From Hyphococcus luteus (lineage in GTDB: Bacteria > Pseudomonadota > Alphaproteobacteria > Caulobacterales > Parvularculaceae), in NCBI RefSeq assembly GCF_002943565.1, contig NZ_PJCH01000015.1, forward strand, positions 682,001-746,000: 64,000 nucleotides of DNA, in the 5' to 3' direction. Below, piece by piece: positions 1 to 64,000 of the stretch. Within the stretch, counting starts at the first letter, position 1; each line of letters begins with the position of its first letter. The notes below the pieces were generated by a model, which made no database searches, had not been told where the DNA came from, and worked only from the letters and a program-made list of their open reading frames with translations. Made by a program: the position numbers and the translations under genes.

Positions 1-3000
1 ATTATCCGCGCCGGCAAGATCCTCGATCTCGCCGCCCGGCGCGCTCGTCATCACCCAGTTGTTGACAAGACCCGGCTCGGTGTCCGGATTGGCGAGCGGC
101 CTGCCTGCATGGTCGGCGATTTCTTCCGGGCTGCGCGCATAATCGAAAATGCGCGCTTCATAAATTTCGCCCTCGAAAACCTGGCCCGTATCGAAGCTTC
201 CGCCTTCGGAATCCTGCTCCTGGCCGAAGGCGAGCGAGCCGCCGGATTTCAGATCGCGGATATTCACCGACGTCTCGAACGCCGTTTCGCCGTCCACAAA
301 GAGTTTCAGCTCATTCGACGCCTGGTCCCAGGTGAACGAGACCTGATGGCGGTCGCCGTCGAGCAGCGAGGCGTTCGTCACGCCGGTGTTGATGCTTTGA
401 CCGGCAATATAAATGTTGAGATCGCCGCTGCCGCCATCGAGGAAGAGCAGCGCTTCATTGTTGGAGCCGTCGCTCGCCGCATAGGAAAAGAGCGGCGTTC
501 CGGCGCCCACATCGGTCTGATCGGAGGCGAAAGCCACTTCGACCGTCAGCGCGTCGGTGGGGAAGCCTTCGAGATTCATGGCGAGCGCGCCGTCGTCGAC
601 GCCGCCGTCCGTGTTGAGCGCCAGCGCGTTGGGCCGGTTTGCAGGCGCCAGATAGAAATCAACCGGCGCTTCGTCGATATCGCCGACAGCCACGGTAAAG
701 GTCGACTGGACCGTATCCCCGGAGGCGCTGATCGCCTCCACGGTGATGTCGTGAGAGTCCTGCGTTTCGTGGTTGAGAGAAACGCCGTCTTTCAGTCTGA
801 TTTCATTCCCGACGATTTCGAACGCGCCGGAGGGATCGTCGACGATGGCGAACTCCGTCACCGGCCCGCCATTGTCCGGATCCGTTGCGGAAAGAACGCC
901 CGCAACCGCGCCCGGCTGGTTTTCGACGACCGTCGGAACGTCGAACGCCTCGCCGCCTTCCACATAGGCGCCGTTCTGCAAGGAGAGATCGTCCGCGCCC
1001 ACAAGGTCTTCAATGACGCCGCCGGTCTCGGCATTCATCACCCAGTTGTTGACGAGGCCCGGCTCGGTGTCCGGGCTGGCGATGGGCGCGCCTTTGTTTG
1101 CGGCGATCTCCTCGCCGCTGCGCGCATAATCGAAGATCCGGACTTCCGCGATCTCGCCTTCAAAGACCTGGCCGCTGTTAAAGCCGCCGCCTTCCGAATC
1201 CTGCTCCTGGCCGAAAACCAGCGAGCCGCCGGATTTGAGGTCGCGGATATTGACCGAGGTCTCAAACGCCGTTTCGCCGTCCACATAGACTTTCAGCTCG
1301 TTCGAGGCCTGGTCCCAGGTGAAGGAGACCTGATGCTGCTCGCCGTCGAGCAGCGAAGCGTTGTCGACGCCGGTGTTGATCTTCTGGCTGGCGAGGAAAA
1401 CATGCAGCTTGCCGCTGGAGCCTTCCATCCACAACAAGGCTTCGTTATCCGAACCGTCGCTCGCCGCATAAGAAAAGAGCGGCGCGCCATTGCCCACATC
1501 GGTCTGATCGGATGCAAACGCGACTTCGACCGTCAGCGCGTCGGTCGGGAACCCCGCCATGTCCGACGCGATGGCCGCATCGTCGCCGCCGCCGTCCCTA
1601 TTGAGCGACAACACGCCCGGTGAGGCGGCCGGCGACAGGGCGAAATCCGTCGGCGTTTCCGTCAGGTCGGCGACGGGAATGTCGAAGCTTTCGCTGGCGC
1701 TTTCGCCATGGGCGTCCGTCGCGGTGACGGTGACATTAATTTCCGAGCCTTCTTCGTAATTGACGTCAGCGTCGTCTTTGAGCTTCAGCACATAACCGCT
1801 GTCGTCTTCGACCACTTCGAACCGGTCGTCGCTGACCGCGATGGAAACAGCGTCGCCGTCCGGGTCCGCGATGGACAGGAGCGCGGCGTGATCGCCGGGG
1901 GTGTTCTCCGTAACGCCGAGCCGGTCTTCGTCGGTGACGCCCGGCAGGCGGTAGCTGTCGCCGCCGATGACTTCCGTGACGCCGCCCGTATCGGGGCCGG
2001 CCCAGGAAAGCTGCAGCGTCGCTTCGCCGCCATTTTCGAAATAGCGCACTTCGATGTCGTGCGCGCCTTCATCGAGATCGACCGTCACCGTGCGGGTGCG
2101 CGTCGAATGTAGCCCGTCATTGTCGAGAACCGGCTCGCCGTCGATGAACAGCATGCTGCCGTCGTCGCTCGCCATGGAGAAGGTATAGGCGCCGCCCTCC
2201 CCGACCATGACCTGGCCTTCATATTTCGCCGCGAAATAATCTCCCGGCGCCCCGTCCCAGAAAGCTTCCTGGCCCTGGGTGTAATTCAAGCTGTCGACAA
2301 CGCCTTCCGCGTCCGGCGCGGCGTTGAAATCCACCTGATCGAGATCGCTCAGGGAATGGCCGATATTATAGTAAGACCCTTTGAGGCCCTCGCCGCCTTG
2401 AAGCGCGATCTCCGGCGCAGAGTTCACATTCTCAACGCCCACGGAGAAAGACATGACGTCGCTGGCGCCGCCGGAATCGGTGACGGTGACGGAAAGATCT
2501 ACCGACGGCTCGGATTCATAATCGAGGCTTTCGCCGTCTTTGAGCTTTAGAACATAGGTCCCGTCCTCGTTCACCACCTCGAAGCGGTCGTCGCTGACCG
2601 CGAAGGCATGAGAGTCGCCGGCGTCGGGGTCGGCAACCGTCAATTCGGCGACAACGGCGCCCGCCGTGTCTTCAGCGACGGAAAGCGAGCCGGCGCTGTA
2701 GCCATGTTCGAACGCCTCGCCGCCGATGACTTCCGTGGCGCCGCCGGTGTCGGGACCGGACCAGGACAGCCGCAGAGTCTGGCTGCCGGTGTTTTCGAAA
2801 TAGCGCACTTCGATATCATGGGCGCCCGCCTCAAGGTCGACTGTCATCGTGTCCGTGCGGGTTCCATGAAGCCCGTCATTGTCGATGACCGGCTCGCCGT
2901 CGATGAACAGCATGCTGCCGTCGTCGCTCGCCATGGAGAACGTATAAGTCCCGCCTTCATTAACGACGAGCTGGCCTTCATATTTCGCCGCGAAATAATT

Positions 3001-5787
3001 GCCCGGCGCCCCGTCCCAGAAAGCTTGCTGGCCTTGCATGTAATCGATGCTGTCGACCACGCTTTCCGCGTTGGGCGGCGCGTTGAAATCGATTTCGTCG
3101 AGATCGCTCAGGGAATGGCCGATATCGTAATAAGACGCTTTGAGGCCGGGACTGCTGACGAGGCCCAGGGACGGGCCTTCATTCGCGTCCGTCACCGTCA
3201 GGGTGAAATTCTGTTCGGAGGTCAGCCCGCCCGCATCACTCGCGGTGACCGTGACGTCGATGGGCGCGGCGGTTTCATAATCGAAGGAAACGCCGGGCTT
3301 CAGTTTCAGTTCGTCGCCGACGACCTCGAAGCGGTCGTCCGACACCGTGTAGCTGACCGCATCGCCCGCATCGGGATCGACGGCGGAAAGCGTGCCGACA
3401 ACGGCGCCGTCGGCGTTCTCGGAGATATCGGTCGACGAAAGGGAAATCGCGCCGGGCGCTTCATTGACGTCCGCGACATTGATGGTGACCGTCTTTCCAA
3501 AGACATTGCCGGCGCTGTCCGTCGCTTCGACGAGGATGTCATGGGAATCCTGGCTTTCGAAATCGAGCGCGGCGCCGGCTTTGAGGCGGACTTCGTCGCC
3601 GACCACTTCGAAAAGACCGGACGGATCGTCGGCGATGGCGAAGCTGGCGCTGTCGCCGAAATCGGGATCCATGGCCGAGAGCGTCCCCACGACCGCGCCC
3701 GCGTCGTTTTCGGCGACGGGCGCAGCGGACAACATGATATCCGTGGGCGTTTCATTGATGTCGGCGACGCTGATCGTCACCGGCTTGTCGAAGCCGTTCC
3801 CCGCCCCGTCCGTCACCCGTAGGGTCAGGTCGTAAGACTCCTGCGTTTCATGGTCGAGCGCGACGCCCGGCTTCAAACGCAATTCGTCGCCGACGACCTC
3901 GAACAGGCCGGACGCGTCTTCCGCAATCGCATAGCTCGCACTGTCGCCAACATCGGGATCGGCAACGGAGAGCGTTCCTACGGTCGCGCCCGCGTCGTTT
4001 TCAGCAACGTCGGTCGCAGAAAGCGTGATATCTGTCGGGGTCTCGTTGACGTCGGCGACGCTGATCGTAACCGGCTTGTCAAAGCTGTTGCCGGCCCCGT
4101 CCGTCACACGGAGGGTCAGGTCGTAGGAATCCCGCGCCTCGTGATCGAGCGCTAGGCCTGGCTTCAGACGCAGTTCGTCGCCGACGATTTCAAAGAGGCC
4201 GGACGCATCTTCCGCAATCGCATAGCTCGCACTGTCGCCGATATCCGGATCGACGGCCGAAAGCGTCGCGACCGTCGCGCCTGCATCATTTTCAGCGACG
4301 CCGCTCGCGGACAGAGCAATATCCGTGGGCGTTTCGTTGATGTCGGCGACGCTGACCGTCACCGGCTTGTCGAAGCTGTTCCCCGCCCCGTCCGTCACTC
4401 GGAGGGTCAGGTCGTAGGAATCCCGGGCTTCATGGTCCAAAGAAACGCCCGGCTTTAAACGCAATTCGTCTCCGACGACCTCGAACAGACCGGATGCGTC
4501 TTCCGCAATCGCATAGCTCGCGCTGTCGCCGATATCCGGATCGGCGACGGAAAGCGTTCCCACCGTCGCGCCCGCGTCGTTCTCGGCGACGCCGGCCGCG
4601 GAAAGCGAAATGTCCGTCGGCGCTTCATTGACGTCGGCGACGTTGATGGTCACCGTCCGCTCGATCGCGGCGCCGTCGCGGTCCGCCGCGCGCAGGGTCA
4701 ACTCGTAACTGTCCTGCTGTTCGAAATCCGCCGCCGCGCTGTCTTTCAGTTTCAACTGATCGCCGACGACCTCGAAAAGCCCGGACGGATCATCAGCGAT
4801 GGCGAATGTCGCCGTATCGCCGGCGTCCGGGTCGCTTGCCGAGAGTGTCGCCACAATGGCGCCGTCTGCATTTTCCGCTAGCGACGTTCCGGAAAGATTT
4901 AAGTCTTCCGGCGCTTCATTGACGTCCGTCACATCGAGCGTGACGGTTTTATCGAAGACATTGCCGGCGCTGTCCGTCGCGCGCAGGGTGAGGACGTAAT
5001 TGTCCTGCGCTTCATAATCGAGGACCGCGCCGTCTTTCAGCTTCAACTCATCGCCGACGATTTCGAACAGGCCGGATTCGTCCGAGACGATGGTGAAGGT
5101 CGACGCATCCTCGAGGTCCGGATCGAGCGCCTCAAGGCTGGCGATAACCGCGCCGGGCGCGTTCTCCGCAACCTCGCTGGCGGAGAGAACGATGTCTGTG
5201 GGCGCGTCGTTGACCGGCGCCTGGTCGCCGAAAGGATTGCCGCCCTGCGCGCCCCCGTGGCTTTGGCTGGCGGAAACGCCTTCGGGCGCGCGCGGCGTAT
5301 TGGCGGCCGGCGCGGCGACGGGCACCCCGCCCGACGCGTTCTGAGCGGCGGCGTCATTCGCGAGCGGCGATAAGGAAGATTGATTGTTTGCGTTCGTTTC
5401 GGGCGCCGCGCTTAATTCGTTATCAAAATTGGTTTGCGCTTCGTTAACGCCGGTTTTTGAATTTTCAGTTTCAGCGCCCTTATTTTGGGGCGCCGCTGCG
5501 CCTGCGATGACGCTAGAAATATTCTCGCCATCCTGCGCCGGCGCGCCGCCGGTTTCAGCGTCCTCGAGATTTTGATCGCCAAAATGGAGGTTGCCATAGC
5601 CGTCCGCGGCGGCGTCGGAGTCAAACCCCTGATCCTCGATTTCGCGCGCCTTTTTCAGCGACTCGCGGTCGCTTTCGAGGCTGTCGTCTTCGTGGGTCCT
5701 TTGAAAATCGGCGCCTTGACGATTGCCCGCAGCATCGCTGCCGGGCTGTTTCGGCGTTTCCTCGGGGCCGGACTTGTCTTTGGCCAT
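1..5787 (-). CDS. Giant cadherin-repeat adhesin with PA14 and LamG-like modules (3' end outside window)
   Basis: An unbroken frame of 1929 codons starts at the ATG at 5787 and reaches base 1 without a stop, so the C-terminus is missing. No signal peptide is seen. The first ~190 residues are a polar linker rich in Asp, Glu, Asn and Ala. Seven cadherin-like repeats follow (residues ~193-868), six of them at an exact 291-bp (97-residue) spacing, each with acidic calcium-type motifs such as ADPDIGD and DVNETPTD. Next come PA14 (~869-1030), cadherin, PA14 (~1120-1276), cadherin, a LamG/concanavalin-like domain (~1380-1585), cadherin, and a second LamG-like domain at the left edge. Such architectures belong to calcium-dependent surface adhesins exported by type I secretion. 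The divergent ABC/HlyD operon beginning 175 bp away is the likely exporter. An RTX C-terminal secretion signal is expected beyond the window but not seen. The function in adhesion or biofilm is inference. Confidence 0.9.
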   Translation of the reverse strand, partial: MAKDKSGPEETPKQPGSDAAGNRQGADFQRTHEDDSLESDRESLKKAREIEDQGFDSDAAADGYGNLHFGDQNLEDAETGGAPAQDGENISSVIAGAAAPQNKGAETENSKTGVNEAQTNFDNELSAAPETNANNQSSLSPLANDAAAQNASGGVPVAAPAANTPRAPEGVSASQSHGGAQGGNPFGDQAPVNDAPTDIVLSASEVAENAPGAVIASLEALDPDLEDASTFTIVSDESGLFEIVGDELKLKDGAVLDYEAQDNYVLTLRATDSAGNVFDKTVTLDVTDVNEAPEDLNLSGTSLAENADGAIVATLSASDPDAGDTATFAIADDPSGLFEVVGDQLKLKDSAAADFEQQDSYELTLRAADRDGAAIERTVTINVADVNEAPTDISLSAAGVAENDAGATVGTLSVADPDIGDSASYAIAEDASGLFEVVGDELRLKPGVSLDHEARDSYDLTLRVTDGAGNSFDKPVTVSVADINETPTDIALSASGVAENDAGATVATLSAVDPDIGDSASYAIAEDASGLFEIVGDELRLKPGLALDHEARDSYDLTLRVTDGAGNSFDKPVTISVADVNETPTDITLSATDVAENDAGATVGTLSVADPDVGDSASYAIAEDASGLFEVVGDELRLKPGVALDHETQESYDLTLRVTDGAGNGFDKPVTISVADINETPTDIMLSAAPVAENDAGAVVGTLSAMDPDFGDSASFAIADDPSGLFEVVGDEVRLKAGAALDFESQDSHDILVEATDSAGNVFGKTVTINVADVNEAPGAISLSSTDISENADGAVVGTLSAVDPDAGDAVSYTVSDDRFEVVGDELKLKPGVSFDYETAAPIDVTVTASDAGGLTSEQNFTLTVTDANEGPSLGLVSSPGLKASYYDIGHSLSDLDEIDFNAPPNAESVVDSIDYMQGQQAFWDGAPGNYFAAKYEGQLVVNEGGTYTFSMASDDGSMLFIDGEPVIDNDGLHGTRTDTMTVDLEAGAHDIEVRYFENTGSQTLRLSWSGPDTGGATEVIGGEAFEHGYSAGSLSVAEDTAGAVVAELTVADPDAGDSHAFAVSDDRFEVVNEDGTYVLKLKDGESLDYESEPSVDLSVTVTDSGGASDVMSFSVGVENVNSAPEIALQGGEGLKGSYYNIGHSLSDLDQVDFNAAPDAEGVVDSLNYTQGQEAFWDGAPGDYFAAKYEGQVMVGEGGAYTFSMASDDGSMLFIDGEPVLDNDGLHSTRTRTVTVDLDEGAHDIEVRYFENGGEATLQLSWAGPDTGGVTEVIGGDSYRLPGVTDEDRLGVTENTPGDHAALLSIADPDGDAVSIAVSDDRFEVVEDDSGYVLKLKDDADVNYEEGSEINVTVTATDAHGESASESFDIPVADLTETPTDFALSPAASPGVLSLNRDGGGDDAAIASDMAGFPTDALTVEVAFASDQTDVGNGAPLFSYAASDGSDNEALLWMEGSSGKLHVFLASQKINTGVDNASLLDGEQHQVSFTWDQASNELKVYVDGETAFETSVNIRDLKSGGSLVFGQEQDSEGGGFNSGQVFEGEIAEVRIFDYARSGEEIAANKGAPIASPDTEPGLVNNWVMNAETGGVIEDLVGADDLSLQNGAYVEGGEAFDVPTVVENQPGAVAGVLSATDPDNGGPVTEFAIVDDPSGAFEIVGNEIRLKDGVSLNHETQDSHDITVEAISASGDTVQSTFTVAVGDIDEAPVDFYLAPANRPNALALNTDGGVDDGALAMNLEGFPTDALTVEVAFASDQTDVGAGTPLFSYAASDGSNNEALLFLDGGSGDLNIYIAGQSINTGVTNASLLDGDRHQVSFTWDQASNELKLFVDGETAFETSVNIRDLKSGGSLAFGQEQDSEGGSFDTGQVFEGEIYEARIFDYARSPEEIADHAGRPLANPDTEPGLVNNWVMTSAPGGEIEDLAGADN

Positions 5788-5962
5788 GGCTCAACTCTGT
5801 ATGTTACGCAACGATAAAGAGCCTAACGGCGGGAACTTAATCAGAAACTTATCAACCTAGTTAACACCCGGTAAAACATAACGACCTTTAGCGCTTATTA
5901 TTCCTAAAGGTTTTAACCATAAAGAAAAATTGGAAAGTTCAGGCGTCAAAGAAGTTCGTTTG
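5788..5962. promoter_or_regulatory. Divergent promoter region between adhesin and type I secretion operon
   Basis: This AT-rich spacer separates the divergent adhesin and exporter genes. It holds a perfect 7-bp inverted repeat, CCTTTAG (5885-5891) and CTAAAGG (5904-5910). A TTAACCAT sequence at 5913-5920 and TTAA-N7-TAAA at 5861-5875 resemble CtrA half-sites of alphaproteobacteria. These are candidate regulator sites only; no -35/-10 pair is clear. Confidence 0.35.
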
Positions 5963-7687
5963 ATGTTATCGAGAGTGCGTGAATTCGCGGCCGAGTTTTT
6001 TCAAAACAGCGGCGGGAAGGAGAACGACCTTCCGGAACCGCCTTTAGGCATGGCGGCGTATGTGGCGTCGGCTGTGATCAATATTCTCGCGCTCGCCCTG
6101 CCCCTCACCATTTTGCAGGTCTATGACCGCGTGCTTCCGAACGCCGCCTACGAAACGCTGACGGCGCTTGTGCTCATGCTCCTCGCCGCCATCGTCATTG
6201 ACGGGCTGTTGAAATATTTCCGCTCGACTGTGGTCAACTGGACCGCAGCGTCCTTTACGCACAAGCTTTCCGTGCGCGCGCTGACCTCGATGCTGGCGAC
6301 AAAGCCTTCGTCCTTCAACAAGACCACCGCCAGCGAACATCTAGAGCGCTTGAACGCAGTCACCGGCCTCGGCAATCACTTAAGCGCCCAGTCGCGCACG
6401 GTCATGGTCGACATTGCGTTCATTCCGGTGTTTTCACTCGTCATCATCGCCATCGGCGGCGTCATCTTCTCCAGCGTCGTCGCGCTTTTCGTTCTCTTCG
6501 GCTTTCTCGCCTATGACGGAACGAAGTCTCTCAACGAGACCATCAATGAGCGCGAAGCCTTCGACGCGCGCAAACAGGATTTCGTGATTGAGGTGCTGGG
6601 GGCCATTCAGACCGTCAAATCGAACGCCATGGAGCCGTTGATGATGCGCCGTTTCGAACGGCTGCAGTCGGCGGCGAGCGTCGTCACCAAGAGAATGATC
6701 AAACTGGCCGGCATGGCGCGCACTTATAACAGCGCCTACGCCGCGCTTTCCACCGTCACCATTGTCAGCGTCGGCGCGCTCCTGGTGCTGAACGGCCGGC
6801 TGACCCTCGGGGCGCTGGCCTGCTGCATGCTTTTGTCTTCGCAATTGCTGCAGCCTTTGATGCGTTCGCTGGCGAGCTGGAACGAAGTCAAGCTGGCCCA
6901 ACACCGGCGCGACCGGATCGCCGCCATTTTTCAGGAATGCGAAGCGCGCAATCTGCCGCCGACGCGATATCCGAACCGTTTCACGCCGCAGAAAGTTGCA
7001 TTTAAAGATCTCACCATCCGCCATGGCGACGCGCCGCCGCTTTTCGAGAACCTCAATCTCGAAATCGACGCCGGCGCCTTTATCGCCATCAAAGGCGACG
7101 ACGGCAGCGGCCGTTCGTCCCTGCTGCGCGCGCTGATTCACGACGCCCCAATCGCCGGCGGCGAGATCGTCATCGGCGATGAAGTCACCAATATCGACTC
7201 CACGACGCTGTCGCGTCGAGCGATACGCTATGTCGGACAGCATCCGTCGCTTTTCCGGGGGTCCATTCTCGACAACATTACGCTTTTCGGCGAAACCCCG
7301 ACGCATGTAGCGCTTTCGGCCTCAAAGCTCGTCGGTCTCGACGACGAAGTTGTGCGCATGCCGCTCGGCTATGACACGCTTCTGAAAAGTTCGACCGGCC
7401 GCGATCTGCCGACGCCCACGGCCCAGCGCATCGCGCTCGCCCGGGCGATCGCCATGCGCCCTTCCGTGCTGGTGCTCGACGATGCGAACGCGTCGCTCGA
7501 TTTCTCCGGCGAACAGCGCTTTGTCGAAGCGCTGGAAAAACTGCGCGGCAAGACGACGATCGTCATGTCCACGCACCGTCCGTCGCTCCTGCGTCTCGCC
7601 GACAAGGTCTATGAAATCCGCGACGGCAAGCTGGCGCCTGCGTCGGTCGAGCCGGCTCAACCCGAAATCGGCAAGGCGGCGTCATGA
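5963..7687 (+). CDS. Type I secretion ABC permease/ATPase subunit 1, degenerate nucleotide-binding domain
   Basis: A 574-residue ABC exporter half-transporter of the PrtD/LapB kind: a six-helix membrane domain (~residues 30-310) followed by an ABC domain. It should act with the next gene and the HlyD adaptor to export the adjacent giant adhesin. The ATPase motifs are odd. Walker A reads GDDGSGRSS with Arg (codon 7112-7114) for the usual Lys. The LSGGQ signature is lost (LPTPT before AQRIALARAI). Walker B is VLVLDD with Asp for the catalytic Glu (7481-7483). The Q-loop (VGQHPSLF) and H-loop (MSTHRPS) remain. The start is uncertain: the ATG at 5963 was chosen, but a TTG at 5930 in the same frame would add 11 residues. 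The stop overlaps the next gene by 4 bp (ATGA), so the two are probably translationally coupled. Confidence 0.85.
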   Translation: MLSRVREFAAEFFQNSGGKENDLPEPPLGMAAYVASAVINILALALPLTILQVYDRVLPNAAYETLTALVLMLLAAIVIDGLLKYFRSTVVNWTAASFTHKLSVRALTSMLATKPSSFNKTTASEHLERLNAVTGLGNHLSAQSRTVMVDIAFIPVFSLVIIAIGGVIFSSVVALFVLFGFLAYDGTKSLNETINEREAFDARKQDFVIEVLGAIQTVKSNAMEPLMMRRFERLQSAASVVTKRMIKLAGMARTYNSAYAALSTVTIVSVGALLVLNGRLTLGALACCMLLSSQLLQPLMRSLASWNEVKLAQHRRDRIAAIFQECEARNLPPTRYPNRFTPQKVAFKDLTIRHGDAPPLFENLNLEIDAGAFIAIKGDDGSGRSSLLRALIHDAPIAGGEIVIGDEVTNIDSTTLSRRAIRYVGQHPSLFRGSILDNITLFGETPTHVALSASKLVGLDDEVVRMPLGYDTLLKSSTGRDLPTPTAQRIALARAIAMRPSVLVLDDANASLDFSGEQRFVEALEKLRGKTTIVMSTHRPSLLRLADKVYEIRDGKLAPASVEPAQPEIGKAAS

Positions 7688-9891
7688 CCGAGATTCAGAC
7701 CTCTCCGCCCGCGCCCGAAACCGCCGAAGACGGCGCCGCGCCAAGCCCCCCGGTGCACCGGCTGCAGAACCGTTTGCGCGCGGCTTTCTCCACCGGCGCG
7801 AGCCGCAAGACGACCGCGAATGACGACTGCATCGCCGCCCTCGAGCGCTTTCTCGCCCTCACCGACTGGGCGCAGGGCCGGCGCCGGGTCTTCGAAGCGA
7901 TGCCCCATATGGATGCGGTCGAAACCGTCGCGGCTTTCCGCGCCGTTCTTTTCCGCCTCGGCTTTACGTCGAAATCGGAGCCGGCGGCGGCGCAAAATCT
8001 GCGCCCCGAATATCTTCCCTGTTTCATCCGGGAGGAGAGCGGCGCCGTCAAACTCGCCGAGCAGCGCACCCGCGACGGCGATATCGTCATCTACGACCCG
8101 ACGACCCGGGCCAGCACAAAGATGAAGCCGGAAGAGATCGACGGCCTCGCTGTGTTTCCCGAAAAGATCGAAAAGACGGAAACTCAGAACGCGCCGAATC
8201 CGCCTTCCTGGACATCGGAAATCCTGCGCGTCTTCCGGCCGCTTATACGGCATATTTTCGTCATCAGCTTCGCCGTCAATGTCCTGGCGCTGGCGCCGCC
8301 GATTTTCGTCATGTCGGTTTACGACAAGGCGATCGCCACGCATTCCTTCGACGTGCTCGCCGGTCTCGCCATCGGCATCACTTTCATCGTCGCCGCGGAT
8401 TTCGCCCTGCGCCAGGTGCGCGTGCGCCTTCAGGCCTATCTCGGCGCGCGGCTCGACGAACAGCTTAACGAAACCGCATTCCGCCATCTTCTGCATCTGT
8501 CCCTGTCGCATACGGAAGACGCGCCCATCGGCGCGCAGCTGACGCGCCTCAGGCAGATGACGTCGCTGCATGAAGTCTTCACCGGCCCGCTCGCCGGCGC
8601 GCTGTTCGATCTGCCTTATGTGGCGCTCTTCATTCTCGTCATCGCGCTGATCGGCGGACCGCTTGTCTGGGCGCCGATCACGCTCATCGCGGTTTACGCC
8701 CTCGCCGCCGCCTGGGCGATCCCGAAAAACAACCGTCTCATTCGCAAGGCCGGGGAAGCGCGTTCGCATCTCAATAATCTGACCGTCGAGGCCGTCTCCT
8801 CGCAGCAGGCGATCAGCGACCTCGCCGCCGAACATGTCTGGCTGCGCCGCCACCGCAAGCTTTCCGCCGAAACCGCCATGGCGCATATGAAGGCGCGGCG
8901 GCTTAATTTCGGGCTGCAAACTTTTTCCCAGGCCATGGTGGCGACCGTCGGCGTCGCGGTTTTGACCTTCGGCGTCGAAAGGGTGATCGCGGGCGATCTC
9001 ACCGGCGGCGCGCTGATTGCCGTGATGGCGCTTTCCTGGCGCGTGCTCGGACCGATCCGCAATCTCTTCCTCACCGGCTTGACGCTGGGGCAAACCATTC
9101 AAAGCCTGCAGCAGGTGAACCGGCTGACGCGCATGCCGCTGGAGCGCGAACCGAATGCAAGCCCGTCCATCCCGCGCAGTTTCAAAGGCCACATCATGGC
9201 CGACAAGGTGACCTTCCGTTATCCGGGCCAGCGCGAGCCTTCCTTGCGCGGCGTCTCCTTCGACGTGCGCCCCGGCAATCTCATGTGCATTTACGGCCAG
9301 AGCGGCTCCGGCGCCTCGACGATGCTGCGCGTCCTGTTGGGCCTGCATCAGCAGCAAGCCGGCTCGATCTTCATCGACGGCCTCGATCTGCGCCAGCTCG
9401 ACAAGGGCGAATGGCGCCAGGCGATCGGCGTCGCCATGCCCTCGCTCGACCTGTTTTACGGAACGGTCGCGCAGAACATCCGCCTTGCGAGTCCCGACGC
9501 CTCCGACGCCGACATCGAACAGATCGCCGAACGGCTCGGCATCGACCGCTATTATGGCGGCGCGCTCGATCAGGGGCTCGACACGATGTGCACGTCCCAG
9601 GCGCGCGCGCGCTGGCCCAACGCGCTGCTTTCGCGCATCAACCTCGCCCGCGCCTTCATCAAGGACGCGCCGATCTACCTTCTCGACGAACCCGGCGCGA
9701 CGCTCGACAGCGAAGGGGAGAAAGCGCTGCTTTCCATCCTCGAGGAAAGACGGAAAACCAGTTCAATCATCATGACGACCCAGCGTCCGAGCCATATGCG
9801 GCTTGCCGATTTTGTCGTGTGGATGGATCGCGGCTTTGTCCGCGATATCGGCCCGCCCGATGCGATCGTGCCGAAAGTGCTCGCCGCCTGA
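7684..9891 (+). CDS. Type I secretion ABC permease/ATPase subunit 2 with N-terminal C39-like domain, degenerate ATPase
   Basis: A 735-residue ABC exporter half-transporter. The first ~165 residues resemble the catalytically dead C39-like domain of RTX exporters (segment LRPEYLPCFI and following); no protease Cys-His pair was recognised. The membrane domain spans ~185-460 and the ABC domain ~500-735. Walker A reads GQSGSGAST with Ala (9313-9315) for Lys. The Q-loop Gln is replaced (VAMPSLDLF), the LSGGQ signature is replaced by WPNAL, and the H-loop His is Gln (MTTQRPS, 9781-9783). Walker B with its Glu (IYLLDE) is intact. Subunits 1 and 2 probably form a heterodimer, yet neither composite ATP site has a full motif set. 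The ATG overlaps the previous stop, and 16 bp separate it from the HlyD gene. Assignment to type I secretion is firm; the mechanism is open. Confidence 0.87.
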   Translation: MTEIQTSPPAPETAEDGAAPSPPVHRLQNRLRAAFSTGASRKTTANDDCIAALERFLALTDWAQGRRRVFEAMPHMDAVETVAAFRAVLFRLGFTSKSEPAAAQNLRPEYLPCFIREESGAVKLAEQRTRDGDIVIYDPTTRASTKMKPEEIDGLAVFPEKIEKTETQNAPNPPSWTSEILRVFRPLIRHIFVISFAVNVLALAPPIFVMSVYDKAIATHSFDVLAGLAIGITFIVAADFALRQVRVRLQAYLGARLDEQLNETAFRHLLHLSLSHTEDAPIGAQLTRLRQMTSLHEVFTGPLAGALFDLPYVALFILVIALIGGPLVWAPITLIAVYALAAAWAIPKNNRLIRKAGEARSHLNNLTVEAVSSQQAISDLAAEHVWLRRHRKLSAETAMAHMKARRLNFGLQTFSQAMVATVGVAVLTFGVERVIAGDLTGGALIAVMALSWRVLGPIRNLFLTGLTLGQTIQSLQQVNRLTRMPLEREPNASPSIPRSFKGHIMADKVTFRYPGQREPSLRGVSFDVRPGNLMCIYGQSGSGASTMLRVLLGLHQQQAGSIFIDGLDLRQLDKGEWRQAIGVAMPSLDLFYGTVAQNIRLASPDASDADIEQIAERLGIDRYYGGALDQGLDTMCTSQARARWPNALLSRINLARAFIKDAPIYLLDEPGATLDSEGEKALLSILEERRKTSSIIMTTQRPSHMRLADFVVWMDRGFVRDIGPPDAIVPKVLAA

Positions 9892-9907
9892 CGCCGGAGA
9901 AGGACCC

Positions 9908-11257
9908 ATGTCGAACACAAAATTGAATGTCCAAACCCCGCATGAGACCGTCGGCGAGCGCCACGGCCTGGCGCTGCCCATCGAGCTTGAGGAAGGCGCG
10001 CCGCCGCATCTCGCCAAGACGGCGATGGCGATCCTCAGCGGTCTTGTGATCCTGCTTCTCGTCTGGGCGAACATCGCCCATATCCGCGAGCTGTCGGTCG
10101 CTGTCGGCGAAATCGCGCCTTACGGTTCGACCCGCGAAGCGGCGCATCTCGAAGGCGGCATTATCGACGAATTGCTGGTAAAGCCGGGCGACGTCGTCGC
10201 TGAAAACCAGCCCCTCGCCCGCCTGACGGCGGAAGGCGCCGGCGGCGAGGTCGAACGGCTTTCGGCCCGGCGCGCCAGCCTCGACATCCGCGCCGAACGC
10301 ATGGACGCGCAAGCCGCCGGGCGCGCGCCGGATTTCACAGCCTGGCAGGACGCCTGGCCCGGCCTCGTGACGGAACAGCAATCGGTCTACAACGCCGCCG
10401 TCGCTAAGCGGGAAGCCGAGATGGCGACGCTGGTTTCGCGCGAAACCTCGGCGAAAGCGGAAGTCGTCAAAGCCGAAGCGCAGCTCAGATCGGAAAATGA
10501 CATTCTCGAATTCGCCCGCGAACAACTCTCCATTCAAGAGCAGCTCATCGACGAAGGCTTTACATCGAGACAATCCTACCTTCAGGCGAAATCGGCGGTC
10601 GCCACCGCCGAAGCGAACGCCGCCGTCGCCAAATCCCGCCTCGGCCAGGCGCGCGACGCGCTGGAAGCCGCGAGCGCCGACCGCGCCGGCGCGGAAGCGG
10701 ACTACAAGTCTAAGATCGCCGAAGAACGCGCCGGCGTACTCGGCGAACTCGCCGAGCTTGAACAGCCCTTCAATGCGCTGCAGGACCGTTCCGACCGGCT
10801 GACCGTGCGCTCGCCCGTTGCCGGCGTCGTCAATGCGGTGTTGGTGAACGGTCATGGCGACGTTGTCCGCCCCGGCGGCGTCGTCGCCGAGATCACGCCC
10901 ACCGGCGCCAAGCTCTTCGCCGAAGTGCGCGTCGCGCCGAAAGACATCGGCCATGTGGCCCCGGGACAGAAAACCGACGTGACGATCACGACCTTCGATC
11001 CGAACCGCTATGGCAAGATATCCGGCACGGTGTCGCACATTTCAGCCGACAGCTTCACCGACGAACGCACGGGCGACGCCTATTACATCGCCTATGTCGA
11101 GCTTGAAGAACAAATGATCGGCAAGGGCCATAACGCCCGGGCGCTGACGGCGGGCATGCAGGTCCGGGCCGAAATCGTGACCCAGACGCGCACGCTCATG
11201 CAATATGCGTTAAAGCCGGTCTCGCGCTCCCTCGACCGGGCGTTCACGGAACGCTGA
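9908..11257 (+). CDS. HlyD-family type I secretion periplasmic adaptor
   Basis: A 449-residue membrane-fusion protein bridging the inner-membrane ABC exporter to an outer-membrane TolC-like channel. A short cytoplasmic tail precedes one transmembrane helix (~38-58, AILSGLVILLLVWANIAHI). Then come a lipoyl/barrel-sandwich half (GGIIDELLVKPGDVV), a long Ala/Glu/Arg coiled coil (~100-285), the second lipoyl half (VRSPVAGVVNAV) and a C-terminal beta-barrel. This is the normal HlyD/PrtE plan and length. The ATG has a good Shine-Dalgarno (GGAGAAGG, about 6 nt upstream); earlier in-frame starts would overlap the ABC gene. No outer-membrane factor is encoded next to it; the TolC-like protein at 24192 belongs to the metal-efflux operon. 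Confidence 0.93.
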   Translation: MSNTKLNVQTPHETVGERHGLALPIELEEGAPPHLAKTAMAILSGLVILLLVWANIAHIRELSVAVGEIAPYGSTREAAHLEGGIIDELLVKPGDVVAENQPLARLTAEGAGGEVERLSARRASLDIRAERMDAQAAGRAPDFTAWQDAWPGLVTEQQSVYNAAVAKREAEMATLVSRETSAKAEVVKAEAQLRSENDILEFAREQLSIQEQLIDEGFTSRQSYLQAKSAVATAEANAAVAKSRLGQARDALEAASADRAGAEADYKSKIAEERAGVLGELAELEQPFNALQDRSDRLTVRSPVAGVVNAVLVNGHGDVVRPGGVVAEITPTGAKLFAEVRVAPKDIGHVAPGQKTDVTITTFDPNRYGKISGTVSHISADSFTDERTGDAYYIAYVELEEQMIGKGHNARALTAGMQVRAEIVTQTRTLMQYALKPVSRSLDRAFTER

Positions 11258-11266
11258 GCCGGGCGA

Positions 11267-12841
11267 TCAGTAGACGTCTCTTCTATAGCGGTTGTCTGCA
11301 ATGAGGCGCGACAGCGCCGCCTCGCCGATGACTTCTTTCAGCGCCGCATCGACGCCGTCGCCCAGCCCCTTGCGGCTGCCGCTCACATAGATCGCCGCGC
11401 CGTCCTTCAGCCATTGATGCAGTTGGGAGTCTTCTTCCCGCAAGACATCCTGGGCCAGCCTCTGGACGCCGTCTTCGAGGAAACACAAATCAAGACGCGC
11501 CAGCGCCGCTGACGCCCGCCAGCTTTCGATCTCGTCTTTGAAAAGATAATCCTTTTCAGGGTCGCGTTCGCCGAAAATCAGCCAGTTGCGGCCCCGCCCC
11601 GCAGCCGCGCGTTCTTTCATGTGAGCGCGCAAGCCCGCGACGCCCGATCCGGCGCCGATAAGGATCATCGGCCGGTCTTTTTCGGGACCGCGGAAAGACG
11701 GATTGGCGCGCAGGCGCATCTCGATCTCCGCGCCTTCCGCCGCATGCTCCGTCAGCCAGCCGGAGCCGACGCCGAGACGCCCGTCCGGATAACGCAACTG
11801 ACGAATGACGAGCTCGGCTTTTCCATCCGCCGGCAGGGACGCCAGCGAATATTCGCGCGGCGCAAGCGGCTGCAGGCCATCGACCGCCCCTTGCGCGCCG
11901 GCGCCCGCAAGCTTTGCGCGCATACCCGGCTCCGGCAGCGTCCGTTGCCGGAGCGCGTCTTTCAGCGTCATCTTTTCACCGCGCAGCGTCACCGGCGCGC
12001 CGCCATCGAGCTTCAAGGCGAGAAGCAAGTCGTCGACGGCGCGCGTCTCGTTGCGCGGCCTGACGACCGCAATGTCCCCGGCGCGCCAATCGGGAAGCGC
12101 GGCCGTCGGTTCAAGGCACATATGAAAGACAGGCGCATTGTCGCTGCCGGGATTGAGCCGGCGGCGCGCGGCGAGGCGCCATGTCTCGAAGGCGGGCGCA
12201 TCCGCGCCTGACGCCGCGCCGAGGGTTGCAAGCTTTGCAAACCATTCCGCGATAGCCGCTTCATCGCCGCGGTCCACATCGGTGCGGACGAACAGCGCCG
12301 CCGCGCCGCTCGCCTCGAGCCAGGCGTCAAGACGCCGCCCGAAACCGCAGAAATCGGCGTAGCTGCTGTCGCCAAGCGCGAGAACGGCGTAGCGAAGACC
12401 GGACAGCGCGGCGGGCGCCGCCATCATGCGGGCCTCGAAACCGCCCGCCGCATCGGGCGCGTCGCCCTCGCCCGTGGTGCTCGCAATGAAAAGCGCCATG
12501 CGCGCCTTTTGAAGCTGCGCAAGATCGAGCGCCGCGACATCCGCAAGGCGCGCCGCCTGTCCGCCGTCGGCAAGCGCTTTCACGGTGTGGCGCGCCAGTT
12601 CTTCGGCGACGCCGGTCTGGGTCGCATAAGCGACGAGGATTTCGTCTGCGTTTTCCGCGCCGCCCGTCTCGCTTGCCGATTTCCGGCGCGCCGTGATCCG
12701 TATAAAGAGAAGATACAAAGCGGCGACAAGACCCGCCTCGGCGGCCTTCAACCATAAAGGCGCAACCCCATGCCCCGCCAATCCGCCTGCGAACCACAGG
12801 AGGGCGAGAACGCCCGCGATGAATATGCTTACAGCCGCCAT
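11267..12841 (-). CDS. Membrane-anchored flavodoxin/NADPH reductase (CysJ-like diflavin reductase)
   Basis: A 524-residue protein with two N-terminal membrane helices (~1-50), a flavodoxin FMN domain (~68-205; AYATQTGVAEE phosphate loop, ASTTGEGDAP, LGDSSYADFC), and an FAD/NAD(P)H oxidoreductase part (YSLASLP for FAD, IGAGSGVAGLRAHMKER for the pyridine nucleotide). It ends in RYRRDVY, the typical CysJ/P450-reductase terminus with an aromatic last residue. It likely moves electrons from NADPH through FAD and FMN. It is the last gene of a five-gene operon with PepSY-type membrane, DUF2271, DUF4198 and ApbE proteins behind Fur boxes, so a role in iron-linked reduction, rather than sulfite reduction, is inferred. 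No hemoprotein CysI is nearby. Its 3' end converges with the HlyD gene (9-bp gap). Confidence 0.85.
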   Translation of the reverse strand: MAAVSIFIAGVLALLWFAGGLAGHGVAPLWLKAAEAGLVAALYLLFIRITARRKSASETGGAENADEILVAYATQTGVAEELARHTVKALADGGQAARLADVAALDLAQLQKARMALFIASTTGEGDAPDAAGGFEARMMAAPAALSGLRYAVLALGDSSYADFCGFGRRLDAWLEASGAAALFVRTDVDRGDEAAIAEWFAKLATLGAASGADAPAFETWRLAARRRLNPGSDNAPVFHMCLEPTAALPDWRAGDIAVVRPRNETRAVDDLLLALKLDGGAPVTLRGEKMTLKDALRQRTLPEPGMRAKLAGAGAQGAVDGLQPLAPREYSLASLPADGKAELVIRQLRYPDGRLGVGSGWLTEHAAEGAEIEMRLRANPSFRGPEKDRPMILIGAGSGVAGLRAHMKERAAAGRGRNWLIFGERDPEKDYLFKDEIESWRASAALARLDLCFLEDGVQRLAQDVLREEDSQLHQWLKDGAAIYVSGSRKGLGDGVDAALKEVIGEAALSRLIADNRYRRDVY

Positions 12842-12852
12842 GCGCGCCCCGG

Positions 12853-13842
12853 TCAGTCCAGCATGGCGGCGAGCGCGCCAGTGAGGCGCTCGTCCCCCGC
12901 GCCGGCGCCGGCAAGCCGCACGGCGAGCCCCTGTTTTTCCGCAAAAGCAAACCCGTCCAGCGGCCCCATGACGAAAATCGCCGTCGCATAAGCGTCGGCC
13001 ATCATCGCGCTGTCATGAATGACGGTCACGGCCGAAAGCCCGCTCTCAGCCGAATAGCCCGTGCGCGGGTCGAGAAGATGCGAATAGCGCCGGCCGCCAT
13101 GATCGAAAAAATTGACGCCGCTCCCCGACGTCGCAACGGCGAGATCGTAAAGCGCGATGACAAATCCCGCATCCTCCACCGCCGCGTCAGCGTCAAGCGC
13201 CGCCCACCACGGCTCGCCATTAGGTTTGACGCCCCGTCCTTTGAGCTCGCCGCCGACTTCCACAAGCCAGGAGGCGATCCCGAGCGCGTCGAGCGCGTCG
13301 CCCGCCTCGTCGACGCCGAAGCCTTTGGCGATGGAGCAAAGGTCGAGCTTCACGCCGCCCGGCTGAAAAAGCCGGCCCGCCTCTTCGTCGGTGTCCAGCG
13401 CCCGCCCGCACCGGCCGAGCGCCGCGTCGATGTCCCGTCCGGAAGGCGGCGCGGCGCGCCTTTCGGCGGGGCCGAACCCCCACAAATCCACAAGCGCGCC
13501 GCTCGCGGGATCGTAAGCGCCGCCGGTCTCCTTTGCGACGGCGGCGGCTGCCTTCGCCACGCGCATGAACGCATCGGGGATCTCGACCCAGCTTGCGGCC
13601 GGCGCCGCATTAAAGCGCGCGATGTCGCTATAGCGCTCCCACGGGCTCATCTCGGCGACGACGCGGTCGAGACTGTGCTGCACCGCTTCGCACACCGCGC
13701 CGGCGTCCACGGACTCCGGCGCAACAAAGCGCACGCTCCATGTGGTTCCCATGGTTTCGCCGGCGCACCGCCTGACGCTCCCTTGAGGAAGCGCGCGCGG
13801 CGGCGCCGACAAATGCGGAATCGCCGCGCGCCTTGCTGACAT
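12853..13842 (-). CDS. apbE: FAD:protein FMN transferase (ApbE)
   Basis: A 329-residue ApbE-family protein that transfers FMN from FAD covalently to Thr/Ser of target proteins, normally in the periplasm. Family motifs are present: MGTTWSVRF near the start, the DLCSIAKGFGVDEA segment, VEVGGELKGRG, and the C-terminal metal/FAD region SHLLDPRTGY ... DSAMMADAYATAIFVMG. No clear signal peptide is visible, only a short basic start (MSARRAAIPHL). The ATG at 13842 has GGAAAG just upstream. Spacing to the next gene is 11 bp and to the preceding one 22 bp, so it is operonic. A natural target would be a PepSY/FMN-binding partner of the operon, but no FMN-binding acceptor motif was confirmed. Confidence 0.9.
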   Translation of the reverse strand: MSARRAAIPHLSAPPRALPQGSVRRCAGETMGTTWSVRFVAPESVDAGAVCEAVQHSLDRVVAEMSPWERYSDIARFNAAPAASWVEIPDAFMRVAKAAAAVAKETGGAYDPASGALVDLWGFGPAERRAAPPSGRDIDAALGRCGRALDTDEEAGRLFQPGGVKLDLCSIAKGFGVDEAGDALDALGIASWLVEVGGELKGRGVKPNGEPWWAALDADAAVEDAGFVIALYDLAVATSGSGVNFFDHGGRRYSHLLDPRTGYSAESGLSAVTVIHDSAMMADAYATAIFVMGPLDGFAFAEKQGLAVRLAGAGAGDERLTGALAAMLD

Positions 13843-13864
13843 GCTTTCCAATTTCCACCCCGTT

Positions 13865-14671
13865 TTACTGCGGCAAGACTTCCAGCGTCGCGGTGTAGCC
13901 CGCGCGCGAGCCGGAGGAGCGCGGCACGCTTGTCTCCTTGCTCTCCATCGTCGCATTGAGCCAATACATGCCTGCTTCCGGCCAGGTCACGTCGAAGCTT
14001 CCGTCATCGCCGGTCGTGACTTTCATCTCATTCAGCGCATTGCGGTAGCGGATGCCATCGCGAATGACGGACACTACAACGCCTTTTGCGGGTTTGCCAT
14101 TCATCAGTAGACGGAAGGATGCGGTTTCTCCGGCAAAGAGATCGTTCGGATGAACCCCATATTCGATCTCGAGGCCCTTGCCGGAGGTTTTCACCGTTTC
14201 ATCGGTCGGCGCGCCGACCGTGACGAAGGTGTCGACGCGGCGCGCGCTCTCGCTGATGCGCACATCCTCGGCGTCTTTCGGGATGGCCGTTTCGATTTCC
14301 GACGCCTGGCCGCGCCAGCGCTTTTGTTCGCCGTTCACCTTGTAGAACGCAAAGACGCCGTCGCTGACGAGCGAAACGCGATAGGTGCCCTGCTGCTTGA
14401 GATTGAGGTCGAACGAATTTCTGAGACGGCCTTCGGCCATATTCTGAGGCTCGACGGAAGAGCCGTCCGGAGCGGCGATCACGAGATCCTCGAGGCGAAG
14501 CGGTCGGTGATCGAAATAAAAGACTTCATTGGCCGCCGCCGCATCGACGGTCACCCAGACATCATCCCCCGACAAAACGGTGGAAGACGGCAAAAACCAG
14601 GTGCGGTGCGCCATGGCTGAGGTGGGAATGAGCAAGGCGAGCGCCAGCGCGGTCCATTTTTTCAAAGTCAT
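13865..14671 (-). CDS. DUF4198 periplasmic protein
   Basis: A 268-residue exported protein with a clean signal peptide (MTLKKWTALALALLIPTSAMA, cleavage before HRTWFLP). The mature start AHRTWFLPS and the following beta-rich body match DUF4198 (COG5266, loosely NikM/CbiK-like, metal-associated). The C-terminal half holds a carboxypeptidase-regulatory-like beta sandwich (GDDGSFDVTWPEAGMYWL). The His right after the cleavage site could bind metal, which is inference. The ATG has a strong Shine-Dalgarno (GGGAGAAAG). It lies in the Fur-boxed operon, 18 bp after the DUF2271 gene. DUF4198 and DUF2271 partners with PepSY proteins are recurrent in proteobacterial iron-responsive loci. Confidence 0.85.
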   Translation of the reverse strand: MTLKKWTALALALLIPTSAMAHRTWFLPSSTVLSGDDVWVTVDAAAANEVFYFDHRPLRLEDLVIAAPDGSSVEPQNMAEGRLRNSFDLNLKQQGTYRVSLVSDGVFAFYKVNGEQKRWRGQASEIETAIPKDAEDVRISESARRVDTFVTVGAPTDETVKTSGKGLEIEYGVHPNDLFAGETASFRLLMNGKPAKGVVVSVIRDGIRYRNALNEMKVTTGDDGSFDVTWPEAGMYWLNATMESKETSVPRSSGSRAGYTATLEVLPQ

Positions 14672-14689
14672 GTCTTTCTCCCAAGGATT

Positions 14690-15193
14690 CTAGGGTTTGA
14701 GCGTAAGGATGACGGGGCCGAGTTCGCGCCCGCCTTCGAGACGGATGGTGGTTTCTTCTTTCGGCGGCCATTGCACGGCCCCATGCAGGAGTTCGCGGCC
14801 TCCGACTTCGCGCACGGCCTCGATCATGAATTCGTATTCGCCCGGCGCGAGGTCATTGAGTTTTTCGTCGAATGTCACTTCATGGGCGCCCGGCGCGCGC
14901 GTCGGCCCGCTGACGCCGTCGACCGGCATGTCGGTGCTGCGCCCGATGCGCCGCCACCACTGGCGCAGATCCTTCAGCCAGTCCTCGCCTTCGTCATTGC
15001 GCATCTCGACGTCGTACCAGACGGCGAGATTGGCGGCCGGCTTGCCGTCCGGCGTCTGCAGCCACATGGCCACATAAGGCCGGTGATATTCGGCGACGTC
15101 GAGGCGCGGAATGTCGACGCCGACGGTCATGTCCGCAGCGGCGGCCGGCGCGATCAGCGCGGCTGCGGCCGTAGCGGGAAGAAACAGTTTCAT
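14690..15193 (-). CDS. DUF2271 exported protein
   Basis: A 167-residue protein with a signal peptide (MKLFLPATAAAALIAPAAAA). The mature part has DUF2271 signatures: PYVAMWLQTPDG, a conserved WYDVE...WLKDLRQWWR segment and a Gly/Pro-rich C-terminal strand region (RELGPVILTL). The function of DUF2271 is not established; the family travels with PepSY, DUF4198 and flavin-reductase genes. The start at 15193 has AGAGGG five bases upstream. It is the second gene of the operon, 10 bp after the PepSY-type gene. Confidence 0.85.
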   Translation of the reverse strand: MKLFLPATAAAALIAPAAAADMTVGVDIPRLDVAEYHRPYVAMWLQTPDGKPAANLAVWYDVEMRNDEGEDWLKDLRQWWRRIGRSTDMPVDGVSGPTRAPGAHEVTFDEKLNDLAPGEYEFMIEAVREVGGRELLHGAVQWPPKEETTIRLEGGRELGPVILTLKP

Positions 15194-15203
15194 AAAACCC
15201 TCT

Positions 15204-15815
15204 TTAGTGAATGAACAAGATGACAAGCAGCAACGGCGCGATGAAACCGAAGCCCACCATCGGCCATGTGGATGGGCGGCGCGCGGCGTGAAACTGCAGG
15301 AGAATGAGTCCCGTCACGCAGAAGATGACGCAGGCGCCGGCAAAGATGTCGATGAACCAGCGCCAGGCGGTTCCGGTGTCGCGGCCCTTGTGAAGGTCGT
15401 TGAAATAGGAAACCCATCCGCGAAAGGTCGCTTCATAAAGAACGCCGCCGGTGACAAGATCGATGCTGAGCCAGGCGTCGCCGCCGGGACGCGGCAAAGC
15501 GAGATAGATTTCATCCGCCGACCATTCCGCCGGACGCGGGCCGACTTCGAGATCCATTTCCGTTCCGAGCCAGGCGCGCAAATCATCCGGCAACGGAAGG
15601 GTCTCGCCGCCGGCTTCAGGCAGGGTCGCAAGCAGCGTTTGCGGAACCTCGCCCTCGAGCGTCGTCACCTGCGGCGTCGCGGGGATGTCGGCGGCATGGT
15701 TCAAGGTGACGCCGGTCACGGCGAAGACGAGCATGCCCACAAGGCTCAGCGCGGCGCTGATCCAGTGCCATTGATGCAATTGCCTGAGCCAGAAGGCCCT
15801 TTGCGACGCTTTCAT
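15204..15815 (-). CDS. PepSY-associated transmembrane protein
   Basis: A 203-residue inner-membrane protein with three predicted helices (~20-42, ~155-178, ~182-203). Conserved His positions of the PepSY-associated helix family are visible: LRQLHQWHW at the N-terminus, LNHAAD after helix 1 and NDLHKGRDTG before helix 2, with a periplasmic PepSY-like segment between. These histidines resemble heme or redox-site ligands of related ferric-reductase-like proteins, which is inference. It is the first gene of the Fur-boxed operon; the two boxes lie 57-112 bp upstream of its ATG. It could receive electrons from the diflavin reductase encoded at the operon end. Confidence 0.85.
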   Translation of the reverse strand: MKASQRAFWLRQLHQWHWISAALSLVGMLVFAVTGVTLNHAADIPATPQVTTLEGEVPQTLLATLPEAGGETLPLPDDLRAWLGTEMDLEVGPRPAEWSADEIYLALPRPGGDAWLSIDLVTGGVLYEATFRGWVSYFNDLHKGRDTGTAWRWFIDIFAGACVIFCVTGLILLQFHAARRPSTWPMVGFGFIAPLLLVILFIH

Positions 15816-15871
15816 GCCCTGCCGTTCTCCGCCCGGGACCCCGCCTGGTTTCCCTTACGGGGCCTGCATAT

Positions 15872-15886
15872 TGCGAATAATTCTCA
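15872..15886 (-). promoter_or_regulatory. Fur box 2 (imperfect)
   Basis: TGCGAATAATTCTCA has the 7-1-7 palindromic layout of a Fur site with one mismatched pair. It lies 57 bp upstream of the PepSY-type ATG and 27 bp from the perfect box, suggesting cooperative iron-dependent repression of the operon to its left. Confidence 0.75.
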
Positions 15887-15912
15887 ATTTCAATACTGTC
15901 GGCGCCGCATAT

Positions 15913-15927
15913 TGAGAATAATTCTCA
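15913..15927 (-). promoter_or_regulatory. Fur box 1 (perfect palindrome)
   Basis: TGAGAATAATTCTCA is a perfect 7-1-7 palindrome of the classical Fur type. It lies upstream of the five-gene PepSY/DUF2271/DUF4198/ApbE/diflavin-reductase operon and no gene starts on the other side, so that operon is the target. Confidence 0.85.
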
Positions 15928-16046
15928 TATTTGTCGGGGCTGGAGGGCGGACAGGCCCTTAGCAATCCGGCGGTTCCGGGCGCTTTCATGCGCCCATCCT
16001 GTCCTTTGAAAAAAACTGCGGGCTTTGCCGCAAGGGCGGACCCGAA

Positions 16047-16099
16047 AGAAAAAAAGCGTCCTGCAAAGCCCTCTTTCCCTGCAGGCTTTAGGACGCTTT
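16047..16099 (-). terminator. Rho-independent terminator of the aldehyde dehydrogenase gene
   Basis: AAAGCGTCCT (16053-16062) pairs with AGGACGCTTT (16090-16099), extended by AAAGCC/GGCTTT inside the stem. Read on the minus strand, the stem is followed by a run of seven T. It sits 88 bp after the dehydrogenase stop. Confidence 0.8.
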
Positions 16100-16186
16100 C
16101 TTAATCTCGCATCGCGCGCAAAAGGGCCGGCGCCCGCCCTGTTTCACCGCGCATCGCGCCGAAACAAGACGACGCCGGACAGGCCG

Positions 16187-17527
16187 TTACGCCGAATGCA
16201 TGTAGACGGAGCGTTCGTGCGAAAAGGTCTTGAACCCGAAAAACCCGTGATAATTGCCAATGCCGCTCTGGTTCACGCCGCCAAAGGGCAAGCGGTTTTC
16301 CAGGTAGTGAGAGAACACGCCGTTGACGGTGACGCCGCCGGACGAGGTACGAGCGAGCACCTTGTCCACCGTCCCCTGATCCTTGCTGTAGATATAAAGC
16401 GCCAGCGGTTTGTCGCGCGCCTCGATATAACCGATCACCTCATCGATGGAGTCATAGGTCATCACGGGGATCACGGGCGCGAAAATCTCTTCCTGCATGA
16501 TTTTCATTTGAGGCGTGACGTCCGTCAGCATCGTCGGATGGACGGTCAGGTCCGCCTCTTCCAACACGCCGCCCGCAGCGACGCTCGCCCCTTTGGCCAC
16601 CGCGTCGTCAAACATGCCCTTGACGCGCTCGAAGTTCTTTTTGTTGACGATCTGGGCGATGTTTTCCTTCTTGATCTTTCCGTCCGTATAAAGATTTTCT
16701 TTAACACGCGCCGCAAAACCTTGGGCCAGAGCGTCTTTCTGGCCCTCTTTGACGAAGACATAGTCGGGGCAGATACAGGCCTGGCCGCCATTGAACTGTT
16801 TGGCCTGCGCGAGGTCCGCCGCCACCTTGTCGATATCGGCGTTTTCATCGACAATCACCGGCGACTTTCCGCCGAGCTCCAGCGTCACGCTCGAGAGATG
16901 TTTGGCGGCGGCCGCCATGACGATCTTCCCGACACGCGGCGAGCCGGTGAAGAAAATATGGTTGAAGGGCAGCTCAAGAAGCGCTTCCGCGACCGAGACC
17001 TCGCCTTCGAACAGCGCCACTTCCTTTTCGTCAAAAACCTCGCGGATGATCTTTCCCGCCACCGCGGCCGTTGCGGGGCAGAGATCGGTCAGCTTCACCA
17101 TGCAGCAATTGCCGGCGGCGACCGCCGCGGCGAGCGGGCCGAAGGTCAGTCCCAAGGGGAAATTCCATGGCCCCAAAATCAGACACACGCCGCGCGCTTC
17201 ATAAACGATCTTCGCCTTGTCTTCCGGATTGGACGATGGCTGAACCATGGTCGGCTGCATCCACTCATCGAGGTTGTCGATATTGAGCTGGATGTTGCCC
17301 ATCACGCCGCCGACTTCGGTCACGCGAATTTCGGCTTCCGGCTTGCGCGTATCGGTTTGCACGGCGGCGACGATATCGTCGGCGTGCGCTTCCACAGCGG
17401 ATTTCAGTTTCGTGAGTTTCGCCTTGCGCTCCCCGGCGGTCGATGCTTTGACATTCCACTGGTTCTCCTTTTGCAGATCAAAGACCCGCTTCATCTCTTC
17501 GGTTGTTGGTTGAGGCGCGTTAGTCAT
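16187..17527 (-). CDS. Aldehyde dehydrogenase, class 3/coniferyl-aldehyde type
   Basis: A 446-residue NAD(P)+-dependent aldehyde dehydrogenase. Visible motifs: GPWNFPLGLTFGPL (cofactor region), FTGSPRVGK, LELGGKSP with the general-base Glu, GGQACICPDY with the catalytic Cys, EEIFAPVIPV, and the C-terminal PFGGVNQSGIGNYHG...KTFSH typical of class 3 and coniferyl-aldehyde dehydrogenases. No signal peptide; cytoplasmic or membrane-associated. The ATG at 17527 has AGGGAAG upstream; a start 22 residues earlier is possible but lacks such a site. It is monocistronic with its own terminator. The substrate (fatty or aromatic aldehyde) cannot be told from sequence. Confidence 0.92.
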   Translation of the reverse strand: MTNAPQPTTEEMKRVFDLQKENQWNVKASTAGERKAKLTKLKSAVEAHADDIVAAVQTDTRKPEAEIRVTEVGGVMGNIQLNIDNLDEWMQPTMVQPSSNPEDKAKIVYEARGVCLILGPWNFPLGLTFGPLAAAVAAGNCCMVKLTDLCPATAAVAGKIIREVFDEKEVALFEGEVSVAEALLELPFNHIFFTGSPRVGKIVMAAAAKHLSSVTLELGGKSPVIVDENADIDKVAADLAQAKQFNGGQACICPDYVFVKEGQKDALAQGFAARVKENLYTDGKIKKENIAQIVNKKNFERVKGMFDDAVAKGASVAAGGVLEEADLTVHPTMLTDVTPQMKIMQEEIFAPVIPVMTYDSIDEVIGYIEARDKPLALYIYSKDQGTVDKVLARTSSGGVTVNGVFSHYLENRLPFGGVNQSGIGNYHGFFGFKTFSHERSVYMHSA

Positions 17528-17692
17528 AGGAGCTTCCCTGGTTCGAATGTGCGATTTTGGCGTACTAAATTCATGTTTAGCGGCAATCGTCAAACACTGG
17601 AACTCTATTCACTCAGCCCCTTCTCTTAGACGCTATTTCAAGTTCAGTTGGGGACGCCGCCGACGCGGGCGGATGGTTCAACACCGGCGACA

Positions 17693-17723
17693 TCGCGACG
17701 CGATTGTCCGCGAGCGATATGAT
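17693..17723 (+). repeat. Short dispersed repeat, copy 1
   Basis: The core GCGATTGTCCGCGAGCGATA followed by TGATGA recurs at 25571-25596 with one change (TATGATGA versus TACGATGA). Both copies read RLSASD-M in the same frame, though neither lies in a convincing gene. Confidence 0.55.
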
Positions 17724-17884
17724 GACGGGGTCCGGCGGGATGGGAATATGTCTTCCGATTAAGCGAATGAAAATATACTCTTGCCAAGCTGCAACCTGTT
17801 GCGGCTAATACTCTGGGGCGCCAAATCAGCCAACAAAACAGGCATCATAATTGAGTTATCGTCATCATAAGAACCTTAGCCCGC

Positions 17885-17949
17885 AAAGCTGCTGCGATGG
17901 CGCCGCAATCTGTCAGCGAATAGTCAGGAAAACCTGACAAAGCTGCTGC
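17885..17949 (+). promoter_or_regulatory. Operator region of the two-component/metal-efflux operon
   Basis: Three nested repeats precede the regulator ATG. A direct repeat AAAGCTGCTGC occurs at 17885-17895 and 17939-17949. A direct repeat GTCAG occurs at 17912-17916 and 17923-17927 (11-bp step, the usual OmpR-family spacing). A perfect inverted repeat GTCAGG-AAAA-CCTGAC occupies 17923-17938. The GTCAG-N6-GTCAG pair recurs before the adaptor gene, supporting autoregulation. Confidence 0.55.
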
Positions 17950-17972
17950 AATAAGAATAAGCTCAGGCCGCT

Positions 17973-18644
17973 ATGCGCGTTCTACTGATTGAAGACAACG
18001 CCGATTTCGCGTCCCTGCTCGCCGAAGGCCTGGACAAGCGTTCCATCGCTTCCGAGCACGCTCCGACTCTGAAAGCCGCCGCCTTGCGTCTTTCCGACAA
18101 TGCCTATGACGCGATCATTCTCGATCTCGGCCTGCCCGACGGCGACGGCGTCGACTGGCTGAACAGCCTGCGCGACGACCGCCCGCCGGTTTTGATCCTT
18201 TCAGCGCGCGGCGCCCTGCCGGAGCGCATTCTCGGCCTTGATTCCGGGGCCGACGACTATCTTGTCAAACCGGCCGAAATCGACGAGATCGCCGCCCGGC
18301 TGCGCGCCTTGCTGCGCCGGCCCGGATCGCGCGACCCGGTGATTTTAAGCGCCGGCGCCCTGACCTTCGATCCGGTCAGCCGCGAAGTGAAATATGAAGA
18401 CCGGCCCATCGCGTTGGGCCGCAAGGAAACGGATTTTCTCGAACTCCTGATGCGCCGCGCCGGCAAGGTCGTGCCGCGCGAGTCCATTGAAGCCGTGCTT
18501 TACGGACTGGAGGACGCGGTGACGCCGAACGCCTTGGAGGCGCTCGCGTCGCGCCTGCGCCGGCGGCTGGCCGAAGCCGGCGCCGACAACAGCCTTCATA
18601 CGGTCCGAGGCGTCGGTTATTTCATCAAGGGAGATCCGTCATGA
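17973..18644 (+). CDS. OmpR-family response regulator of a metal-efflux operon
   Basis: A 223-residue transcription factor. The receiver domain (~1-115) has the acidic pair at LLIEDN, phosphoacceptor Asp in AIILDLGLPDGDG, conserved Ser/Thr in LILSARG and Lys in YLVKPAE. The winged-helix DNA-binding domain (~125-223) ends with the HTVRGVGYFIK strand typical of OmpR/PhoB members. It is most like QseB/TctD/CusR-type regulators. The ATG is at 17973; the stop overlaps the kinase start by 4 bp. The downstream RND efflux genes are the probable regulon, bound at the GTCAG-N6-GTCAG sites. Confidence 0.92.
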   Translation: MRVLLIEDNADFASLLAEGLDKRSIASEHAPTLKAAALRLSDNAYDAIILDLGLPDGDGVDWLNSLRDDRPPVLILSARGALPERILGLDSGADDYLVKPAEIDEIAARLRALLRRPGSRDPVILSAGALTFDPVSREVKYEDRPIALGRKETDFLELLMRRAGKVVPRESIEAVLYGLEDAVTPNALEALASRLRRRLAEAGADNSLHTVRGVGYFIKGDPS

Positions 18645-19666
18645 CGCGCTCCATCGGCGGACAGATCGCCGTCGGCCTCGTCGTCGCCGGCGCCGTCAGC
18701 GCCGGCGTTCTTGTTGCCTTGGTGGGGCATCAATACGGCTTTTTCAGTGAACACCCCCCGCCCGCGGCGGCGACATGGATGGAGATCGTCGATCACGTTC
18801 TCATTCCGCTCGCCGTGTTCCTGCTCTTGTTCGGGCTGGGCGCCTTCTGGGTCATCAGGCATGTGACGCGCCGCCTGAAAGCCGCGACGCGCGACGTGGT
18901 CGCCGCAGCGGAACGGCTGGAAAGTTACGATGCAAGCGGCAACGCCCTGCCGGCCGAGATCGAACCGTTCGCAAAAGCCGTTTCGCAACTCACCGCCAAA
19001 CTCGAAACCTATGCGCGCCGGCAGGAAGCCTTTGCGATGGATGCGGCGCATGAGCTGAAAACCCCGCTGGCCGTCCTCGCGCTCGAACTCGACAAGTTGC
19101 CGCAGGAGGATGCGGCGCGGCTGCGCAAGCAATTGAACGCGATGAGCGACATGGTCGAACAGTTTCTGCTTCTGGCGCGCAGCCAGTCCGAGGAATCACT
19201 GGCCAAACAGCCGCCGGCGGATCTTCACGCTGTCGCCCGCCGGATTGCGGCCGAGCTTGCGCCCGCCGCCGTCGCCGAAGGCAAGACCATCGCCTTTCAG
19301 TCAAACGGCGCGCCGCAACAGGTCACAGGGCTCGAAGAAGCGATCGCCGCAGCGGTGCGCACGCTCGCCGTCAATGCGATCCGGGCGACGCCGGAAGGCG
19401 GCGAAATCGTCATCGAAGCCGGGCCGGGCCCCACCGTCAGCGTCTATGACGGCGGCGAAGGCCTCGATGCAAAGGCGCTCGATGCGTTGAAAGCGCGCGG
19501 CGTGCGCGCCGACCGCGCCCCCGGCGGCGGCGCAGGGCTCGGTCTCGCCATCGCCGACCGCATCGCCGAGGCGCATGGCGGCGAAGTGCAGACCGCAATG
19601 CCCGACCGGGCCGGCGTGCGGCTGTGTTTCGACGCCGCTTGCAAACGCAATTCACAGTCAGGTTAA
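18641..19666 (+). CDS. Sensor histidine kinase of a metal-efflux operon
   Basis: A 341-residue membrane kinase paired with the regulator just upstream. Two helices (~8-30 and ~50-72) enclose a periplasmic loop of only ~20 residues (HQYGFFSEHPPPAAATWM), so sensing is probably at or within the membrane or through a metal-binding loop. A HAMP-like linker precedes the H-box (AAHELKTPLAVL), N-box (LAVNAIRATPEGGE), G1 (DGGEGLD) and G2 (GGGAGLGLAIAD). It should autophosphorylate on His and phosphorylate the adjacent regulator. The stop lies inside the putative operator of the adaptor gene. Confidence 0.92.
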   Translation: MTRSIGGQIAVGLVVAGAVSAGVLVALVGHQYGFFSEHPPPAAATWMEIVDHVLIPLAVFLLLFGLGAFWVIRHVTRRLKAATRDVVAAAERLESYDASGNALPAEIEPFAKAVSQLTAKLETYARRQEAFAMDAAHELKTPLAVLALELDKLPQEDAARLRKQLNAMSDMVEQFLLLARSQSEESLAKQPPADLHAVARRIAAELAPAAVAEGKTIAFQSNGAPQQVTGLEEAIAAAVRTLAVNAIRATPEGGEIVIEAGPGPTVSVYDGGEGLDAKALDALKARGVRADRAPGGGAGLGLAIADRIAEAHGGEVQTAMPDRAGVRLCFDAACKRNSQSG

Positions 19667-19672
19667 TGTCAG
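19657..19672 (+). promoter_or_regulatory. Second GTCAG-N6-GTCAG operator, before the adaptor gene
   Basis: GTCAG at 19657-19661 and 19668-19672 repeats the 11-bp-step arrangement found before the regulator gene. It overlaps the kinase stop codon and lies 58 bp upstream of the adaptor ATG, where an internal promoter would be expected. Confidence 0.5.
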
Positions 19673-19730
19673 CAAAGCCAACGTAACAACGATCCCCGCG
19701 AGGTATGAAGCAATCGTGGGAATCCTTGGA

Positions 19731-20795
19731 ATGATGGCGCAAAACTTCCTTCGGGCGGGAATTTTTCTTCTGGCCGCATGGGCCGCTCATGCGCCCGCCG
19801 CCGCGCAACGCGAAATCGAGATGTCGCCCGCTTCGCGCATGGCGCTGGGCGTCGAGACGGCGACGGTCGCAACCGCGACGGCGTCCGAAGGCGTCAGCGC
19901 CCCGGCGATGGTCATCGCGCCGAACGGCGCCCTGAAGGCCGCCGCCTCGCCTTTTGACGGCGTCATGGTCGAAGCCCTGAAAACGCCGGGCAGCGATATC
20001 AAAGCCGGCGACCCGCTCGCCGTCATCTACAGCGCCTCTTACGCGGACGCCGCTTCCGAGCTTGAGGCCCGCCGCCTCACCATGGCGCATATGGCGCATC
20101 TCGCAGAACGCGCCGACGAGCTTTTGAAACTGGGGTTGAGATCGGAACAGGAAGCCGACGAAGCCCATCACGACGCCATCTCGGCGCAGCTTTCTTATGA
20201 AGCCTTGCAGGAGCAACTCGAATATGTCCGGCGCGGCGGCCAGCCCGGCCAGTTCGTGCTAACCGCGCCCGCCGCCGGGATCGTCACGCATGTTCGCCCC
20301 GGCGCGGGCGAAATGATCGACGCCGGCGCGCCGGTCATCTCCATTCTCGCCGGCGACGTTTTCTGGGCGCGCGCGCAAGTGTCGGAGCGCCACGGCGCTA
20401 CGCTGAAGCCCGGCGCGCCCGTAACCGTTGAAAACATTTCCGCAAAAGGGCGCATCGTCTCCGTCGATCCTGAAATCGACCCGGCCACGCGCTCGCTCAA
20501 TGTCGTGGCCGAACTTCCCCCGGTGCGCACATGGCGGCTCGGCGCCATGCTGACGCTGTCCTTCGAAACGGCGCCGGGCGAAGGCGCTCTTCTGGTCCCG
20601 TCAAAAGCGATCGTGAGACTTGGCGGCGCCGACGTCGTCTTTGTCGAAACGGAGGAAGGGTTTCTAACGACGCCGGTCGACGTGGTTTCCCGCTCGCGTC
20701 AGGACGCGCTGATCCGCGGCGGCGCTCTCGTGCAAGGCGACAAAGTCGCCGTCTCCGGCCTGGCCGCACTCAAAAACATCGCTAGCGGAGTCTAA
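19731..20795 (+). CDS. RND efflux periplasmic adaptor (CusB/CzcB type)
   Basis: A 354-residue membrane-fusion protein with a signal peptide (FLRAGIFLLAAWAAHAPAAAQ). It has the CusB/CzcB layout: lipoyl half (SPFDGVMVEALKTPGSDIKAGDPL), a short alpha hairpin (~110-165), the second lipoyl half (APAAGIVTHVRPGAGEMIDAGAPV), a beta-barrel and a membrane-proximal domain. It is shorter than many CusB proteins and has no clear N-terminal Met-rich metal site. It links the RND pump to the outer-membrane factor encoded three genes on. The ATG at 19731 was chosen, with another ATG next to it; an earlier start would overlap the kinase gene. The gap to the RND gene is 3 bp. Confidence 0.9.
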   Translation: MMAQNFLRAGIFLLAAWAAHAPAAAQREIEMSPASRMALGVETATVATATASEGVSAPAMVIAPNGALKAAASPFDGVMVEALKTPGSDIKAGDPLAVIYSASYADAASELEARRLTMAHMAHLAERADELLKLGLRSEQEADEAHHDAISAQLSYEALQEQLEYVRRGGQPGQFVLTAPAAGIVTHVRPGAGEMIDAGAPVISILAGDVFWARAQVSERHGATLKPGAPVTVENISAKGRIVSVDPEIDPATRSLNVVAELPPVRTWRLGAMLTLSFETAPGEGALLVPSKAIVRLGGADVVFVETEEGFLTTPVDVVSRSRQDALIRGGALVQGDKVAVSGLAALKNIASGV

Positions 20796-20798
20796 TCC

Positions 20799-23700
20799 AT
20801 GCTGGACCGGCTGATCGCTTTTTCGCTGACCCAGCGGATGTTCATTCTCGGCCTCGCGGCGCTTCTCGCCGCGGCGGGGGCGATGGCGGCGCTGCGCCTT
20901 CCCATCGACGCCTTCCCCGAAATCGCGCCGACCCAGGTCAAGATCATCATGAAGGCGCCCGGCATGACGCCGGAAGAGGTTGAGTCGCGCGTCGTGCGGC
21001 CGCTCGAGATGGAGCTTCTCGGCATCCCCCGCCAGAAAATCATGCGGGCCAAGACGAAATACGCCATCGCCGACATCACCATCGATTTTGAGGACGGAAC
21101 CGACGTCTACTGGGCGCGCCAGCAGGTGAGCGAACGCCTCGCCGCCGTCCTGCCGGATCTGCCGTCGACGGTGTCGGGCGGCCTTGCGCCGATCTCGACA
21201 GCGCTCTCCGAACTTTTCATGTTCACCATCGAAGGCGGCGACCTTTCCCTTGAAGAACGGCGCTCGCTCCTCGACTGGGTGATCCGGCCGAGCCTTCGCA
21301 CCCTGCCCGGCGTTGCGGATGTGAACGCGCTCGGCGGGCGCGTGCGCACTTTCAACGTGGCGCCGGACGAGGCCGCCATGGCCGCCGCCGGCGTCAGCCT
21401 CGACGCGTTGCGCGCCGCGCTGGAGCAGAACAATCGCAATGACGGGGCCGGACGCCTCGCCGACGGCGAGGAAACCCTCGTCGTGCGCAGCCTCGGCGCC
21501 GTCGACACGGCCAAGGACATCGAAACGCTGGTGGTGCGGCGCGCGCAAACCGGCGTCGTGCGCGTCGGCGACGTGGCGGGCGTCACAACCGATTCGCTGA
21601 CGCGCTACGGCTCGGTCACCAAGGACGGCGAAGGCGAAGCCGTTGAAGGCATTGTCGTTGCGTTACGGGGCGCGGACGCGCGCAAAGTGGTCGCCGGCGT
21701 CGAGGCAAGGCTTGAAGAGCTCGCCGCTGGCTTTCCCGAAGGCGTCGAGGTCAAAGCCTTTTACAACCGTTCCGACCTCATCGAAAAAGCCGTCAGCACC
21801 GTCACCGAAGCGCTCATTATCGCCGTGGTTCTCGTGATCGGCTTGTTGCTTCTCTTCCTGAACAATCTGCGCGCGGCGCTCGTCGTCACGCTGATCCTGC
21901 CCTTTTCGGCCCTCGCCGCCTTTTTGCTGATGCGAGGCTTCGGCATGTCGGCGAACCTCATGAGCCTCGGCGGCCTCGCCATCGCCATCGGCATGATCGT
22001 CGACGGCGCCATCGTCGTCACCGAAAACGCCGTCGAACGGCTGAACGAAGGCGGGCGCGCGAACAAGCTGCACGTCATTTATCGCGCGGCGGCGGAAGTC
22101 GCAGCGCCCACGGCGGCGGGCACCTTGATCATCTGTCTCGTCTTCATGCCGCTCCTTACCCTGCAAGGGCTGGAAGGCAAACTGTTCGCGCCGGTCGCGC
22201 TCTCTATCATTTTCGCGCTCGGCTCGGCGCTCATTCTGGCCCTCACCCTGATCCCGGTGCTCGCCGCTTTCCTCTTGAAAACCGCCCACTCGAAGGAAGC
22301 GCCGATCATGCGCTTGATCACGCCGGCTTATGAACGCCTCCTCGGCGCTGCGATGGCCCGTCCCTGGCCGGTCTATGTCGCGGCGGGCGTCGCCGTCGCG
22401 CTGGCGGTCGTCAGCTACCTTTCCGTCGGCAAGACCTTCATGCCGACGATGAATGAAGGCGCCGTCGTCATGCAGGCGGCGTCGCTTCCCTCCATCAATC
22501 TCGACCAGAGCCAGGCCGACGACATGCGCATTCAACGCGCGCTGATCGACCGCGTGCCGGAGGTCAAACACGTTATCGCCCGCGTCGGCTCCGACGAACT
22601 CGGTCTCGACCCCATGAGCCTCAATGAAAGCGACATGTTCCTGGAGCTGGCGCCGCGCTCGGAATGGCGCGGACCGGACACGGAATGGCTCGTCGGTGAA
22701 ATGCGCGCCGTGATGGACGATTTTCAAGGGATCGAAACCTCTTTTACGCAGCCCATTGAAATGCGCGTTTCGGAAATGCTCACCGGCTCGCGCGGCGACG
22801 TCGCCGTGAAAATATTCGGCCCCGACGGCGCGACCCTTGCGGAACTGGCCGGTCAGATCGAAACCGCGCTCACCGGCGTTCCCGGCGCGGCGGATGTCTT
22901 CACCACCTCGAACGATGTGGCGGAATATCTTCAGATCGACATCGATCCGGAGCGCGCCGGACGCTTCGGCCTCGACGTTTTATCCGTGCAGGACGAACTG
23001 CGCGCGCGTCTTGAGGGCGTCAAAGCCGGCGAAGTGATCGAGCCCGGCCGGCGCACGCCCATTGTGATCCGCGCCGATGCGGACAGGGCCGCGGATGTCT
23101 ACGGCTTCGCCGATGCAAGGCTGGTGACGCCGGATGGCGGCGTCGTGCCGCTTTCCGATGTGGCGCATGTGGAGCGCGCCGAAGGGCTCGCCGCCGTCGA
23201 CCGGGAAAACGGGTCGCGTTACGCGGTCGTGCAGGCTTTCGTGTCGGGCCGCGATCTTGTGAGCTTTGTCGAGGACGCCAAGGCCGCCGTCGCCGCCATG
23301 GGAGGCCTGCCCGCAGGCTACCGGCTGACCTGGGGCGGCGAATTCGAGAACCAGCAGCGCGCCGCGGCGCAGCTTTCGGTCATGGTGCCCTTGTCGCTGG
23401 CGCTGATCTTCGTGGTTCTGTTCGCGACGCTTCGCTCCCTGCGTCAGGCGTTTCTCATTCTTTTCAACATTCCCTTCGCGCTTGTCGGCGGCATTATCGC
23501 GCTGACCCTGTCGGGACAATATCTTTCCGTGCCTGCTTCCGTGGGCTTCATCGCGCTCCTTGGCATTGCAGTTTTGAACGGTCTTGTGCTCGTCACCTAT
23601 TTCAACGATCTGCGCACGCTTGGTCTTGGCGTCGACGAAGCAGTGAAACAGGGCGGCGCGCGGCGGCTGCGCCCGGTGTTGATGACGGCGGCGACGGCGA

Positions 23701-23906
23701 CCTTCGGGCTCGTCCCGCTGCTCTTTGCTTCGGGGCCGGGCTCGGAGATCCAGCGCCCGCTCGCCATTGTCGTCATCGGCGGCCTTTTCACGTCAACCAT
23801 TCTCACGCTGTTCCTCTTGCCGCTGCTGTACCGGCGCTTCGGCGCCGAATCCGCCGCCGAAACATTTCATAAGGAGGTTGCATGGATGCGCCCTTACGCA
23901 AGCTGA
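20799..23906 (+). CDS. Heavy-metal RND efflux pump (CusA/CzcA family)
   Basis: A 1035-residue inner-membrane proton antiporter with the 12-helix, two-loop RND plan: helix 1 at ~12-32 (with PIDAFPEIAPTQVKI after it, typical of heavy-metal RNDs), helices 2-6 at ~335-490, and a second repeat with helices ~530-550 and ~865-1020. Helix 4 carries GMIVDGAIVVTENAVERL, the HME-family signature with its charged residues. It would expel divalent or monovalent metal ions from periplasm or cytoplasm; the metal cannot be fixed from sequence, though the DUF3240 companion favours Cus/Czc-type loci. Operon: adaptor, pump, DUF3240, outer-membrane factor. Its 3' end overlaps the DUF3240 gene by 25 bp. Confidence 0.95.
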   Translation: MLDRLIAFSLTQRMFILGLAALLAAAGAMAALRLPIDAFPEIAPTQVKIIMKAPGMTPEEVESRVVRPLEMELLGIPRQKIMRAKTKYAIADITIDFEDGTDVYWARQQVSERLAAVLPDLPSTVSGGLAPISTALSELFMFTIEGGDLSLEERRSLLDWVIRPSLRTLPGVADVNALGGRVRTFNVAPDEAAMAAAGVSLDALRAALEQNNRNDGAGRLADGEETLVVRSLGAVDTAKDIETLVVRRAQTGVVRVGDVAGVTTDSLTRYGSVTKDGEGEAVEGIVVALRGADARKVVAGVEARLEELAAGFPEGVEVKAFYNRSDLIEKAVSTVTEALIIAVVLVIGLLLLFLNNLRAALVVTLILPFSALAAFLLMRGFGMSANLMSLGGLAIAIGMIVDGAIVVTENAVERLNEGGRANKLHVIYRAAAEVAAPTAAGTLIICLVFMPLLTLQGLEGKLFAPVALSIIFALGSALILALTLIPVLAAFLLKTAHSKEAPIMRLITPAYERLLGAAMARPWPVYVAAGVAVALAVVSYLSVGKTFMPTMNEGAVVMQAASLPSINLDQSQADDMRIQRALIDRVPEVKHVIARVGSDELGLDPMSLNESDMFLELAPRSEWRGPDTEWLVGEMRAVMDDFQGIETSFTQPIEMRVSEMLTGSRGDVAVKIFGPDGATLAELAGQIETALTGVPGAADVFTTSNDVAEYLQIDIDPERAGRFGLDVLSVQDELRARLEGVKAGEVIEPGRRTPIVIRADADRAADVYGFADARLVTPDGGVVPLSDVAHVERAEGLAAVDRENGSRYAVVQAFVSGRDLVSFVEDAKAAVAAMGGLPAGYRLTWGGEFENQQRAAAQLSVMVPLSLALIFVVLFATLRSLRQAFLILFNIPFALVGGIIALTLSGQYLSVPASVGFIALLGIAVLNGLVLVTYFNDLRTLGLGVDEAVKQGGARRLRPVLMTAATATFGLVPLLFASGPGSEIQRPLAIVVIGGLFTSTILTLFLLPLLYRRFGAESAAETFHKEVAWMRPYAS

Positions 23907-24199
23907 CAATCGTCTGTCCACGAGAAGTCGAGGCGGTGCTGGCGGATGCGCTCGACGCTATGGAGCCGTCCGTGCCGGGCTACACGCTGGTTGAAGCCCA
24001 TGGCCGCGGCGCGGCGATGCATTCGGCCTCGGCCGTGGAGAAGGTCCGCGGCGCCCTGCGCACGGCGATGTTCATTCTCATCCTGCCGCGCGAGCGCGTC
24101 GAAGACGTTACAGAGACGGTTCGCGGCGCCTGCCCGCGCCCGCAGATCTCTTATTGGGTGGAACCGGTTGAAGACTTCGGACGGCTTGCAGATGCGTAG
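23882..24199 (+). CDS. DUF3240 (PII-like) protein of the metal-efflux operon
   Basis: A 105-residue soluble protein with a ferredoxin-like/PII-like pattern (two beta-alpha-beta units, no signal peptide). VPGYTLVEAHGRG and the C-terminal ISYWVEPVEDFGRL match DUF3240, a family found mostly inside Cus/Czc operons and thought to be related to PII or CutA sensors. A cytoplasmic metal-sensing or pump-modulating role is inference. The ATG at 23882 lies inside the end of the pump gene with GGAGG-like sequence (AAGGAGGTTGC) just upstream. Its stop overlaps the next ATG by 8 bp. Confidence 0.8.
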   Translation: MDAPLRKLTIVCPREVEAVLADALDAMEPSVPGYTLVEAHGRGAAMHSASAVEKVRGALRTAMFILILPRERVEDVTETVRGACPRPQISYWVEPVEDFGRLADA

Positions 24200-25436
24200 A
24201 CTGATGACGATAACCGCCGCCTGCGTGATCGCCGCCGCCGGCGCGCCCGCGGCCGCCCTGCCGCCCGAACCGCTGATTGCAGAAGCCGTCGACGCCTCGC
24301 CGATGGTGATGGCGGCGAAAGCCGATCTCGACCGCGCGCGCGCCACGGCGCGGCGCTTGCGCGTCGGCGATTATGAGGTGGTTGTCTCGGGAAGCGGCGG
24401 GCGCCGCACCGTTGACGATCCCGGCGCCGGCGAAAGCGAATATACGGAATGGAACGCCGGGCTCAGCCGCACGATGCGCCTGCCCGGCAAACGCAGCGCC
24501 GACAAAAAGCTGGCGTCGCTCGAAATCGAAAAGGCCAACGCCGCCTATGCAAGAGCGCGCAGAGACGCGCTCCTCGAATTCGTCACCTTATGGACGGACT
24601 GGCGCGCCGCGGTCGACGCTTCGAAAACCGCCCGCCGGCTCGCCGACGATGCGCTCGAGCTCGCCGATGCGGAGGGAAAAGCCGTTGACCTCGGGGCCAG
24701 CCGCCGGATTTACGTCGACCAGTTGCGCGCCGAGGCCGGTCTTTTAAGTCTCGAAGCCGACCGGAAAACCATCGAGGCGGAAAACGCGAAGGCGAATCTC
24801 GCCGCGGCGTTTCCCGATCTCGTCATGCCGGCGAAGCCCGGCGCCCTCGACTGGGATGAGGCGCGCATCGCCGCGCTCTTGATGGAAACCGAGATGGCGA
24901 AATCCGCGACGGTCCGCGAGGCGCGGCTGGCGCTTGACCAGATGGAGGCGAAAGCAAAACGCGTGCGGCTCGACCGGTTGCCCGATCCCACATTCGGCGT
25001 TCAAGTCGCCAATGAGTTCGGCGGCAATGAAACCAGCATCATGGCGACCGTCTCCATTCCGCTCAGCGGGCGCGCCCGCAGCGCCGCCGCAGCGGAGGCC
25101 GGCAGCCAGGCCGTCGCCGCCGCCGCAAGGCTGAGAGCTGCGGAGCTCGACGCGGCGCGCCGCTACGATCAGGCGAAACGCGCGGCCCGGCTCGCCTCGA
25201 AAAATCTCAATAACGCCGAAAACTCCGTCATCACGGCGCGCGACGCCATGGACCGGCTCAAAAAAGGCTACGCCATGGGCGCCGTCAATTTAAGCGACCT
25301 GACAACGACCCGGCGCACGCTGATGATGACCGAACAGGCGCTCGTGGACTATCGCGTCGCCGCAGAACGCGCTTACCTGACGCTGGCTGTGCTCAATAAT
25401 GGATTCGCCGCGCCTGCAAGCCATGGCCAGTTTTAG
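24192..25436 (+). CDS. TolC-family outer-membrane factor of the metal-efflux system
   Basis: A 414-residue outer-membrane channel with a signal peptide (LMTITAACVIAAAGAPAAA). Two internally repeated halves of long Ala/Glu/Arg helices (~45-205 and ~230-405) match the TolC/CusC/CzcC coiled-coil barrel; NEFGGNETSIMATVSIPL is the typical outer-membrane strand region before the second helical hairpin. No lipobox Cys follows the signal peptide, unlike CusC. It completes the tripartite pump. The ATG at 24192 overlaps the DUF3240 stop; ATG 24204 is an alternative. It could also serve the type I exporter at 5963, which has no channel gene nearby; that is speculation. Confidence 0.88.
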   Translation: MRRLMTITAACVIAAAGAPAAALPPEPLIAEAVDASPMVMAAKADLDRARATARRLRVGDYEVVVSGSGGRRTVDDPGAGESEYTEWNAGLSRTMRLPGKRSADKKLASLEIEKANAAYARARRDALLEFVTLWTDWRAAVDASKTARRLADDALELADAEGKAVDLGASRRIYVDQLRAEAGLLSLEADRKTIEAENAKANLAAAFPDLVMPAKPGALDWDEARIAALLMETEMAKSATVREARLALDQMEAKAKRVRLDRLPDPTFGVQVANEFGGNETSIMATVSIPLSGRARSAAAAEAGSQAVAAAARLRAAELDAARRYDQAKRAARLASKNLNNAENSVITARDAMDRLKKGYAMGAVNLSDLTTTRRTLMMTEQALVDYRVAAERAYLTLAVLNNGFAAPASHGQF

Positions 25437-25726
25437 TTTGAAACGCCAAAGCGAGCCGCAATAAAATTGTAGCATAATGGCGGAGCCGGACGAAGAAAGA
25501 TTGAACCGGGTTGCACAAGCAGCCGACCGGCCGCCGGGCGGTCAGCCCGCCCCCGCGGAGGACGTCGCGAAGCGATTGTCCGCGAGCGATACGATGAGCT
25601 GGAAGCAGGAATATCGAACGGATGGCTTGCCTAGCCGTAGCCGCGATCAGTCCGCCTTCGTTTCTTCGGAACTGCGGCGCGACAGCTTTCTTGCTAATCT
25701 CGCTTCGCTCGATAAGCGGCGAAGGC
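25437..25726. other. Spacer with short repeat before the tRNA
   Basis: No supported gene lies here. An open frame from 25477 exists, but its tail is the antisense of the tRNA. The stretch includes the second copy of the GCGATTGTCCGCGAGCGATA repeat. Confidence 0.5.
25566..25596 (+). repeat. Short dispersed repeat, copy 2
   Basis: This copy matches 17693-17723: GCGA, one variable base, then GCGATTGTCCGCGAGCGATA, one variable base, and GATGA. Flanks diverge quickly on both sides. Confidence 0.55.
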
Positions 25727-25803
25727 TGGTGGGCCCGGAGGGACTCGAACCCCCAACCTAGCGGTTATGAGCCGCCAGCTCTAACCAATTGAGCTACAGG
25801 CCC
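25727..25803 (-). tRNA. tRNA with CAU anticodon, probably tRNA-Ile2 (lysidine-modified)
   Basis: The cloverleaf folds completely on the minus strand: acceptor GGGCCTG/CGGGCCC, D-arm GCTC...GAGC, anticodon stem GGCGG/CCGCT around loop CTCATAA, T-arm with TTCGAGT, discriminator A and an encoded CCA (25727-25729). The CAU anticodon could mean Met or Ile2. C4-G69 and C5-G68 pairs, the TilS recognition features of Ile2 known from E. coli, are present, while elongator tRNA-Met usually lacks them. Ile2 is therefore favoured. Confidence 0.93.
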
Positions 25804-25993
25804 TTTGAAGAGCGCGGGAAGGCCCCTCTTCGGGAAGCGCCCTATTATCAGCTATCGCCGCGGCGTAAAAGCCCGCCCGCCCGGGCGCCGGTTTCGTGAA
25901 GCAGCGCCTTATTGCGCTTCTCCTTTTCGCCTTGATTTCGTCACCGGAAGCCGCTCACATCCCGCACAAACATCCAATAAGGAGAAAAATCTC

Positions 25994-26725
25994 ATGCGCC
26001 ACGCCCCCGCCCGATTCGCCGCCCCCGCCGCTATCGCCGCCGCGATTCTCGCCGCCGGGTGCAGCGCGCCCCAAGCCGTCGCCGCAGACCCCGCCGTCCA
26101 GCACCGCACCATCACCGTCAATGGCGAAGGCGAGGCGTCCGCCGCGCCGGACATGGCGGTGATCCGGATCGGCGTTCGCACCGATGCGCCCACAGCCGCC
26201 GGCGCCTTGCGCCAGAACTCGGAAGACATGACCGCGACCATCGACACGCTGAAAGAACTCGGCGTTGAAAACCGCGACATCCAGACCTCGGGCCTCTCCG
26301 TCAATCCGCGCTATAATTACGACAAGAACCGCTCGAACCCGGAAGTGATCGGCTTCACCGCGTCGAACAATGTCACCGTGCGCCTGCGCGATCTCGACAA
26401 CGCCGGCGCGGTCATCGACGAGGCGGTGCAGTCCGGCGCCAACAGCCTCGGCGGGATTTCTTTCGCCTTTTCCGATCCGAAGCCGCTGATGGACGAGGCG
26501 CGCAAAAAAGCCGTCGCCGACGCCAGAGCGAAAGCGACCCTCCTGACCGACGCCGCGGGCGTGCGCCTCGGCAAGCTGATCACCATTCAGGAAGGATACG
26601 CCGCCGCGCCGCAGCCGAAAATGTATTCGGCGCGCATGGAGATGGCCGCCGACTCATCGGTTCCCATGGAGGCCGGCGAATCGAGCGTCACCGTGTCGGT
26701 CTCGCTGGTCTACGAGATCGAATAA
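25994..26725 (+). CDS. SIMPL-domain (DUF541) lipoprotein
   Basis: A 243-residue exported protein. The signal peptide ends in a lipobox (LAAGCSA), so it is probably lipid-anchored in the envelope. The body (~40-243) is one SIMPL/DUF541 domain: TITVNGEGEASAAPDMAVIRIGV at the start, GLSVNPRYNY in the middle, and a C-terminal VTVSVSLVYEIE strand. Related proteins (YggE, BP26) are linked to oxidative-stress tolerance and can form channel-like oligomers; the function here is inferred. The ATG has a strong AAGGAG site 9 nt upstream. It stands alone between the tRNA and a minus-strand peptidase. Confidence 0.88.
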   Translation: MRHAPARFAAPAAIAAAILAAGCSAPQAVAADPAVQHRTITVNGEGEASAAPDMAVIRIGVRTDAPTAAGALRQNSEDMTATIDTLKELGVENRDIQTSGLSVNPRYNYDKNRSNPEVIGFTASNNVTVRLRDLDNAGAVIDEAVQSGANSLGGISFAFSDPKPLMDEARKKAVADARAKATLLTDAAGVRLGKLITIQEGYAAAPQPKMYSARMEMAADSSVPMEAGESSVTVSVSLVYEIE

Positions 26726-26749
26726 GCCGGGCGCCGCCTGGCGCGCCTT

Positions 26750-26853
26750 CCGTGAAACAATTTTGCGCAAAACCGATTTCTCTTTTCTTTTAAACGGCGT
26801 CTTTCCTGGCTTTCAGCCAAGTTTGGCGCCATTTGCGTAAAAATGTTTCACGG
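26750..26853. repeat. Inverted repeat with 22-bp arms
   Basis: The arms 26750-26771 and 26832-26853 match in 20 of 22 positions (CCGTGAAACA start, GCAAA end) around a 60-bp centre with its own small hairpin (TGGCT-TTC-AGCCA). The left arm contains the perfect palindrome TTTTGCGCAAAA. It may be a bidirectional terminator or a small mobile or palindromic element. Confidence 0.6.
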
Positions 26854-27034
26854 GGACGCATCCTCTTTTTCGGTTCACGCTTTCATCTCCCACGCGCCAA
26901 GCACAGGGACCGGAACACCGCGGCATGGACGCCACGATTAAATCGCAGCGAGCCGCAAACGGCCAAACCTTCACAAAGCGCCGGTCAGGCTCGTTGAACG
27001 ATCACGACCCACACCCTACCCCCGGCAGGAACGG

Positions 27035-27069
27035 CGGGGGACGAAATTTAATTCATTAAATTTTATCCC
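27035..27069 (-). terminator. Possible terminator hairpin after the M28 peptidase gene
   Basis: AAATTTAA-TTCA-TTAAATTT forms a perfect stem, flanked by GGGGA and TCCCC that extend it after an unpaired base or two. It lies ~70 bp past the peptidase stop. No strong T-run follows, so termination is only likely. Confidence 0.4.
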
Positions 27070-27137
27070 CGCTCGCGCATTTGGGCTTATCCTTCAGCCC
27101 GCCCGGCGGCGCTTTGATGCGGGAGGGCGAAGGAACT

Positions 27138-28814
27138 TTATTCCTTGCCGAAAAGATCGCCGAAAAAGTCGCCCTCGTTCCATGTGGGCCTGTCCGGCGC
27201 ATTCGCGAGCGCGTCGGCGATGACGAAATTCACGTCTGCGAAGCGCGCCAGCGCGTCATACCGGATGGGCTGGCTGATGTCGTCGCTCGGGCGATGGTAA
27301 TGGTTTTTGTAAAACTCCCAGAACATCTCTTCGCCGCCATTGTCGAATCCCGTCCACAGGAAAATCGACGGCACGCCCTGCTTCACAAAGGCGTAATGAT
27401 CCGAGCGCGTGAAAACCCCGAGCTCGGGGATCGGATCCGGCGTCAGCTTGACGCCTTCGGCCTCGAGCGCCGCCTCCATGACCGGGCCGATGGAGGAACG
27501 CTCCGCGCCGAAGGCGATGACATCGGTGAAGTCGTGCAGCATCACCGGCATGTCGAGATTGACATTGGCGACCATCTCCCCGTCCCCGATGGGCGGGAAA
27601 TGGGCGAAATAATCGGCGCCGAGCAGGCCTTTTTCCTCCGCCGTGACGGCGACGATCATCACGCTGCGCGCCGGCGCCTCGCCCGCCATAAAATCGGCCG
27701 CGACTTGCAACAGCGTCGCGACACCGGTCGCATTATCCATGGCGCCGTTATTGATCCCGTCCTCGCCGTCGGCGATCAGCTTTTCATTGACGCCGATATG
27801 ATCGAGATGCGCGGTGAGGATGACATATTCGTCTTTCAGTTCGGGATCGGCGCCGGGAATAAGCCCCGCCACATTGGGGCTCGTCACGCGTTCCATCTCC
27901 ATGGCGCTGGCCAGGGAGACTGTCGCTGCAAGATCGAAACTGCCGACCGGCGCGCCTTCGCCGTCGGCCGCAGCCCGCGATTCGGCATAGGAATGAGCGG
28001 CGCCTTCGAACAGAAGCGGCGCGGCGTCCGGATGCGCGACCGCGCGGGCTTTGATGGTCGGACCGGAAATATCGGGCCGCCCGTCCGGCCCGATCCAGGT
28101 CATGGACGCATAATCCGGATGAGCGATGAAACGCTCCCAGGGATAGCTCTTCTCAGTCTCGGCGGTGTAAAGCGAAATCACGCCGACCGCGCCGCGCTCC
28201 GAGGCGGTTTGCATCTTGAGCGCGTTCGATTTGAAATGCGCGCGGCTTTCAGTGTCGAAAATGTCGGGCGCGCCGCTGAAATAAACGACGACTTTGCCGT
28301 CGGCGTCGACGCCTTCATAGTCGTCATAACCGAATTCCGGCGCATGAACGCCGTAACCGACGAACACCGCTTCGGCGTTCTCGATGTCGAAAGACGGCGC
28401 CGCCAGAGACGGAAAGATGCGAAAGTCGTCGAGATAGGCGAGATCGACGGTCTCGCCGTCCGGGCCGGTGATCGAAAACGCCGACGCATCGCCGATCTGC
28501 GTTCCGGAAACAAACGGAACCTCCTGAAACCAGCCTCCGTCCACGCCCGGCTGAAGTCCCAGCGAGGCCATGCGCGCGGCGACATACTGCGCCGCCTGCA
28601 CATACCCTTGCGCGCCGGCCTCGCGGCCCTCGCGCGCATCGTCGGCGAGCCAGGCGATGTCGGCCCTAAGCCGCGCCGCGTCGTCCCCGGCCGTTTCCGC
28701 CGCCGCGACCGCCGCCTCGATCTCAGGGCTGAACGCGGCAGGCTCGACGCTTGCACAGGCGACAAGCAGCACGAGCGGTGCGAATAACGAAAAACGGGTC
28801 AGCAGCGACAACAT
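27138..28814 (-). CDS. M28-family zinc aminopeptidase, lipoprotein
   Basis: A 558-residue exported metallopeptidase. The signal peptide ends in a lipobox (LLVACAS). A protease-associated (PA) domain (~140-290) is inserted before the catalytic M28 domain. Zinc ligands and catalytic residues are visible: TAHLDHIG (His), GAMDNATGVA (bridging Asp), AVTAEEKGLLGADYF (catalytic Glu-Glu), NLDMPV (Asp) and SDHYAFVKQGVPSIFL (His). It should cleave N-terminal residues from peptides in the periplasm or at the surface. The ATG at 28814 has GGGAGA upstream. It is monocistronic and converges on the SIMPL gene. Confidence 0.93.
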   Translation of the reverse strand: MLSLLTRFSLFAPLVLLVACASVEPAAFSPEIEAAVAAAETAGDDAARLRADIAWLADDAREGREAGAQGYVQAAQYVAARMASLGLQPGVDGGWFQEVPFVSGTQIGDASAFSITGPDGETVDLAYLDDFRIFPSLAAPSFDIENAEAVFVGYGVHAPEFGYDDYEGVDADGKVVVYFSGAPDIFDTESRAHFKSNALKMQTASERGAVGVISLYTAETEKSYPWERFIAHPDYASMTWIGPDGRPDISGPTIKARAVAHPDAAPLLFEGAAHSYAESRAAADGEGAPVGSFDLAATVSLASAMEMERVTSPNVAGLIPGADPELKDEYVILTAHLDHIGVNEKLIADGEDGINNGAMDNATGVATLLQVAADFMAGEAPARSVMIVAVTAEEKGLLGADYFAHFPPIGDGEMVANVNLDMPVMLHDFTDVIAFGAERSSIGPVMEAALEAEGVKLTPDPIPELGVFTRSDHYAFVKQGVPSIFLWTGFDNGGEEMFWEFYKNHYHRPSDDISQPIRYDALARFADVNFVIADALANAPDRPTWNEGDFFGDLFGKE

Positions 28815-29009
28815 TCAATATCTCCCGGCGATGTGGCGGAGATTAAGCGGGCGCGGTCCGCCGCGGTCAACCGCGCAGCGCGCCCGCATATGTAATGAGG
28901 TGATTTTTCAACGCTTTTTGTTCAGCGCCGCCGCGAACCAACGGCGCTCCCGGAAAAATTGGAACCCTGCGCCATTCGCGGTATTATGAAGACTGGGGAA
29001 CACAGCGTG

Positions 29010-29816
29010 ATGATCAGAACCTTCATACTTCTTTCCGCCGTCTTATTCGGCGCCCTCGGCGCCGCCGCCGCGCAGGACAGCGGCCTGATTCACGAAAACG
29101 GCATTGGCCCGGACCCGGATCACGACACCAATCCCGCAACCGTCACCGGCGTCATCAAACGCGTTGGCGACGCCGCGGAAGCCGCCAATGACGACCCTTA
29201 TCGCGTCATCACCTTCGAGCCGCCGCCGGGCAAGCATGGCGATGTCATCCGCAAAGCTTATGAGAAAGATTTCGGCGTCACCTTCAGCCGCGGGCTCTCC
29301 CGCCAGGTCTGCGAGGGGCAGCGCCGCTTTTATTACGACTCCATCTGCACTTATGAGGCGCCGCCGAGCGGCGACTACGCCGCCGGCTATGTGAATTACC
29401 TGAATGCGCCGCTGGTCATGGAGTTCGACAAGCCGGTCTGCGTCGTCACAATGGCGATCTACCCGACCGGCGGCAAAGAAGAAGAGCCCTTCACGGTCAC
29501 GATCCACAGCTGGGATGAAAACGGCGCGGCGCTCCCCGCCGCCAAGGCCGAATTCGAATGGACGAAAAACACCGTGCGCTGGCGGAATATGGCCGGCGCC
29601 TATTATCTCGGCGCGCGGGCGAAAAAGATCGCCGTCGAGATGACAAGCGGCAAAGGCTCGGAAAAGGGCGACGTGCTGCGCTTCCTGATCGACGATCTCG
29701 CTTTCGTCCAGGACGATTGCGCCGCCGTGCTCGCGGACTTCACAGAGGCCGATGACACGCCCTCCGCCGGAACGAAGCCCGAAGAAGAAACTGACGACCT
29801 TCTGCAGGGATCTTAA
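29010..29816 (+). CDS. Secreted protein of unknown function
   Basis: A 268-residue protein I do not recognise. It has a signal peptide (MIRTFILLSAVLFGALGAAAAQD). The mature part is beta-rich with two Cys close together (SRQVCEGQRRFYYDSICTYE), a third in DKPVCVVTMAIYP and a fourth in QDDCAAV, so disulfides are likely. A segment around WDENGAAL followed by an aromatic, charged run suggests a jelly-roll or galactose-binding-like fold (inference). The acidic tail (EADDTP...EEETDD) is probably disordered. The start at 29010 has GGGGAA upstream; ATG 28986 is an alternative. The next gene on the same strand, also an exported protein, begins 177 bp later. Confidence 0.7.
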   Translation: MIRTFILLSAVLFGALGAAAAQDSGLIHENGIGPDPDHDTNPATVTGVIKRVGDAAEAANDDPYRVITFEPPPGKHGDVIRKAYEKDFGVTFSRGLSRQVCEGQRRFYYDSICTYEAPPSGDYAAGYVNYLNAPLVMEFDKPVCVVTMAIYPTGGKEEEPFTVTIHSWDENGAALPAAKAEFEWTKNTVRWRNMAGAYYLGARAKKIAVEMTSGKGSEKGDVLRFLIDDLAFVQDDCAAVLADFTEADDTPSAGTKPEEETDDLLQGS

Positions 29817-29993
29817 TCCCGGGGCTCTGACCGGCCGGCGTTATGGATAATATTCCCGTTCTGGACATTCAGGACACGCCGCAGTACAACTTAAAGGCGA
29901 ATCCGTTTTAAGATGCGCTTGCTTATTTTGTTGCAAAGCTTTGCTTCCCTGATAATTTAAGGCCATCAAACTAACTGTGTGGGGAGTTTCATC

Positions 29994-30737
29994 ATGCGCA
30001 TTCTAATGGCCGCCGCGGCCACTCTTCTTATGACTGGCGGCGCTTCGGCGGCCTCCATCACCCTGACCGGCACGGTCCGGGACTTCAACGACAGCCATCC
30101 CGACTTCGAAGGCGTGATCGCCACCGACAAGGGCATTGTCGAAACCACGCTGGGCGGGGACGGCAAGCCCGTCTATGCGAGCGCGACCACGACGCCGACC
30201 ACGAGCGGCGCAGCGAATTTCAATCAGTGGTATAATGACACGCCGGGGGTCAACATGTCCGACTCGCTGTCGATCATGCTCGACGATCCCGAAAATGACG
30301 GCGTTTACACGTACTCCGACAGCAGCTTCTTCCCGATCGACGGAGAGCTGTTCGGCAATCAGGGCCGCTCGCACAACTATCACTTCACGTTCGAGCTTGC
30401 GACCGAGTTCACCTATACGGGCGGTGAAACCTTCACCTTCACCGGCGACGATGATCTGTGGGTATTCATCGACGATGAGCTCGTCATCGATCTCGGCGGC
30501 GTTCACACGGCCCAGACCGCTTCGGTCAATCTTGACGATCTCGGCCTGACGCTTGGCGAAGACTACAACTTCAATCTCTTCTTTGCGGAACGCCATACGA
30601 CGCAGTCGAGCTTCCGCATCGAAACGTCGATCCTTCTGAAAGACGTGCGGGAAGTGCCGCTGCCGGCTGCTCTCCCGCTCTTCCTCGCCGGCGCCGGACT
30701 TTTCGGAGCCGCCGCGCGTAAGAAGCGTAAGAAATAA
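29994..30737 (+). CDS. Fibro-slime domain protein with VPLPA-CTERM sorting signal
   Basis: A 247-residue exported protein. A signal peptide ([20 protein letters not shown]) leads to a fibro-slime domain whose hallmark is [19 protein letters not shown] followed by VH. The C-terminus is a complete VPLPA-CTERM signal: [17 protein letters not shown], then AARKKRKK. Such signals are processed by an exosortase, tying the mature protein to the surface or extracellular matrix. No exosortase is in this window. Fibro-slime and PA14-like domains are related, which recalls the PA14 modules of the giant adhesin. ATG 29994 has GGGGAG 9 nt upstream and a strong terminator follows, so it is a single-gene unit. 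Confidence 0.9.
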
Positions 30738-30756
30738 GCGGAATATAAACTCCGTT

Positions 30757-30791
30757 GCAAAAGGGCCGGCTATGCCGGCCCTTTTTTATTT
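30757..30791 (+). terminator. Rho-independent terminator after the fibro-slime gene
   Basis: AAAAGGGCCGGC-TAT-GCCGGCCCTTTT is a perfect 12-bp-class stem followed by a T-rich run. It lies between convergent genes and could also stop transcripts from the GNAT gene, though the T-run is weaker on that strand. Confidence 0.9.
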
Positions 30792-30810
30792 TCGGAAATG
30801 GCGTGCTGAC

Positions 30811-31365
30811 CTAAAGCGCCTTGCGCATGACGATGATCGTGTTGACCTGTCCGTTATCTGCGATCTGCTCGTCACGGCTGATCTCTTTATAACCGCGCGC
30901 CCGGTAAAGCGGCTCGCCAGGCACCGTGGAGCCAAGCTCGATCATTTTAAACCCCGCCTCCCGCGCGGCGTTTTCGCCAAGCTCCAAAAGCAAGGTCCCG
31001 ACGCCCTGCCTTGTCCAGGCGGGATGGGTGTACATGGCGCGTATGCGCGCGGCGTCCGTCTCGGGATCGGCGTAGCTGTCGTCCCGGCCCCTGGTGTGAT
31101 TGCCGCCATAGAGCGTCTTGCGTTTGCCCCAGCCGCCGCAGCCGGCCATGACGGTTTCGCCGTCCTTTTCGGCTTCGATGACGAAATAGGTGCCGTCGTC
31201 GAGCAGCGTCGTGTCGAGCCCCATGGTCTCCTGCGCGGCGGCGATCTCCTCTTCGGTGAGGAAGCCTTTCATATTCTCCGCGATCGACACCTTCATCACG
31301 TCCATGATGGCGGGAATGTCGGCTCGCGTCGCAATGCGATGGGTGAAGGAGGTCTTTTCGGCCAT
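30811..31365 (-). CDS. GNAT-family N-acetyltransferase
   Basis: A 184-residue GNAT protein. The acetyl-CoA pyrophosphate loop is seen in TRQGVGTLLLE, preceded by the beta4 segment RIRAMYTHPAW and followed by FKMIELGSTVPGEPLYRARGYKE, the usual GNAT C-terminal half. The N-terminal RIATRADIPAIMDVM is the alpha1 start. The substrate is unknown. The Met at 31365 gives a typical GNAT N-terminus; no strong ribosome site is visible. It stands alone between the terminators of its neighbours. Confidence 0.87.
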   Translation of the reverse strand: MAEKTSFTHRIATRADIPAIMDVMKVSIAENMKGFLTEEEIAAAQETMGLDTTLLDDGTYFVIEAEKDGETVMAGCGGWGKRKTLYGGNHTRGRDDSYADPETDAARIRAMYTHPAWTRQGVGTLLLELGENAAREAGFKMIELGSTVPGEPLYRARGYKEISRDEQIADNGQVNTIIVMRKAL

Positions 31366-31413
31366 GAGCAGACTATGCGCGGGGGCCCGCGGCGAGGCAA
31401 ATCGGAAAACGAA

Positions 31414-31437
31414 CAGCGCCGCCTTTAAAGGCGGCGC
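31414..31437 (-). terminator. Terminator hairpin after yegP
   Basis: AGCGCCGCCTTTAAAGGCGGCGCT is a 24-base perfect palindrome 26 bp past the yegP stop, followed on the minus strand by a T-rich stretch. Confidence 0.75.
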
Positions 31438-31462
31438 TGCAAAATTCTCAAACAGACGCAGC

Positions 31463-31798
31463 TTACGCCGTCTGGTCGTCAATCTCAGCGTCGGGGGCGT
31501 TCGCCTTCACCGAAGCGATGCCGTTTTCCATGCCGTCCGCGGACGCATACATTTGCGACGTGCCGATCACCTGGTGGTTGGCGGCCTTGAGATTGAAGAA
31601 ATGCTTGTCGTTGGACGAAGTCTTGCGCTCGTAATTGCCGTCTTCGGGCGCATTCTTTTTCACCGAGGCGATGCCGTTTTCGGCCCCAGACTTGTTCTCA
31701 TAGCCCTCGCTGGCGAGAATGTTTTCGCCATTCCCGGCCTTGAGGCGGAAACGGAACTCCCCTGCGCCGTCCTTATAAAGCTCAAATTTTCCAGCCAT
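31463..31798 (-). CDS. yegP: YegP-type protein with two DUF1508 repeats
   Basis: A 111-residue cytoplasmic protein made of two DUF1508 repeats (~8-57 and ~60-108). Each repeat has the phenylalanine strand (FELYKDGAGEFRFRLKA and HFFNLKAANHQVI), a SEGY/SQMY turn and the GIASVK(K/A)NAP ending. The length matches E. coli YegP. The molecular function is not established. The ATG has GAGGAGA upstream. It is divergent from uvrD across a 140-bp region with a LexA box nearer uvrD. Confidence 0.9.
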   Translation of the reverse strand: MAGKFELYKDGAGEFRFRLKAGNGENILASEGYENKSGAENGIASVKKNAPEDGNYERKTSSNDKHFFNLKAANHQVIGTSQMYASADGMENGIASVKANAPDAEIDDQTA

Positions 31799-31902
31799 TT
31801 GCTTGGTCTCCTCTGTCGGCCCGGCGGGCCCGTTTTCCCTGCCTTCATAGTCGCGATTCCACGCCTCATTGCAATTCGCGGCGACAGCTTTATGTCTCGC
31901 AT

Positions 31903-31917
31903 GTTCCAGAATCGTTC
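31903..31917 (+). promoter_or_regulatory. LexA (SOS) box of uvrD
   Basis: GTTC-N7-GTTC (GTTCCAGAATCGTTC) is the alphaproteobacterial LexA direct-repeat consensus. It lies 22 bp before the helicase start codon, so repression by LexA and induction on DNA damage is expected. Confidence 0.8.
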
Positions 31918-31938
31918 TCGTTTCGCTAAGCTCAATCA

Positions 31939-34290
31939 ATGACTTCCGCCCCCGACCGCAAAATGTCCATTTCCGAGCGCGCCATGGCTGCCGCGCAAAG
32001 GCCTGGCGAGGCCTTCGCCGGGACGGCCGGCGATGACGCGCCCTATCTCGAGGGCCTCAATGAGGAGCAGCGCGCGGCGGTGCTCGCGACCGAGGGGCCC
32101 GTCCTGATGCTGGCCGGCGCAGGCACCGGCAAGACCCGGGCGCTGACCACCCGCCTCGCCCATCTTCTCAATACGGGACGCGCCCAGCCCTGGCAGATTC
32201 TCGCCGTGACTTTCACCAACAAGGCCGCCCGCGAGATGAAGGAGCGCATCGAGGCCCTGGTGGGCGCGCATGTGGAGGGCATGAAATGGCTCGGCACCTT
32301 CCACTCTATCGGCGCGCAGATCCTGCGCCGTCACGCCGAGCTTGTGGGCCTTAAATCGAGTTTCACCATCCTCGACGCCGACGACCAGACGCGCCTCGCC
32401 AAGCAGGTGATCGAGGCCGCCGATCTCGACGTCAAACGCTGGACCGGGCGCGGCCTCGCCTTCGTCATCGACGGCTGGAAGAACCGCGGCCTCACGCCGG
32501 AAAAGGTTCCCGAGAACGAAGCCTGGCATTTCGCCGACGGGCGCGGCATCAGCCTTTACAAAGCCTACCAGGCGCGGCTGACGACCTTGAACGCCGCCGA
32601 TTTCGGCGACCTCCTCGTCCATAATCTGACGATCTTCCAGAACCATCCCGACGTGCTCGAGGAATATCAGCGGCGCTTCAAATACATGCTGGTGGACGAA
32701 TATCAGGACACCAATGTGGCGCAGTATCTGTGGCTGCGCCTCCTTGCCCAGAAACATAAAAACATCTGCTGCGTCGGCGACGACGACCAGTCGATCTATG
32801 GCTGGCGCGGCGCGGAAGTCGAAAACATTCTGCGCTTTGAAAAAGACTTTCCGGGCGCGACCGTGATCCGGCTTGAACGCAATTACCGCTCGACGCCGTC
32901 GATCCTCGGCGCCGCCTCGGGCCTGATCGCCTCGAACGCCGACCGCCTCGGCAAGACGCTGTGGACCGAGCTTGAGGAAGGCGAGAAGGTGAAGGTGCGC
33001 GGCGTCTGGGACGGCGAGGAGGAAGCACGCCTCATCGGCGACGACATCGAAGCCGAGCAGATGAAGGGCCGCTCGCTGTCCGACATGGCGGTGCTGGTCC
33101 GCGCGTCTTTCCAGATGCGCGCTTTTGAAGAGCGCTTCAACACGCTCGGCCTCGGCTATAAGGTGGTCGGCGGCCCGCGCTTTTACGAGCGCGAGGAAAG
33201 CCGCGACGCCCTCGCCTATCTCCGCCTCATCCGCTCGCCCGACGACGATCTCGCCTTCGACCGCATCGTCAACAAACCCAAACGCGGGCTTGGCGACAAG
33301 GCGCTGCAGACGCTGCACAAGATCGCCCGCGCCAACGACATGCCGCTGATGGCCGCCTCGCGCCTGGCGCTCGAAGGCGATGACCTTGCGAAAGCCGCGC
33401 GCCGCTCGCTCCTCAATTTCGTCGACACCATCGACCGCTGGGCGCGGGACGCGAAGGATATGGCGCCCGCCGATCTCGCCGAACTGGTTCTCGAAGAGTC
33501 CGGCTATATCGAGATGTGGAAGAACTCCAAAAGCCCGCAGGCCGGCGGCAAGCTCGACAACTTGAAAGAACTCATCCAGGCGGTGTCGGAATTCGACACG
33601 CTCGAAGCCTATCTCGACCATGTGGCGCTGGTTTCGGAACTGAGCGAAAGCTCCGCTGACGGACAAGTCTGGCTGATGACCCTGCACGCCGCCAAGGGGC
33701 TTGAATTTCCCGTGGTGTTCCTGCCCGGCTGGGAGGAGGAAATCTTTCCCTCCAAACGCTCCCTCGATGAAAACGGCAACGCCGCCCTCGAAGAAGAACG
33801 CCGCCTCGCTTATGTGGGCATCACCCGCGCCGAGGAAAGCTGCCGCATCTCCTTCGCCGCCAACCGTCAGGTCTATGGCCGCTGGCAGGCGGCGATCCCG
33901 TCGCGCTTCATCGACGAATTGCCCGAAGAGCATGTGGAGGTCGTTTCCGAGCCCGGTCTTTACGGCAACGCCGCCTCAGACCTCGCCAGCCATTCGGCTT
34001 TCGAAGGCATGAAGCTGAAAGACGACGCCTATTACGACAATCCGGGCTGGCGGCGCGCCCGCGCGGCGGCGTCTTCCCGGCGCGCGGCGGAACCGCCGCT
34101 CATCGAAGGGCGCGGCTCCACCGTTTCCGTTTCCGCGCCCGGCAAATCGAAATACAAGAAAGGCCAGCGCGTCTTTCACCAGAAATTCGGCTACGGAAAA
34201 ATTTCATCCGTGGAAGGCCAGAAACTCACCGTCGATTTCGAACATTCCGGCCCGAAAAAAGTCATCGACACATTCGTTGAGGCGGCGTGA
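31939..34290 (+). CDS. uvrD: ATP-dependent DNA helicase UvrD/PcrA
   Basis: A 783-residue superfamily 1A 3'-5' helicase for nucleotide-excision and mismatch repair. Motif I is AGAGTGKT (59-66), preceded by the Q motif region LNEEQRAAV. Further motifs: AVTFTNKAAREM (Ia), LVDEYQDTN (II), GDDDQSIYGWRGA (III), YRSTPSIL (IV), LMTLHAAKGLEFPVVFLPGWEEEIFP (V) and EEERRLAYVGITRA (VI). The C-terminus (~735-783, KKGQRVFHQKFGYGKI) is the Tudor-like UvrD tail. ATG 31939 was used; ATG 31963 is possible. The last base overlaps the next small gene. A LexA box sits just upstream. Confidence 0.95.
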   Translation: MTSAPDRKMSISERAMAAAQRPGEAFAGTAGDDAPYLEGLNEEQRAAVLATEGPVLMLAGAGTGKTRALTTRLAHLLNTGRAQPWQILAVTFTNKAAREMKERIEALVGAHVEGMKWLGTFHSIGAQILRRHAELVGLKSSFTILDADDQTRLAKQVIEAADLDVKRWTGRGLAFVIDGWKNRGLTPEKVPENEAWHFADGRGISLYKAYQARLTTLNAADFGDLLVHNLTIFQNHPDVLEEYQRRFKYMLVDEYQDTNVAQYLWLRLLAQKHKNICCVGDDDQSIYGWRGAEVENILRFEKDFPGATVIRLERNYRSTPSILGAASGLIASNADRLGKTLWTELEEGEKVKVRGVWDGEEEARLIGDDIEAEQMKGRSLSDMAVLVRASFQMRAFEERFNTLGLGYKVVGGPRFYEREESRDALAYLRLIRSPDDDLAFDRIVNKPKRGLGDKALQTLHKIARANDMPLMAASRLALEGDDLAKAARRSLLNFVDTIDRWARDAKDMAPADLAELVLEESGYIEMWKNSKSPQAGGKLDNLKELIQAVSEFDTLEAYLDHVALVSELSESSADGQVWLMTLHAAKGLEFPVVFLPGWEEEIFPSKRSLDENGNAALEEERRLAYVGITRAEESCRISFAANRQVYGRWQAAIPSRFIDELPEEHVEVVSEPGLYGNAASDLASHSAFEGMKLKDDAYYDNPGWRRARAAASSRRAAEPPLIEGRGSTVSVSAPGKSKYKKGQRVFHQKFGYGKISSVEGQKLTVDFEHSGPKKVIDTFVEAA

Positions 34291-34505
34291 TGGCGTTAGA
34301 CCTTTCAAAAGCACAAATGCGGCGCGGCAAACTTAGCGAAAGCGACCGGGCTTTCGACTATGAATTCTGGCGCGACCAAACGCTAAAAATGAAAATGGCT
34401 GCGATATGGGAAATGACAGTCTTCCATCATAGGGTAAATAACCGTGACCCAAATGAACTCAGACTTAATCGAGCTGTTGGCGGCTTTCGAAAAGAACAGC
34501 GTTAG
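34290..34505 (+). CDS. Small protein paired with nucleotidyltransferase (possible antitoxin)
   Basis: A 71-residue soluble, charged protein (RAFDYEFWRDQTLKMKMAAI in the middle, DPNELRLNRAVGGFRKEQ at the end). Its ATG overlaps the uvrD stop (TGATG) and its 3' end overlaps the following nucleotidyltransferase gene by ~60 bp. Small proteins ending in a similar LRL-R-V segment are, from memory, often encoded right before such transferases. A partner or antitoxin role is inferred from position and size only. The base composition of this and the next gene is clearly more AT-rich than the flanking uvrD and prmA. Confidence 0.65.
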   Translation: MALDLSKAQMRRGKLSESDRAFDYEFWRDQTLKMKMAAIWEMTVFHHRVNNRDPNELRLNRAVGGFRKEQR

Positions 34506-34902
34506 ATATCTGATCATCGGAGGATATGCTGTCGGCTTCCACGCTGAGCCTCGCTACACCAAGGATTGTGACTTCTGGATAGCAACCGATCCAAAAAACG
34601 CCGAAGCCATTTTCAAAACTTTAAAGGAGTTTGGCGCGCCGCTATATGGATGCACCCCTGAGGACTTCCAGGGAAGCGATGAATTTTTCTTTTTCGGAGA
34701 GTCCCCTAACCGCATTGATATTATCATGGGGCCGCCCGGAAACGTTGACTTCGAAAAGGCATGGAGCAGACGCATCGAGCGCGAAGTCGATGGAACTGTT
34801 GTTTCCTTTGCATCAAGAGAAGACCTTATCCGTCTGAAAGAAGCATCCGGACGGGAAATCGACAAACGCGATGTCGAAGCGCTGAAGAAATCAAAAGGCT
34901 GA
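34444..34902 (+). CDS. Nucleotidyltransferase of the AbiEii/MNT-like fold
   Basis: A 152-residue minimal nucleotidyltransferase. The active-site pattern is present: IIGGYAVGFHAEPRYTKDCD (GG, then the DxD pair) and a third acidic residue in NRIDIIMG. A C-terminal helix pair (DLIRLKEASGREIDKRDVEAL) resembles AbiEii-type and DUF6036 proteins. It may transfer NMP to a protein or RNA, possibly as the toxin or modifier of a two-gene module with the overlapping small gene. The GTG at 34444 has AGGG upstream; ATG 34453 is an alternative. Its stop is one base before the prmA ATG. AT-rich composition suggests transfer into the uvrD-prmA operon. Confidence 0.82.
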   Translation: MTQMNSDLIELLAAFEKNSVRYLIIGGYAVGFHAEPRYTKDCDFWIATDPKNAEAIFKTLKEFGAPLYGCTPEDFQGSDEFFFFGESPNRIDIIMGPPGNVDFEKAWSRRIEREVDGTVVSFASREDLIRLKEASGREIDKRDVEALKKSKG

Positions 34903-34903
34903 T

Positions 34904-35788
34904 ATGAAAGCATACAAATTATTCTGGACGGGCGATCGCGAGACGCTCGACAAGATGAGCAACGCCTTAAGCGAGCTGTTATGGCCGCCGGCGGGCGCCG
35001 TCAGCCTCACCAAGGACGACGTGACGGCGGAAGACGGAGACACCGACTGGCGCCTCGACGCCTATTTCGGCGAACGCCCGGATATGGACGCGGTCAACGC
35101 GCTCGCGGAAACGGTGAGCGCGCCGCCGCCCGGCGAGATTGAAGAGCTTCCCGATATCGACTGGGTCGCGCACTCCCTCGAAGGGCTCGGCGTCGTGCGC
35201 TGCGGGCGCTTCGTTTTGTACGGCGTTCATGACGCCGACAAGCTGCCCAACGAAGAAGACGACATTCCGATCCGCATCGACGCTAATCTCGCCTTCGGCA
35301 CCGGCCACCATCCGACGACCGCGGGCTGTCTCGTCCTGCTCGACCGGTTCGCCGGCTGGGCGCCGAAATCGATTTTGGATCTCGGCTGCGGCTCGGCGGT
35401 GCTGGCCATCGCCGCGGCGAAGCTATGGGGCCGCGACATTCTGGCGAGCGACATCGACGAAGACTCGGTCGCCATCGCCGATGAAAACGCCGCGCTTAAT
35501 GAAGTCGGCGATAAAATCAAAAGCGTCTGCGCCGCCGGTTTCGACCATGAGGAGATCGCCGCCGCCGCGCCCTACGATTTCGTCTTCGCCAACATTCTCG
35601 CCGGCCCGCTCGCCGAGCTCGCCCCGAAGATGGGCGAGCATGTGGCCAAAAACGGCCGGGTCATGCTGGCGGGCCTCATGTCGGCGCAGGAGGCGCGCGT
35701 CACCGAGGCTTACGAAAAGGCCGGGTTCCGCCTCATCAACCGGCTCGAACAGCCGACCTGGCCGGTCCTTTTATTCGTCAAAATGTGA
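34904..35788 (+). CDS. prmA: Ribosomal protein L11 methyltransferase
   Basis: A 294-residue SAM-dependent methyltransferase that modifies L11. The N-terminal substrate-binding part is ~1-110. GTGHHPTT is the PrmA signature, ILDLGCGSAVLAIAAAK is SAM motif I, ASDIDEDSVAIA is motif II and FVFANILAGPLAEL is the catalytic-region NILA motif. Length and motifs are canonical. The ATG follows the nucleotidyltransferase stop by one base and has AAGG upstream. It is probably cotranscribed with uvrD. Confidence 0.94.
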   Translation: MKAYKLFWTGDRETLDKMSNALSELLWPPAGAVSLTKDDVTAEDGDTDWRLDAYFGERPDMDAVNALAETVSAPPPGEIEELPDIDWVAHSLEGLGVVRCGRFVLYGVHDADKLPNEEDDIPIRIDANLAFGTGHHPTTAGCLVLLDRFAGWAPKSILDLGCGSAVLAIAAAKLWGRDILASDIDEDSVAIADENAALNEVGDKIKSVCAAGFDHEEIAAAAPYDFVFANILAGPLAELAPKMGEHVAKNGRVMLAGLMSAQEARVTEAYEKAGFRLINRLEQPTWPVLLFVKM

Positions 35789-35814
35789 GGCCCCTAAACG
35801 CGAGGCCCCTAAAC
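35787..35814 (+). repeat. Short tandem repeat after prmA
   Basis: GAGGCCCCTAAAC occurs twice with a 15-bp period, the first copy overlapping the prmA stop. It looks like a small local duplication. Confidence 0.6.
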
Positions 35815-35894
35815 ATAAGGACGGCGCGCCCTTGTAAGGGCGCGGCCGAAGCGCGATATTCCGGGCAAACGCCAACCGAATTGGACGCCCTCCC

Positions 35895-37718
35895 ATGTTT
35901 CAGCATCAATCCTTCGATCCCGTTTCCGACCGTTCTTTCGCCGGCAAGCATCTGCCGCTCTTGCGCGCGGAAATGAAGAAACAAAATCTTGACGGCTTCG
36001 TCATTCCCCATGACGACGAATATCAAAACGAATATATCCCGGCTTACGCAGAGCGCCTGATGTGGGCGACCGGCTTTTCCGGCTCCGCCGGCGCCGCGGT
36101 GATCCTTCAGGACAAGGCGGTGATGTTCACCGACGGGCGCTATACGCTCCAGGTGCGCCAGCAGGCGGACAGCGATTATTTCGATTATGTCGACATAACC
36201 GAAACCGCGCCCGACGCCTGGCTCGCGGAAAACGCCGCCAAGGGATCGCGCATCGGCTATGATCCGATGCTGCATGCAACGGCGGGCGTCAAAAAACTGA
36301 AAGCCGCCGCCGAGAAGGCGGGGTTCGAGCTTGTCGCCGTTTCGCAAAATCCCGTCGACGCCGCCTGGAAGGACCAGCCGGCGGCGCCGCTGACGCCCGC
36401 AAAGCCCCATGAGATCGAGTTCGCCGGAAAATCCTCCGAGGACAAACGAAAAGAGATCGCCGCCGAGATCGCCAAGACGGGCGCAGACGCGGCGCTGATC
36501 ACGGCGCCGCCTTCCGTCGCCTGGCTTTTCAATATTCGCGGGGCCGACGTCTCGCGCTCGCCTCTGCCGCTCGGCCGCGCGCTGCTTAATAAAGACGGAA
36601 CCGCGACCTTGTTCATCGCGCCGGAGAAAGTCGGCAATGAACTGCCCGGTTTTCTCGGCGACGCCGTTGATGTGCGCGCCGAAAGCGATGTCGGCGTCGC
36701 GCTTCAAAAACTCGGCAAGGAAGGCGCGAAAGTCGCGGTCGACCCCGCGCTCGCGCCGTCGAAATATGTAGACGATCTGAAAGAGGCCGGCGCCGTCATC
36801 GTCGATATGACGGATCCTTGCGCCCTTCCCCGCGCCGCAAAAAACGACACCGAAGTTGAAGGCGCGCGCGAAGCCCATATCCGCGACGGCGCGGCGGTGA
36901 CGAAATTCCTGCATTGGCTCGACACGCAAGCGCAGTCAGGCGATGTGGACGAAATCAGGGCCGCGCAAAAGCTCGAATCGATCCGCGCCGAGTCCGACGA
37001 TCTGCGCGACTTGAGCTTCGATTCGATCTCGGGCGCCGGCGCCAATGGCGCGCTTTGCCATTACCGCGTTTCAACGCAAAGCAATGCGCCGCTGAAACCC
37101 GGCTCGCTCTATCTGATCGACTCCGGCGGACAATATCTCGACGGCACGACGGACATCACCCGCACCGTGCCCATCGGCGAGCCGTCGGACGAAATGCGCG
37201 ACCGCTTCACCCGCGTCCTGAAAGGCCACATCGCGCTCGCGACGCTGAAATTCCCGGCGGGCACGACCGGCCACCAGATCGATATGATTGCGAGGAAGCC
37301 GCTCTGGGACGCCGGCCTCGATTACGATCACGGCACCGGCCACGGCGTCGGCTCGTTTCTCGGCGTGCATGAAGGCCCGCAGCGCATCGCCAAGGCGCCG
37401 AACAGCCAGGCGTTGAAACCCGGCATGATCCTTTCCAACGAGCCCGGCTATTACAAGGCCAATGAATACGGCATTCGCATCGAAAACCTCATCGTCGTGA
37501 CGCCGCCCAAGCCGGTTCCCGGCGGCGAGCGCGAAATGATGGAGTTCGAGACGATCACGCTGGCGCCGATCAATCTCGATCTCGTCAAAACCGACCTCTT
37601 AACCGAGGACGAACGGCAATGGCTGAATGATTATCACGCCCGCGTGCGCGAGACGTTGTCGCCGCTGGTCCCGGCGGAGATCAAGGACTGGTTCGAGAAA
37701 GCGACGCGGGCGGTCTAA
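35895..37718 (+). CDS. pepP: Xaa-Pro aminopeptidase (M24B)
   Basis: A 607-residue dinuclear-metal aminopeptidase P of the long eukaryote-like type: two creatinase-like N-terminal domains (~1-300) and a C-terminal pita-bread domain. Metal ligands are visible: LIDSGGQYLDGTTDITRT (two Asp), HGTGHGVGSFLGVHEGP (His), ILSNEPGYY (Glu) and EFETITLAPI (Glu). It removes N-terminal residues before proline. No signal peptide, so cytoplasmic. The ATG has no strong ribosome site. The final M24_C segment (~545-607) is present. It converges with the DUF4167 gene. Confidence 0.93.
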   Translation: MFQHQSFDPVSDRSFAGKHLPLLRAEMKKQNLDGFVIPHDDEYQNEYIPAYAERLMWATGFSGSAGAAVILQDKAVMFTDGRYTLQVRQQADSDYFDYVDITETAPDAWLAENAAKGSRIGYDPMLHATAGVKKLKAAAEKAGFELVAVSQNPVDAAWKDQPAAPLTPAKPHEIEFAGKSSEDKRKEIAAEIAKTGADAALITAPPSVAWLFNIRGADVSRSPLPLGRALLNKDGTATLFIAPEKVGNELPGFLGDAVDVRAESDVGVALQKLGKEGAKVAVDPALAPSKYVDDLKEAGAVIVDMTDPCALPRAAKNDTEVEGAREAHIRDGAAVTKFLHWLDTQAQSGDVDEIRAAQKLESIRAESDDLRDLSFDSISGAGANGALCHYRVSTQSNAPLKPGSLYLIDSGGQYLDGTTDITRTVPIGEPSDEMRDRFTRVLKGHIALATLKFPAGTTGHQIDMIARKPLWDAGLDYDHGTGHGVGSFLGVHEGPQRIAKAPNSQALKPGMILSNEPGYYKANEYGIRIENLIVVTPPKPVPGGEREMMEFETITLAPINLDLVKTDLLTEDERQWLNDYHARVRETLSPLVPAEIKDWFEKATRAV

Positions 37719-37763
37719 CCCCGCGCGCGTCAACCTGCCGGCGGCGGCTTTAAAAGGCGGCGC

Positions 37764-38366
37764 TTATTCCGCGGCGGCTGCCGCGGGCGCATCCGCATTG
37801 TCGCCATCGGTTTTCTTGGTTGAGCGGCGCGGCGCGCGTTTCCGGCGAGGCTTTTTTTCTTCCGCCGGCTCGCCGGAGGCGTCGGCGTCTTTCGCCGTCT
37901 TCTGCTCCTCGCCCCCATCGGACTTGACGTCAGGCTGGGCGTCGGATTTCTCATCGGATTTGGCGTCAGTCTTTGCATCAGCCTTAGCGTCGGATTTGGG
38001 CTCCGCCGCATCGTCCGCATTATTGTTATTGCGGCGCGGCTTGCGCGATTCGCGCTGGGGCTGTTGCTGCTCCTGGCCGTTATCATCGACGCTCGGCTGT
38101 TCGCCGTCGCTGTCGCCGGCCTGCTGATTCGGCTGCTGCGCGGGCTGCATGGCGCGCAGGACGCGGAAATAGTGCTCCGCATGCTGCAGATAGCTTTCCG
38201 CCTTCACGCGGTCGCCGGACGAGGAGGCGTCGCGGGCGAGCGCAAGATATTTGTCGTAAATCTGGTTGGCGGTGCCCCGGATGCGCACATCGGGCCCGTT
38301 GGAATCGAGCGCCCGGTTCGGATTCGGTCCGCCCGGACGGCGGCGTTGGTTACGGCCACGCTTCAT
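37764..38366 (-). CDS. DUF4167 domain protein
   Basis: A 200-residue basic/low-complexity protein. The N-terminal ~75 residues are DUF4167: RGRNQRRRPGGPNPNR, VRIRGTANQIYDKYLALARDA and SYLQHAEHYFRV. The rest is disordered, alternating Lys/Asp/Glu/Ala with repeated SDAK-type units and a basic patch (KKPRRKRAPRRSTKK). DUF4167 is an alphaproteobacterial family, often near prfA-prmC as here; RNA binding is plausible but unproven. The ATG has AGGTAA 7 nt upstream. Confidence 0.9.
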   Translation of the reverse strand: MKRGRNQRRRPGGPNPNRALDSNGPDVRIRGTANQIYDKYLALARDASSSGDRVKAESYLQHAEHYFRVLRAMQPAQQPNQQAGDSDGEQPSVDDNGQEQQQPQRESRKPRRNNNNADDAAEPKSDAKADAKTDAKSDEKSDAQPDVKSDGGEEQKTAKDADASGEPAEEKKPRRKRAPRRSTKKTDGDNADAPAAAAAE

Positions 38367-38683
38367 AATTTTACCTTTAACAATTCCCCTTCCGAAAAGC
38401 GGAAATCCCCCGACTTTTCGAGATGAAAGTGGTCTATCGAGCTAATGGCGAAAGATCAGATCGCCTGTATCTTCATGCGAATGTCTAGTTCCTGTCGCAG
38501 CCATGCTGCGGCTTGAGCCGCCCGATACGGGGCCCGACTGTTTCCGGATATAAGCGATCCCCAGCGGATCACGCCAATGCCGGACGATGGTCGGATGCAA
38601 GACCGGGCCAGCCGAAGATTCAAGGAAGTCGAAGGCTTTGAACCCCTGTCTTGCTCTCTATGATAGTGGCTGGGCCGCGCATT
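38367..38683. other. Intergenic stretch without recognised gene
   Basis: These 317 bases separate prmC from the DUF4167 gene. A minus-strand frame of about 74 codons without a stop (roughly 38440-38660) contains IVRHWRDPLGIAYIRKQSGP but has no ATG or ribosome site, and I cannot assign it. It may be a remnant. No RNA gene or strong hairpin was seen. Confidence 0.4.
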
Positions 38684-39694
38684 TCAATCCCTTTTTTCCG
38701 TCTTTCTGAGATCAATGCCCGCCCCGCGCGGCCTTCCGGCGAGATCGGCCATAGTAAACAGGGCCTTTTCGGGGGCCAGACGGGCGAGCATGGCGCTGAG
38801 CGGGGCGACCTGATCCGATCCGCATTCCATCAAAACGAGCGCCTCTTTCGAAAGCCGGGCGGCGAGGCCGCCGAGAATGGCGCGATAGGCGTCGAGCCCG
38901 TCGGCGCCGGCGAAAAGCGCGCTTGAGGGCTCATAACCGGCGACGTCGCGGGCGAGCCCCGGCCGGTCTCCTTCGGGGATATAGGGCGGGTTTGCGATCA
39001 CGATATCGAAGGCGCCCGACAAGGGCTGAAGCCAGTCTCCGGCGAGGAACCGCGCCCGGCCGGCGAGCCCCAACGCGGCCGCGTTTTCACGGGCGACGGC
39101 GAGCGCGGCCTCCGATGCGTCGACGCCGACGCCTTCGCTATTCGGAAATTCGGATAACAACGCGCAGAGAAGACAGCCCGACCCGGTTCCAAGATCGACA
39201 ATGCGCAAAGGCTCGTCCCGCCCCCGCCGCGCCAACGCCGCCTCGATCAGCGCGCCGGAATCGTCGCGCGGGATCAAGACGTCCGGCGTCACCTTGAAAG
39301 GCAGGCTCCAGAATTCCTTGACGCCCGTGAGATAGGCGACGGGCTCGCCCTTTTCGCGGCGGGCGATGAGCGCGGCGTAATGGTCGGCGCCGGCGGGCGG
39401 CATGGGGTCGTTCGCATGCGCGATCAGCCCCGCATCGTCAAGCGAGAGAGCATGACGCAACAAAATGCGCGCATCGAGCTGCGGCGTTTGGGTTTGCGTC
39501 AGCTCTTTAGCGGCCAATCGCAGGGCTTCGCCAATTTTCACCTCCCCTTGGAAAGGGGAGGTCGGAATTTTCATTGAAAACTCCGGGTGGGGATCAATCG
39601 TCGCGGCGACATTGTAAGCGTCGTCAGAGATTTCCCCCTGCCCTCCCTTTTCAAGGGGGGGCGACCCTGCCGGAGACGTCTTTTTCTCAGGCAT
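38684..39694 (-). CDS. prmC: Release-factor glutamine methyltransferase PrmC, with in-frame repeat insertion
   Basis: A SAM-dependent enzyme that N5-methylates the GGQ glutamine of release factors, fitting its place right after prfA. Motifs: [18 protein letters not shown] (motif I), [13 protein letters not shown], and [15 protein letters not shown] with the NPPY catalytic motif. The start at 39694 overlaps the prfA stop by 8 bp (ATGCCTGA), the usual coupling. The product is then 336 residues, about 45 longer than usual, because residues ~11-54 are encoded by a palindromic repeat element (39537-39665). An ATG at 39574 inside the element would give 296 residues. Which start is used cannot be decided from sequence. 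Confidence 0.9.
39537..39665. repeat. Palindromic repeat element inside the prmC 5' region
   Basis: The left end has the hairpin ACCTCCCC-TTGGAAA-GGGGAGGT. The right end has CCCTCCC-TTTTCAA-GGGGGG. It encodes PLEKGGQGE and TSPFQGEV in the prmC frame, peptides typical of translated alphaproteobacterial intergenic repeats, and keeps the frame open. Confidence 0.7.
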
Positions 39695-40760
39695 CTTCCT
39701 GGATCGCCGCGAGGCGGTCGGCGCGGTCCTGGGCGCGCAGCTCCTCGATGACCGAATCAAGGCCGTCGCCGCGAATGATTTCGTCCAAATTATGCACGGT
39801 CAGCCCGATGCGGTGATCGGTGACGCGGCTTTGCGGGAAATTATAGGTGCGGATGCGCTCGGAGCGGTCGCCCGAGCCGACCATGCCCTTGCGCGCCGCC
39901 GCCCGCTCCGCCGTCGCCCGCTCGCGTTCAGCTTCGTAAAGCCGCGCCCGCAGGACTTTCATGGCTTTCGCCTTGTTCTTGTGCTGCGATTTTTCATCCT
40001 GCTGAATGACGACCACGCCCGTCGGGATGTGGGTGATGCGCACCGCCGAGTCGGTGGTGTTGACCGACTGGCCGCCGGGGCCCGAAGCGCGAAAAACATC
40101 GATCCGAAGATCGGCGTCATTGATCTCAATATCGACTTCTTCCGGTTCGGGCAGAACCGCCACCGTCGCCGCGGAAGTGTGGACGCGCCCTTGGGTCTCG
40201 GTTTCCGGCACACGCTGCACCCGGTGGACGCCGGATTCGAATTTCATCTTGGCGTAAACGCTGTCGCCGGAAATGTTCGCCTGGATTTCCTTATACCCGC
40301 CCCGCTCCGTTTCCGAAGCCGACAGGATGTCCACTTTCCAGCCCTGAAGCTGCGCATAGCGCTGATACATGCGGAAAAGATCGCCGGCGAAAATCGCCGC
40401 CTCATCGCCGCCGGTGCCGGCCCGGACTTCGAGAATGACCGAGGAATTGTCCGCCTTGTCTTTCGGCAGCAGCATGAGCTGCAGGTCATGCTCGACCCCG
40501 GGCTCTTTTTCCTTCAGCTCCTGCAGCTCTTCATAGGCCATGTCGGCCATATCCTTGTCGTCGCTCTCGGACAGCTCTTTCAGCTCCGCAATCTGCGTGC
40601 GGATCGAGGTCAGCGCGCGCGCTTTTTCGACAACCTCTTTCAGCTCTCCATGTTCTTTCGACAGACGCACGATCTCGTCCGCTTCGCTCGCCGTGGACAT
40701 GGCGGTTTCGAGCTTTTCGAATTTCGCGATCAACGCGTCGAGTTTTTCCTGGGGGATCAT
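39687..40760 (-). CDS. prfA: Peptide chain release factor 1
   Basis: A 357-residue class-I release factor for UAA/UAG. The PCRF domain holds [18 protein letters not shown], and the catalytic loop is [19 protein letters not shown] with the GGQ. Length and the [11 protein letters not shown]-type segment fit RF1 rather than RF2. It starts at ATG 40760, 38 bp after the stop of the upstream monooxygenase-like gene, and overlaps prmC, which methylates its GGQ. Confidence 0.96.
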
Positions 40761-40798
40761 TTTAATTCAATCTGTTTTGGAGCCCGGCTTTCCGCCAA

Positions 40799-41182
40799 TC
40801 AGAGTTTATCATTATACCGCAGGACCGGCGCTTGCGTGAGCATGGCGAGAATATTCGCCCAGCCCCCCGCTTCAACGATCCGCTCGTAATGCGCTTCATG
40901 AAGCGCCCGGCTTTCCCATTGTTCAATAAGCGTAAAGGTCAACGGGTCATCGGCGTCGCGATAGACGACAGCGTTCATAAACCCTTCCTCGCCGGCCATG
41001 TCTTCATTAACGCCCGTCATAATGGGTAGAAAATCACCGAGACGGTCTTCCGACACATGAAAAACGATGATGAGGTGCGCCGCATCCGTCGGCGCGGGCG
41101 CAGCCTGAGCTTCATTCCGGCCGCAAGGCGCCGCGGCCAGCGCAATCAGGACCGCAATGGCGAGGGCTGTTGTTTTTTTCAT
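40799..41182 (-). CDS. Exported antibiotic-biosynthesis-monooxygenase (ABM) domain protein
   Basis: A 127-residue protein with a signal peptide (MKKTTALAIAVLIALAAAPC) and one ABM/dimeric alpha-beta barrel domain: LIIVFHVSEDRLGDFLPIMTGV, EEGFMNAVVYRDADDP, FTLIEQWESRALHEAHY. Cytoplasmic relatives include YgiN-type quinol monooxygenases; an exported form is less common. The PCG sequence at the end of the hydrophobic stretch is not a clear lipobox. ATG 41182 has TGAGGA upstream. It may be cotranscribed with prfA. Confidence 0.82.
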   Translation of the reverse strand: MKKTTALAIAVLIALAAAPCGRNEAQAAPAPTDAAHLIIVFHVSEDRLGDFLPIMTGVNEDMAGEEGFMNAVVYRDADDPLTFTLIEQWESRALHEAHYERIVEAGGWANILAMLTQAPVLRYNDKL

Positions 41183-41202
41183 TTTTTGTTTCCTCAAGAA
41201 AA

Positions 41203-41235
41203 AACGCGCGCAAGGGATATTCCTTGCACGCGTTT
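41203..41235 (-). terminator. Terminator after ispG
   Basis: AAACGCGTGCAAGG-AATAT-CCCTTGCGCGCGTTTTTT read on the minus strand is a strong stem with one mismatch and a T-run, 17 bp past the ispG stop. Confidence 0.85.
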
Positions 41236-41251
41236 CAGCAATGTTGCGTCG

Positions 41252-42382
41252 CTACTCCGCGGCGACGGACTGTTTGGCTTCTTCCGCCTCGATTTCCGCA
41301 GCGCGTTTTTCGACGAGTTCGACGAGATGGTCGACCAGCTCTGAATTGTCGATGCGGTGATCCACCTCGCCGCCCAGATAGACCATGCCGTGCTCCTTGC
41401 CGGCGCCGCCGCCGGTAAAGCCGATATCGGTCTCGCGCGCCTCGCCCGGCCCGTTGACAACGCAGCCGATCACCGAAAGCGTCATGGGCGTCGTAATATG
41501 GGCCAGCCGCTCCTCAAGGATTTCGACCGTTTCGATGACGTTGAAGCCCTGGCGCGCGCAGGACGGGCAGGAAATCACATTGACGCCGCGATGGCGCAGA
41601 TTGAGCGATTTCAGAATGTCGAACCCGGCCTTCACCTCCTCCACAGGATCGGCCGAAAGCGACACGCGGATCGTGTCGCCAATGCCGGCCCAGAGAAGAT
41701 TGCCGAGCCCGATGGCCGACTTGATGGAGCCGATGCGAAGCCCGCCGGCTTCAGTGACGCCGAGATGCAAAGGGCAGTCGATGGCTTCGGCGAGCGCGTG
41801 ATAGGCGGCGACCGTCAGGAAAACGTCGGAAGCCTTCACGGAAATCTTGAATTCGTGAAAGTCATTGTCCTGAAGAATTTTAGCGTGATCGAGCGCGCTT
41901 TCGACCATCGCCTCAGGGCACGGCTCTCCGTATTTTTCGAGCAGGTCCTTTTCGAGGGAGCCGCCATTGACGCCGATGCGCATGGAGCAGCCGTGGTCTT
42001 TCGCCGCCTGGATTACTTCGCGCACGCGGGTCTCGGCCCCGATATTGCCGGGATTGATGCGCAAGCAGGCCGCGCCCGCTTCGGCCGCTTCGATGCCGCG
42101 CTTATAATGGAAATGGATGTCGGCGATGATCGGGATCGGCGAGCCCTTGACGATCTCTTTCAGCGCCTTGGTCGAATCGACGTCCGGACAGGAAACGCGC
42201 ACCACATCGGCGCCCGCTTCCGCGATCTCGTTGATCTGGCGGATAGTCGCCCCGGCGTCCGAGGTGAGCGTGTTGGTCATGGACTGAACGGCGATGGGCG
42301 CGTCGCCGCCAATGGGCACATCGCCCACCATGATCTGGCGGCATTTGCGGCGTTCGATATCGCGCCAGGGACGTACGGACAT
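41252..42382 (-). CDS. ispG: 4-hydroxy-3-methylbut-2-enyl diphosphate synthase
   Basis: A 376-residue [4Fe-4S] enzyme of the MEP isoprenoid pathway, converting MEcPP to HMBPP. The TIM-barrel N-terminal part starts with [21 protein letters not shown] and contains [13 protein letters not shown]. The cluster cysteines are in [11 protein letters not shown] and [14 protein letters not shown]. The length is typical of alphaproteobacterial IspG. It lies downstream of the RodZ-like gene as in many alphaproteobacteria and has its own terminator. Confidence 0.96.
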
Positions 42383-42563
42383 GGGGGGGCGCCTTTACCT
42401 TTAAAAACGGGCCTTTAAACCCGGGGTTCGCACCGCCAAGATTGCGTTCTCATTGGCGAAGTCAAGTCCCCGTCCCGGCCCCGGCTTTCAAAGCCCGGAA
42501 AAAGGCGTTTCCGGGGGCGCGGCAAAGCTCACTGAGCGCGCCTGAAGGCTTGAGTGCGGCCGC

Positions 42564-43373
42564 TTACGGGCGCTCGAAGCGGAAGGTCTCAACCCGGTCA
42601 TAAGCGGGCTTGGCGGCGCCGTCGACCGTTTTCGGCTCGAACCGCCAGCGGCGCAGCGCATTGAGGGCGGCTGCATCGAAACAGTCATTGGTCGACCCGG
42701 TGACGCGCTCGCCGGCGACCCGCCCCGTGGCGGTCACCGTGAAAGCCACCGTGACGGTTTCGCTTGCGCGGGCGGCGGGGGCGCAACTGAACGGATAGAC
42801 CGGCTCGACGCGCTCGGCGACGCGCGGGTCGACGACGACGCCTGGCGCCGGCTCGGGCGCGGGCGTTTCGATCACCGGCGCGGCCCCCGCCGCCTCTTCG
42901 CCAAGCGGCGTCACCTTGGCGGTCAGCGTGATCTGCCAGGCGCACCAGATGATGAAGGCGATGATCGCGATGAACACCGTCAACGACATGTCGCGGCCTT
43001 CAGCGTCGGCGGCGTCCTCTGCGGCGCGAAACTTTTCCGCCTCCACCGGCTGCGGCGCCTCATAGCCCGCATCGAATTTGAACTGCTCGACAACCGGACG
43101 CGGATCGAGCTCAAGGAACTCCGCATAGGTGCGCACGAAACCGAGCGCATAGGGGCGCGCCGGCAGCGCGGCGCCGTCCACGGCCTCGATCGCGGCGAGA
43201 TGGTTTTCACGGATATGCGTGCGGCCGGCGGCCTCGCTCAAACTGACGCCGCGGCTTTCGCGGATGGCGGCGAGACGCGCGCCCACATGCTCGAATTCTC
43301 CGGCGTCAGCAGCAAGACGCGCCCGCGCATCCGCCATATCGACTATTTCCGCTGACCCATTCGCCGTCGCCAC
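42564..43373 (-). CDS. RodZ-like HTH membrane protein fused to a TonB C-terminal domain
   Basis: Residues ~30-100 form a RodZ-type helix-turn-helix (LAAIRESRGVSLSEAAGRTHI ... YALGFVRTYAEFLELDP). After an acidic linker one helix spans the membrane (LTVFIAIIAFIIWCAWQITL). A Pro/Glu-rich periplasmic linker leads to a TonB/TolA C-terminal domain (VTVAFTVTATGRVAGERV, DAAALNALRRWRFEPK). RodZ normally ends in a DUF4115 beta domain, so this replacement is unusual. Position beside ispG supports a RodZ origin (cell shape, MreB anchoring). The GTG at 43373 has GGAAGG upstream and gives 269 residues; an ATG at 43412 would add 13 but lacks a ribosome site. Confidence 0.85.
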   Translation of the reverse strand: MATANGSAEIVDMADARARLAADAGEFEHVGARLAAIRESRGVSLSEAAGRTHIRENHLAAIEAVDGAALPARPYALGFVRTYAEFLELDPRPVVEQFKFDAGYEAPQPVEAEKFRAAEDAADAEGRDMSLTVFIAIIAFIIWCAWQITLTAKVTPLGEEAAGAAPVIETPAPEPAPGVVVDPRVAERVEPVYPFSCAPAARASETVTVAFTVTATGRVAGERVTGSTNDCFDAAALNALRRWRFEPKTVDGAAKPAYDRVETFRFERP

Positions 43374-43487
43374 GCTACGCCCTTCCGTTTCACATCCGGC
43401 GCTTTGCAGCATACTATAAAGCGGCGCCGGAACGCACCCTGTCGATGAAAGACCGTCTTTTTAAAACAGCAAGCGTTAACCCGCGCT

Positions 43488-45779
43488 TTATTCAAGGGCG
43501 GCGCCCGAATCTTTCAGGAATTGCGCGAAAGCCGGGCGCAGGGTGACCTCGGGCGCGTGGAGATGCGCCTCGAGCCAGTCGCTGACGGCCTTCGCCTCCA
43601 GCGACCGCACCAGGCGGCGGAACGGCCCCACAAAGGCCGCCGGCAGCGAGAACTGGCGCACGCCGACGCCGACCAGCGCCGCGGCGGTGATGGGATCGGC
43701 CGTCTGCTCGCCGCAATAGGACAAAGGCGTCCCGGTCCGGGACACTTTTTCGACCGTGTTTTTCAAAAAGCTCAAAAAGCCCGGGTTCATGGGGTCATAG
43801 CGGCGCTGCACCCGCTCCGAATCGCGGTCCGCCGCGAAATAGAACTGGGCGAGGTCGTTGCCGCCGACCGACAGGAAATCGACTTTCTGCGCGATCAGAT
43901 CCGCGCGCCAGGCCGAGGCCGGGGTTTCGATCATCGCGCCGATCTTGATGTCCGCCGGCAGCGCCTTGTCGCGGCGCCTGGCGCGGTCGATTTCGCGATC
44001 GAGCAAATCCCGGATGTCGTCGATCTCGCCCGGCAAGGTCACGAAGGGAAACATCACCCACAATGTGCGCTCGGCGGCGGCGGAAAGCAGCGCGCGCATT
44101 TGCGGGCGGATCATGCCCGGCCGGTCCACCGCCATGCGCACGCCGCGCCAGCCCATGGCCGGATTGATTTCATTGCCGTGATCCATATAGGGCGCGGTCT
44201 TGTCGCCGCCGATATCGGCGGTGCGGAACACAACCGGCTTGCCGTCGGCGAGATCGAGCGCCTCGCGGTAAAGCGTTTCCTGGGTGGCGACGCTCGGCAA
44301 TTGCGACCCGATGAGGAATTGAAGCTCGGTGCGGAACAAGCCGACCCCGGCGGCGCCGGTCTGCTCCAGGAACGGCATGTCGAGCGCCAGCCCCGCATTC
44401 ATCAAGATCTCCACCGCGACGCCGTCCTTGCTGACGGACGCCAGGGATTTTTCGCTTTCATAGCTCGCTTCGAGCTCCTGATAGCGCGATTTCTTGGTGC
44501 GGTAGGAGTCGAGAACATCCGCAGTCGGACGAACATAGATTTCGCCGGCGTCGCCGTCGACAATCGTCTGGTCGCCGTCTTCGGTCAGCTCCATGGCCTC
44601 GGGCGCGCCGGTGACCATGGGAATTTTCAGCGCGCGCGCGACAATGGCGACATGCGAGGTCGCGGACACTTCACCGAGAACGAGGCCTTTGAGGCGCTTG
44701 CGGTCATATTCGAGGAGCTCCGCCGGCCCCATGGTGCGCGCGATCAAGATCGTCTCGTCGTAAAGCGCGCGCTTGCCGATATTCTTGTCGCCGGCGAGAT
44801 GGCGCAACAGCCGGTTCGAGAGATCGTCGAGATCGTGCAGGCGCTCGCGCAGATAAGGATCGCGCGACTGCGACAGGCGCGCGCGGTTTTCCGCCTTCAC
44901 CTGCTCCACCGCCGATTCCGCGGTCAGCCCCGAAAAGACGGCGGCGCGCAGCCGGTCTTTCCAGCCGCGGTCGTAAGCGAACAGGCGGTATGTCTCCAGC
45001 ACCTCGCGCGAGACGCCGCTGAGCGAGGAATTGTCGGCCAGCATGTCGTCGACCGACTGGCGCAGGTCGGTGAGGCCTTCTTCCAGGCGCGCCGCGTCCC
45101 CGGCGGGATCCTTGGCGAACACTTTGTGCTTCGGGGCCGGCGGCTGCAGGAAGACTGCCTTGCCGATGGCGACGCCCGAGACGATGCCGAAGCCTTTCAG
45201 CTTCTCCGGCCGGTGGAGCATCGCGCCCACCGCTTCGGTTTCCTCCTGGCTGAGGAGTTCGCCCGAGGCGGCGATTTCGGCGAGCAGCGTCGCCACCGCC
45301 TGCACCGCCTCGATTTCTTCATGGGTGTATTCGCGCGGCGCCTTGTTCTGGACGACGAGCACGCCGAGCGTTTTCCCTGAGCGGATGAGCGGCACGCCGA
45401 GGAAGGACTGCAAGGGGTCCTCGCCCGTCTCCGGCCGGTAGGAGAAGGCCGGATGTTTCGGCGCGTTCGACGTGACGAGCGGCGTATGGCGCTGGGCGAC
45501 GGCGCCCACGAGGCCTTCGCCCCATTGCATACGGGTTATGTGCACGGCCTGAGGATTGAGGCCTTCCGTCGAATAAAGCTCGAGCAGATCGTCCGGGCGG
45601 CGCAGATAGATCGAACAGACATCCGCGACCACATGGCTGGCGATGACCTTCGTCAGGACGTCAAGACGCTCCTGCGCGCTCGAATCGAGCGCGACAGCGT
45701 CGCGCATGCGCTTCAAGAGCACAGTGATGCCCTGTTCGCCGTGACCGCCATGCGGCGGGCGTGTGTTTTCAATGCTCAT
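43488..45779 (-). CDS. ptsP: PtsP, enzyme I of the nitrogen phosphotransferase system
   Basis: A 763-residue phosphoenolpyruvate-protein phosphotransferase. An N-terminal GAF domain (~15-165) marks EI-Ntr and can sense glutamine/2-oxoglutarate in relatives. EI domains follow: phospho-His in ATSHVAIVARAL, PEP-binding barrel with GVGLFRTELQFL, VMFPFVTLPGEI, SVGGNDLAQFYFAADR and the active Cys in SYCGEQTADP. It phosphorylates NPr in the regulatory PTS-Ntr; no NPr or EIIA gene is in the window. ATG 45779 was chosen. It is 10 bp after lysC, an alphaproteobacterial arrangement. Confidence 0.94.
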   Translation of the reverse strand: MSIENTRPPHGGHGEQGITVLLKRMRDAVALDSSAQERLDVLTKVIASHVVADVCSIYLRRPDDLLELYSTEGLNPQAVHITRMQWGEGLVGAVAQRHTPLVTSNAPKHPAFSYRPETGEDPLQSFLGVPLIRSGKTLGVLVVQNKAPREYTHEEIEAVQAVATLLAEIAASGELLSQEETEAVGAMLHRPEKLKGFGIVSGVAIGKAVFLQPPAPKHKVFAKDPAGDAARLEEGLTDLRQSVDDMLADNSSLSGVSREVLETYRLFAYDRGWKDRLRAAVFSGLTAESAVEQVKAENRARLSQSRDPYLRERLHDLDDLSNRLLRHLAGDKNIGKRALYDETILIARTMGPAELLEYDRKRLKGLVLGEVSATSHVAIVARALKIPMVTGAPEAMELTEDGDQTIVDGDAGEIYVRPTADVLDSYRTKKSRYQELEASYESEKSLASVSKDGVAVEILMNAGLALDMPFLEQTGAAGVGLFRTELQFLIGSQLPSVATQETLYREALDLADGKPVVFRTADIGGDKTAPYMDHGNEINPAMGWRGVRMAVDRPGMIRPQMRALLSAAAERTLWVMFPFVTLPGEIDDIRDLLDREIDRARRRDKALPADIKIGAMIETPASAWRADLIAQKVDFLSVGGNDLAQFYFAADRDSERVQRRYDPMNPGFLSFLKNTVEKVSRTGTPLSYCGEQTADPITAAALVGVGVRQFSLPAAFVGPFRRLVRSLEAKAVSDWLEAHLHAPEVTLRPAFAQFLKDSGAALE

Positions 45780-45789
45780 CGCGGCCTTT

Positions 45790-47055
45790 TCAGCTTCGCG
45801 CGGCCTGGCCGAGGTCGTCCAGACCGTAGGCGTCGTGCAGGGCGCGCACCGCATATTCGGCGGCGTCCGCATTAATCAGCACACTGATTTTAATCTCAGA
45901 TGTGGAGATATTCTGGATGTTGATGCCTTTTTCCGCAAGGGTCCGGAACATGGTCGCCGCAACGCCCGCATGACTGCGCATGCCGAGGCCGATGACCGAA
46001 ACCTTCGCCACATTGCGGTCGGATTGCAATGCTTTAAAGCCGATATTCTGCTGCTCGTCGGAAAGCACTTTCATCGCCTGATCGAGATCGCCTTCTTTGG
46101 TCGTGAAAGAGATGTTGGCGAAGCCCTGATTGCGCGAGGGGCTCTGCACGATCATGTCGATATTGATGTTCGCCGCAGCGAGCGCGATGAAAATCCCTGC
46201 GGCCCTGCCCGGCTCGTCCGGCACCGAGAGAATGGTGACGCTGGCCTCGTTAAAATCGGGCGTGACGGTCGTGACGATGTTTTCTTCCACAATATCATCC
46301 TCATCGCAGATGAGCGTGCCGGGACCCGGCGCGTCGGGGGGATCGAAGCTCGAAAGGACGCGCACGGGCACTTTATAGCGCATGGCGAGCTCAACCGAAC
46401 GGGTCTGCAACACTTTGGCGCCGAGAGACGCCATTTCCAGCATTTCCTCAAAGGAAATTTTTCCAATGCGCCGCGCCTGTTTGGTGAGGCGCGGGTCGGT
46501 CGTGTAGACGCCGTCGACATCGGTGTAGATGTCGCAGCGCTCGGCGCCGACAGCGGCGGCGAGGGCGACGGCCGACGTGTCGGAGCCGCCGCGGCCCAGC
46601 GTGGCGATGCGCTTGTCGGGGGCGACGCCCTGAAAGCCGGCGCAAACCGCAATCTCGCCATTGTCGATGGCTTCGCCGAGCGCGCCGCCGTCAATGTCGG
46701 CGATGCGCGCCTTGCCATGCGCCATGTCGGTGTTCAAGGGGATCTGCCAGCCGAGCCAGGAGCGCGCGCGGTAGCCGAGATTTTGCATGACAAGCGCCAG
46801 AAGGCCCGACGTCACCTGTTCGCCGGAGGCGACCACGGCGTCATATTCCACATCCCGGGCGTCAAGCGCCGGCGCCGGCTCCCCCGCCTCCTGACACAGG
46901 CTGACAAGGCGGTTGGTTTCGCCGGCCATGGCCGAGACCACCACCGCCACGGAATGCCCCGCATCGACTTCGCGGCGCACAATAGCGGCCACCGCGCGAA
47001 TGCGGTCGAGATTGGCGACCGACGTGCCGCCGAATTTCATTACGATACGAGCCAT
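45790..47055 (-). CDS. lysC: Aspartate kinase
   Basis: A 421-residue aspartokinase that phosphorylates aspartate for Lys, Thr, Met and diaminopimelate synthesis. The kinase domain begins [14 protein letters not shown] and includes [15 protein letters not shown] and [16 protein letters not shown]. Two C-terminal ACT domains (~265-421) show the regulatory loops [12 protein letters not shown] and [18 protein letters not shown], so feedback inhibition by lysine and/or threonine is expected. Monofunctional, with no homoserine dehydrogenase part. The ATG at 47055 gives the standard N-terminus. It is divergent from ubiG across 113 bp. Confidence 0.95.
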
Positions 47056-47168
47056 GGAATGCTGCGCCTGCGAAGACTTGACCTCTTGCCCCCGCCTGCC
47101 GGAGACCTCAAATGGACGCGTATCTCTAGAAAGCGGCGCGGGCCGACGCAAGCAAGGAAATATTGAAA

Positions 47169-47954
47169 ATGGCGCAATCCGAATTAACCAGCGCCGATCC
47201 TGCCGCACGATCCCCCTCAGGCAGAACAACAATCGACCCTGACGAGGTCAGAAAGTTCTCGGCGATCGCCGATGAATGGTGGGATCCCTTCGGCAAGTTC
47301 AAGCCGCTGCACAAATTCAATCCCATCCGGCTCGCTTATATCCGCGACGGCGCCTGCGCCCATTTCGGCCGCGACCGGCGCGCAACCGCGCCGCTGGAAG
47401 GGCTCTCGCTGCTCGACATCGGCTGCGGCGGCGGGCTCGTGGCCGAGCCCATGCGTCGTCTCGGCGCCGCGGTCACCGCCATCGACGCCTCGGAGCGCAA
47501 CATCAAGACCGCCATGGCCCACGCCGAGCCGTTAGGGCTCGACATCGATTACCGCGCGACGACCGTCGAAAACCTCGTGGAGGAAAACGCCGGCCCCTTC
47601 GACATCGTGCTCAATCTCGAAGTCGTCGAACATGTCGCTGATGTGGATGTTTTTCTCGAAACCTCCGCAAACCTGATCAAGCCCGGCGGCATGACGGTGA
47701 TGGCGACCATCAACCGGACCTTGAAGGCGCTGGCGCTCGCCAAGATCGGCGCGGAATATGTTTTGCGCTGGCTGCCCGCCGGCACGCACGATCCGCGCAA
47801 ATTCGTCAAACCCGAAGAAGCGAAATCGGCGCTGACCCGCGCCGGCCTTTCCGTAACGGCCGAAGCCGGCGTCAGCTACAATCCGCTGATGGACATCTGG
47901 CGCATCAGCGACGACACCGACGTCAATTACATGCTGACGGCGCTGAAAGGCTGA
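47169..47954 (+). CDS. ubiG: Ubiquinone biosynthesis O-methyltransferase UbiG
   Basis: A 261-residue SAM-dependent methyltransferase acting on the ring hydroxyls in ubiquinone synthesis. The N-terminal [30 protein letters not shown] is the UbiG hallmark, [19 protein letters not shown] is SAM motif [11 protein letters not shown] is motif post-I/II and [20 protein letters not shown] is the family-specific C-terminal segment. ATG 47169 has AAGGAA upstream. It stands alone, followed by a palindromic repeat. Confidence 0.95.
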
Positions 47955-47991
47955 GCCTATCCGGCTCCACGCTTGCAGCATCCTTCCGACG

Positions 47992-48086
47992 CGCCTCGTC
48001 CTTCGAGACGCAAAAATCCTTCATCCTGAGGAGCGGCGAAGCCGCGTCTCGAAGGGCGAAGGATTTTTGCTCCTCAGGATGAAGCG
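47992..48086. repeat. Palindromic intergenic repeat, copy A
   Basis: The arms CTTCATCCTGAGGAGC (48019-48034) and GCTCCTCAGGATGAAG (48069-48084) are perfectly complementary. Further pairing comes from CCTTCGAGACGC and GCGTCTCGAAGG. This is the well-known alphaproteobacterial CTTCATCCTGAGG-type repeat. It can act as a terminator for ubiG. Confidence 0.85.
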
Positions 48087-48111
48087 CTAGCGGATCGCGA
48101 ACAAGAAGCGC

Positions 48112-48651
48112 CTAATCTTCCATTTTCTTCGTATAAAGACCGTCGAAAACGGTCTTCCAGCTTTCGCCGTCATCCTCCGACTGCTCCCAGAGCTGGCGCA
48201 CGGCGCCGTCGTCATTCGCCGTCCAGGTGATGCGGTTGATTTTATCGCCGTCGACAAGACCTTCATCCGACATCACCATGGCGCCGGTCTCGTCGAGCCC
48301 GCCGGCGAGATAGAGCGGCGCGCCCTGGTTCGACATCCATGTCTGGCGCCACTCGCCGGCGGTCTTGTCATAAAAATTGAGGCTCATGCCGGAATAGCCG
48401 CCCGCTTCATATTCTTCGAGCACGACGCAGCCGCCATGTTGCGCAGAGATGCGGTTGACGGCGACCGGCTTGTCCTGGCCCGCCGGGGTGACGTCCCATT
48501 CGCCGAGCCAGAAATCGAACTGGCGATATTCCTCCGTGGAACACGGAGTGGGTTTTGGGGCGGGTTCGGGCGCGGTTTGGTCCTGCGCGGCGGCGCTGGC
48601 GGAAACGGCGATGACCATGACGGACGCAAAAGCGGCGCAGGCTGTTTTCAT
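48112..48651 (-). CDS. Exported DUF1579-like protein
   Basis: A 179-residue secreted protein with a signal peptide (MKTACAAFASVMVIAVSASAAA). The FDFWLGEWDVTPAG segment with two Trp and the beta-rich remainder (LEEYEAGGYSGMSLNFYDK, WRQTWMSNQGAPLYLAGGL, WTANDDGAVRQLWEQS) match DUF1579-like lipocalin/FABP-like barrels. The ligand and role are unknown. The ATG has a usable GGGAGC site. It is a single gene, followed by the palindromic repeat. Confidence 0.8.
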   Translation of the reverse strand: MKTACAAFASVMVIAVSASAAAQDQTAPEPAPKPTPCSTEEYRQFDFWLGEWDVTPAGQDKPVAVNRISAQHGGCVVLEEYEAGGYSGMSLNFYDKTAGEWRQTWMSNQGAPLYLAGGLDETGAMVMSDEGLVDGDKINRITWTANDDGAVRQLWEQSEDDGESWKTVFDGLYTKKMED

Positions 48652-48762
48652 GGGGAGCTCCCTTTTAAAACCTCGCCTCTTTCATACCACCTGGCGGACG
48701 GTTATCAGGCCGCGCCGCGAAAATACGCAATTCCGGCCACTCCCCTATTGCGAAAGCCGGTT

Positions 48763-50508
48763 TTAACGGCCGGCGGCCGATATGATCGGGGCGAGCGAAG
48801 CCCAATGCTCGTCGATCGCCGCCTTCGCCGCCCGGTAGCCGTCCGTGACGGCGATCTCGTATCTTTTCCAGTCCCGCAGTTCGACGCCCGGCACCGGCGG
48901 CGTGATCATAATGTCGGCCGGGCGCGGCATTTCCAGATGCTCGCGCCGGGCCGTCGCCGAGCGCATGAGAAGAGAGACGATGGGCGGCGCGTCGGAAAAG
49001 CCGTTGCTGGCAATCCAGGAGAAGAAGCCCGGCGGATCGCGGAACGCCTCGATATCGATGACGCCTTCGCGGGCGACGTCGACGCCGATGGTGAGGCCGC
49101 GATGCAAGGTGGTCATGATGTCCGTCGGGAAGTTATTGACCACGGCGCCGTCGACGAGGAGCGCATGATCGTCGATCACCGGCGGCAGAATGCCCGGCAG
49201 GGCGATCGATGCGCGCAGCGCCGTGCGCAGCCGACCGCGATTGTGCACGCGCACCGCGCCATTGACGATGTCGGACGACACGCAAAAGAACGGCACGGAC
49301 AAATTCTCGATCAGCGTGTCGTCGAAATTGCGCTTGAGCCGCTCCTCGACGCGCCCGCCCCGGGTCAGCGCCACCACCGGCAGCACATGATCGCCGAGGG
49401 GATTTGACGCGACGAACGCGTCGCGGATGCGGGTCTCCATATCCTCCTGGGACCAGCCCATGGCGACGCAGGCCGCCACCACCGCCCCCATGGAGGCGCC
49501 GCAGATGAAATCGATGGGCACGCCGGCCTCGCGCATCGCCTTCACGGCGCCGATATGCGCATAGGCGCGCGCGCCGCCGCCGGAAAGCACAAGCCCCACC
49601 GACTTGCCGGAAATGATCCGCGCCAGCCGGTCGACGCAGGCGCTGTCGCGAATATTGACGACGCGCACGGCGCCGACCGCCTCCATCCATTCCGCCGTCC
49701 TGCCGCTATGGGCGCCCTCATGGAGGAGGACGAGATCCACAAGGCGAAACTTGCGCGCCCGGGCGCCGGCGTCGGAGGTGAGCGGAAAGGGCTTCGACGG
49801 CCGGCTGTCGCGCCGCGCCAGGACGAGAAACCGGTCCGCATGGCGCAAGACGAAACGATACCAAGGGCTTTGATCGACCCGCGCCGCCAGCAACACCACG
49901 TCGTGCGCGTTTTCGGTAAGATCGAATTCGCTGGTTTCGGGCGGCTCGCTATTACAGCCAAGCCAGGTGGCGTTGACCTTATAAGCGGCGACGCGATGCG
50001 CCAGCTCTTTCACCCGCGCATCCACATCGATCGACGGCGAGGTTGCGATGACGGCGAAAATCCGCGGCGCCGATTGCTGGAAACTCGTCTGCGGACGGCG
50101 GGCCCGGGTCAGGACGATGCGCGCCAGCGCCGCGGCGAAATCGCCATGCTCGCGGATGAGATGATCGACGCTGTCGCGCGGAATGGACAAGAGCTCGGTG
50201 TCGCGCAGGGCGTAAACGCTCGCCGAATGCGGCTCGCCGGAGAGAATCGACATTTCGCCCACCGGTTCGCCGGCGCGGATATAGCCGACGACCTCGTCAT
50301 CGGCGCCCTCCGGGCTTTCGCGCACGACGATCAGCCGGCCTGTGAGATTGATGTGAAGCGCGTCGGAAGGAGCGCCTTGCGAGAACACTTCCCAGCCGCC
50401 CGCCAGCGACTGCCAGGTGCTCGCATCGGCGATAGCGTCCAGCGTTTCCGCGCCAAGACCGGCGAAGAAGGGAAGATTGCGAAGGCGTGCGCGGACGGCG
50501 TCCATCAT
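48763..50508 (-). CDS. Patatin-like phospholipase with cyclic-nucleotide-binding domain
   Basis: A 581-residue NTE-like enzyme. Residues ~5-125 are a cNMP-binding domain (FSQGAPSDALHINLTGRLIVV, GEPVGEMSILSGEPHSASV). A middle Rossmann-like region (~130-290) follows, and the patatin domain (~295-470) has GGGARAYAHIGAV (oxyanion), GASMG (nucleophile Ser) and DGAVVNN (catalytic Asp). It should hydrolyse phospho- or lysophospholipids under nucleotide control, as proposed for eukaryotic NTE. No membrane helix. ATG 50508 was used, with ATG 50505 next to it; a longer frame reaches into a palindromic repeat and is unlikely. Confidence 0.92.
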   Translation of the reverse strand: MMDAVRARLRNLPFFAGLGAETLDAIADASTWQSLAGGWEVFSQGAPSDALHINLTGRLIVVRESPEGADDEVVGYIRAGEPVGEMSILSGEPHSASVYALRDTELLSIPRDSVDHLIREHGDFAAALARIVLTRARRPQTSFQQSAPRIFAVIATSPSIDVDARVKELAHRVAAYKVNATWLGCNSEPPETSEFDLTENAHDVVLLAARVDQSPWYRFVLRHADRFLVLARRDSRPSKPFPLTSDAGARARKFRLVDLVLLHEGAHSGRTAEWMEAVGAVRVVNIRDSACVDRLARIISGKSVGLVLSGGGARAYAHIGAVKAMREAGVPIDFICGASMGAVVAACVAMGWSQEDMETRIRDAFVASNPLGDHVLPVVALTRGGRVEERLKRNFDDTLIENLSVPFFCVSSDIVNGAVRVHNRGRLRTALRASIALPGILPPVIDDHALLVDGAVVNNFPTDIMTTLHRGLTIGVDVAREGVIDIEAFRDPPGFFSWIASNGFSDAPPIVSLLMRSATARREHLEMPRPADIMITPPVPGVELRDWKRYEIAVTDGYRAAKAAIDEHWASLAPIISAAGR

Positions 50509-50582
50509 GCGCGCAATCACTAGCCGGATTTGAAACGCCGCGCCAGCGGACGCGAAGACGCGTCCGGAGCGCCGGGTGAAAA

Positions 50583-50620
50583 AGTGGGAACCGGTTTTTC
50601 GCAAAACCGGCGCGACCACT
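50583..50620. repeat. Palindromic intergenic repeat of the AGTGG...CCGGTTTT type
   Basis: AGTGG-GAA-CCGGTTTT-TCGC-AAAACCGG-CGCGA-CCACT folds into a stem with an internal loop. Similar AAGTGGGAACCGGTTTT sequences are common between genes in alphaproteobacteria. Confidence 0.7.
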
Positions 50621-50645
50621 AAAAATTAGAACCGCCAGGCGCGAT

Positions 50646-51122
50646 TCAGTTCAGTTTCTTCTGGGGTTCAGGCGTCTTGGGCTCGCCGGCGGCGTCAGTC
50701 TTCGCCGGCGCGCCGGGCATCGGAGAGACCTCGACGCCCTCCTCGACCAATTCCTTGACCTCCTTGCCGGAGGCTTCCCCGTAAATGCCGCGCTCTTCGG
50801 CCTCGCCGTAATGAATTTTGCGGGCTTCCTCGGGGAATTTCTCGCCCACATAATCGAAATTCTTTTCGACATAGTCGCGGGCGCGGGCGACGGCGCGGGC
50901 CATATCCTGCTGGATGGCGGCGAGCCGCTCTTTGCGGTCGCCCTGAGAGGCGGCGCCTTTACGCCCAATCGCCGGCGCCATCACGGCCTTGCGCACCGCG
51001 CCCGAGCCGCAGCTCGGGCAGTCGAGCAGGCCTTTTTCGGCCTGAACATCGAAATCGGCGCTGTCACGGAACCAGCCTTCGAATTCGTGGTCCGCGTCGC
51101 AAATCAGTCGGTATTTAATCAT
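50646..51122 (-). CDS. DUF1178 family protein
   Basis: A 158-residue cytoplasmic protein. It begins IKYRLICDADHEFEGWFRDSADFD and has a CPSCGS zinc-knuckle-like pair, then KAVMAPAI, a long helix (MARAVARARDYVEKNFDYVGEKFPEEARKIHYGE) and EERGIYGEASGKEVKELVEEGVEV, all DUF1178 features. The function is unknown. Its ATG overlaps the nitrilase stop by 4 bp. The comF-grxC-nitrilase-DUF1178 order is common in alphaproteobacteria. Confidence 0.92.
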   Translation of the reverse strand: MIKYRLICDADHEFEGWFRDSADFDVQAEKGLLDCPSCGSGAVRKAVMAPAIGRKGAASQGDRKERLAAIQQDMARAVARARDYVEKNFDYVGEKFPEEARKIHYGEAEERGIYGEASGKEVKELVEEGVEVSPMPGAPAKTDAAGEPKTPEPQKKLN

Positions 51123-51964
51123 GTGCTTAGAATGGAGAGTTCAAAGGATTGTTCAAGTCCCAAATTGGGGATGCGCTGGCGCGCCTTATGGGCTTTCGCA
51201 GGGTCGATCTCCGCCAAAACGACGCCGGGTTCGTCGCCGTCGGCCTCCGCCAAGATCTCGCCCCAGGGGCCGATGATCAGGGAATGGCCATAGGTCTCGC
51301 GGCCGTCTTCATGGGTTCCCCCTTGCGCCGGCGCGACGACAAAGGCCCCGTTCTCGATCGCTCTTGCGCCGAGCAATGTCTTCCAGTGAGCCATGCCGGT
51401 CTGGCGGGTGAAGGCGGCGGGCACGCACAGGACCTCCGCCCCGTTCCGGGAGAGTTCGCGATAGAGATGCGGGAAACGCACGTCATAGCAGATCGTGAGA
51501 CCGACTTGCGCGAGCGGGGTTCTGGCCAGCACCGCCTTGTCGCCGGGCCGGTAGACCTTCGATTCCTTCCAGCTTTCGCCATTCGGGAGATCTACGTCGA
51601 ACATATGAATTTTGTCATAGCGCGCCGCGACCGAGCCGTCGGGCGCAAACAGAAAACTGCGATTGGCGGCGCGCCGGTCTTCGATCTTCACCGCCATGGA
51701 GCCGATGAGAAGCCAGACGCCGTGTTGCTTCGCCGCGTCGGAAAAGGCGGCGATCTCCGTCAGGTCTTTTTCTTCCGGCAGGTTTTCGAAAAGCCGGCTC
51801 GCCTTGCGGTCGACCACATTGGTCATTTCAGGCGTCGCGATGAAGCCCGCGCCCTTCTGCGCCGCGTCGGCGATCAGCGCGCAGGCGTCTTCGACATTGC
51901 GCGCGCGGTCGAGACCGGAGCGCATCTGAACGCAGGCCGCCGTAAAGGAACTTGGCTCAGCCAT
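51119..51964 (-). CDS. Carbon-nitrogen hydrolase (nitrilase superfamily, Nit1/omega-amidase-like)
   Basis: A 281-residue nitrilase-fold amidase. The catalytic triad is seen: Glu in FIATPEMTN, Lys in RYDKIHMFDVDLP and Cys in LTICYDVRFP. The sequence resembles the Nit/YbeM branch that repairs deaminated glutathione; given the adjacent glutaredoxin gene this is an attractive but inferred role. Cytoplasmic. The ATG overlaps the grxC stop by 8 bp and its own stop overlaps the DUF1178 ATG. Confidence 0.92.
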   Translation of the reverse strand: MAEPSSFTAACVQMRSGLDRARNVEDACALIADAAQKGAGFIATPEMTNVVDRKASRLFENLPEEKDLTEIAAFSDAAKQHGVWLLIGSMAVKIEDRRAANRSFLFAPDGSVAARYDKIHMFDVDLPNGESWKESKVYRPGDKAVLARTPLAQVGLTICYDVRFPHLYRELSRNGAEVLCVPAAFTRQTGMAHWKTLLGARAIENGAFVVAPAQGGTHEDGRETYGHSLIIGPWGEILAEADGDEPGVVLAEIDPAKAHKARQRIPNLGLEQSFELSILST

Positions 51965-52214
51965 TCAACATCGGGTCCAGCTTGCCGTCGCGCTCGAGGG
52001 CGGCGAGATCGTCATAGCCGCCCACATGGGTCTCGCCGATGAAAATCTGCGGATAGGTGGTCTTGCCGTTCGATTTGGCGAGCATCTCCTCGCGCTTTTC
52101 CTTGTCATAGGCCGCGGAAATCTCGGTCGCCTTGACGCCTTTTTTCTGAAGCAGCATCAGCGCCCGCACGCAGAAAGGGCACATGGGTTTCGTATAAACG
52201 ACGACGTCTTTCAT
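51957..52214 (-). CDS. grxC: Glutaredoxin 3
   Basis: An 85-residue dithiol glutaredoxin with the redox motif CPFC (VVYTKPMCPFCVRAL), the cis-Pro segment TTYPQIFIGE and the glutathione-binding HVGGYDDLAALERDGKLD. The length is standard for GrxC. ATG 52214 has GGGAAGA upstream; the frame extends 8 residues further without a better site. Cotranscribed with comF upstream and the nitrilase downstream. Confidence 0.95.
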   Translation of the reverse strand: MKDVVVYTKPMCPFCVRALMLLQKKGVKATEISAAYDKEKREEMLAKSNGKTTYPQIFIGETHVGGYDDLAALERDGKLDPMLNG

Positions 52215-52246
52215 TCTTCCCGGCCTCCGGCAATTCAAGAAGGGCT

Positions 52247-53023
52247 TTATATGGCCCCGATCCCGCCTTTCACAACCCGCGCCAGAACGAGGGCGTCCAC
52301 CCGCGCGGCCCCGGCCCGTTTCAGCGCCCGCGCCGCCGCCGACAAGGTGGCGCCGGTGGTCAGGACGTCGTCAATCAGCACCACATGCGCGCCCCTGAAC
52401 AGCGCGCGCGCTTTGTCGTCGCGCAAGGCGAAGGCGCCCGCCACATTGCGCCGGCGCGCATCGGCCGAAAAATCCTTTTGCGGCGGGGTCGCGCGGCGGC
52501 GCACGAGGCCGTCGACCGACAGCCGCGCGCCGGATTGAACGGCGACAGCCCGGGCCAGCAAGGCGGACTGGTTGAAGCGCCGCGCCAGCAGCCGGCGCGG
52601 ATGCAGCGGCGCTGGCGTCAGGATTGGCGATCCATCGAGAATCTCGCCCGCAGCGCGCGCCATCCAGCCGCCGAACATCTCCGCAAGCTCGGTCCGGTCG
52701 CCATGCTTGAAGCCGACGACCAGCCTGTGGCTGGCGTCGTCATAGACGAGGGCGGCGCGGGCGCGGTCGAAATCCGGCGGCGCGGCGATGCAGGACGGGC
52801 ACTCGACCTCCGCGCCATACTCCGCCGAAAACGGAACGCCGCAGCGCCGGCAGGCGGGATCGTCGATAAAGTGAACGGCGCTCCAGGCCGCCGCGCCGAG
52901 CGCCCGGGCCGAGCCGACCTCCTCGCGCGTCAACGGGCAATGCGGCGGCATGGCGAGATCGAGCGCGGCTTTCGCCATCCCGGCGATGCCATCCTCGATC
53001 CGGCGGAAGATTTGCGGTTTCAC
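52247..53023 (-). CDS. comF: ComF-family phosphoribosyltransferase-like protein
   Basis: A 258-residue ComF/GntX relative. An N-terminal zinc-finger-like pair (CRRCGVPF and CPSCIA) precedes a type-I PRTase domain with PALHPRRLLARRFNQSALLARA-like arrangement (TPAPLHPRRLLARRFN) and the PRPP loop VVLIDDVLTTGAT. ComF is linked to DNA uptake in competent species, though many carriers are not known to be competent. It is first in the comF-grxC-nitrilase-DUF1178 operon, and its ATG faces a palindromic repeat. Confidence 0.92.
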   Translation of the reverse strand: MKPQIFRRIEDGIAGMAKAALDLAMPPHCPLTREEVGSARALGAAAWSAVHFIDDPACRRCGVPFSAEYGAEVECPSCIAAPPDFDRARAALVYDDASHRLVVGFKHGDRTELAEMFGGWMARAAGEILDGSPILTPAPLHPRRLLARRFNQSALLARAVAVQSGARLSVDGLVRRRATPPQKDFSADARRRNVAGAFALRDDKARALFRGAHVVLIDDVLTTGATLSAAARALKRAGAARVDALVLARVVKGGIGAI

Positions 53024-53069
53024 GTCGGATAGACTACCGCCGCGACCGGAAAAGGACCAGACAAGGGGC

Positions 53070-53196
53070 GGCGTCTCAGTTTGCCTTCATCCTGAGGGGC
53101 CTCGTCCCTTCGTCCTTCGAGACGCGCGCTCTTCAAGCGCGCCCTCAGGATGAAGGGACGAGGCCGTCTCGAAGGGCGAAGGCAAATTGAGACGCC
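53070..53196. repeat. Palindromic intergenic repeat, copy B (nested)
   Basis: The outer arms GGCGTCTCAGTTTGCCTTC (53070-53088) and GAAGGCAAATTGAGACGCC (53178-53196) pair in 18 of 19 positions. Inside lie CTTCATCCTGAGG and CCTCAGGATGAAG, and CTTCGAGAC with GTCTCGAAG, shared with copy A. It fills the divergent comF/methyltransferase spacer. Confidence 0.85.
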
Positions 53197-53212
53197 TTCA
53201 GACAGGACCGCC

Positions 53213-54061
53213 ATGTCATCGCCGCCGCAGATCTTCGACAAGACGCTTTACGCCCGCCGGCGCGCGCGGGCCGCAAAGACCGTGGGCGACGCCGGCTTTC
53301 TTCACCGCCGCGCCATGGAAGACATTGTCGAACGCCTCGAGATCGTGAAGCGGCGGTTCGACCTTGCCGCCTTTGATGGGGCGGGCGATCTGACGTCCAT
53401 GCTGACGCCGGCTTGCGACGTCGAAGACGTCATTTCCATGGATCTGGCGCCGGCGCGCCTGCCGCAAACCGGATTGCGTCTCGCCGCCGACGCCGAAGCG
53501 CTTCCCTTCGCCCCGCACAGCCTCAATCTTTTTGTCAGCCTGCTGACGCTGCATACGGCGAACGATCTTGTCGGCGCGCTGGCGCAGGCCCGCATGGCGC
53601 TGAAGCCCGACGGGCTTTTCATCGCCGCTGTCTTTGGCGAGGAAACGCTCGGCGCCCTGCGCCGCGCCTTTTACGCCGCGGAAGCCGAGATCACCGGCGG
53701 CGTTTCCGCGCGCGTCGCGCCTTTCGCCGCCATCCAGGATTGCGGCCAGGCGCTCGCCCGCGCCGGCTTCGCGCTGCCGGTCGTCGATGTGGACAAGGTT
53801 GCGGTTTCTTATGACGACCCCCTGAAGCTTCTGCGCGATCTGCGCGGCATGGGGGAGACAAACACGCTTATGAACCGGCCGGGGCCTTTGCGCCGCGATG
53901 TTCTCATGCGGGCGATGGCTTTATTCGCGGAAGCGGGCGGAACGGAAAAATTCGAAATCGTCTATCTCACCGGCTGGACGCCGCATGAAAGCCAGCAAAA
54001 GCCGTTAAAGCCCGGCTCTGCGAAAATGTCATTGAAAGATGCAATCAAAGGCGCGTCGTGA
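53213..54061 (+). CDS. Class I methyltransferase, BioC/NDUFAF5-like
   Basis: A 282-residue SAM-dependent methyltransferase-fold protein. The N-terminus (QIFDKTLYARRRARAA) and the middle (AEALPFAPHSLNLFVSLLTLHTANDLVGALAQARMALKPDGLFIAAVFGEETL) match the alphaproteobacterial family related to mitochondrial NDUFAF5. Motif I is eroded: FDGAGDLTSML where DLGCGTG-like sequence is expected. NDUFAF5 hydroxylates an arginine of a complex I subunit, so a similar job is possible but unproven. ATG 53213 has AGGA upstream; the repeat lies just before it. Confidence 0.85.
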   Translation: MSSPPQIFDKTLYARRRARAAKTVGDAGFLHRRAMEDIVERLEIVKRRFDLAAFDGAGDLTSMLTPACDVEDVISMDLAPARLPQTGLRLAADAEALPFAPHSLNLFVSLLTLHTANDLVGALAQARMALKPDGLFIAAVFGEETLGALRRAFYAAEAEITGGVSARVAPFAAIQDCGQALARAGFALPVVDVDKVAVSYDDPLKLLRDLRGMGETNTLMNRPGPLRRDVLMRAMALFAEAGGTEKFEIVYLTGWTPHESQQKPLKPGSAKMSLKDAIKGAS

Positions 54062-54094
54062 GATTCGCCCCCAGGCGATGCGCCCGGCCCGGCT

Positions 54095-54310
54095 TCAGTT
54101 AATTTCGTCCTGCAGCGTCTGGTCGATTTCATTGTACATGCCGCTGGTGGTGTTCGTGTAACCGCGTATCGCGGCGACGACCGCCAGGAAGATGAGCGCG
54201 ATAATCAGGGTGTACTCAATCGCGGTGGCGCCGCTCTCATTGCGGCGGAAATCGCTGATCCGCGCAGCCAGGCTGCGCCGCATCGGTGTGTTCTCAGCCT
54301 GTGCGCCCAT
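54095..54310 (-). CDS. Flp/Fap-type pilin
   Basis: A 71-residue type IVb prepilin. The basic leader ends at the processing site ESG/ATAIEYTLIIALIFLAVVAAI, with the Glu at +5 and Tyr after it that define Flp pilins. The mature pilin is ~45 residues ending LQDEIN. It builds tight-adherence (Tad) pili; no tad/cpa genes are in the window. ATG 54310 overlaps the mutT stop (TGATG) and has GAGGGA upstream; ATG 54283 would give a more typical short leader. Confidence 0.88.
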   Translation of the reverse strand: MGAQAENTPMRRSLAARISDFRRNESGATAIEYTLIIALIFLAVVAAIRGYTNTTSGMYNEIDQTLQDEIN

Positions 54311-54711
54311 CACAACAAGTCCCTCAACTGCGCCGCCAACGGCCGGTCCGCAGGCGGCATCTCCATCGCCGTCAGCGCTTCGCGCCGCACCCACCGAAGC
54401 TCCTGCCCCTCAAGCGGCCGCGGCGCGCCCTTCCATTTCCGGCAGACAAATAGGGGCATCAAAAGATGAAAGTCCCCTAAAGCCTCGGACGCAAAGGCCG
54501 CCGGCGCCAGACAGGACGCCTCCGTATCTATGGCGAGCTCTTCCCTCAACTCACGCACCAGCGCCGCTTCGGGCGTCTCGCCTTCTGCGAGTTTGCCGCC
54601 TGGAAACTCCCACAAGCCAGCGTGGTCTTTTCCGTCGGGCCGGCGCGCCATCAGGACTTTTCCGTCTCTGTCGATGAGCGCGCAAGCCGCCACAAGCAAC
54701 AGCTTCGCCAT
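54310..54711 (-). CDS. mutT: MutT-type Nudix hydrolase
   Basis: A 133-residue Nudix enzyme removing 8-oxo-dGTP-type mutagenic nucleotides. The Nudix box GX5EX7REUXEEXGU is seen in GGKLAEGETPEAALVRELREEL, with GLWEFPGGK before it. No signal peptide. It lies near secA as in many alphaproteobacteria. Its stop overlaps the Flp pilin start, an odd coupling of a sanitation enzyme with a pilin. Confidence 0.93.
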   Translation of the reverse strand: MAKLLLVAACALIDRDGKVLMARRPDGKDHAGLWEFPGGKLAEGETPEAALVRELREELAIDTEASCLAPAAFASEALGDFHLLMPLFVCRKWKGAPRPLEGQELRWVRREALTAMEMPPADRPLAAQLRDLL

Positions 54712-54810
54712 ATTCTCGCCTTAATTCCTAAAGGAGGTTTTTTAACAGCTTCATGCCGAAATCGGTAAAATTGTATTCAGTTCGCTCGCAAGGACAGGGT
54801 TAATTTCCGT

Positions 54811-56115
54811 TTACTGAAGAGCATCCTGGGATTCGCCGTCCTCTTCGACGCCGCCGCCCGGCAGCGTGAAGTCCGGATCGGCGAGATCGGGATCGGAAAG
54901 ATCCGGCGGCGCGGCTTGCGGCGCCGGCTCCTCCTCTTCGGGGCGGAAATAGACGACCTGGCTTTCTTCTTCGAGCGTCTGAAGCGACGTCTCAATCGTC
55001 CGCATACGCAGGAATTTCTCGATCGGCCCGCGCACCTGGTCGAAAGGCACGGCGCTGGTCGGGCGCCGGTCGAGCACTTCCACGACGTGCCAGCCGAATT
55101 CCGTCTTGAACGGCGGCGCGATGTCTCCCGGTTCGGCGGCGAAAACGGCGCGCGAAAAGACCGGGGTCATCATGCTTCTCGTGAACCAGCCGATTTCCCC
55201 TCCCAAAGGCGCCGTCGCCCGGTCGAGGGAGCGCGTGCGGGCGAGGTCGGCGAAATCGGCGCCGTCCTTCAAAAGGGCGACGATCTCTTCCGCCTCCTCG
55301 CCGGTCGCCACAAGGATGTGGCGGGCCCGCACCTCGTCGCCGAGCCGGGTGACGTCGGATTGCGCCTTATAAAGACGCTCCACGGTGTCCGGCGTGACGG
55401 CGTCCTCGATCTGCGCGTCCATATAGGCCGACGCGAGCACCCGGTCGCGGGCGGCGTTGACCTTGCGGGCGACGCTGGGGCTGCGCTGCAGGCCGGTGTC
55501 GAGCGCCGCCCGGGCGAGAAGGCGCTGCTCCACATAGGACTCGACCAGATTGCGCTCAAAGGCGGTTTTCGGCGTCAGGGTTTCGTCCGGACGCAAGAAC
55601 CCGCCGGCGCGGGCCGTCGCCTCGATCTCGGAAAGATGCACATAGCGCCCGTCGATCCGGGCGAGGATCGGATCGTCTTCGTCGATGGGCGCGCGGGCCG
55701 AGGCGCCGCCGGAGGCGTCAAGAGACGGCGCGGCGCGCAAGACGTCGATGATCCAGAGCCCGGCAATCACCAGAAAAGCGCCGGAGAGCGCGCTGTAGGC
55801 ACGCCCGGTGCGCGTCGGCAGCCAGACGAGAAGCCCGCGGAAGGCCGCGGCGGCGAGGCGCGCGGCGTAGGACAACCCTTCCAGGGCCCGGCTCGCCATC
55901 AGCTTCACCGCCCGCCACAGCGCCGAATCGAGGGCCGCCGCCAGCCGCCAGGTGGTAAGCGCGACCTTGCCCACGGCTCTCAAGACCATGAGGATTGCGC
56001 CGGCGATCAGACGGCCGGCGGCCAGCACGGCGCGAACAACGGCGCCGAAAGCCGCCGCCAGCGGCCTGGCGCGTCTTTCGGGCTTCATTTTCTGTCCATC
56101 CGGCGTTTCCATCAT
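54811..56115 (-). CDS. Membrane-anchored parvulin-type peptidyl-prolyl isomerase
   Basis: A 434-residue envelope foldase. An unusual ~100-residue Ala/Arg-rich N-terminus precedes one helix (~112-132, SGAFLVIAGLWIIDVL). A SurA-like chaperone part (~145-250) follows, then a parvulin domain (~255-360): VRARHILVAT, LARTRSLDRATAPLGGEIGWFTRSMM, PPFKTEFGWHVVEVLDRR. The tail is acidic. It should assist folding of exported proteins, fitting its divergence from secA. The long basic, alanine-rich tail before the helix is not usual for PpiC-type proteins. Confidence 0.88.
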   Translation of the reverse strand: MMETPDGQKMKPERRARPLAAAFGAVVRAVLAAGRLIAGAILMVLRAVGKVALTTWRLAAALDSALWRAVKLMASRALEGLSYAARLAAAAFRGLLVWLPTRTGRAYSALSGAFLVIAGLWIIDVLRAAPSLDASGGASARAPIDEDDPILARIDGRYVHLSEIEATARAGGFLRPDETLTPKTAFERNLVESYVEQRLLARAALDTGLQRSPSVARKVNAARDRVLASAYMDAQIEDAVTPDTVERLYKAQSDVTRLGDEVRARHILVATGEEAEEIVALLKDGADFADLARTRSLDRATAPLGGEIGWFTRSMMTPVFSRAVFAAEPGDIAPPFKTEFGWHVVEVLDRRPTSAVPFDQVRGPIEKFLRMRTIETSLQTLEEESQVVYFRPEEEEPAPQAAPPDLSDPDLADPDFTLPGGGVEEDGESQDALQ

Positions 56116-56295
56116 GTTCCGCCTGCGGCGTCCTTGCGGGCCCGCTTTCGTTGACAGGGCCTGAGGCGCTCCTTATCTCTCCGGCGCCCCCTCCGGGGCT
56201 CCGCAATTCCAACCCGGCCGATGAAAGGCGCGCCCCGCGCTGGTCTGACGAGGGCGCCGACGAGCTTTTCATCGCAGCACGAAGGCCCCGCGCTC

Positions 56296-59163
56296 ATGGC
56301 GTTACTCGGTATCGCAAAAAAAATCTTCGGCTCATCCAATGACCGCCGCCTCAAGCCTTTATTCCGCCGCGTGGAAGCGATCAATGCGCTGGAAGACGAG
56401 ATCGCCAAACTCACCGATGATGGCCTGATTGCTCAAACTGAAAAGTTAAAACAGCGCTATAAGGACGGCGAATCTCTCGACCAATTGCTCGAAGAGGCCT
56501 TTGCGACGGTGCGCGAGGCCGCAAAACGGGCCCTCGGCCAGCGCCATTACGACGTCCAGCTGGTGGGCGGCATGGTTCTTCATGACGGCAATATCGCCGA
56601 AATGAAGACCGGCGAGGGCAAAACCCTGGTCGCCACCCTCGCCGTCTATCTGAACGCCCTGACGGGCCGCGGCGTCCATGTGATCACCGTCAACGACTAT
56701 CTCGCCAGCCGCGACGCGGAATGGATGGGCCGGGTCTACAGCCAGCTCGGCATGACCACCGGCTGCATCGTTCACGGCCTCAATGACGAGGAGCGGCGCG
56801 CCGCCTACGCCTGCGACATCACCTACGGCACGAACAACGAATTCGGCTTCGATTATCTGCGCGACAACATGAAATCCTCGCTCGACCAGATGGTCCAGCG
56901 CGGCCATCATTACGCCATTGTCGACGAGGTGGACTCGATCCTCATCGACGAAGCCAGAACGCCGCTGATCATTTCCGGGCCCACCGACGACAAGTCCGAT
57001 CTTTATATCAAGATCGACAGCCTCATCCCCGAGCTGGACGAAGAAGACTACGAGATCGACGAGAAGCAGCGCTCGATCACGCTCACCGAAGAAGGCAATG
57101 AGAAGATCGAGTCTTTGTTGAAAGACGCGGGGCTTCTTCAAGGCGAAAGCCTTTACGACTCGATCAACATCTCCATCGTGCACCACGTCAATCAGGCGCT
57201 CAAAGCCCACAAGATTTTCGAGCGCGACAAAGACTACATCGTCCGCAACGACAAGGTGACGATCATCGACGAATTCACCGGCCGGATGATGGAAGGCCGG
57301 CGCTGGTCCGACGGGCTGCACCAGGCCTGCGAGGCGAAAGAAAAAGTCACGATCCAGCCGGAAAACCAGACCCTCGCCTCGATCACCTTCCAGAATTATT
57401 TCCGCCTTTACGAAAAGCTCGCCGGCATGACCGGCACGGCGCTCACCGAAGAGGCCGAATTCGCCGACATCTACAAGCTCAACGTCTCCGAAATTCCCAC
57501 CAACCTGCCGATCGCGCGGGAGGATCTGGACGACGAACTCTACATGACGGCGGCGGAGAAATACAAAGCCATCGCGATGCAGATCGCCGATTGCGCCAAG
57601 CGCGGCCAGCCGGTGCTCGTGGGCACGGTCTCCATCGAAAAATCCGAATATCTGTCCTCGCTTTTGAACGACAAGAAGTTTTTCAAGGAGCTCGCCAAAT
57701 CCCTACGCGAGCGCGCGAAGGCGCTGAAAGACAAGGAAGACGAGATCAAGGAGGAGATGGAGGCGCAGGCCGCTTATCTCGACGAGCTCGGTCAAAAAAA
57801 GACGCCCATACCGCACAATGTTCTGAACGCGCGTTATCACGAACAGGAAGCGGAAATCGTCGCCGGCGCCGGCGCGCCGGGCGCCGTCACCATCGCCACC
57901 AACATGGCCGGTCGCGGCACCGACATTCAGCTCGGCGGCTCCGTCGACATGCAGCTGATGAACGCGCTCGAAGAAGGCGACGACGAAGAGACGATCAAGA
58001 AAAAGCGCGCCGAGATCGAAGCCAAAATCGCCGAAGACAAGAAAAAGGCGCTCGAGGCGGGCGGGCTTTTCGTGCTCGCCACCGAGCGCCATGAAAGCCG
58101 GCGCATCGACAACCAGCTGCGCGGGCGCTCCGGCCGTCAGGGCGACCCGGGCACGACCAAATTCTTCCTCTCGATCGAAGACGACCTGATGCGCATCTTC
58201 GGCGACGGCATGGAGAAAATGCTGAAGCGCTTCGGCATCCAGCCCGACGAATCCATCGAGCATCCCTGGTTCACCAAGGCCGTCGAGACGGCGCAGAAAA
58301 AGGTCGAACAGCGCAATTACGACATGCGCAAAAACGTCCTTAAATTCGACGACGTCATCAACGACCAGCGCAAGGCGATCTTCGAACAGCGCATCGAGTT
58401 CATGTCCACGGACACGGTCGACGACATCATCGCCGACATGCGCAATCAGCTCGTGGAAGACCTGGTGGCCGCGCATCTTCCCGCCAAATCCTACGCCGAG
58501 CAGTGGGACGTGGAGGGGCTGAAAAAAGAACTCATGGAGGTCTTCGGCAAGGACCTGCCGGTCGATGAATGGGCCAAGGAAGAAGGCGTCGCCGATTCGG
58601 AAATCATCGAACGGCTGATCGAAGAGACCGACAAGATCGCCGCCGCCCGCGCCGCCGAAATCGGCTCGGACACCATGCGCCGGGTCGAAAAAGCGATCCT
58701 CCTCAACGTCCTCGACACCAACTGGCGCGAGCACCTGCAGATGCTCGATCATCTGCGTTCGGTGATCTGGCTGAGGGGCCACGGCCAGCGCGATCCGGTG
58801 AACGAGTTCAAGACGGAAGCCTTTGCCCTCTTCGAGAGTCTCCTCGACGGGCTTCGCCGCGACGTCACGCGCATGCTGATGCATGTGCAGGTGAGAGCCC
58901 CGGAACAGGCCGCGCCCCAGCGCCCGTCCATTCCCATGACGGAAACCCATGCGAATCCGACAACCGGCGAAAACGAGATGGCGGCGGCGCAGGCCGCGCC
59001 GCGCGAGCGCGTCACGGCCGGCGGGGCGGCTCTGCGCAGCCCGGCCGGCGCGCAGCAGGCGCCCGATCCGAACAATCCGGACACATGGGGCCGCGTGCCG
59101 CGCAACGCCCCCTGCCCCTGCGGCTCAGGCAAGAAATACAAGCACTGCCACGGCTCGATTTAA
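56296..59163 (+). CDS. secA: Preprotein translocase ATPase SecA
   Basis: A 955-residue motor of the Sec pathway. Walker A is MKTGEGKT (103-110); others include [42 protein letters not shown] (DEAD-type Walker B and preprotein region), [13 protein letters not shown] and [14 protein letters not shown]. The C-terminal zinc motif [14 protein letters not shown] for SecB/lipid binding is complete. ATG 56296 gives the standard N-terminus; an upstream ATG at 56221 adds non-conserved sequence. Divergent from the isomerase gene. Confidence 0.97.
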
Positions 59164-59166
59164 GGC

Positions 59167-60822
59167 TTACTCGGCTTTCCGCTTCATCGCCGCCGCAATG
59201 TCGTTCAGCGCTTGCGCGGTCGGCAGATATTTCGGTTCGGCGCGCGCCATGGTTTTCTGCTCATAGGCGTAGCCGAAGGAGAGCACTTTCGCGTCCTCGT
59301 TCTTCGCGCCCATGAAAGAAACGCCGATGGGAAGATCATGCACCGTTCCCATGGGCACGGTAAGATGCGGATAGCCCGCCATCGCGGCGAGATAGCCGGC
59401 GCCCGCCCAGTCCGGCCAGACATCGCCGTTCACCGGATCGACCCGCGGCGTCACCGGCCCGGACGGCGAGACGAGAATGTCGACCTGATGCTCCGCCATC
59501 AGCGCGTCGAGACCGTCGGGCCCCGCTGCTTTTTGCACGTCGTCGCGCGCGGAAATATAATCCGGATCGTCGAGACCGTTCTTTTCCGCCGCCTCTTCGA
59601 AAATGCTCTGATCGAAGAGCGCCAGTTCGATGTCGGCATGGCCTTCATTAAAAGCGATGAGATCGTCGAGGCTGCGCGTCGTCACCGCCGGCGCGGCGTC
59701 CGCAAGATAGTCGTTCAGCGTCGCCTTGAATTCGTAAAGCAGCACTTCATAGCCCTTGCCGCGAAAGTTCTCGGTCGCAGGCTCGAATTTGTCGATGTCC
59801 ACCAGCACGGCGCCGGCCGCCTCCATCGCCTCGAGCGCGGCGCTGAATTTTTCGGAGATGTCGGCGTTCGAGCCTTCGGCGAAACGCAACACGCCGATGC
59901 GCGCGCCGTCGAGCGCGTCAAGATCGAGCGCGGCGACGTAATCGGTCTTGGCCTCGCCTGTGGCCATCGCATTGAGCATCATCGCGGCGCCCGTGACGGT
60001 CTTGGTCATCGGCCCCGCCGTGTCCTGCGAGAAGGAAATCGGGACGATATAATCCTGCGAGACGAGCCCGACGGTCGGCTTGAAGCCGACAACGCCATTG
60101 ACGTTGGACGGGCAGATGATCGAGCCGTTGGTCTCCGTGCCGACCGCCCCCGCCGCGAGCGACGCGGCGACGGCGGCGCCCGAGCCCGAACTCGACCCGC
60201 AAGGGTTTCGGTCGAGCATATGCGGATTCTTGACCTGTCCGCCGAGCGCCGACCAGCCGCTCATGGAGGCGTTCGAACGGAAATTCGCCCACTGGCTCAG
60301 ATTGGTCTTGCCGAGAATGATCGCGCCTTGCGCCCTCAACCCCGCGGCGAGCGGCGAGTCGCGGCCCGTGACGTTGTCTTTCAGCGCCAGCGCCCCGGCG
60401 GTCGTCGCCATCGGGTCGGCGGTTTCGATATTGTCTTTGAGAAGGACCGGCACGCCGTGGAGCGCGCCCAGCGCCTCGCCGGCCTCCCTTTGCGCATCGG
60501 CTGCGCGCGCAGCGTCCAGCGCGTCCGGATTGAGCGCGAGCACGCTCTGCAGTTCCGGTCCGGCCCAGTCCACCGCTTCGATGCGCGCGATATAAGTTTT
60601 GGTCGCCTCTTCGGACGTGACGTCGCCCGCCTTGATCGCCGCGGCGAGTTCGGGAAGCGTCAACGCCGCAACGCCTTCGGCCGCATAGGTTCCGCCCGCC
60701 GCTCCGGGCGCCGCTTGCGCCGCCGTTTCACGCGCTTCGTCAGGCGCAGGCGCCTCGCTTGGCGCTTTGGAACAGGCGGCGATCGCCAGCGCCGCCGCAA
60801 CGCAGGTCAAAAACGTCTTCAT
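59167..60822 (-). CDS. Exported amidase-signature hydrolase (lipoprotein)
   Basis: A 551-residue amidase-signature enzyme. The signal peptide ends in a lipobox (LAIAACSK). The Ser-cisSer-Lys triad is visible: Lys in GVPVLLKDNI, the cis-Ser region in NPCGSSSGSGAAVAASLA and the nucleophile in GTETNGSIICPS. Downstream VGFKPTVGLVS and the C-terminal PHLTVPMG are typical. It hydrolyses an amide outside the cytoplasm; the substrate is unknown, possibly peptide amides. It lies 13 bp after the exported amidohydrolase gene, so the two are an operon of envelope hydrolases. ATG 60822 was chosen; an in-frame ATG at 60858 would overlap the upstream gene. Confidence 0.9.
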   Translation of the reverse strand: MKTFLTCVAAALAIAACSKAPSEAPAPDEARETAAQAAPGAAGGTYAAEGVAALTLPELAAAIKAGDVTSEEATKTYIARIEAVDWAGPELQSVLALNPDALDAARAADAQREAGEALGALHGVPVLLKDNIETADPMATTAGALALKDNVTGRDSPLAAGLRAQGAIILGKTNLSQWANFRSNASMSGWSALGGQVKNPHMLDRNPCGSSSGSGAAVAASLAAGAVGTETNGSIICPSNVNGVVGFKPTVGLVSQDYIVPISFSQDTAGPMTKTVTGAAMMLNAMATGEAKTDYVAALDLDALDGARIGVLRFAEGSNADISEKFSAALEAMEAAGAVLVDIDKFEPATENFRGKGYEVLLYEFKATLNDYLADAAPAVTTRSLDDLIAFNEGHADIELALFDQSIFEEAAEKNGLDDPDYISARDDVQKAAGPDGLDALMAEHQVDILVSPSGPVTPRVDPVNGDVWPDWAGAGYLAAMAGYPHLTVPMGTVHDLPIGVSFMGAKNEDAKVLSFGYAYEQKTMARAEPKYLPTAQALNDIAAAMKRKAE

Positions 60823-60835
60823 CGGTAAGCCCCGC

Positions 60836-64000
<3,165 letters not shown>

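What the first reader, a model, noticed from the sequence alone, without database searches (positions are those of the whole stretch)
5963..9891. Tandem type I secretion ABC pair with both ATPase sites eroded
Seen: subunit 1 has Arg for the Walker A Lys, Asp for the Walker B Glu and no LSGGQ. Subunit 2 has Ala for the Walker A Lys, no Q-loop Gln, no LSGGQ and Gln for the H-loop His. Known: heteromeric ABC exporters usually keep one full composite site. Here neither pairing gives one, yet both frames are intact, translationally coupled and followed by an HlyD gene, so they look selected. The exporter may use a non-standard ATP cycle, borrow an ATPase, or act as a slow gate for a giant adhesin.
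Basis: partly seen in the sequence, partly recalled or inferred. Interest (0 to 1): 0.72.

Follow-up and report, generated by a model that had tools for sequence, protein, structure and literature searches.

The report
Adhesin exporter with eroded ATP motors
A marine bacterium exports a giant sticky surface protein through a two-part pump whose ATP-burning motifs are altered in both halves, a change shared by related species, so the pump seems to be kept in use without a normal ATP engine.

Summary
Subunits A (5963-7687) and B (7684-9891), with HlyD, a ~3036-aa cadherin/RTX adhesin and a TolC-like gene, form a complete type I secretion locus. The window pair has no Walker A Lys and no LSGGQ in either half.

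This is not recent decay. A was found in 23 of 27 other genomes of the genus. Among 77 complete pairs LSGG is absent from A in 77 and from B in 77. A and B are separate, supported clades. Elsewhere in the phylum the same tandem or fused pair keeps one near-normal site, B's Lys/Glu/His facing A's LPxG signature: 18 of 19 pairs. In the window's lineage 0 of 13 keep it, and all 13 lack both Lys. dN/dS in the five closest of 12 pairs is 0.02-0.17. Genome G021 (listed 100% complete) has this pair and a single HlyD, which weakens the 'borrowed secretion ATPase' idea.

Best reading: a dedicated heterodimeric exporter that binds nucleotide but hydrolyses it slowly or not at all; transport may be driven by proton motive force and Ca2+-driven folding outside. 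Identity is well supported; the energy source is untested inference.

The parts
5963..7687 (+). Subunit A: ABC exporter half (TMD + NBD, no N-terminal C39-like region), 574 aa
   Evidence: Pfam ABC_membrane 6.6e-22, ABC_tran 1.8e-16; LssB-like, 305.9 bits, below the cut-off of 693.1; AlphaFold2 model mean pLDDT 80.6 with TMD helices and NBD strands/helices
7094..7120 (+). A Walker A GDDGSGRSS, Lys->Arg
   Evidence: Arg in 13 of 13 window-lineage pairs
7406..7429 (+). A signature region LPTPTAQR in place of LSGGQ
   Evidence: no LSGG in 77 of 77 A
7469..7483 (+). A Walker B LVLDD, catalytic Glu->Asp
   Evidence: Glu kept in 10 of 13 of the lineage
7568..7585 (+). A H-loop STHRPS, His kept
   Evidence: His in 13 of 13 of the lineage
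7684..9891 (+). Subunit B: ABC exporter half with N-terminal C39-like region, 735 aa; ATGA overlap with A
   Evidence: Pfam ABC_membrane and ABC_tran (no Pfam hit for the N-terminal region); LssB model matched from residue 56, 437.5 bits, below cut-off; overlap
9214..9228 (+). B A-loop FRYPG, aromatic kept
   Evidence: Y, F or H in 77 of 77 B
9295..9321 (+). B Walker A GQSGSGAST, Lys->Ala
   Evidence: no Lys in 13 of 13 of the lineage
9613..9636 (+). B signature region WPNALLSR in place of LSGGQ
   Evidence: no LSGG in 77 of 77 B
9676..9690 (+). B Walker B YLLDE, Glu kept
9775..9792 (+). B H-loop TTQRPS, His->Gln
   Evidence: Gln in 13 of 13 of the lineage
9902..11257 (+). HlyD-type periplasmic adaptor, 451 aa
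   Evidence: TIGR01843 3.7e-93, 312.8 bits over cut-off 208.65; Pfam HlyD_3
1..5787 (-). Giant adhesin, first 1929 aa; continues outside the window to contig position 678677 (L041:13678), about 3036 aa in all
   Evidence: open frames; Pfam on this piece: Cadherin 8 stretches, PA14 2, pentaxin/LamG 2; on the downstream piece L041:13681-18999, which overlaps window 1-1998: RTX nonapeptide 10 stretches, Cadherin 2, pentaxin/LamG 2; an OEP (TolC-like) gene lies next to its end at L041:12244-13668

Best explanation
A and B form the heterodimeric inner-membrane ABC exporter of a dedicated type I secretion system for the divergent giant cadherin/RTX adhesin. They belong to an old family of paired (sometimes fused) exporters whose usual members keep one site that looks hydrolysis-competent: B's Walker A/B/H-loop facing A's LPxG signature. 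The tree suggests that in the window's lineage this was lost in steps: first B's catalytic Glu and A's signature glycine, then A's Walker A Lys (mostly to Arg), last B's Walker A Lys and H-loop His, with B's Glu coming back. I infer that the pair still binds nucleotide and still opens as a protein channel, but hydrolyses ATP very slowly or not at all, and that the long substrate is moved mainly by the proton motive force and by Ca2+-dependent folding of the adhesin outside. Shown: the gene set, the constant pairing, the conserved altered motifs, purifying selection, the single loss of B's Lys on the tree. Inferred: heterodimer assembly, nucleotide binding, loss of hydrolysis, the exact order of the earlier losses, and the energy source.
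For: Complete cassette A-B-HlyD with divergent adhesin and OEP gene. A long divergent frame starts within 174 nt of A in 20 of 24 orthologous loci, many cut by the end of the stretch; the rest are 1 without enough flank (L053), 2 with a shifted or broken frame (L056, L065), 1 without it (L054). A and B are separate clades, SH-aLRT 99 and 100, quick search. A-B in one open frame in L105 and L205 and in 6 of 19 phylum pairs. One competent-looking site (B K/E/H with A's second signature Gly) in 18 of 19 phylum pairs; such a site of either kind in 27 of 31 class-scan pairs and 2 of 7 mixed others, but in 0 of 13 window-lineage, 0 of 10 other Marinicaulis and 0 of 16 Stappiaceae pairs. The window lineage is one side of a branch (99) and loss of B's Lys needs one change. 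dN/dS in the five closest pairs: A NBD 0.11-0.14, B NBD 0.02-0.17. NBD/TMD distance ratio has medians A 1.20, B 1.07 here and 1.01/1.04 in the other Marinicaulis pairs, against 0.91 and 0.74 in canonical exporters, as expected if hydrolysis is relaxed but the protein is kept. B's A-loop aromatic or His in 77 of 77 and A's H-loop His in 13 of 13 fit retained nucleotide binding. From papers: HlyB H662A has <0.1% ATPase activity (PMC9751043, passages); P-gp with both Walker A motifs mutated is catalytically inactive (PMC4846820, abstract); secretion by HlyB also needs proton motive force (PMC3034196, passage).
Against: No biochemical data. The double Walker A mutant of P-gp is stabilised inward-open, which argues that such a pair should not work at all. 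A keeps Arg, His and, in 10 of 13, Glu, so slow hydrolysis at A's site is possible. No energy-coupling gene was recognised beside the locus, though only a few neighbours were searched. Window against the more distant lineage member L046 gives higher dN/dS (0.16-0.29; 0.45 for the C39-like region). The Ca2+-folding drive I saw only as a reference title; the rest is recall.
Confidence: 0.5

Rival explanations
1. Slow but real ATPase: A's site (Arg384, Asp/Glu507, His538, facing B's WPxAL loop) hydrolyses ATP at a low rate, enough for an exporter that needs few cycles per giant substrate.
For: Arg in 13 of 13 and His in 13 of 13 lineage members, Glu in 10 of 13: A's site is the better kept of the two. 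Altered signatures are themselves conserved: P483 and Q488 of A (25 sequences) and W644 of B (24 sequences) are invariant.
Against: Window A also lacks the catalytic Glu; the facing loop of B has no second signature Gly in 13 of 13 and the Ser in only 3 of 13; A's A-loop position is Arg in 4 of 13.
Confidence: 0.28
2. Mixed engine: in a three-dimer HlyB/D-like assembly the eroded pair is the channel and a canonical ABC dimer supplies hydrolysis.
For: HlyB/D is a trimer of dimers of which only one is the channel (PMC9751043, passage). A canonical LssB gene is in 21 of 28 genus genomes, own genome included.
Against: G002, G007, G016, G021 and G023 carry the pair but no LssB ortholog at 1e-100. 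G021 has only the cassette's HlyD at 1e-30; its two other LssB-model matches at 1e-40 have normal ABC motifs but no HlyD of their own. G016 and G023 do have another T1SS-like ABC gene beside a second HlyD, and a non-T1SS ABC partner is not excluded anywhere.
Confidence: 0.12
3. Early decay: the exporter is non-functional and on its way out.
For: NBD/TMD distance ratios above 1; one ortholog (L063) has A split over two frames and one (L054) lacks the adjacent adhesin; 4 of 27 other genus genomes had no match at 1e-60, two of them below 85% complete.
Against: A frames not interrupted in the other 24 Marinicaulis orthologs, some B cut only by contig ends; dN/dS well below 1 in close pairs; kept gene order and adhesin.
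Confidence: 0.08

Closest known systems
LssB/LapB-type T1SS exporters (TIGR03375), e.g. LapB of Pseudomonas fluorescens
   Same: Best-scoring curated model for both subunits; LapEBC of P. fluorescens secretes the adhesin LapA (PMC8277102, passage); B has the N-terminal region of the model
   Different: Both score below the curated cut-off (305.9 and 437.5 against 693.1); two subunits, no LSGGQ; no LapG protease gene (PF06035) found in the genome (the LapG-PF06035 link is recalled)
Heterodimeric ABC exporters with one degenerate site (TM287/288, TmrAB, BmrCD, TAP, MRP1)
   Same: Asymmetric pairs; most sampled members of this family keep one site (18 of 19 phylum pairs)
   Different: Here no site keeps Lys, Glu and His together (0 of 13)
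MARTX atypical T1SS (RtxB + RtxE + RtxD)
   Same: Two ABC exporter proteins both needed, transporter operon divergent from a giant RTX protein (PMC3034196, passages)
   Different: RtxB and RtxE sequences were not compared here; gene order differs (rtxBDE against A-B-HlyD)
HlyB/HlyD of E. coli
   Same: Same fold family by sequence; profile A1 matches HlyB chains 7sgr and 8dck
   Different: HlyB has a working ATPase; its H-loop mutant is nearly dead. That HlyB is a homodimer is recalled

Membership tests
Type I secretion system | ABC exporter + HlyD adaptor + TolC-like OEP + RTX-type substrate at one locus | tested here: met
TIGR03375 LssB subfamily | Score over the curated cut-off (693.1 bits) | tested here: not met
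   A 305.9, B 437.5 bits; own canonical LssB 744 bits
Heterodimeric exporter with one degenerate site | One composite site with Walker A Lys, catalytic Glu, H-loop His and a facing signature with its second Gly | tested here: not met
   0 of 13 in the window lineage; 27 of 31 in the class scan, 18 of 19 in the phylum sample
Heterodimeric exporter with one degenerate site | Two different subunits that pair | tested here: inconclusive
   B follows A in 33 of 33 class-scan regions, A and B clades, natural fusions; physical pairing not tested
Lap adhesin system | LapG (Peptidase_C93) in the genome | tested here: not met
   0 matches in own genome; the control search rings in Caulobacter
MARTX four-component T1SS | RtxB/RtxE-type pair, both needed for secretion | not tested
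   No MARTX sequence was fetched or compared
Nucleotide-gated ABC channel (CFTR/SUR-like mode) | Opening driven by nucleotide binding with little hydrolysis | not testable with these tools
   needs biochemistry

The most novel reading that the evidence does not exclude
A type I secretion ABC exporter that has given up ATP hydrolysis altogether and works as a nucleotide-gated or nucleotide-independent protein channel, with a giant RTX adhesin pulled out by proton motive force and Ca2+-driven folding; intermediate steps of that loss are still visible in living relatives.
Probability: 0.27. Interest if true: 0.85.

Novelty: new variant of a known kind. Interest (0 to 1): 0.62.

Why it matters
What ATP hydrolysis does in type I secretion, against proton motive force and folding of the substrate outside, is to my knowledge not settled. 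A natural exporter without a canonical site, next to relatives with one site, gives a graded series in which this can be tested without making mutants. It also points to a paired T1SS family, now under the generic name 'type I secretion system permease/ATPase', in which LSGG was absent from both subunits in 77 of 77 and 19 of 19 sampled pairs, with Pro for the Ser in 71 of 77 A.

Tried and rejected
Recent decay and sequencing error: rejected as the main reading, because the same states occur in orthologs including a one-contig genome (G004 = L044) and dN/dS is low in close pairs.

Compensating Lys near the A P-loop (the 'IKG' Lys before the first Gly): looked at in the motif table; it is K, R, T or E among orthologs, so not treated as a replacement.

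A third ABC gene in the window: none seen; of the 34 own-genome matches of A only A and B lie in 682001-746000 of contig C7.

Promoters and terminators at 5700-11400: 0 promoter-like sites (0.9 expected), 7 terminator-like (6.8 expected), so no information.

Corrections to my notebook: entry 1 says 24 of 27 same-genus genomes; one search shows 23 of 27 others (24 of 28 with the own genome) and 0 of 32 outside the genus. Entry 2 calls L110 an A-B fusion; its A and B come from different frames. Fusions counted here are L105, L205 and six phylum loci.

One search sliced L110's A wrongly and showed junk for it; replace it. read '-' strand loci in the wrong orientation (junk rows); one search replaces it.

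Rows left out of the 77 pairs: L043, L060, L198 (truncated), L108, L186 (unpaired), L063 (A split over two frames); L113 failed a length filter, L115-L118 were not taken in. L274 is left out of the 19 phylum pairs (B missing).

The class and phylum samples were drawn by similarity to A profiles (A1, A5), so pairs with a normal LSGGQ could have been missed; 0 of 77 and 0 of 19 hold for these samples only. In the phylum sample the signature Ser itself is kept in 9 of 19 B and 0 of 19 A. The 187 of 398 phylum genomes probably include canonical single exporters and are not a count of the family.

dN/dS: 12 pairs were run; many regions had saturated dS, so the five closest are quoted, plus window-L046 as a contrary value.

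Literature: ten searches listed no paper that I recognised as describing a T1SS pair lacking LSGGQ in both subunits; I saw listings and opened seven papers in part; the library holds open-licence papers only. Rhizobium leguminosarum T1SS (PMC2275737, passages and section 8): its four T1SS ABC proteins have a conserved Walker A; whether they belong to this family was not tested.
Full report
OBSERVATION. The window lies at G000:C7:682001-746000 of a 4.92 Mb, 99% complete genome. The two ABC genes are at the stated place. A (5963-7687) and B (7684-9891) overlap by ATGA; HlyD begins 10 bases after the B stop. Motifs were read from the translations and from an alignment with 25 canonical exporters. 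A: Walker A Lys->Arg, Walker B Glu->Asp, LPTPT for LSGGQ, Q-loop Gln and H-loop His kept. B: Walker A Lys->Ala, no Q-loop Gln, WPNAL for LSGGQ, H-loop His->Gln, catalytic Glu kept. In an ABC dimer each site joins the Walker motifs of one half with the signature of the other (PMC4846820, opening text). Neither pairing is complete here.

LOCUS. Divergent from A, starting at 5787, runs a giant gene that leaves the window and ends at contig position 678677 (L041:13678), about 3036 aa. Pfam finds cadherin, PA14, pentaxin/laminin-G and RTX calcium-binding repeats. Next to its end lies an OEP/TolC-type gene (L041:12244-13668); such a gene was also found by Pfam near the cassette in five of five other loci that I picked for testing (L071, L073, L084, L087, L091). 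So this is a complete type I secretion locus: OEP, adhesin, two ABC halves, HlyD. No third ABC protein was seen in the window. No LapG-type protease was found in the genome.

GENUS. A was found at 1e-60 in 24 of 60 genomes: the own genome and 23 of 27 others of its genus, 0 of 32 outside it. The four without a match are G001 and G019 (83 and 76% complete), G008 and G026 (100 and 91%). Records with contigs of the same lengths are titled Marinicaulis, Parvularcula, Parvularculaceae or Alphaproteobacteria; I use 'Marinicaulis' as a label. Two states exist among complete Marinicaulis pairs. Other lineages (10 pairs): A without Lys in 9; B keeps Lys and His in 10 but has Asp or Asn for Glu in 10. 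Window lineage (13 pairs): A Arg in 13; B without Lys in 13 and with Gln for His in 13, but Glu in 12. The window lineage is one side of a branch (SH-aLRT 99) and B's Lys was lost in one change (LG+G4 quick tree, motif columns left out). It lies inside the other Marinicaulis lineages, so Lys loss in B is late and Glu in B probably came back.

FAMILY. Genome contigs gave 51 loci: Marinicaulis, Roseibium/Labrenzia/Stappia, a few other Alphaproteobacteria and some distant ABC proteins. A class scan found A at 1e-100 in 41 of 385 genomes and 34 of 277 genera, own genome included. In the 33 regions fetched B follows A in 33, cut by the contig end in L186 and L198; HlyD was seen in 30, and in the other three (L186, L188, L198) the contig ends. 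A tree of 109 chosen rows puts all 48 A together (99) and all 47 B together (100), apart from 14 canonical exporters (quick search; some long branches). A and B form one open frame in L105, L205 and in 6 of 19 phylum pairs. Pairing is thus old and constant in what was sampled, and natural fusion supports a heterodimer.

STEPWISE LOSS. In 77 complete pairs LSGG is in 0 A and 0 B; Pro stands for the signature Ser in 71 A and 57 B. In the phylum sample 18 of 19 pairs keep one competent-looking site, B's Lys/Glu/His with A's second signature Gly, and 0 of 19 keep the other: the usual asymmetric heterodimer, apart from the odd signature; there B keeps the Ser in 9 of 19. In the class scan a site of either kind is kept in 27 of 31, in the seven mixed others in 2. 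In Stappiaceae (16) none keeps a site with the Gly; 14 keep Lys/Glu/His in A only, the opposite half. In the other Marinicaulis pairs 1 of 10 (L062) keeps Lys/Glu/His, in A. In the window lineage none keeps Lys/Glu/His in either half and 13 of 13 have no Walker A Lys at all; these 13 are the only such pairs of the 77. B's A-loop aromatic (or His) is kept in 77 of 77, which fits retained nucleotide binding. The order of the earlier losses is less sure: A's Lys needs 8 changes on the tree, B's Glu 3, A's Gly 2, B's His 6.

SELECTION. NG86 dN/dS in the five closest of 12 pairs is 0.11-0.14 (A NBD) and 0.02-0.17 (B NBD). Window against L046 gives 0.16-0.29, and 0.45 for the C39-like region. NBD/TMD distance ratios have medians of 1.20 (A) and 1.07 (B) in the window lineage, 1.01 and 1.04 in the other Marinicaulis, 1.48 and 1.23 in Roseibium and kin, 1.02 and 0.86 in the class scan, 0.91 in canonical LssB and 0.74 in other ABC exporters. 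The NBDs are less constrained relative to the TMDs than in canonical pumps, but far from neutral. An AlphaFold2 model of A (34 sequences, mean pLDDT 80.6, pTM 0.65) shows the TMD helices and the NBD strands and helices. B was not folded and no fold search ran.

BORROWED ATPASE. A canonical LssB ortholog is in 21 of 28 genus genomes. Five genomes have the pair but no LssB ortholog (G002, G007, G016, G021, G023). G016 and G023 have another T1SS-like ABC gene with a near-canonical signature (LSAGQ) beside a second HlyD. G007 has only the cassette's HlyD but is 84% complete. G021 (listed 100% complete, 0% contamination) has only the cassette's HlyD at 1e-30; its two other LssB-model matches at 1e-40 have normal ABC motifs (L219, L221). 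There B has Thr, Ala and Gln for Lys, Glu and His (L049), and the divergent frame is over 3100 aa. If G021's adhesin is secreted, this pair most likely does it without a dedicated T1SS ATPase.

MECHANISM. The best-supported reading is a dedicated exporter that binds nucleotide but hydrolyses it poorly or not at all. Known facts that set the stakes: HlyB H662A has <0.1% ATPase activity (PMC9751043, passages); P-gp with both Walker A motifs mutated is inactive and inward-open (PMC4846820, abstract); HlyB-driven secretion also needs the proton motive force (PMC3034196, passage). A calcium-driven ratchet for RTX proteins I saw only as a reference title (Bumba 2016). That the energy comes from these sources here is inference.

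NOVELTY. Ten literature searches (listed under Tried and rejected) showed no such pair described; the review of degenerate sites (PMC7756269, passages) speaks of one degenerate site in the passages I read. I call it a new variant of a known kind.

Noticed in passing
L038 (G000:C1:110000-128000), 8295-13569 +: A second A-B-HlyD set of the same family in the own genome: A has no recognisable Walker A (AEAPQKASR), B keeps Lys and Glu; a histidine kinase gene lies upstream. G025 has a similar set (L067).
   Followed up: partly
L093-L104, L106, L111, L112, L114 (Stappiaceae, 16 pairs): The better kept site is in A rather than B: Lys/Glu/His in A in 14 of 16, in B 0 of 16, yet A's A-loop aromatic is lost in 16 of 16. 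In 7 of 16 a HlyD gene lies upstream, on the adhesin side.
   Followed up: partly
L277 (G476:C6), 1293-5560 +: Another strongly eroded pair outside the genus: B with Ser for Glu and no H-loop His, A without H-loop His.
   Followed up: no
L054 / L087 (G014:C17): A-B-HlyD kept but an OEP gene, not the adhesin, lies directly upstream of A.
   Followed up: no
L063 (G027:C69), 2317-4240 -: A is split over two overlapping frames; B is one frame. Decay or assembly error, not decided.
   Followed up: no
window 11267-15815 -: A five-gene run: flavodoxin/reductase-like, ApbE, DUF4198, DUF2271, PepSY_TM-like; probably a separate function.
   Followed up: partly
G447, G474, G500, G517 and others: Several genomes outside the class show three matches to profile A5, some of them in 1300-1480 aa frames; six such frames were fetched and all six are A-B fusions (L268-L273).
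   Followed up: partly
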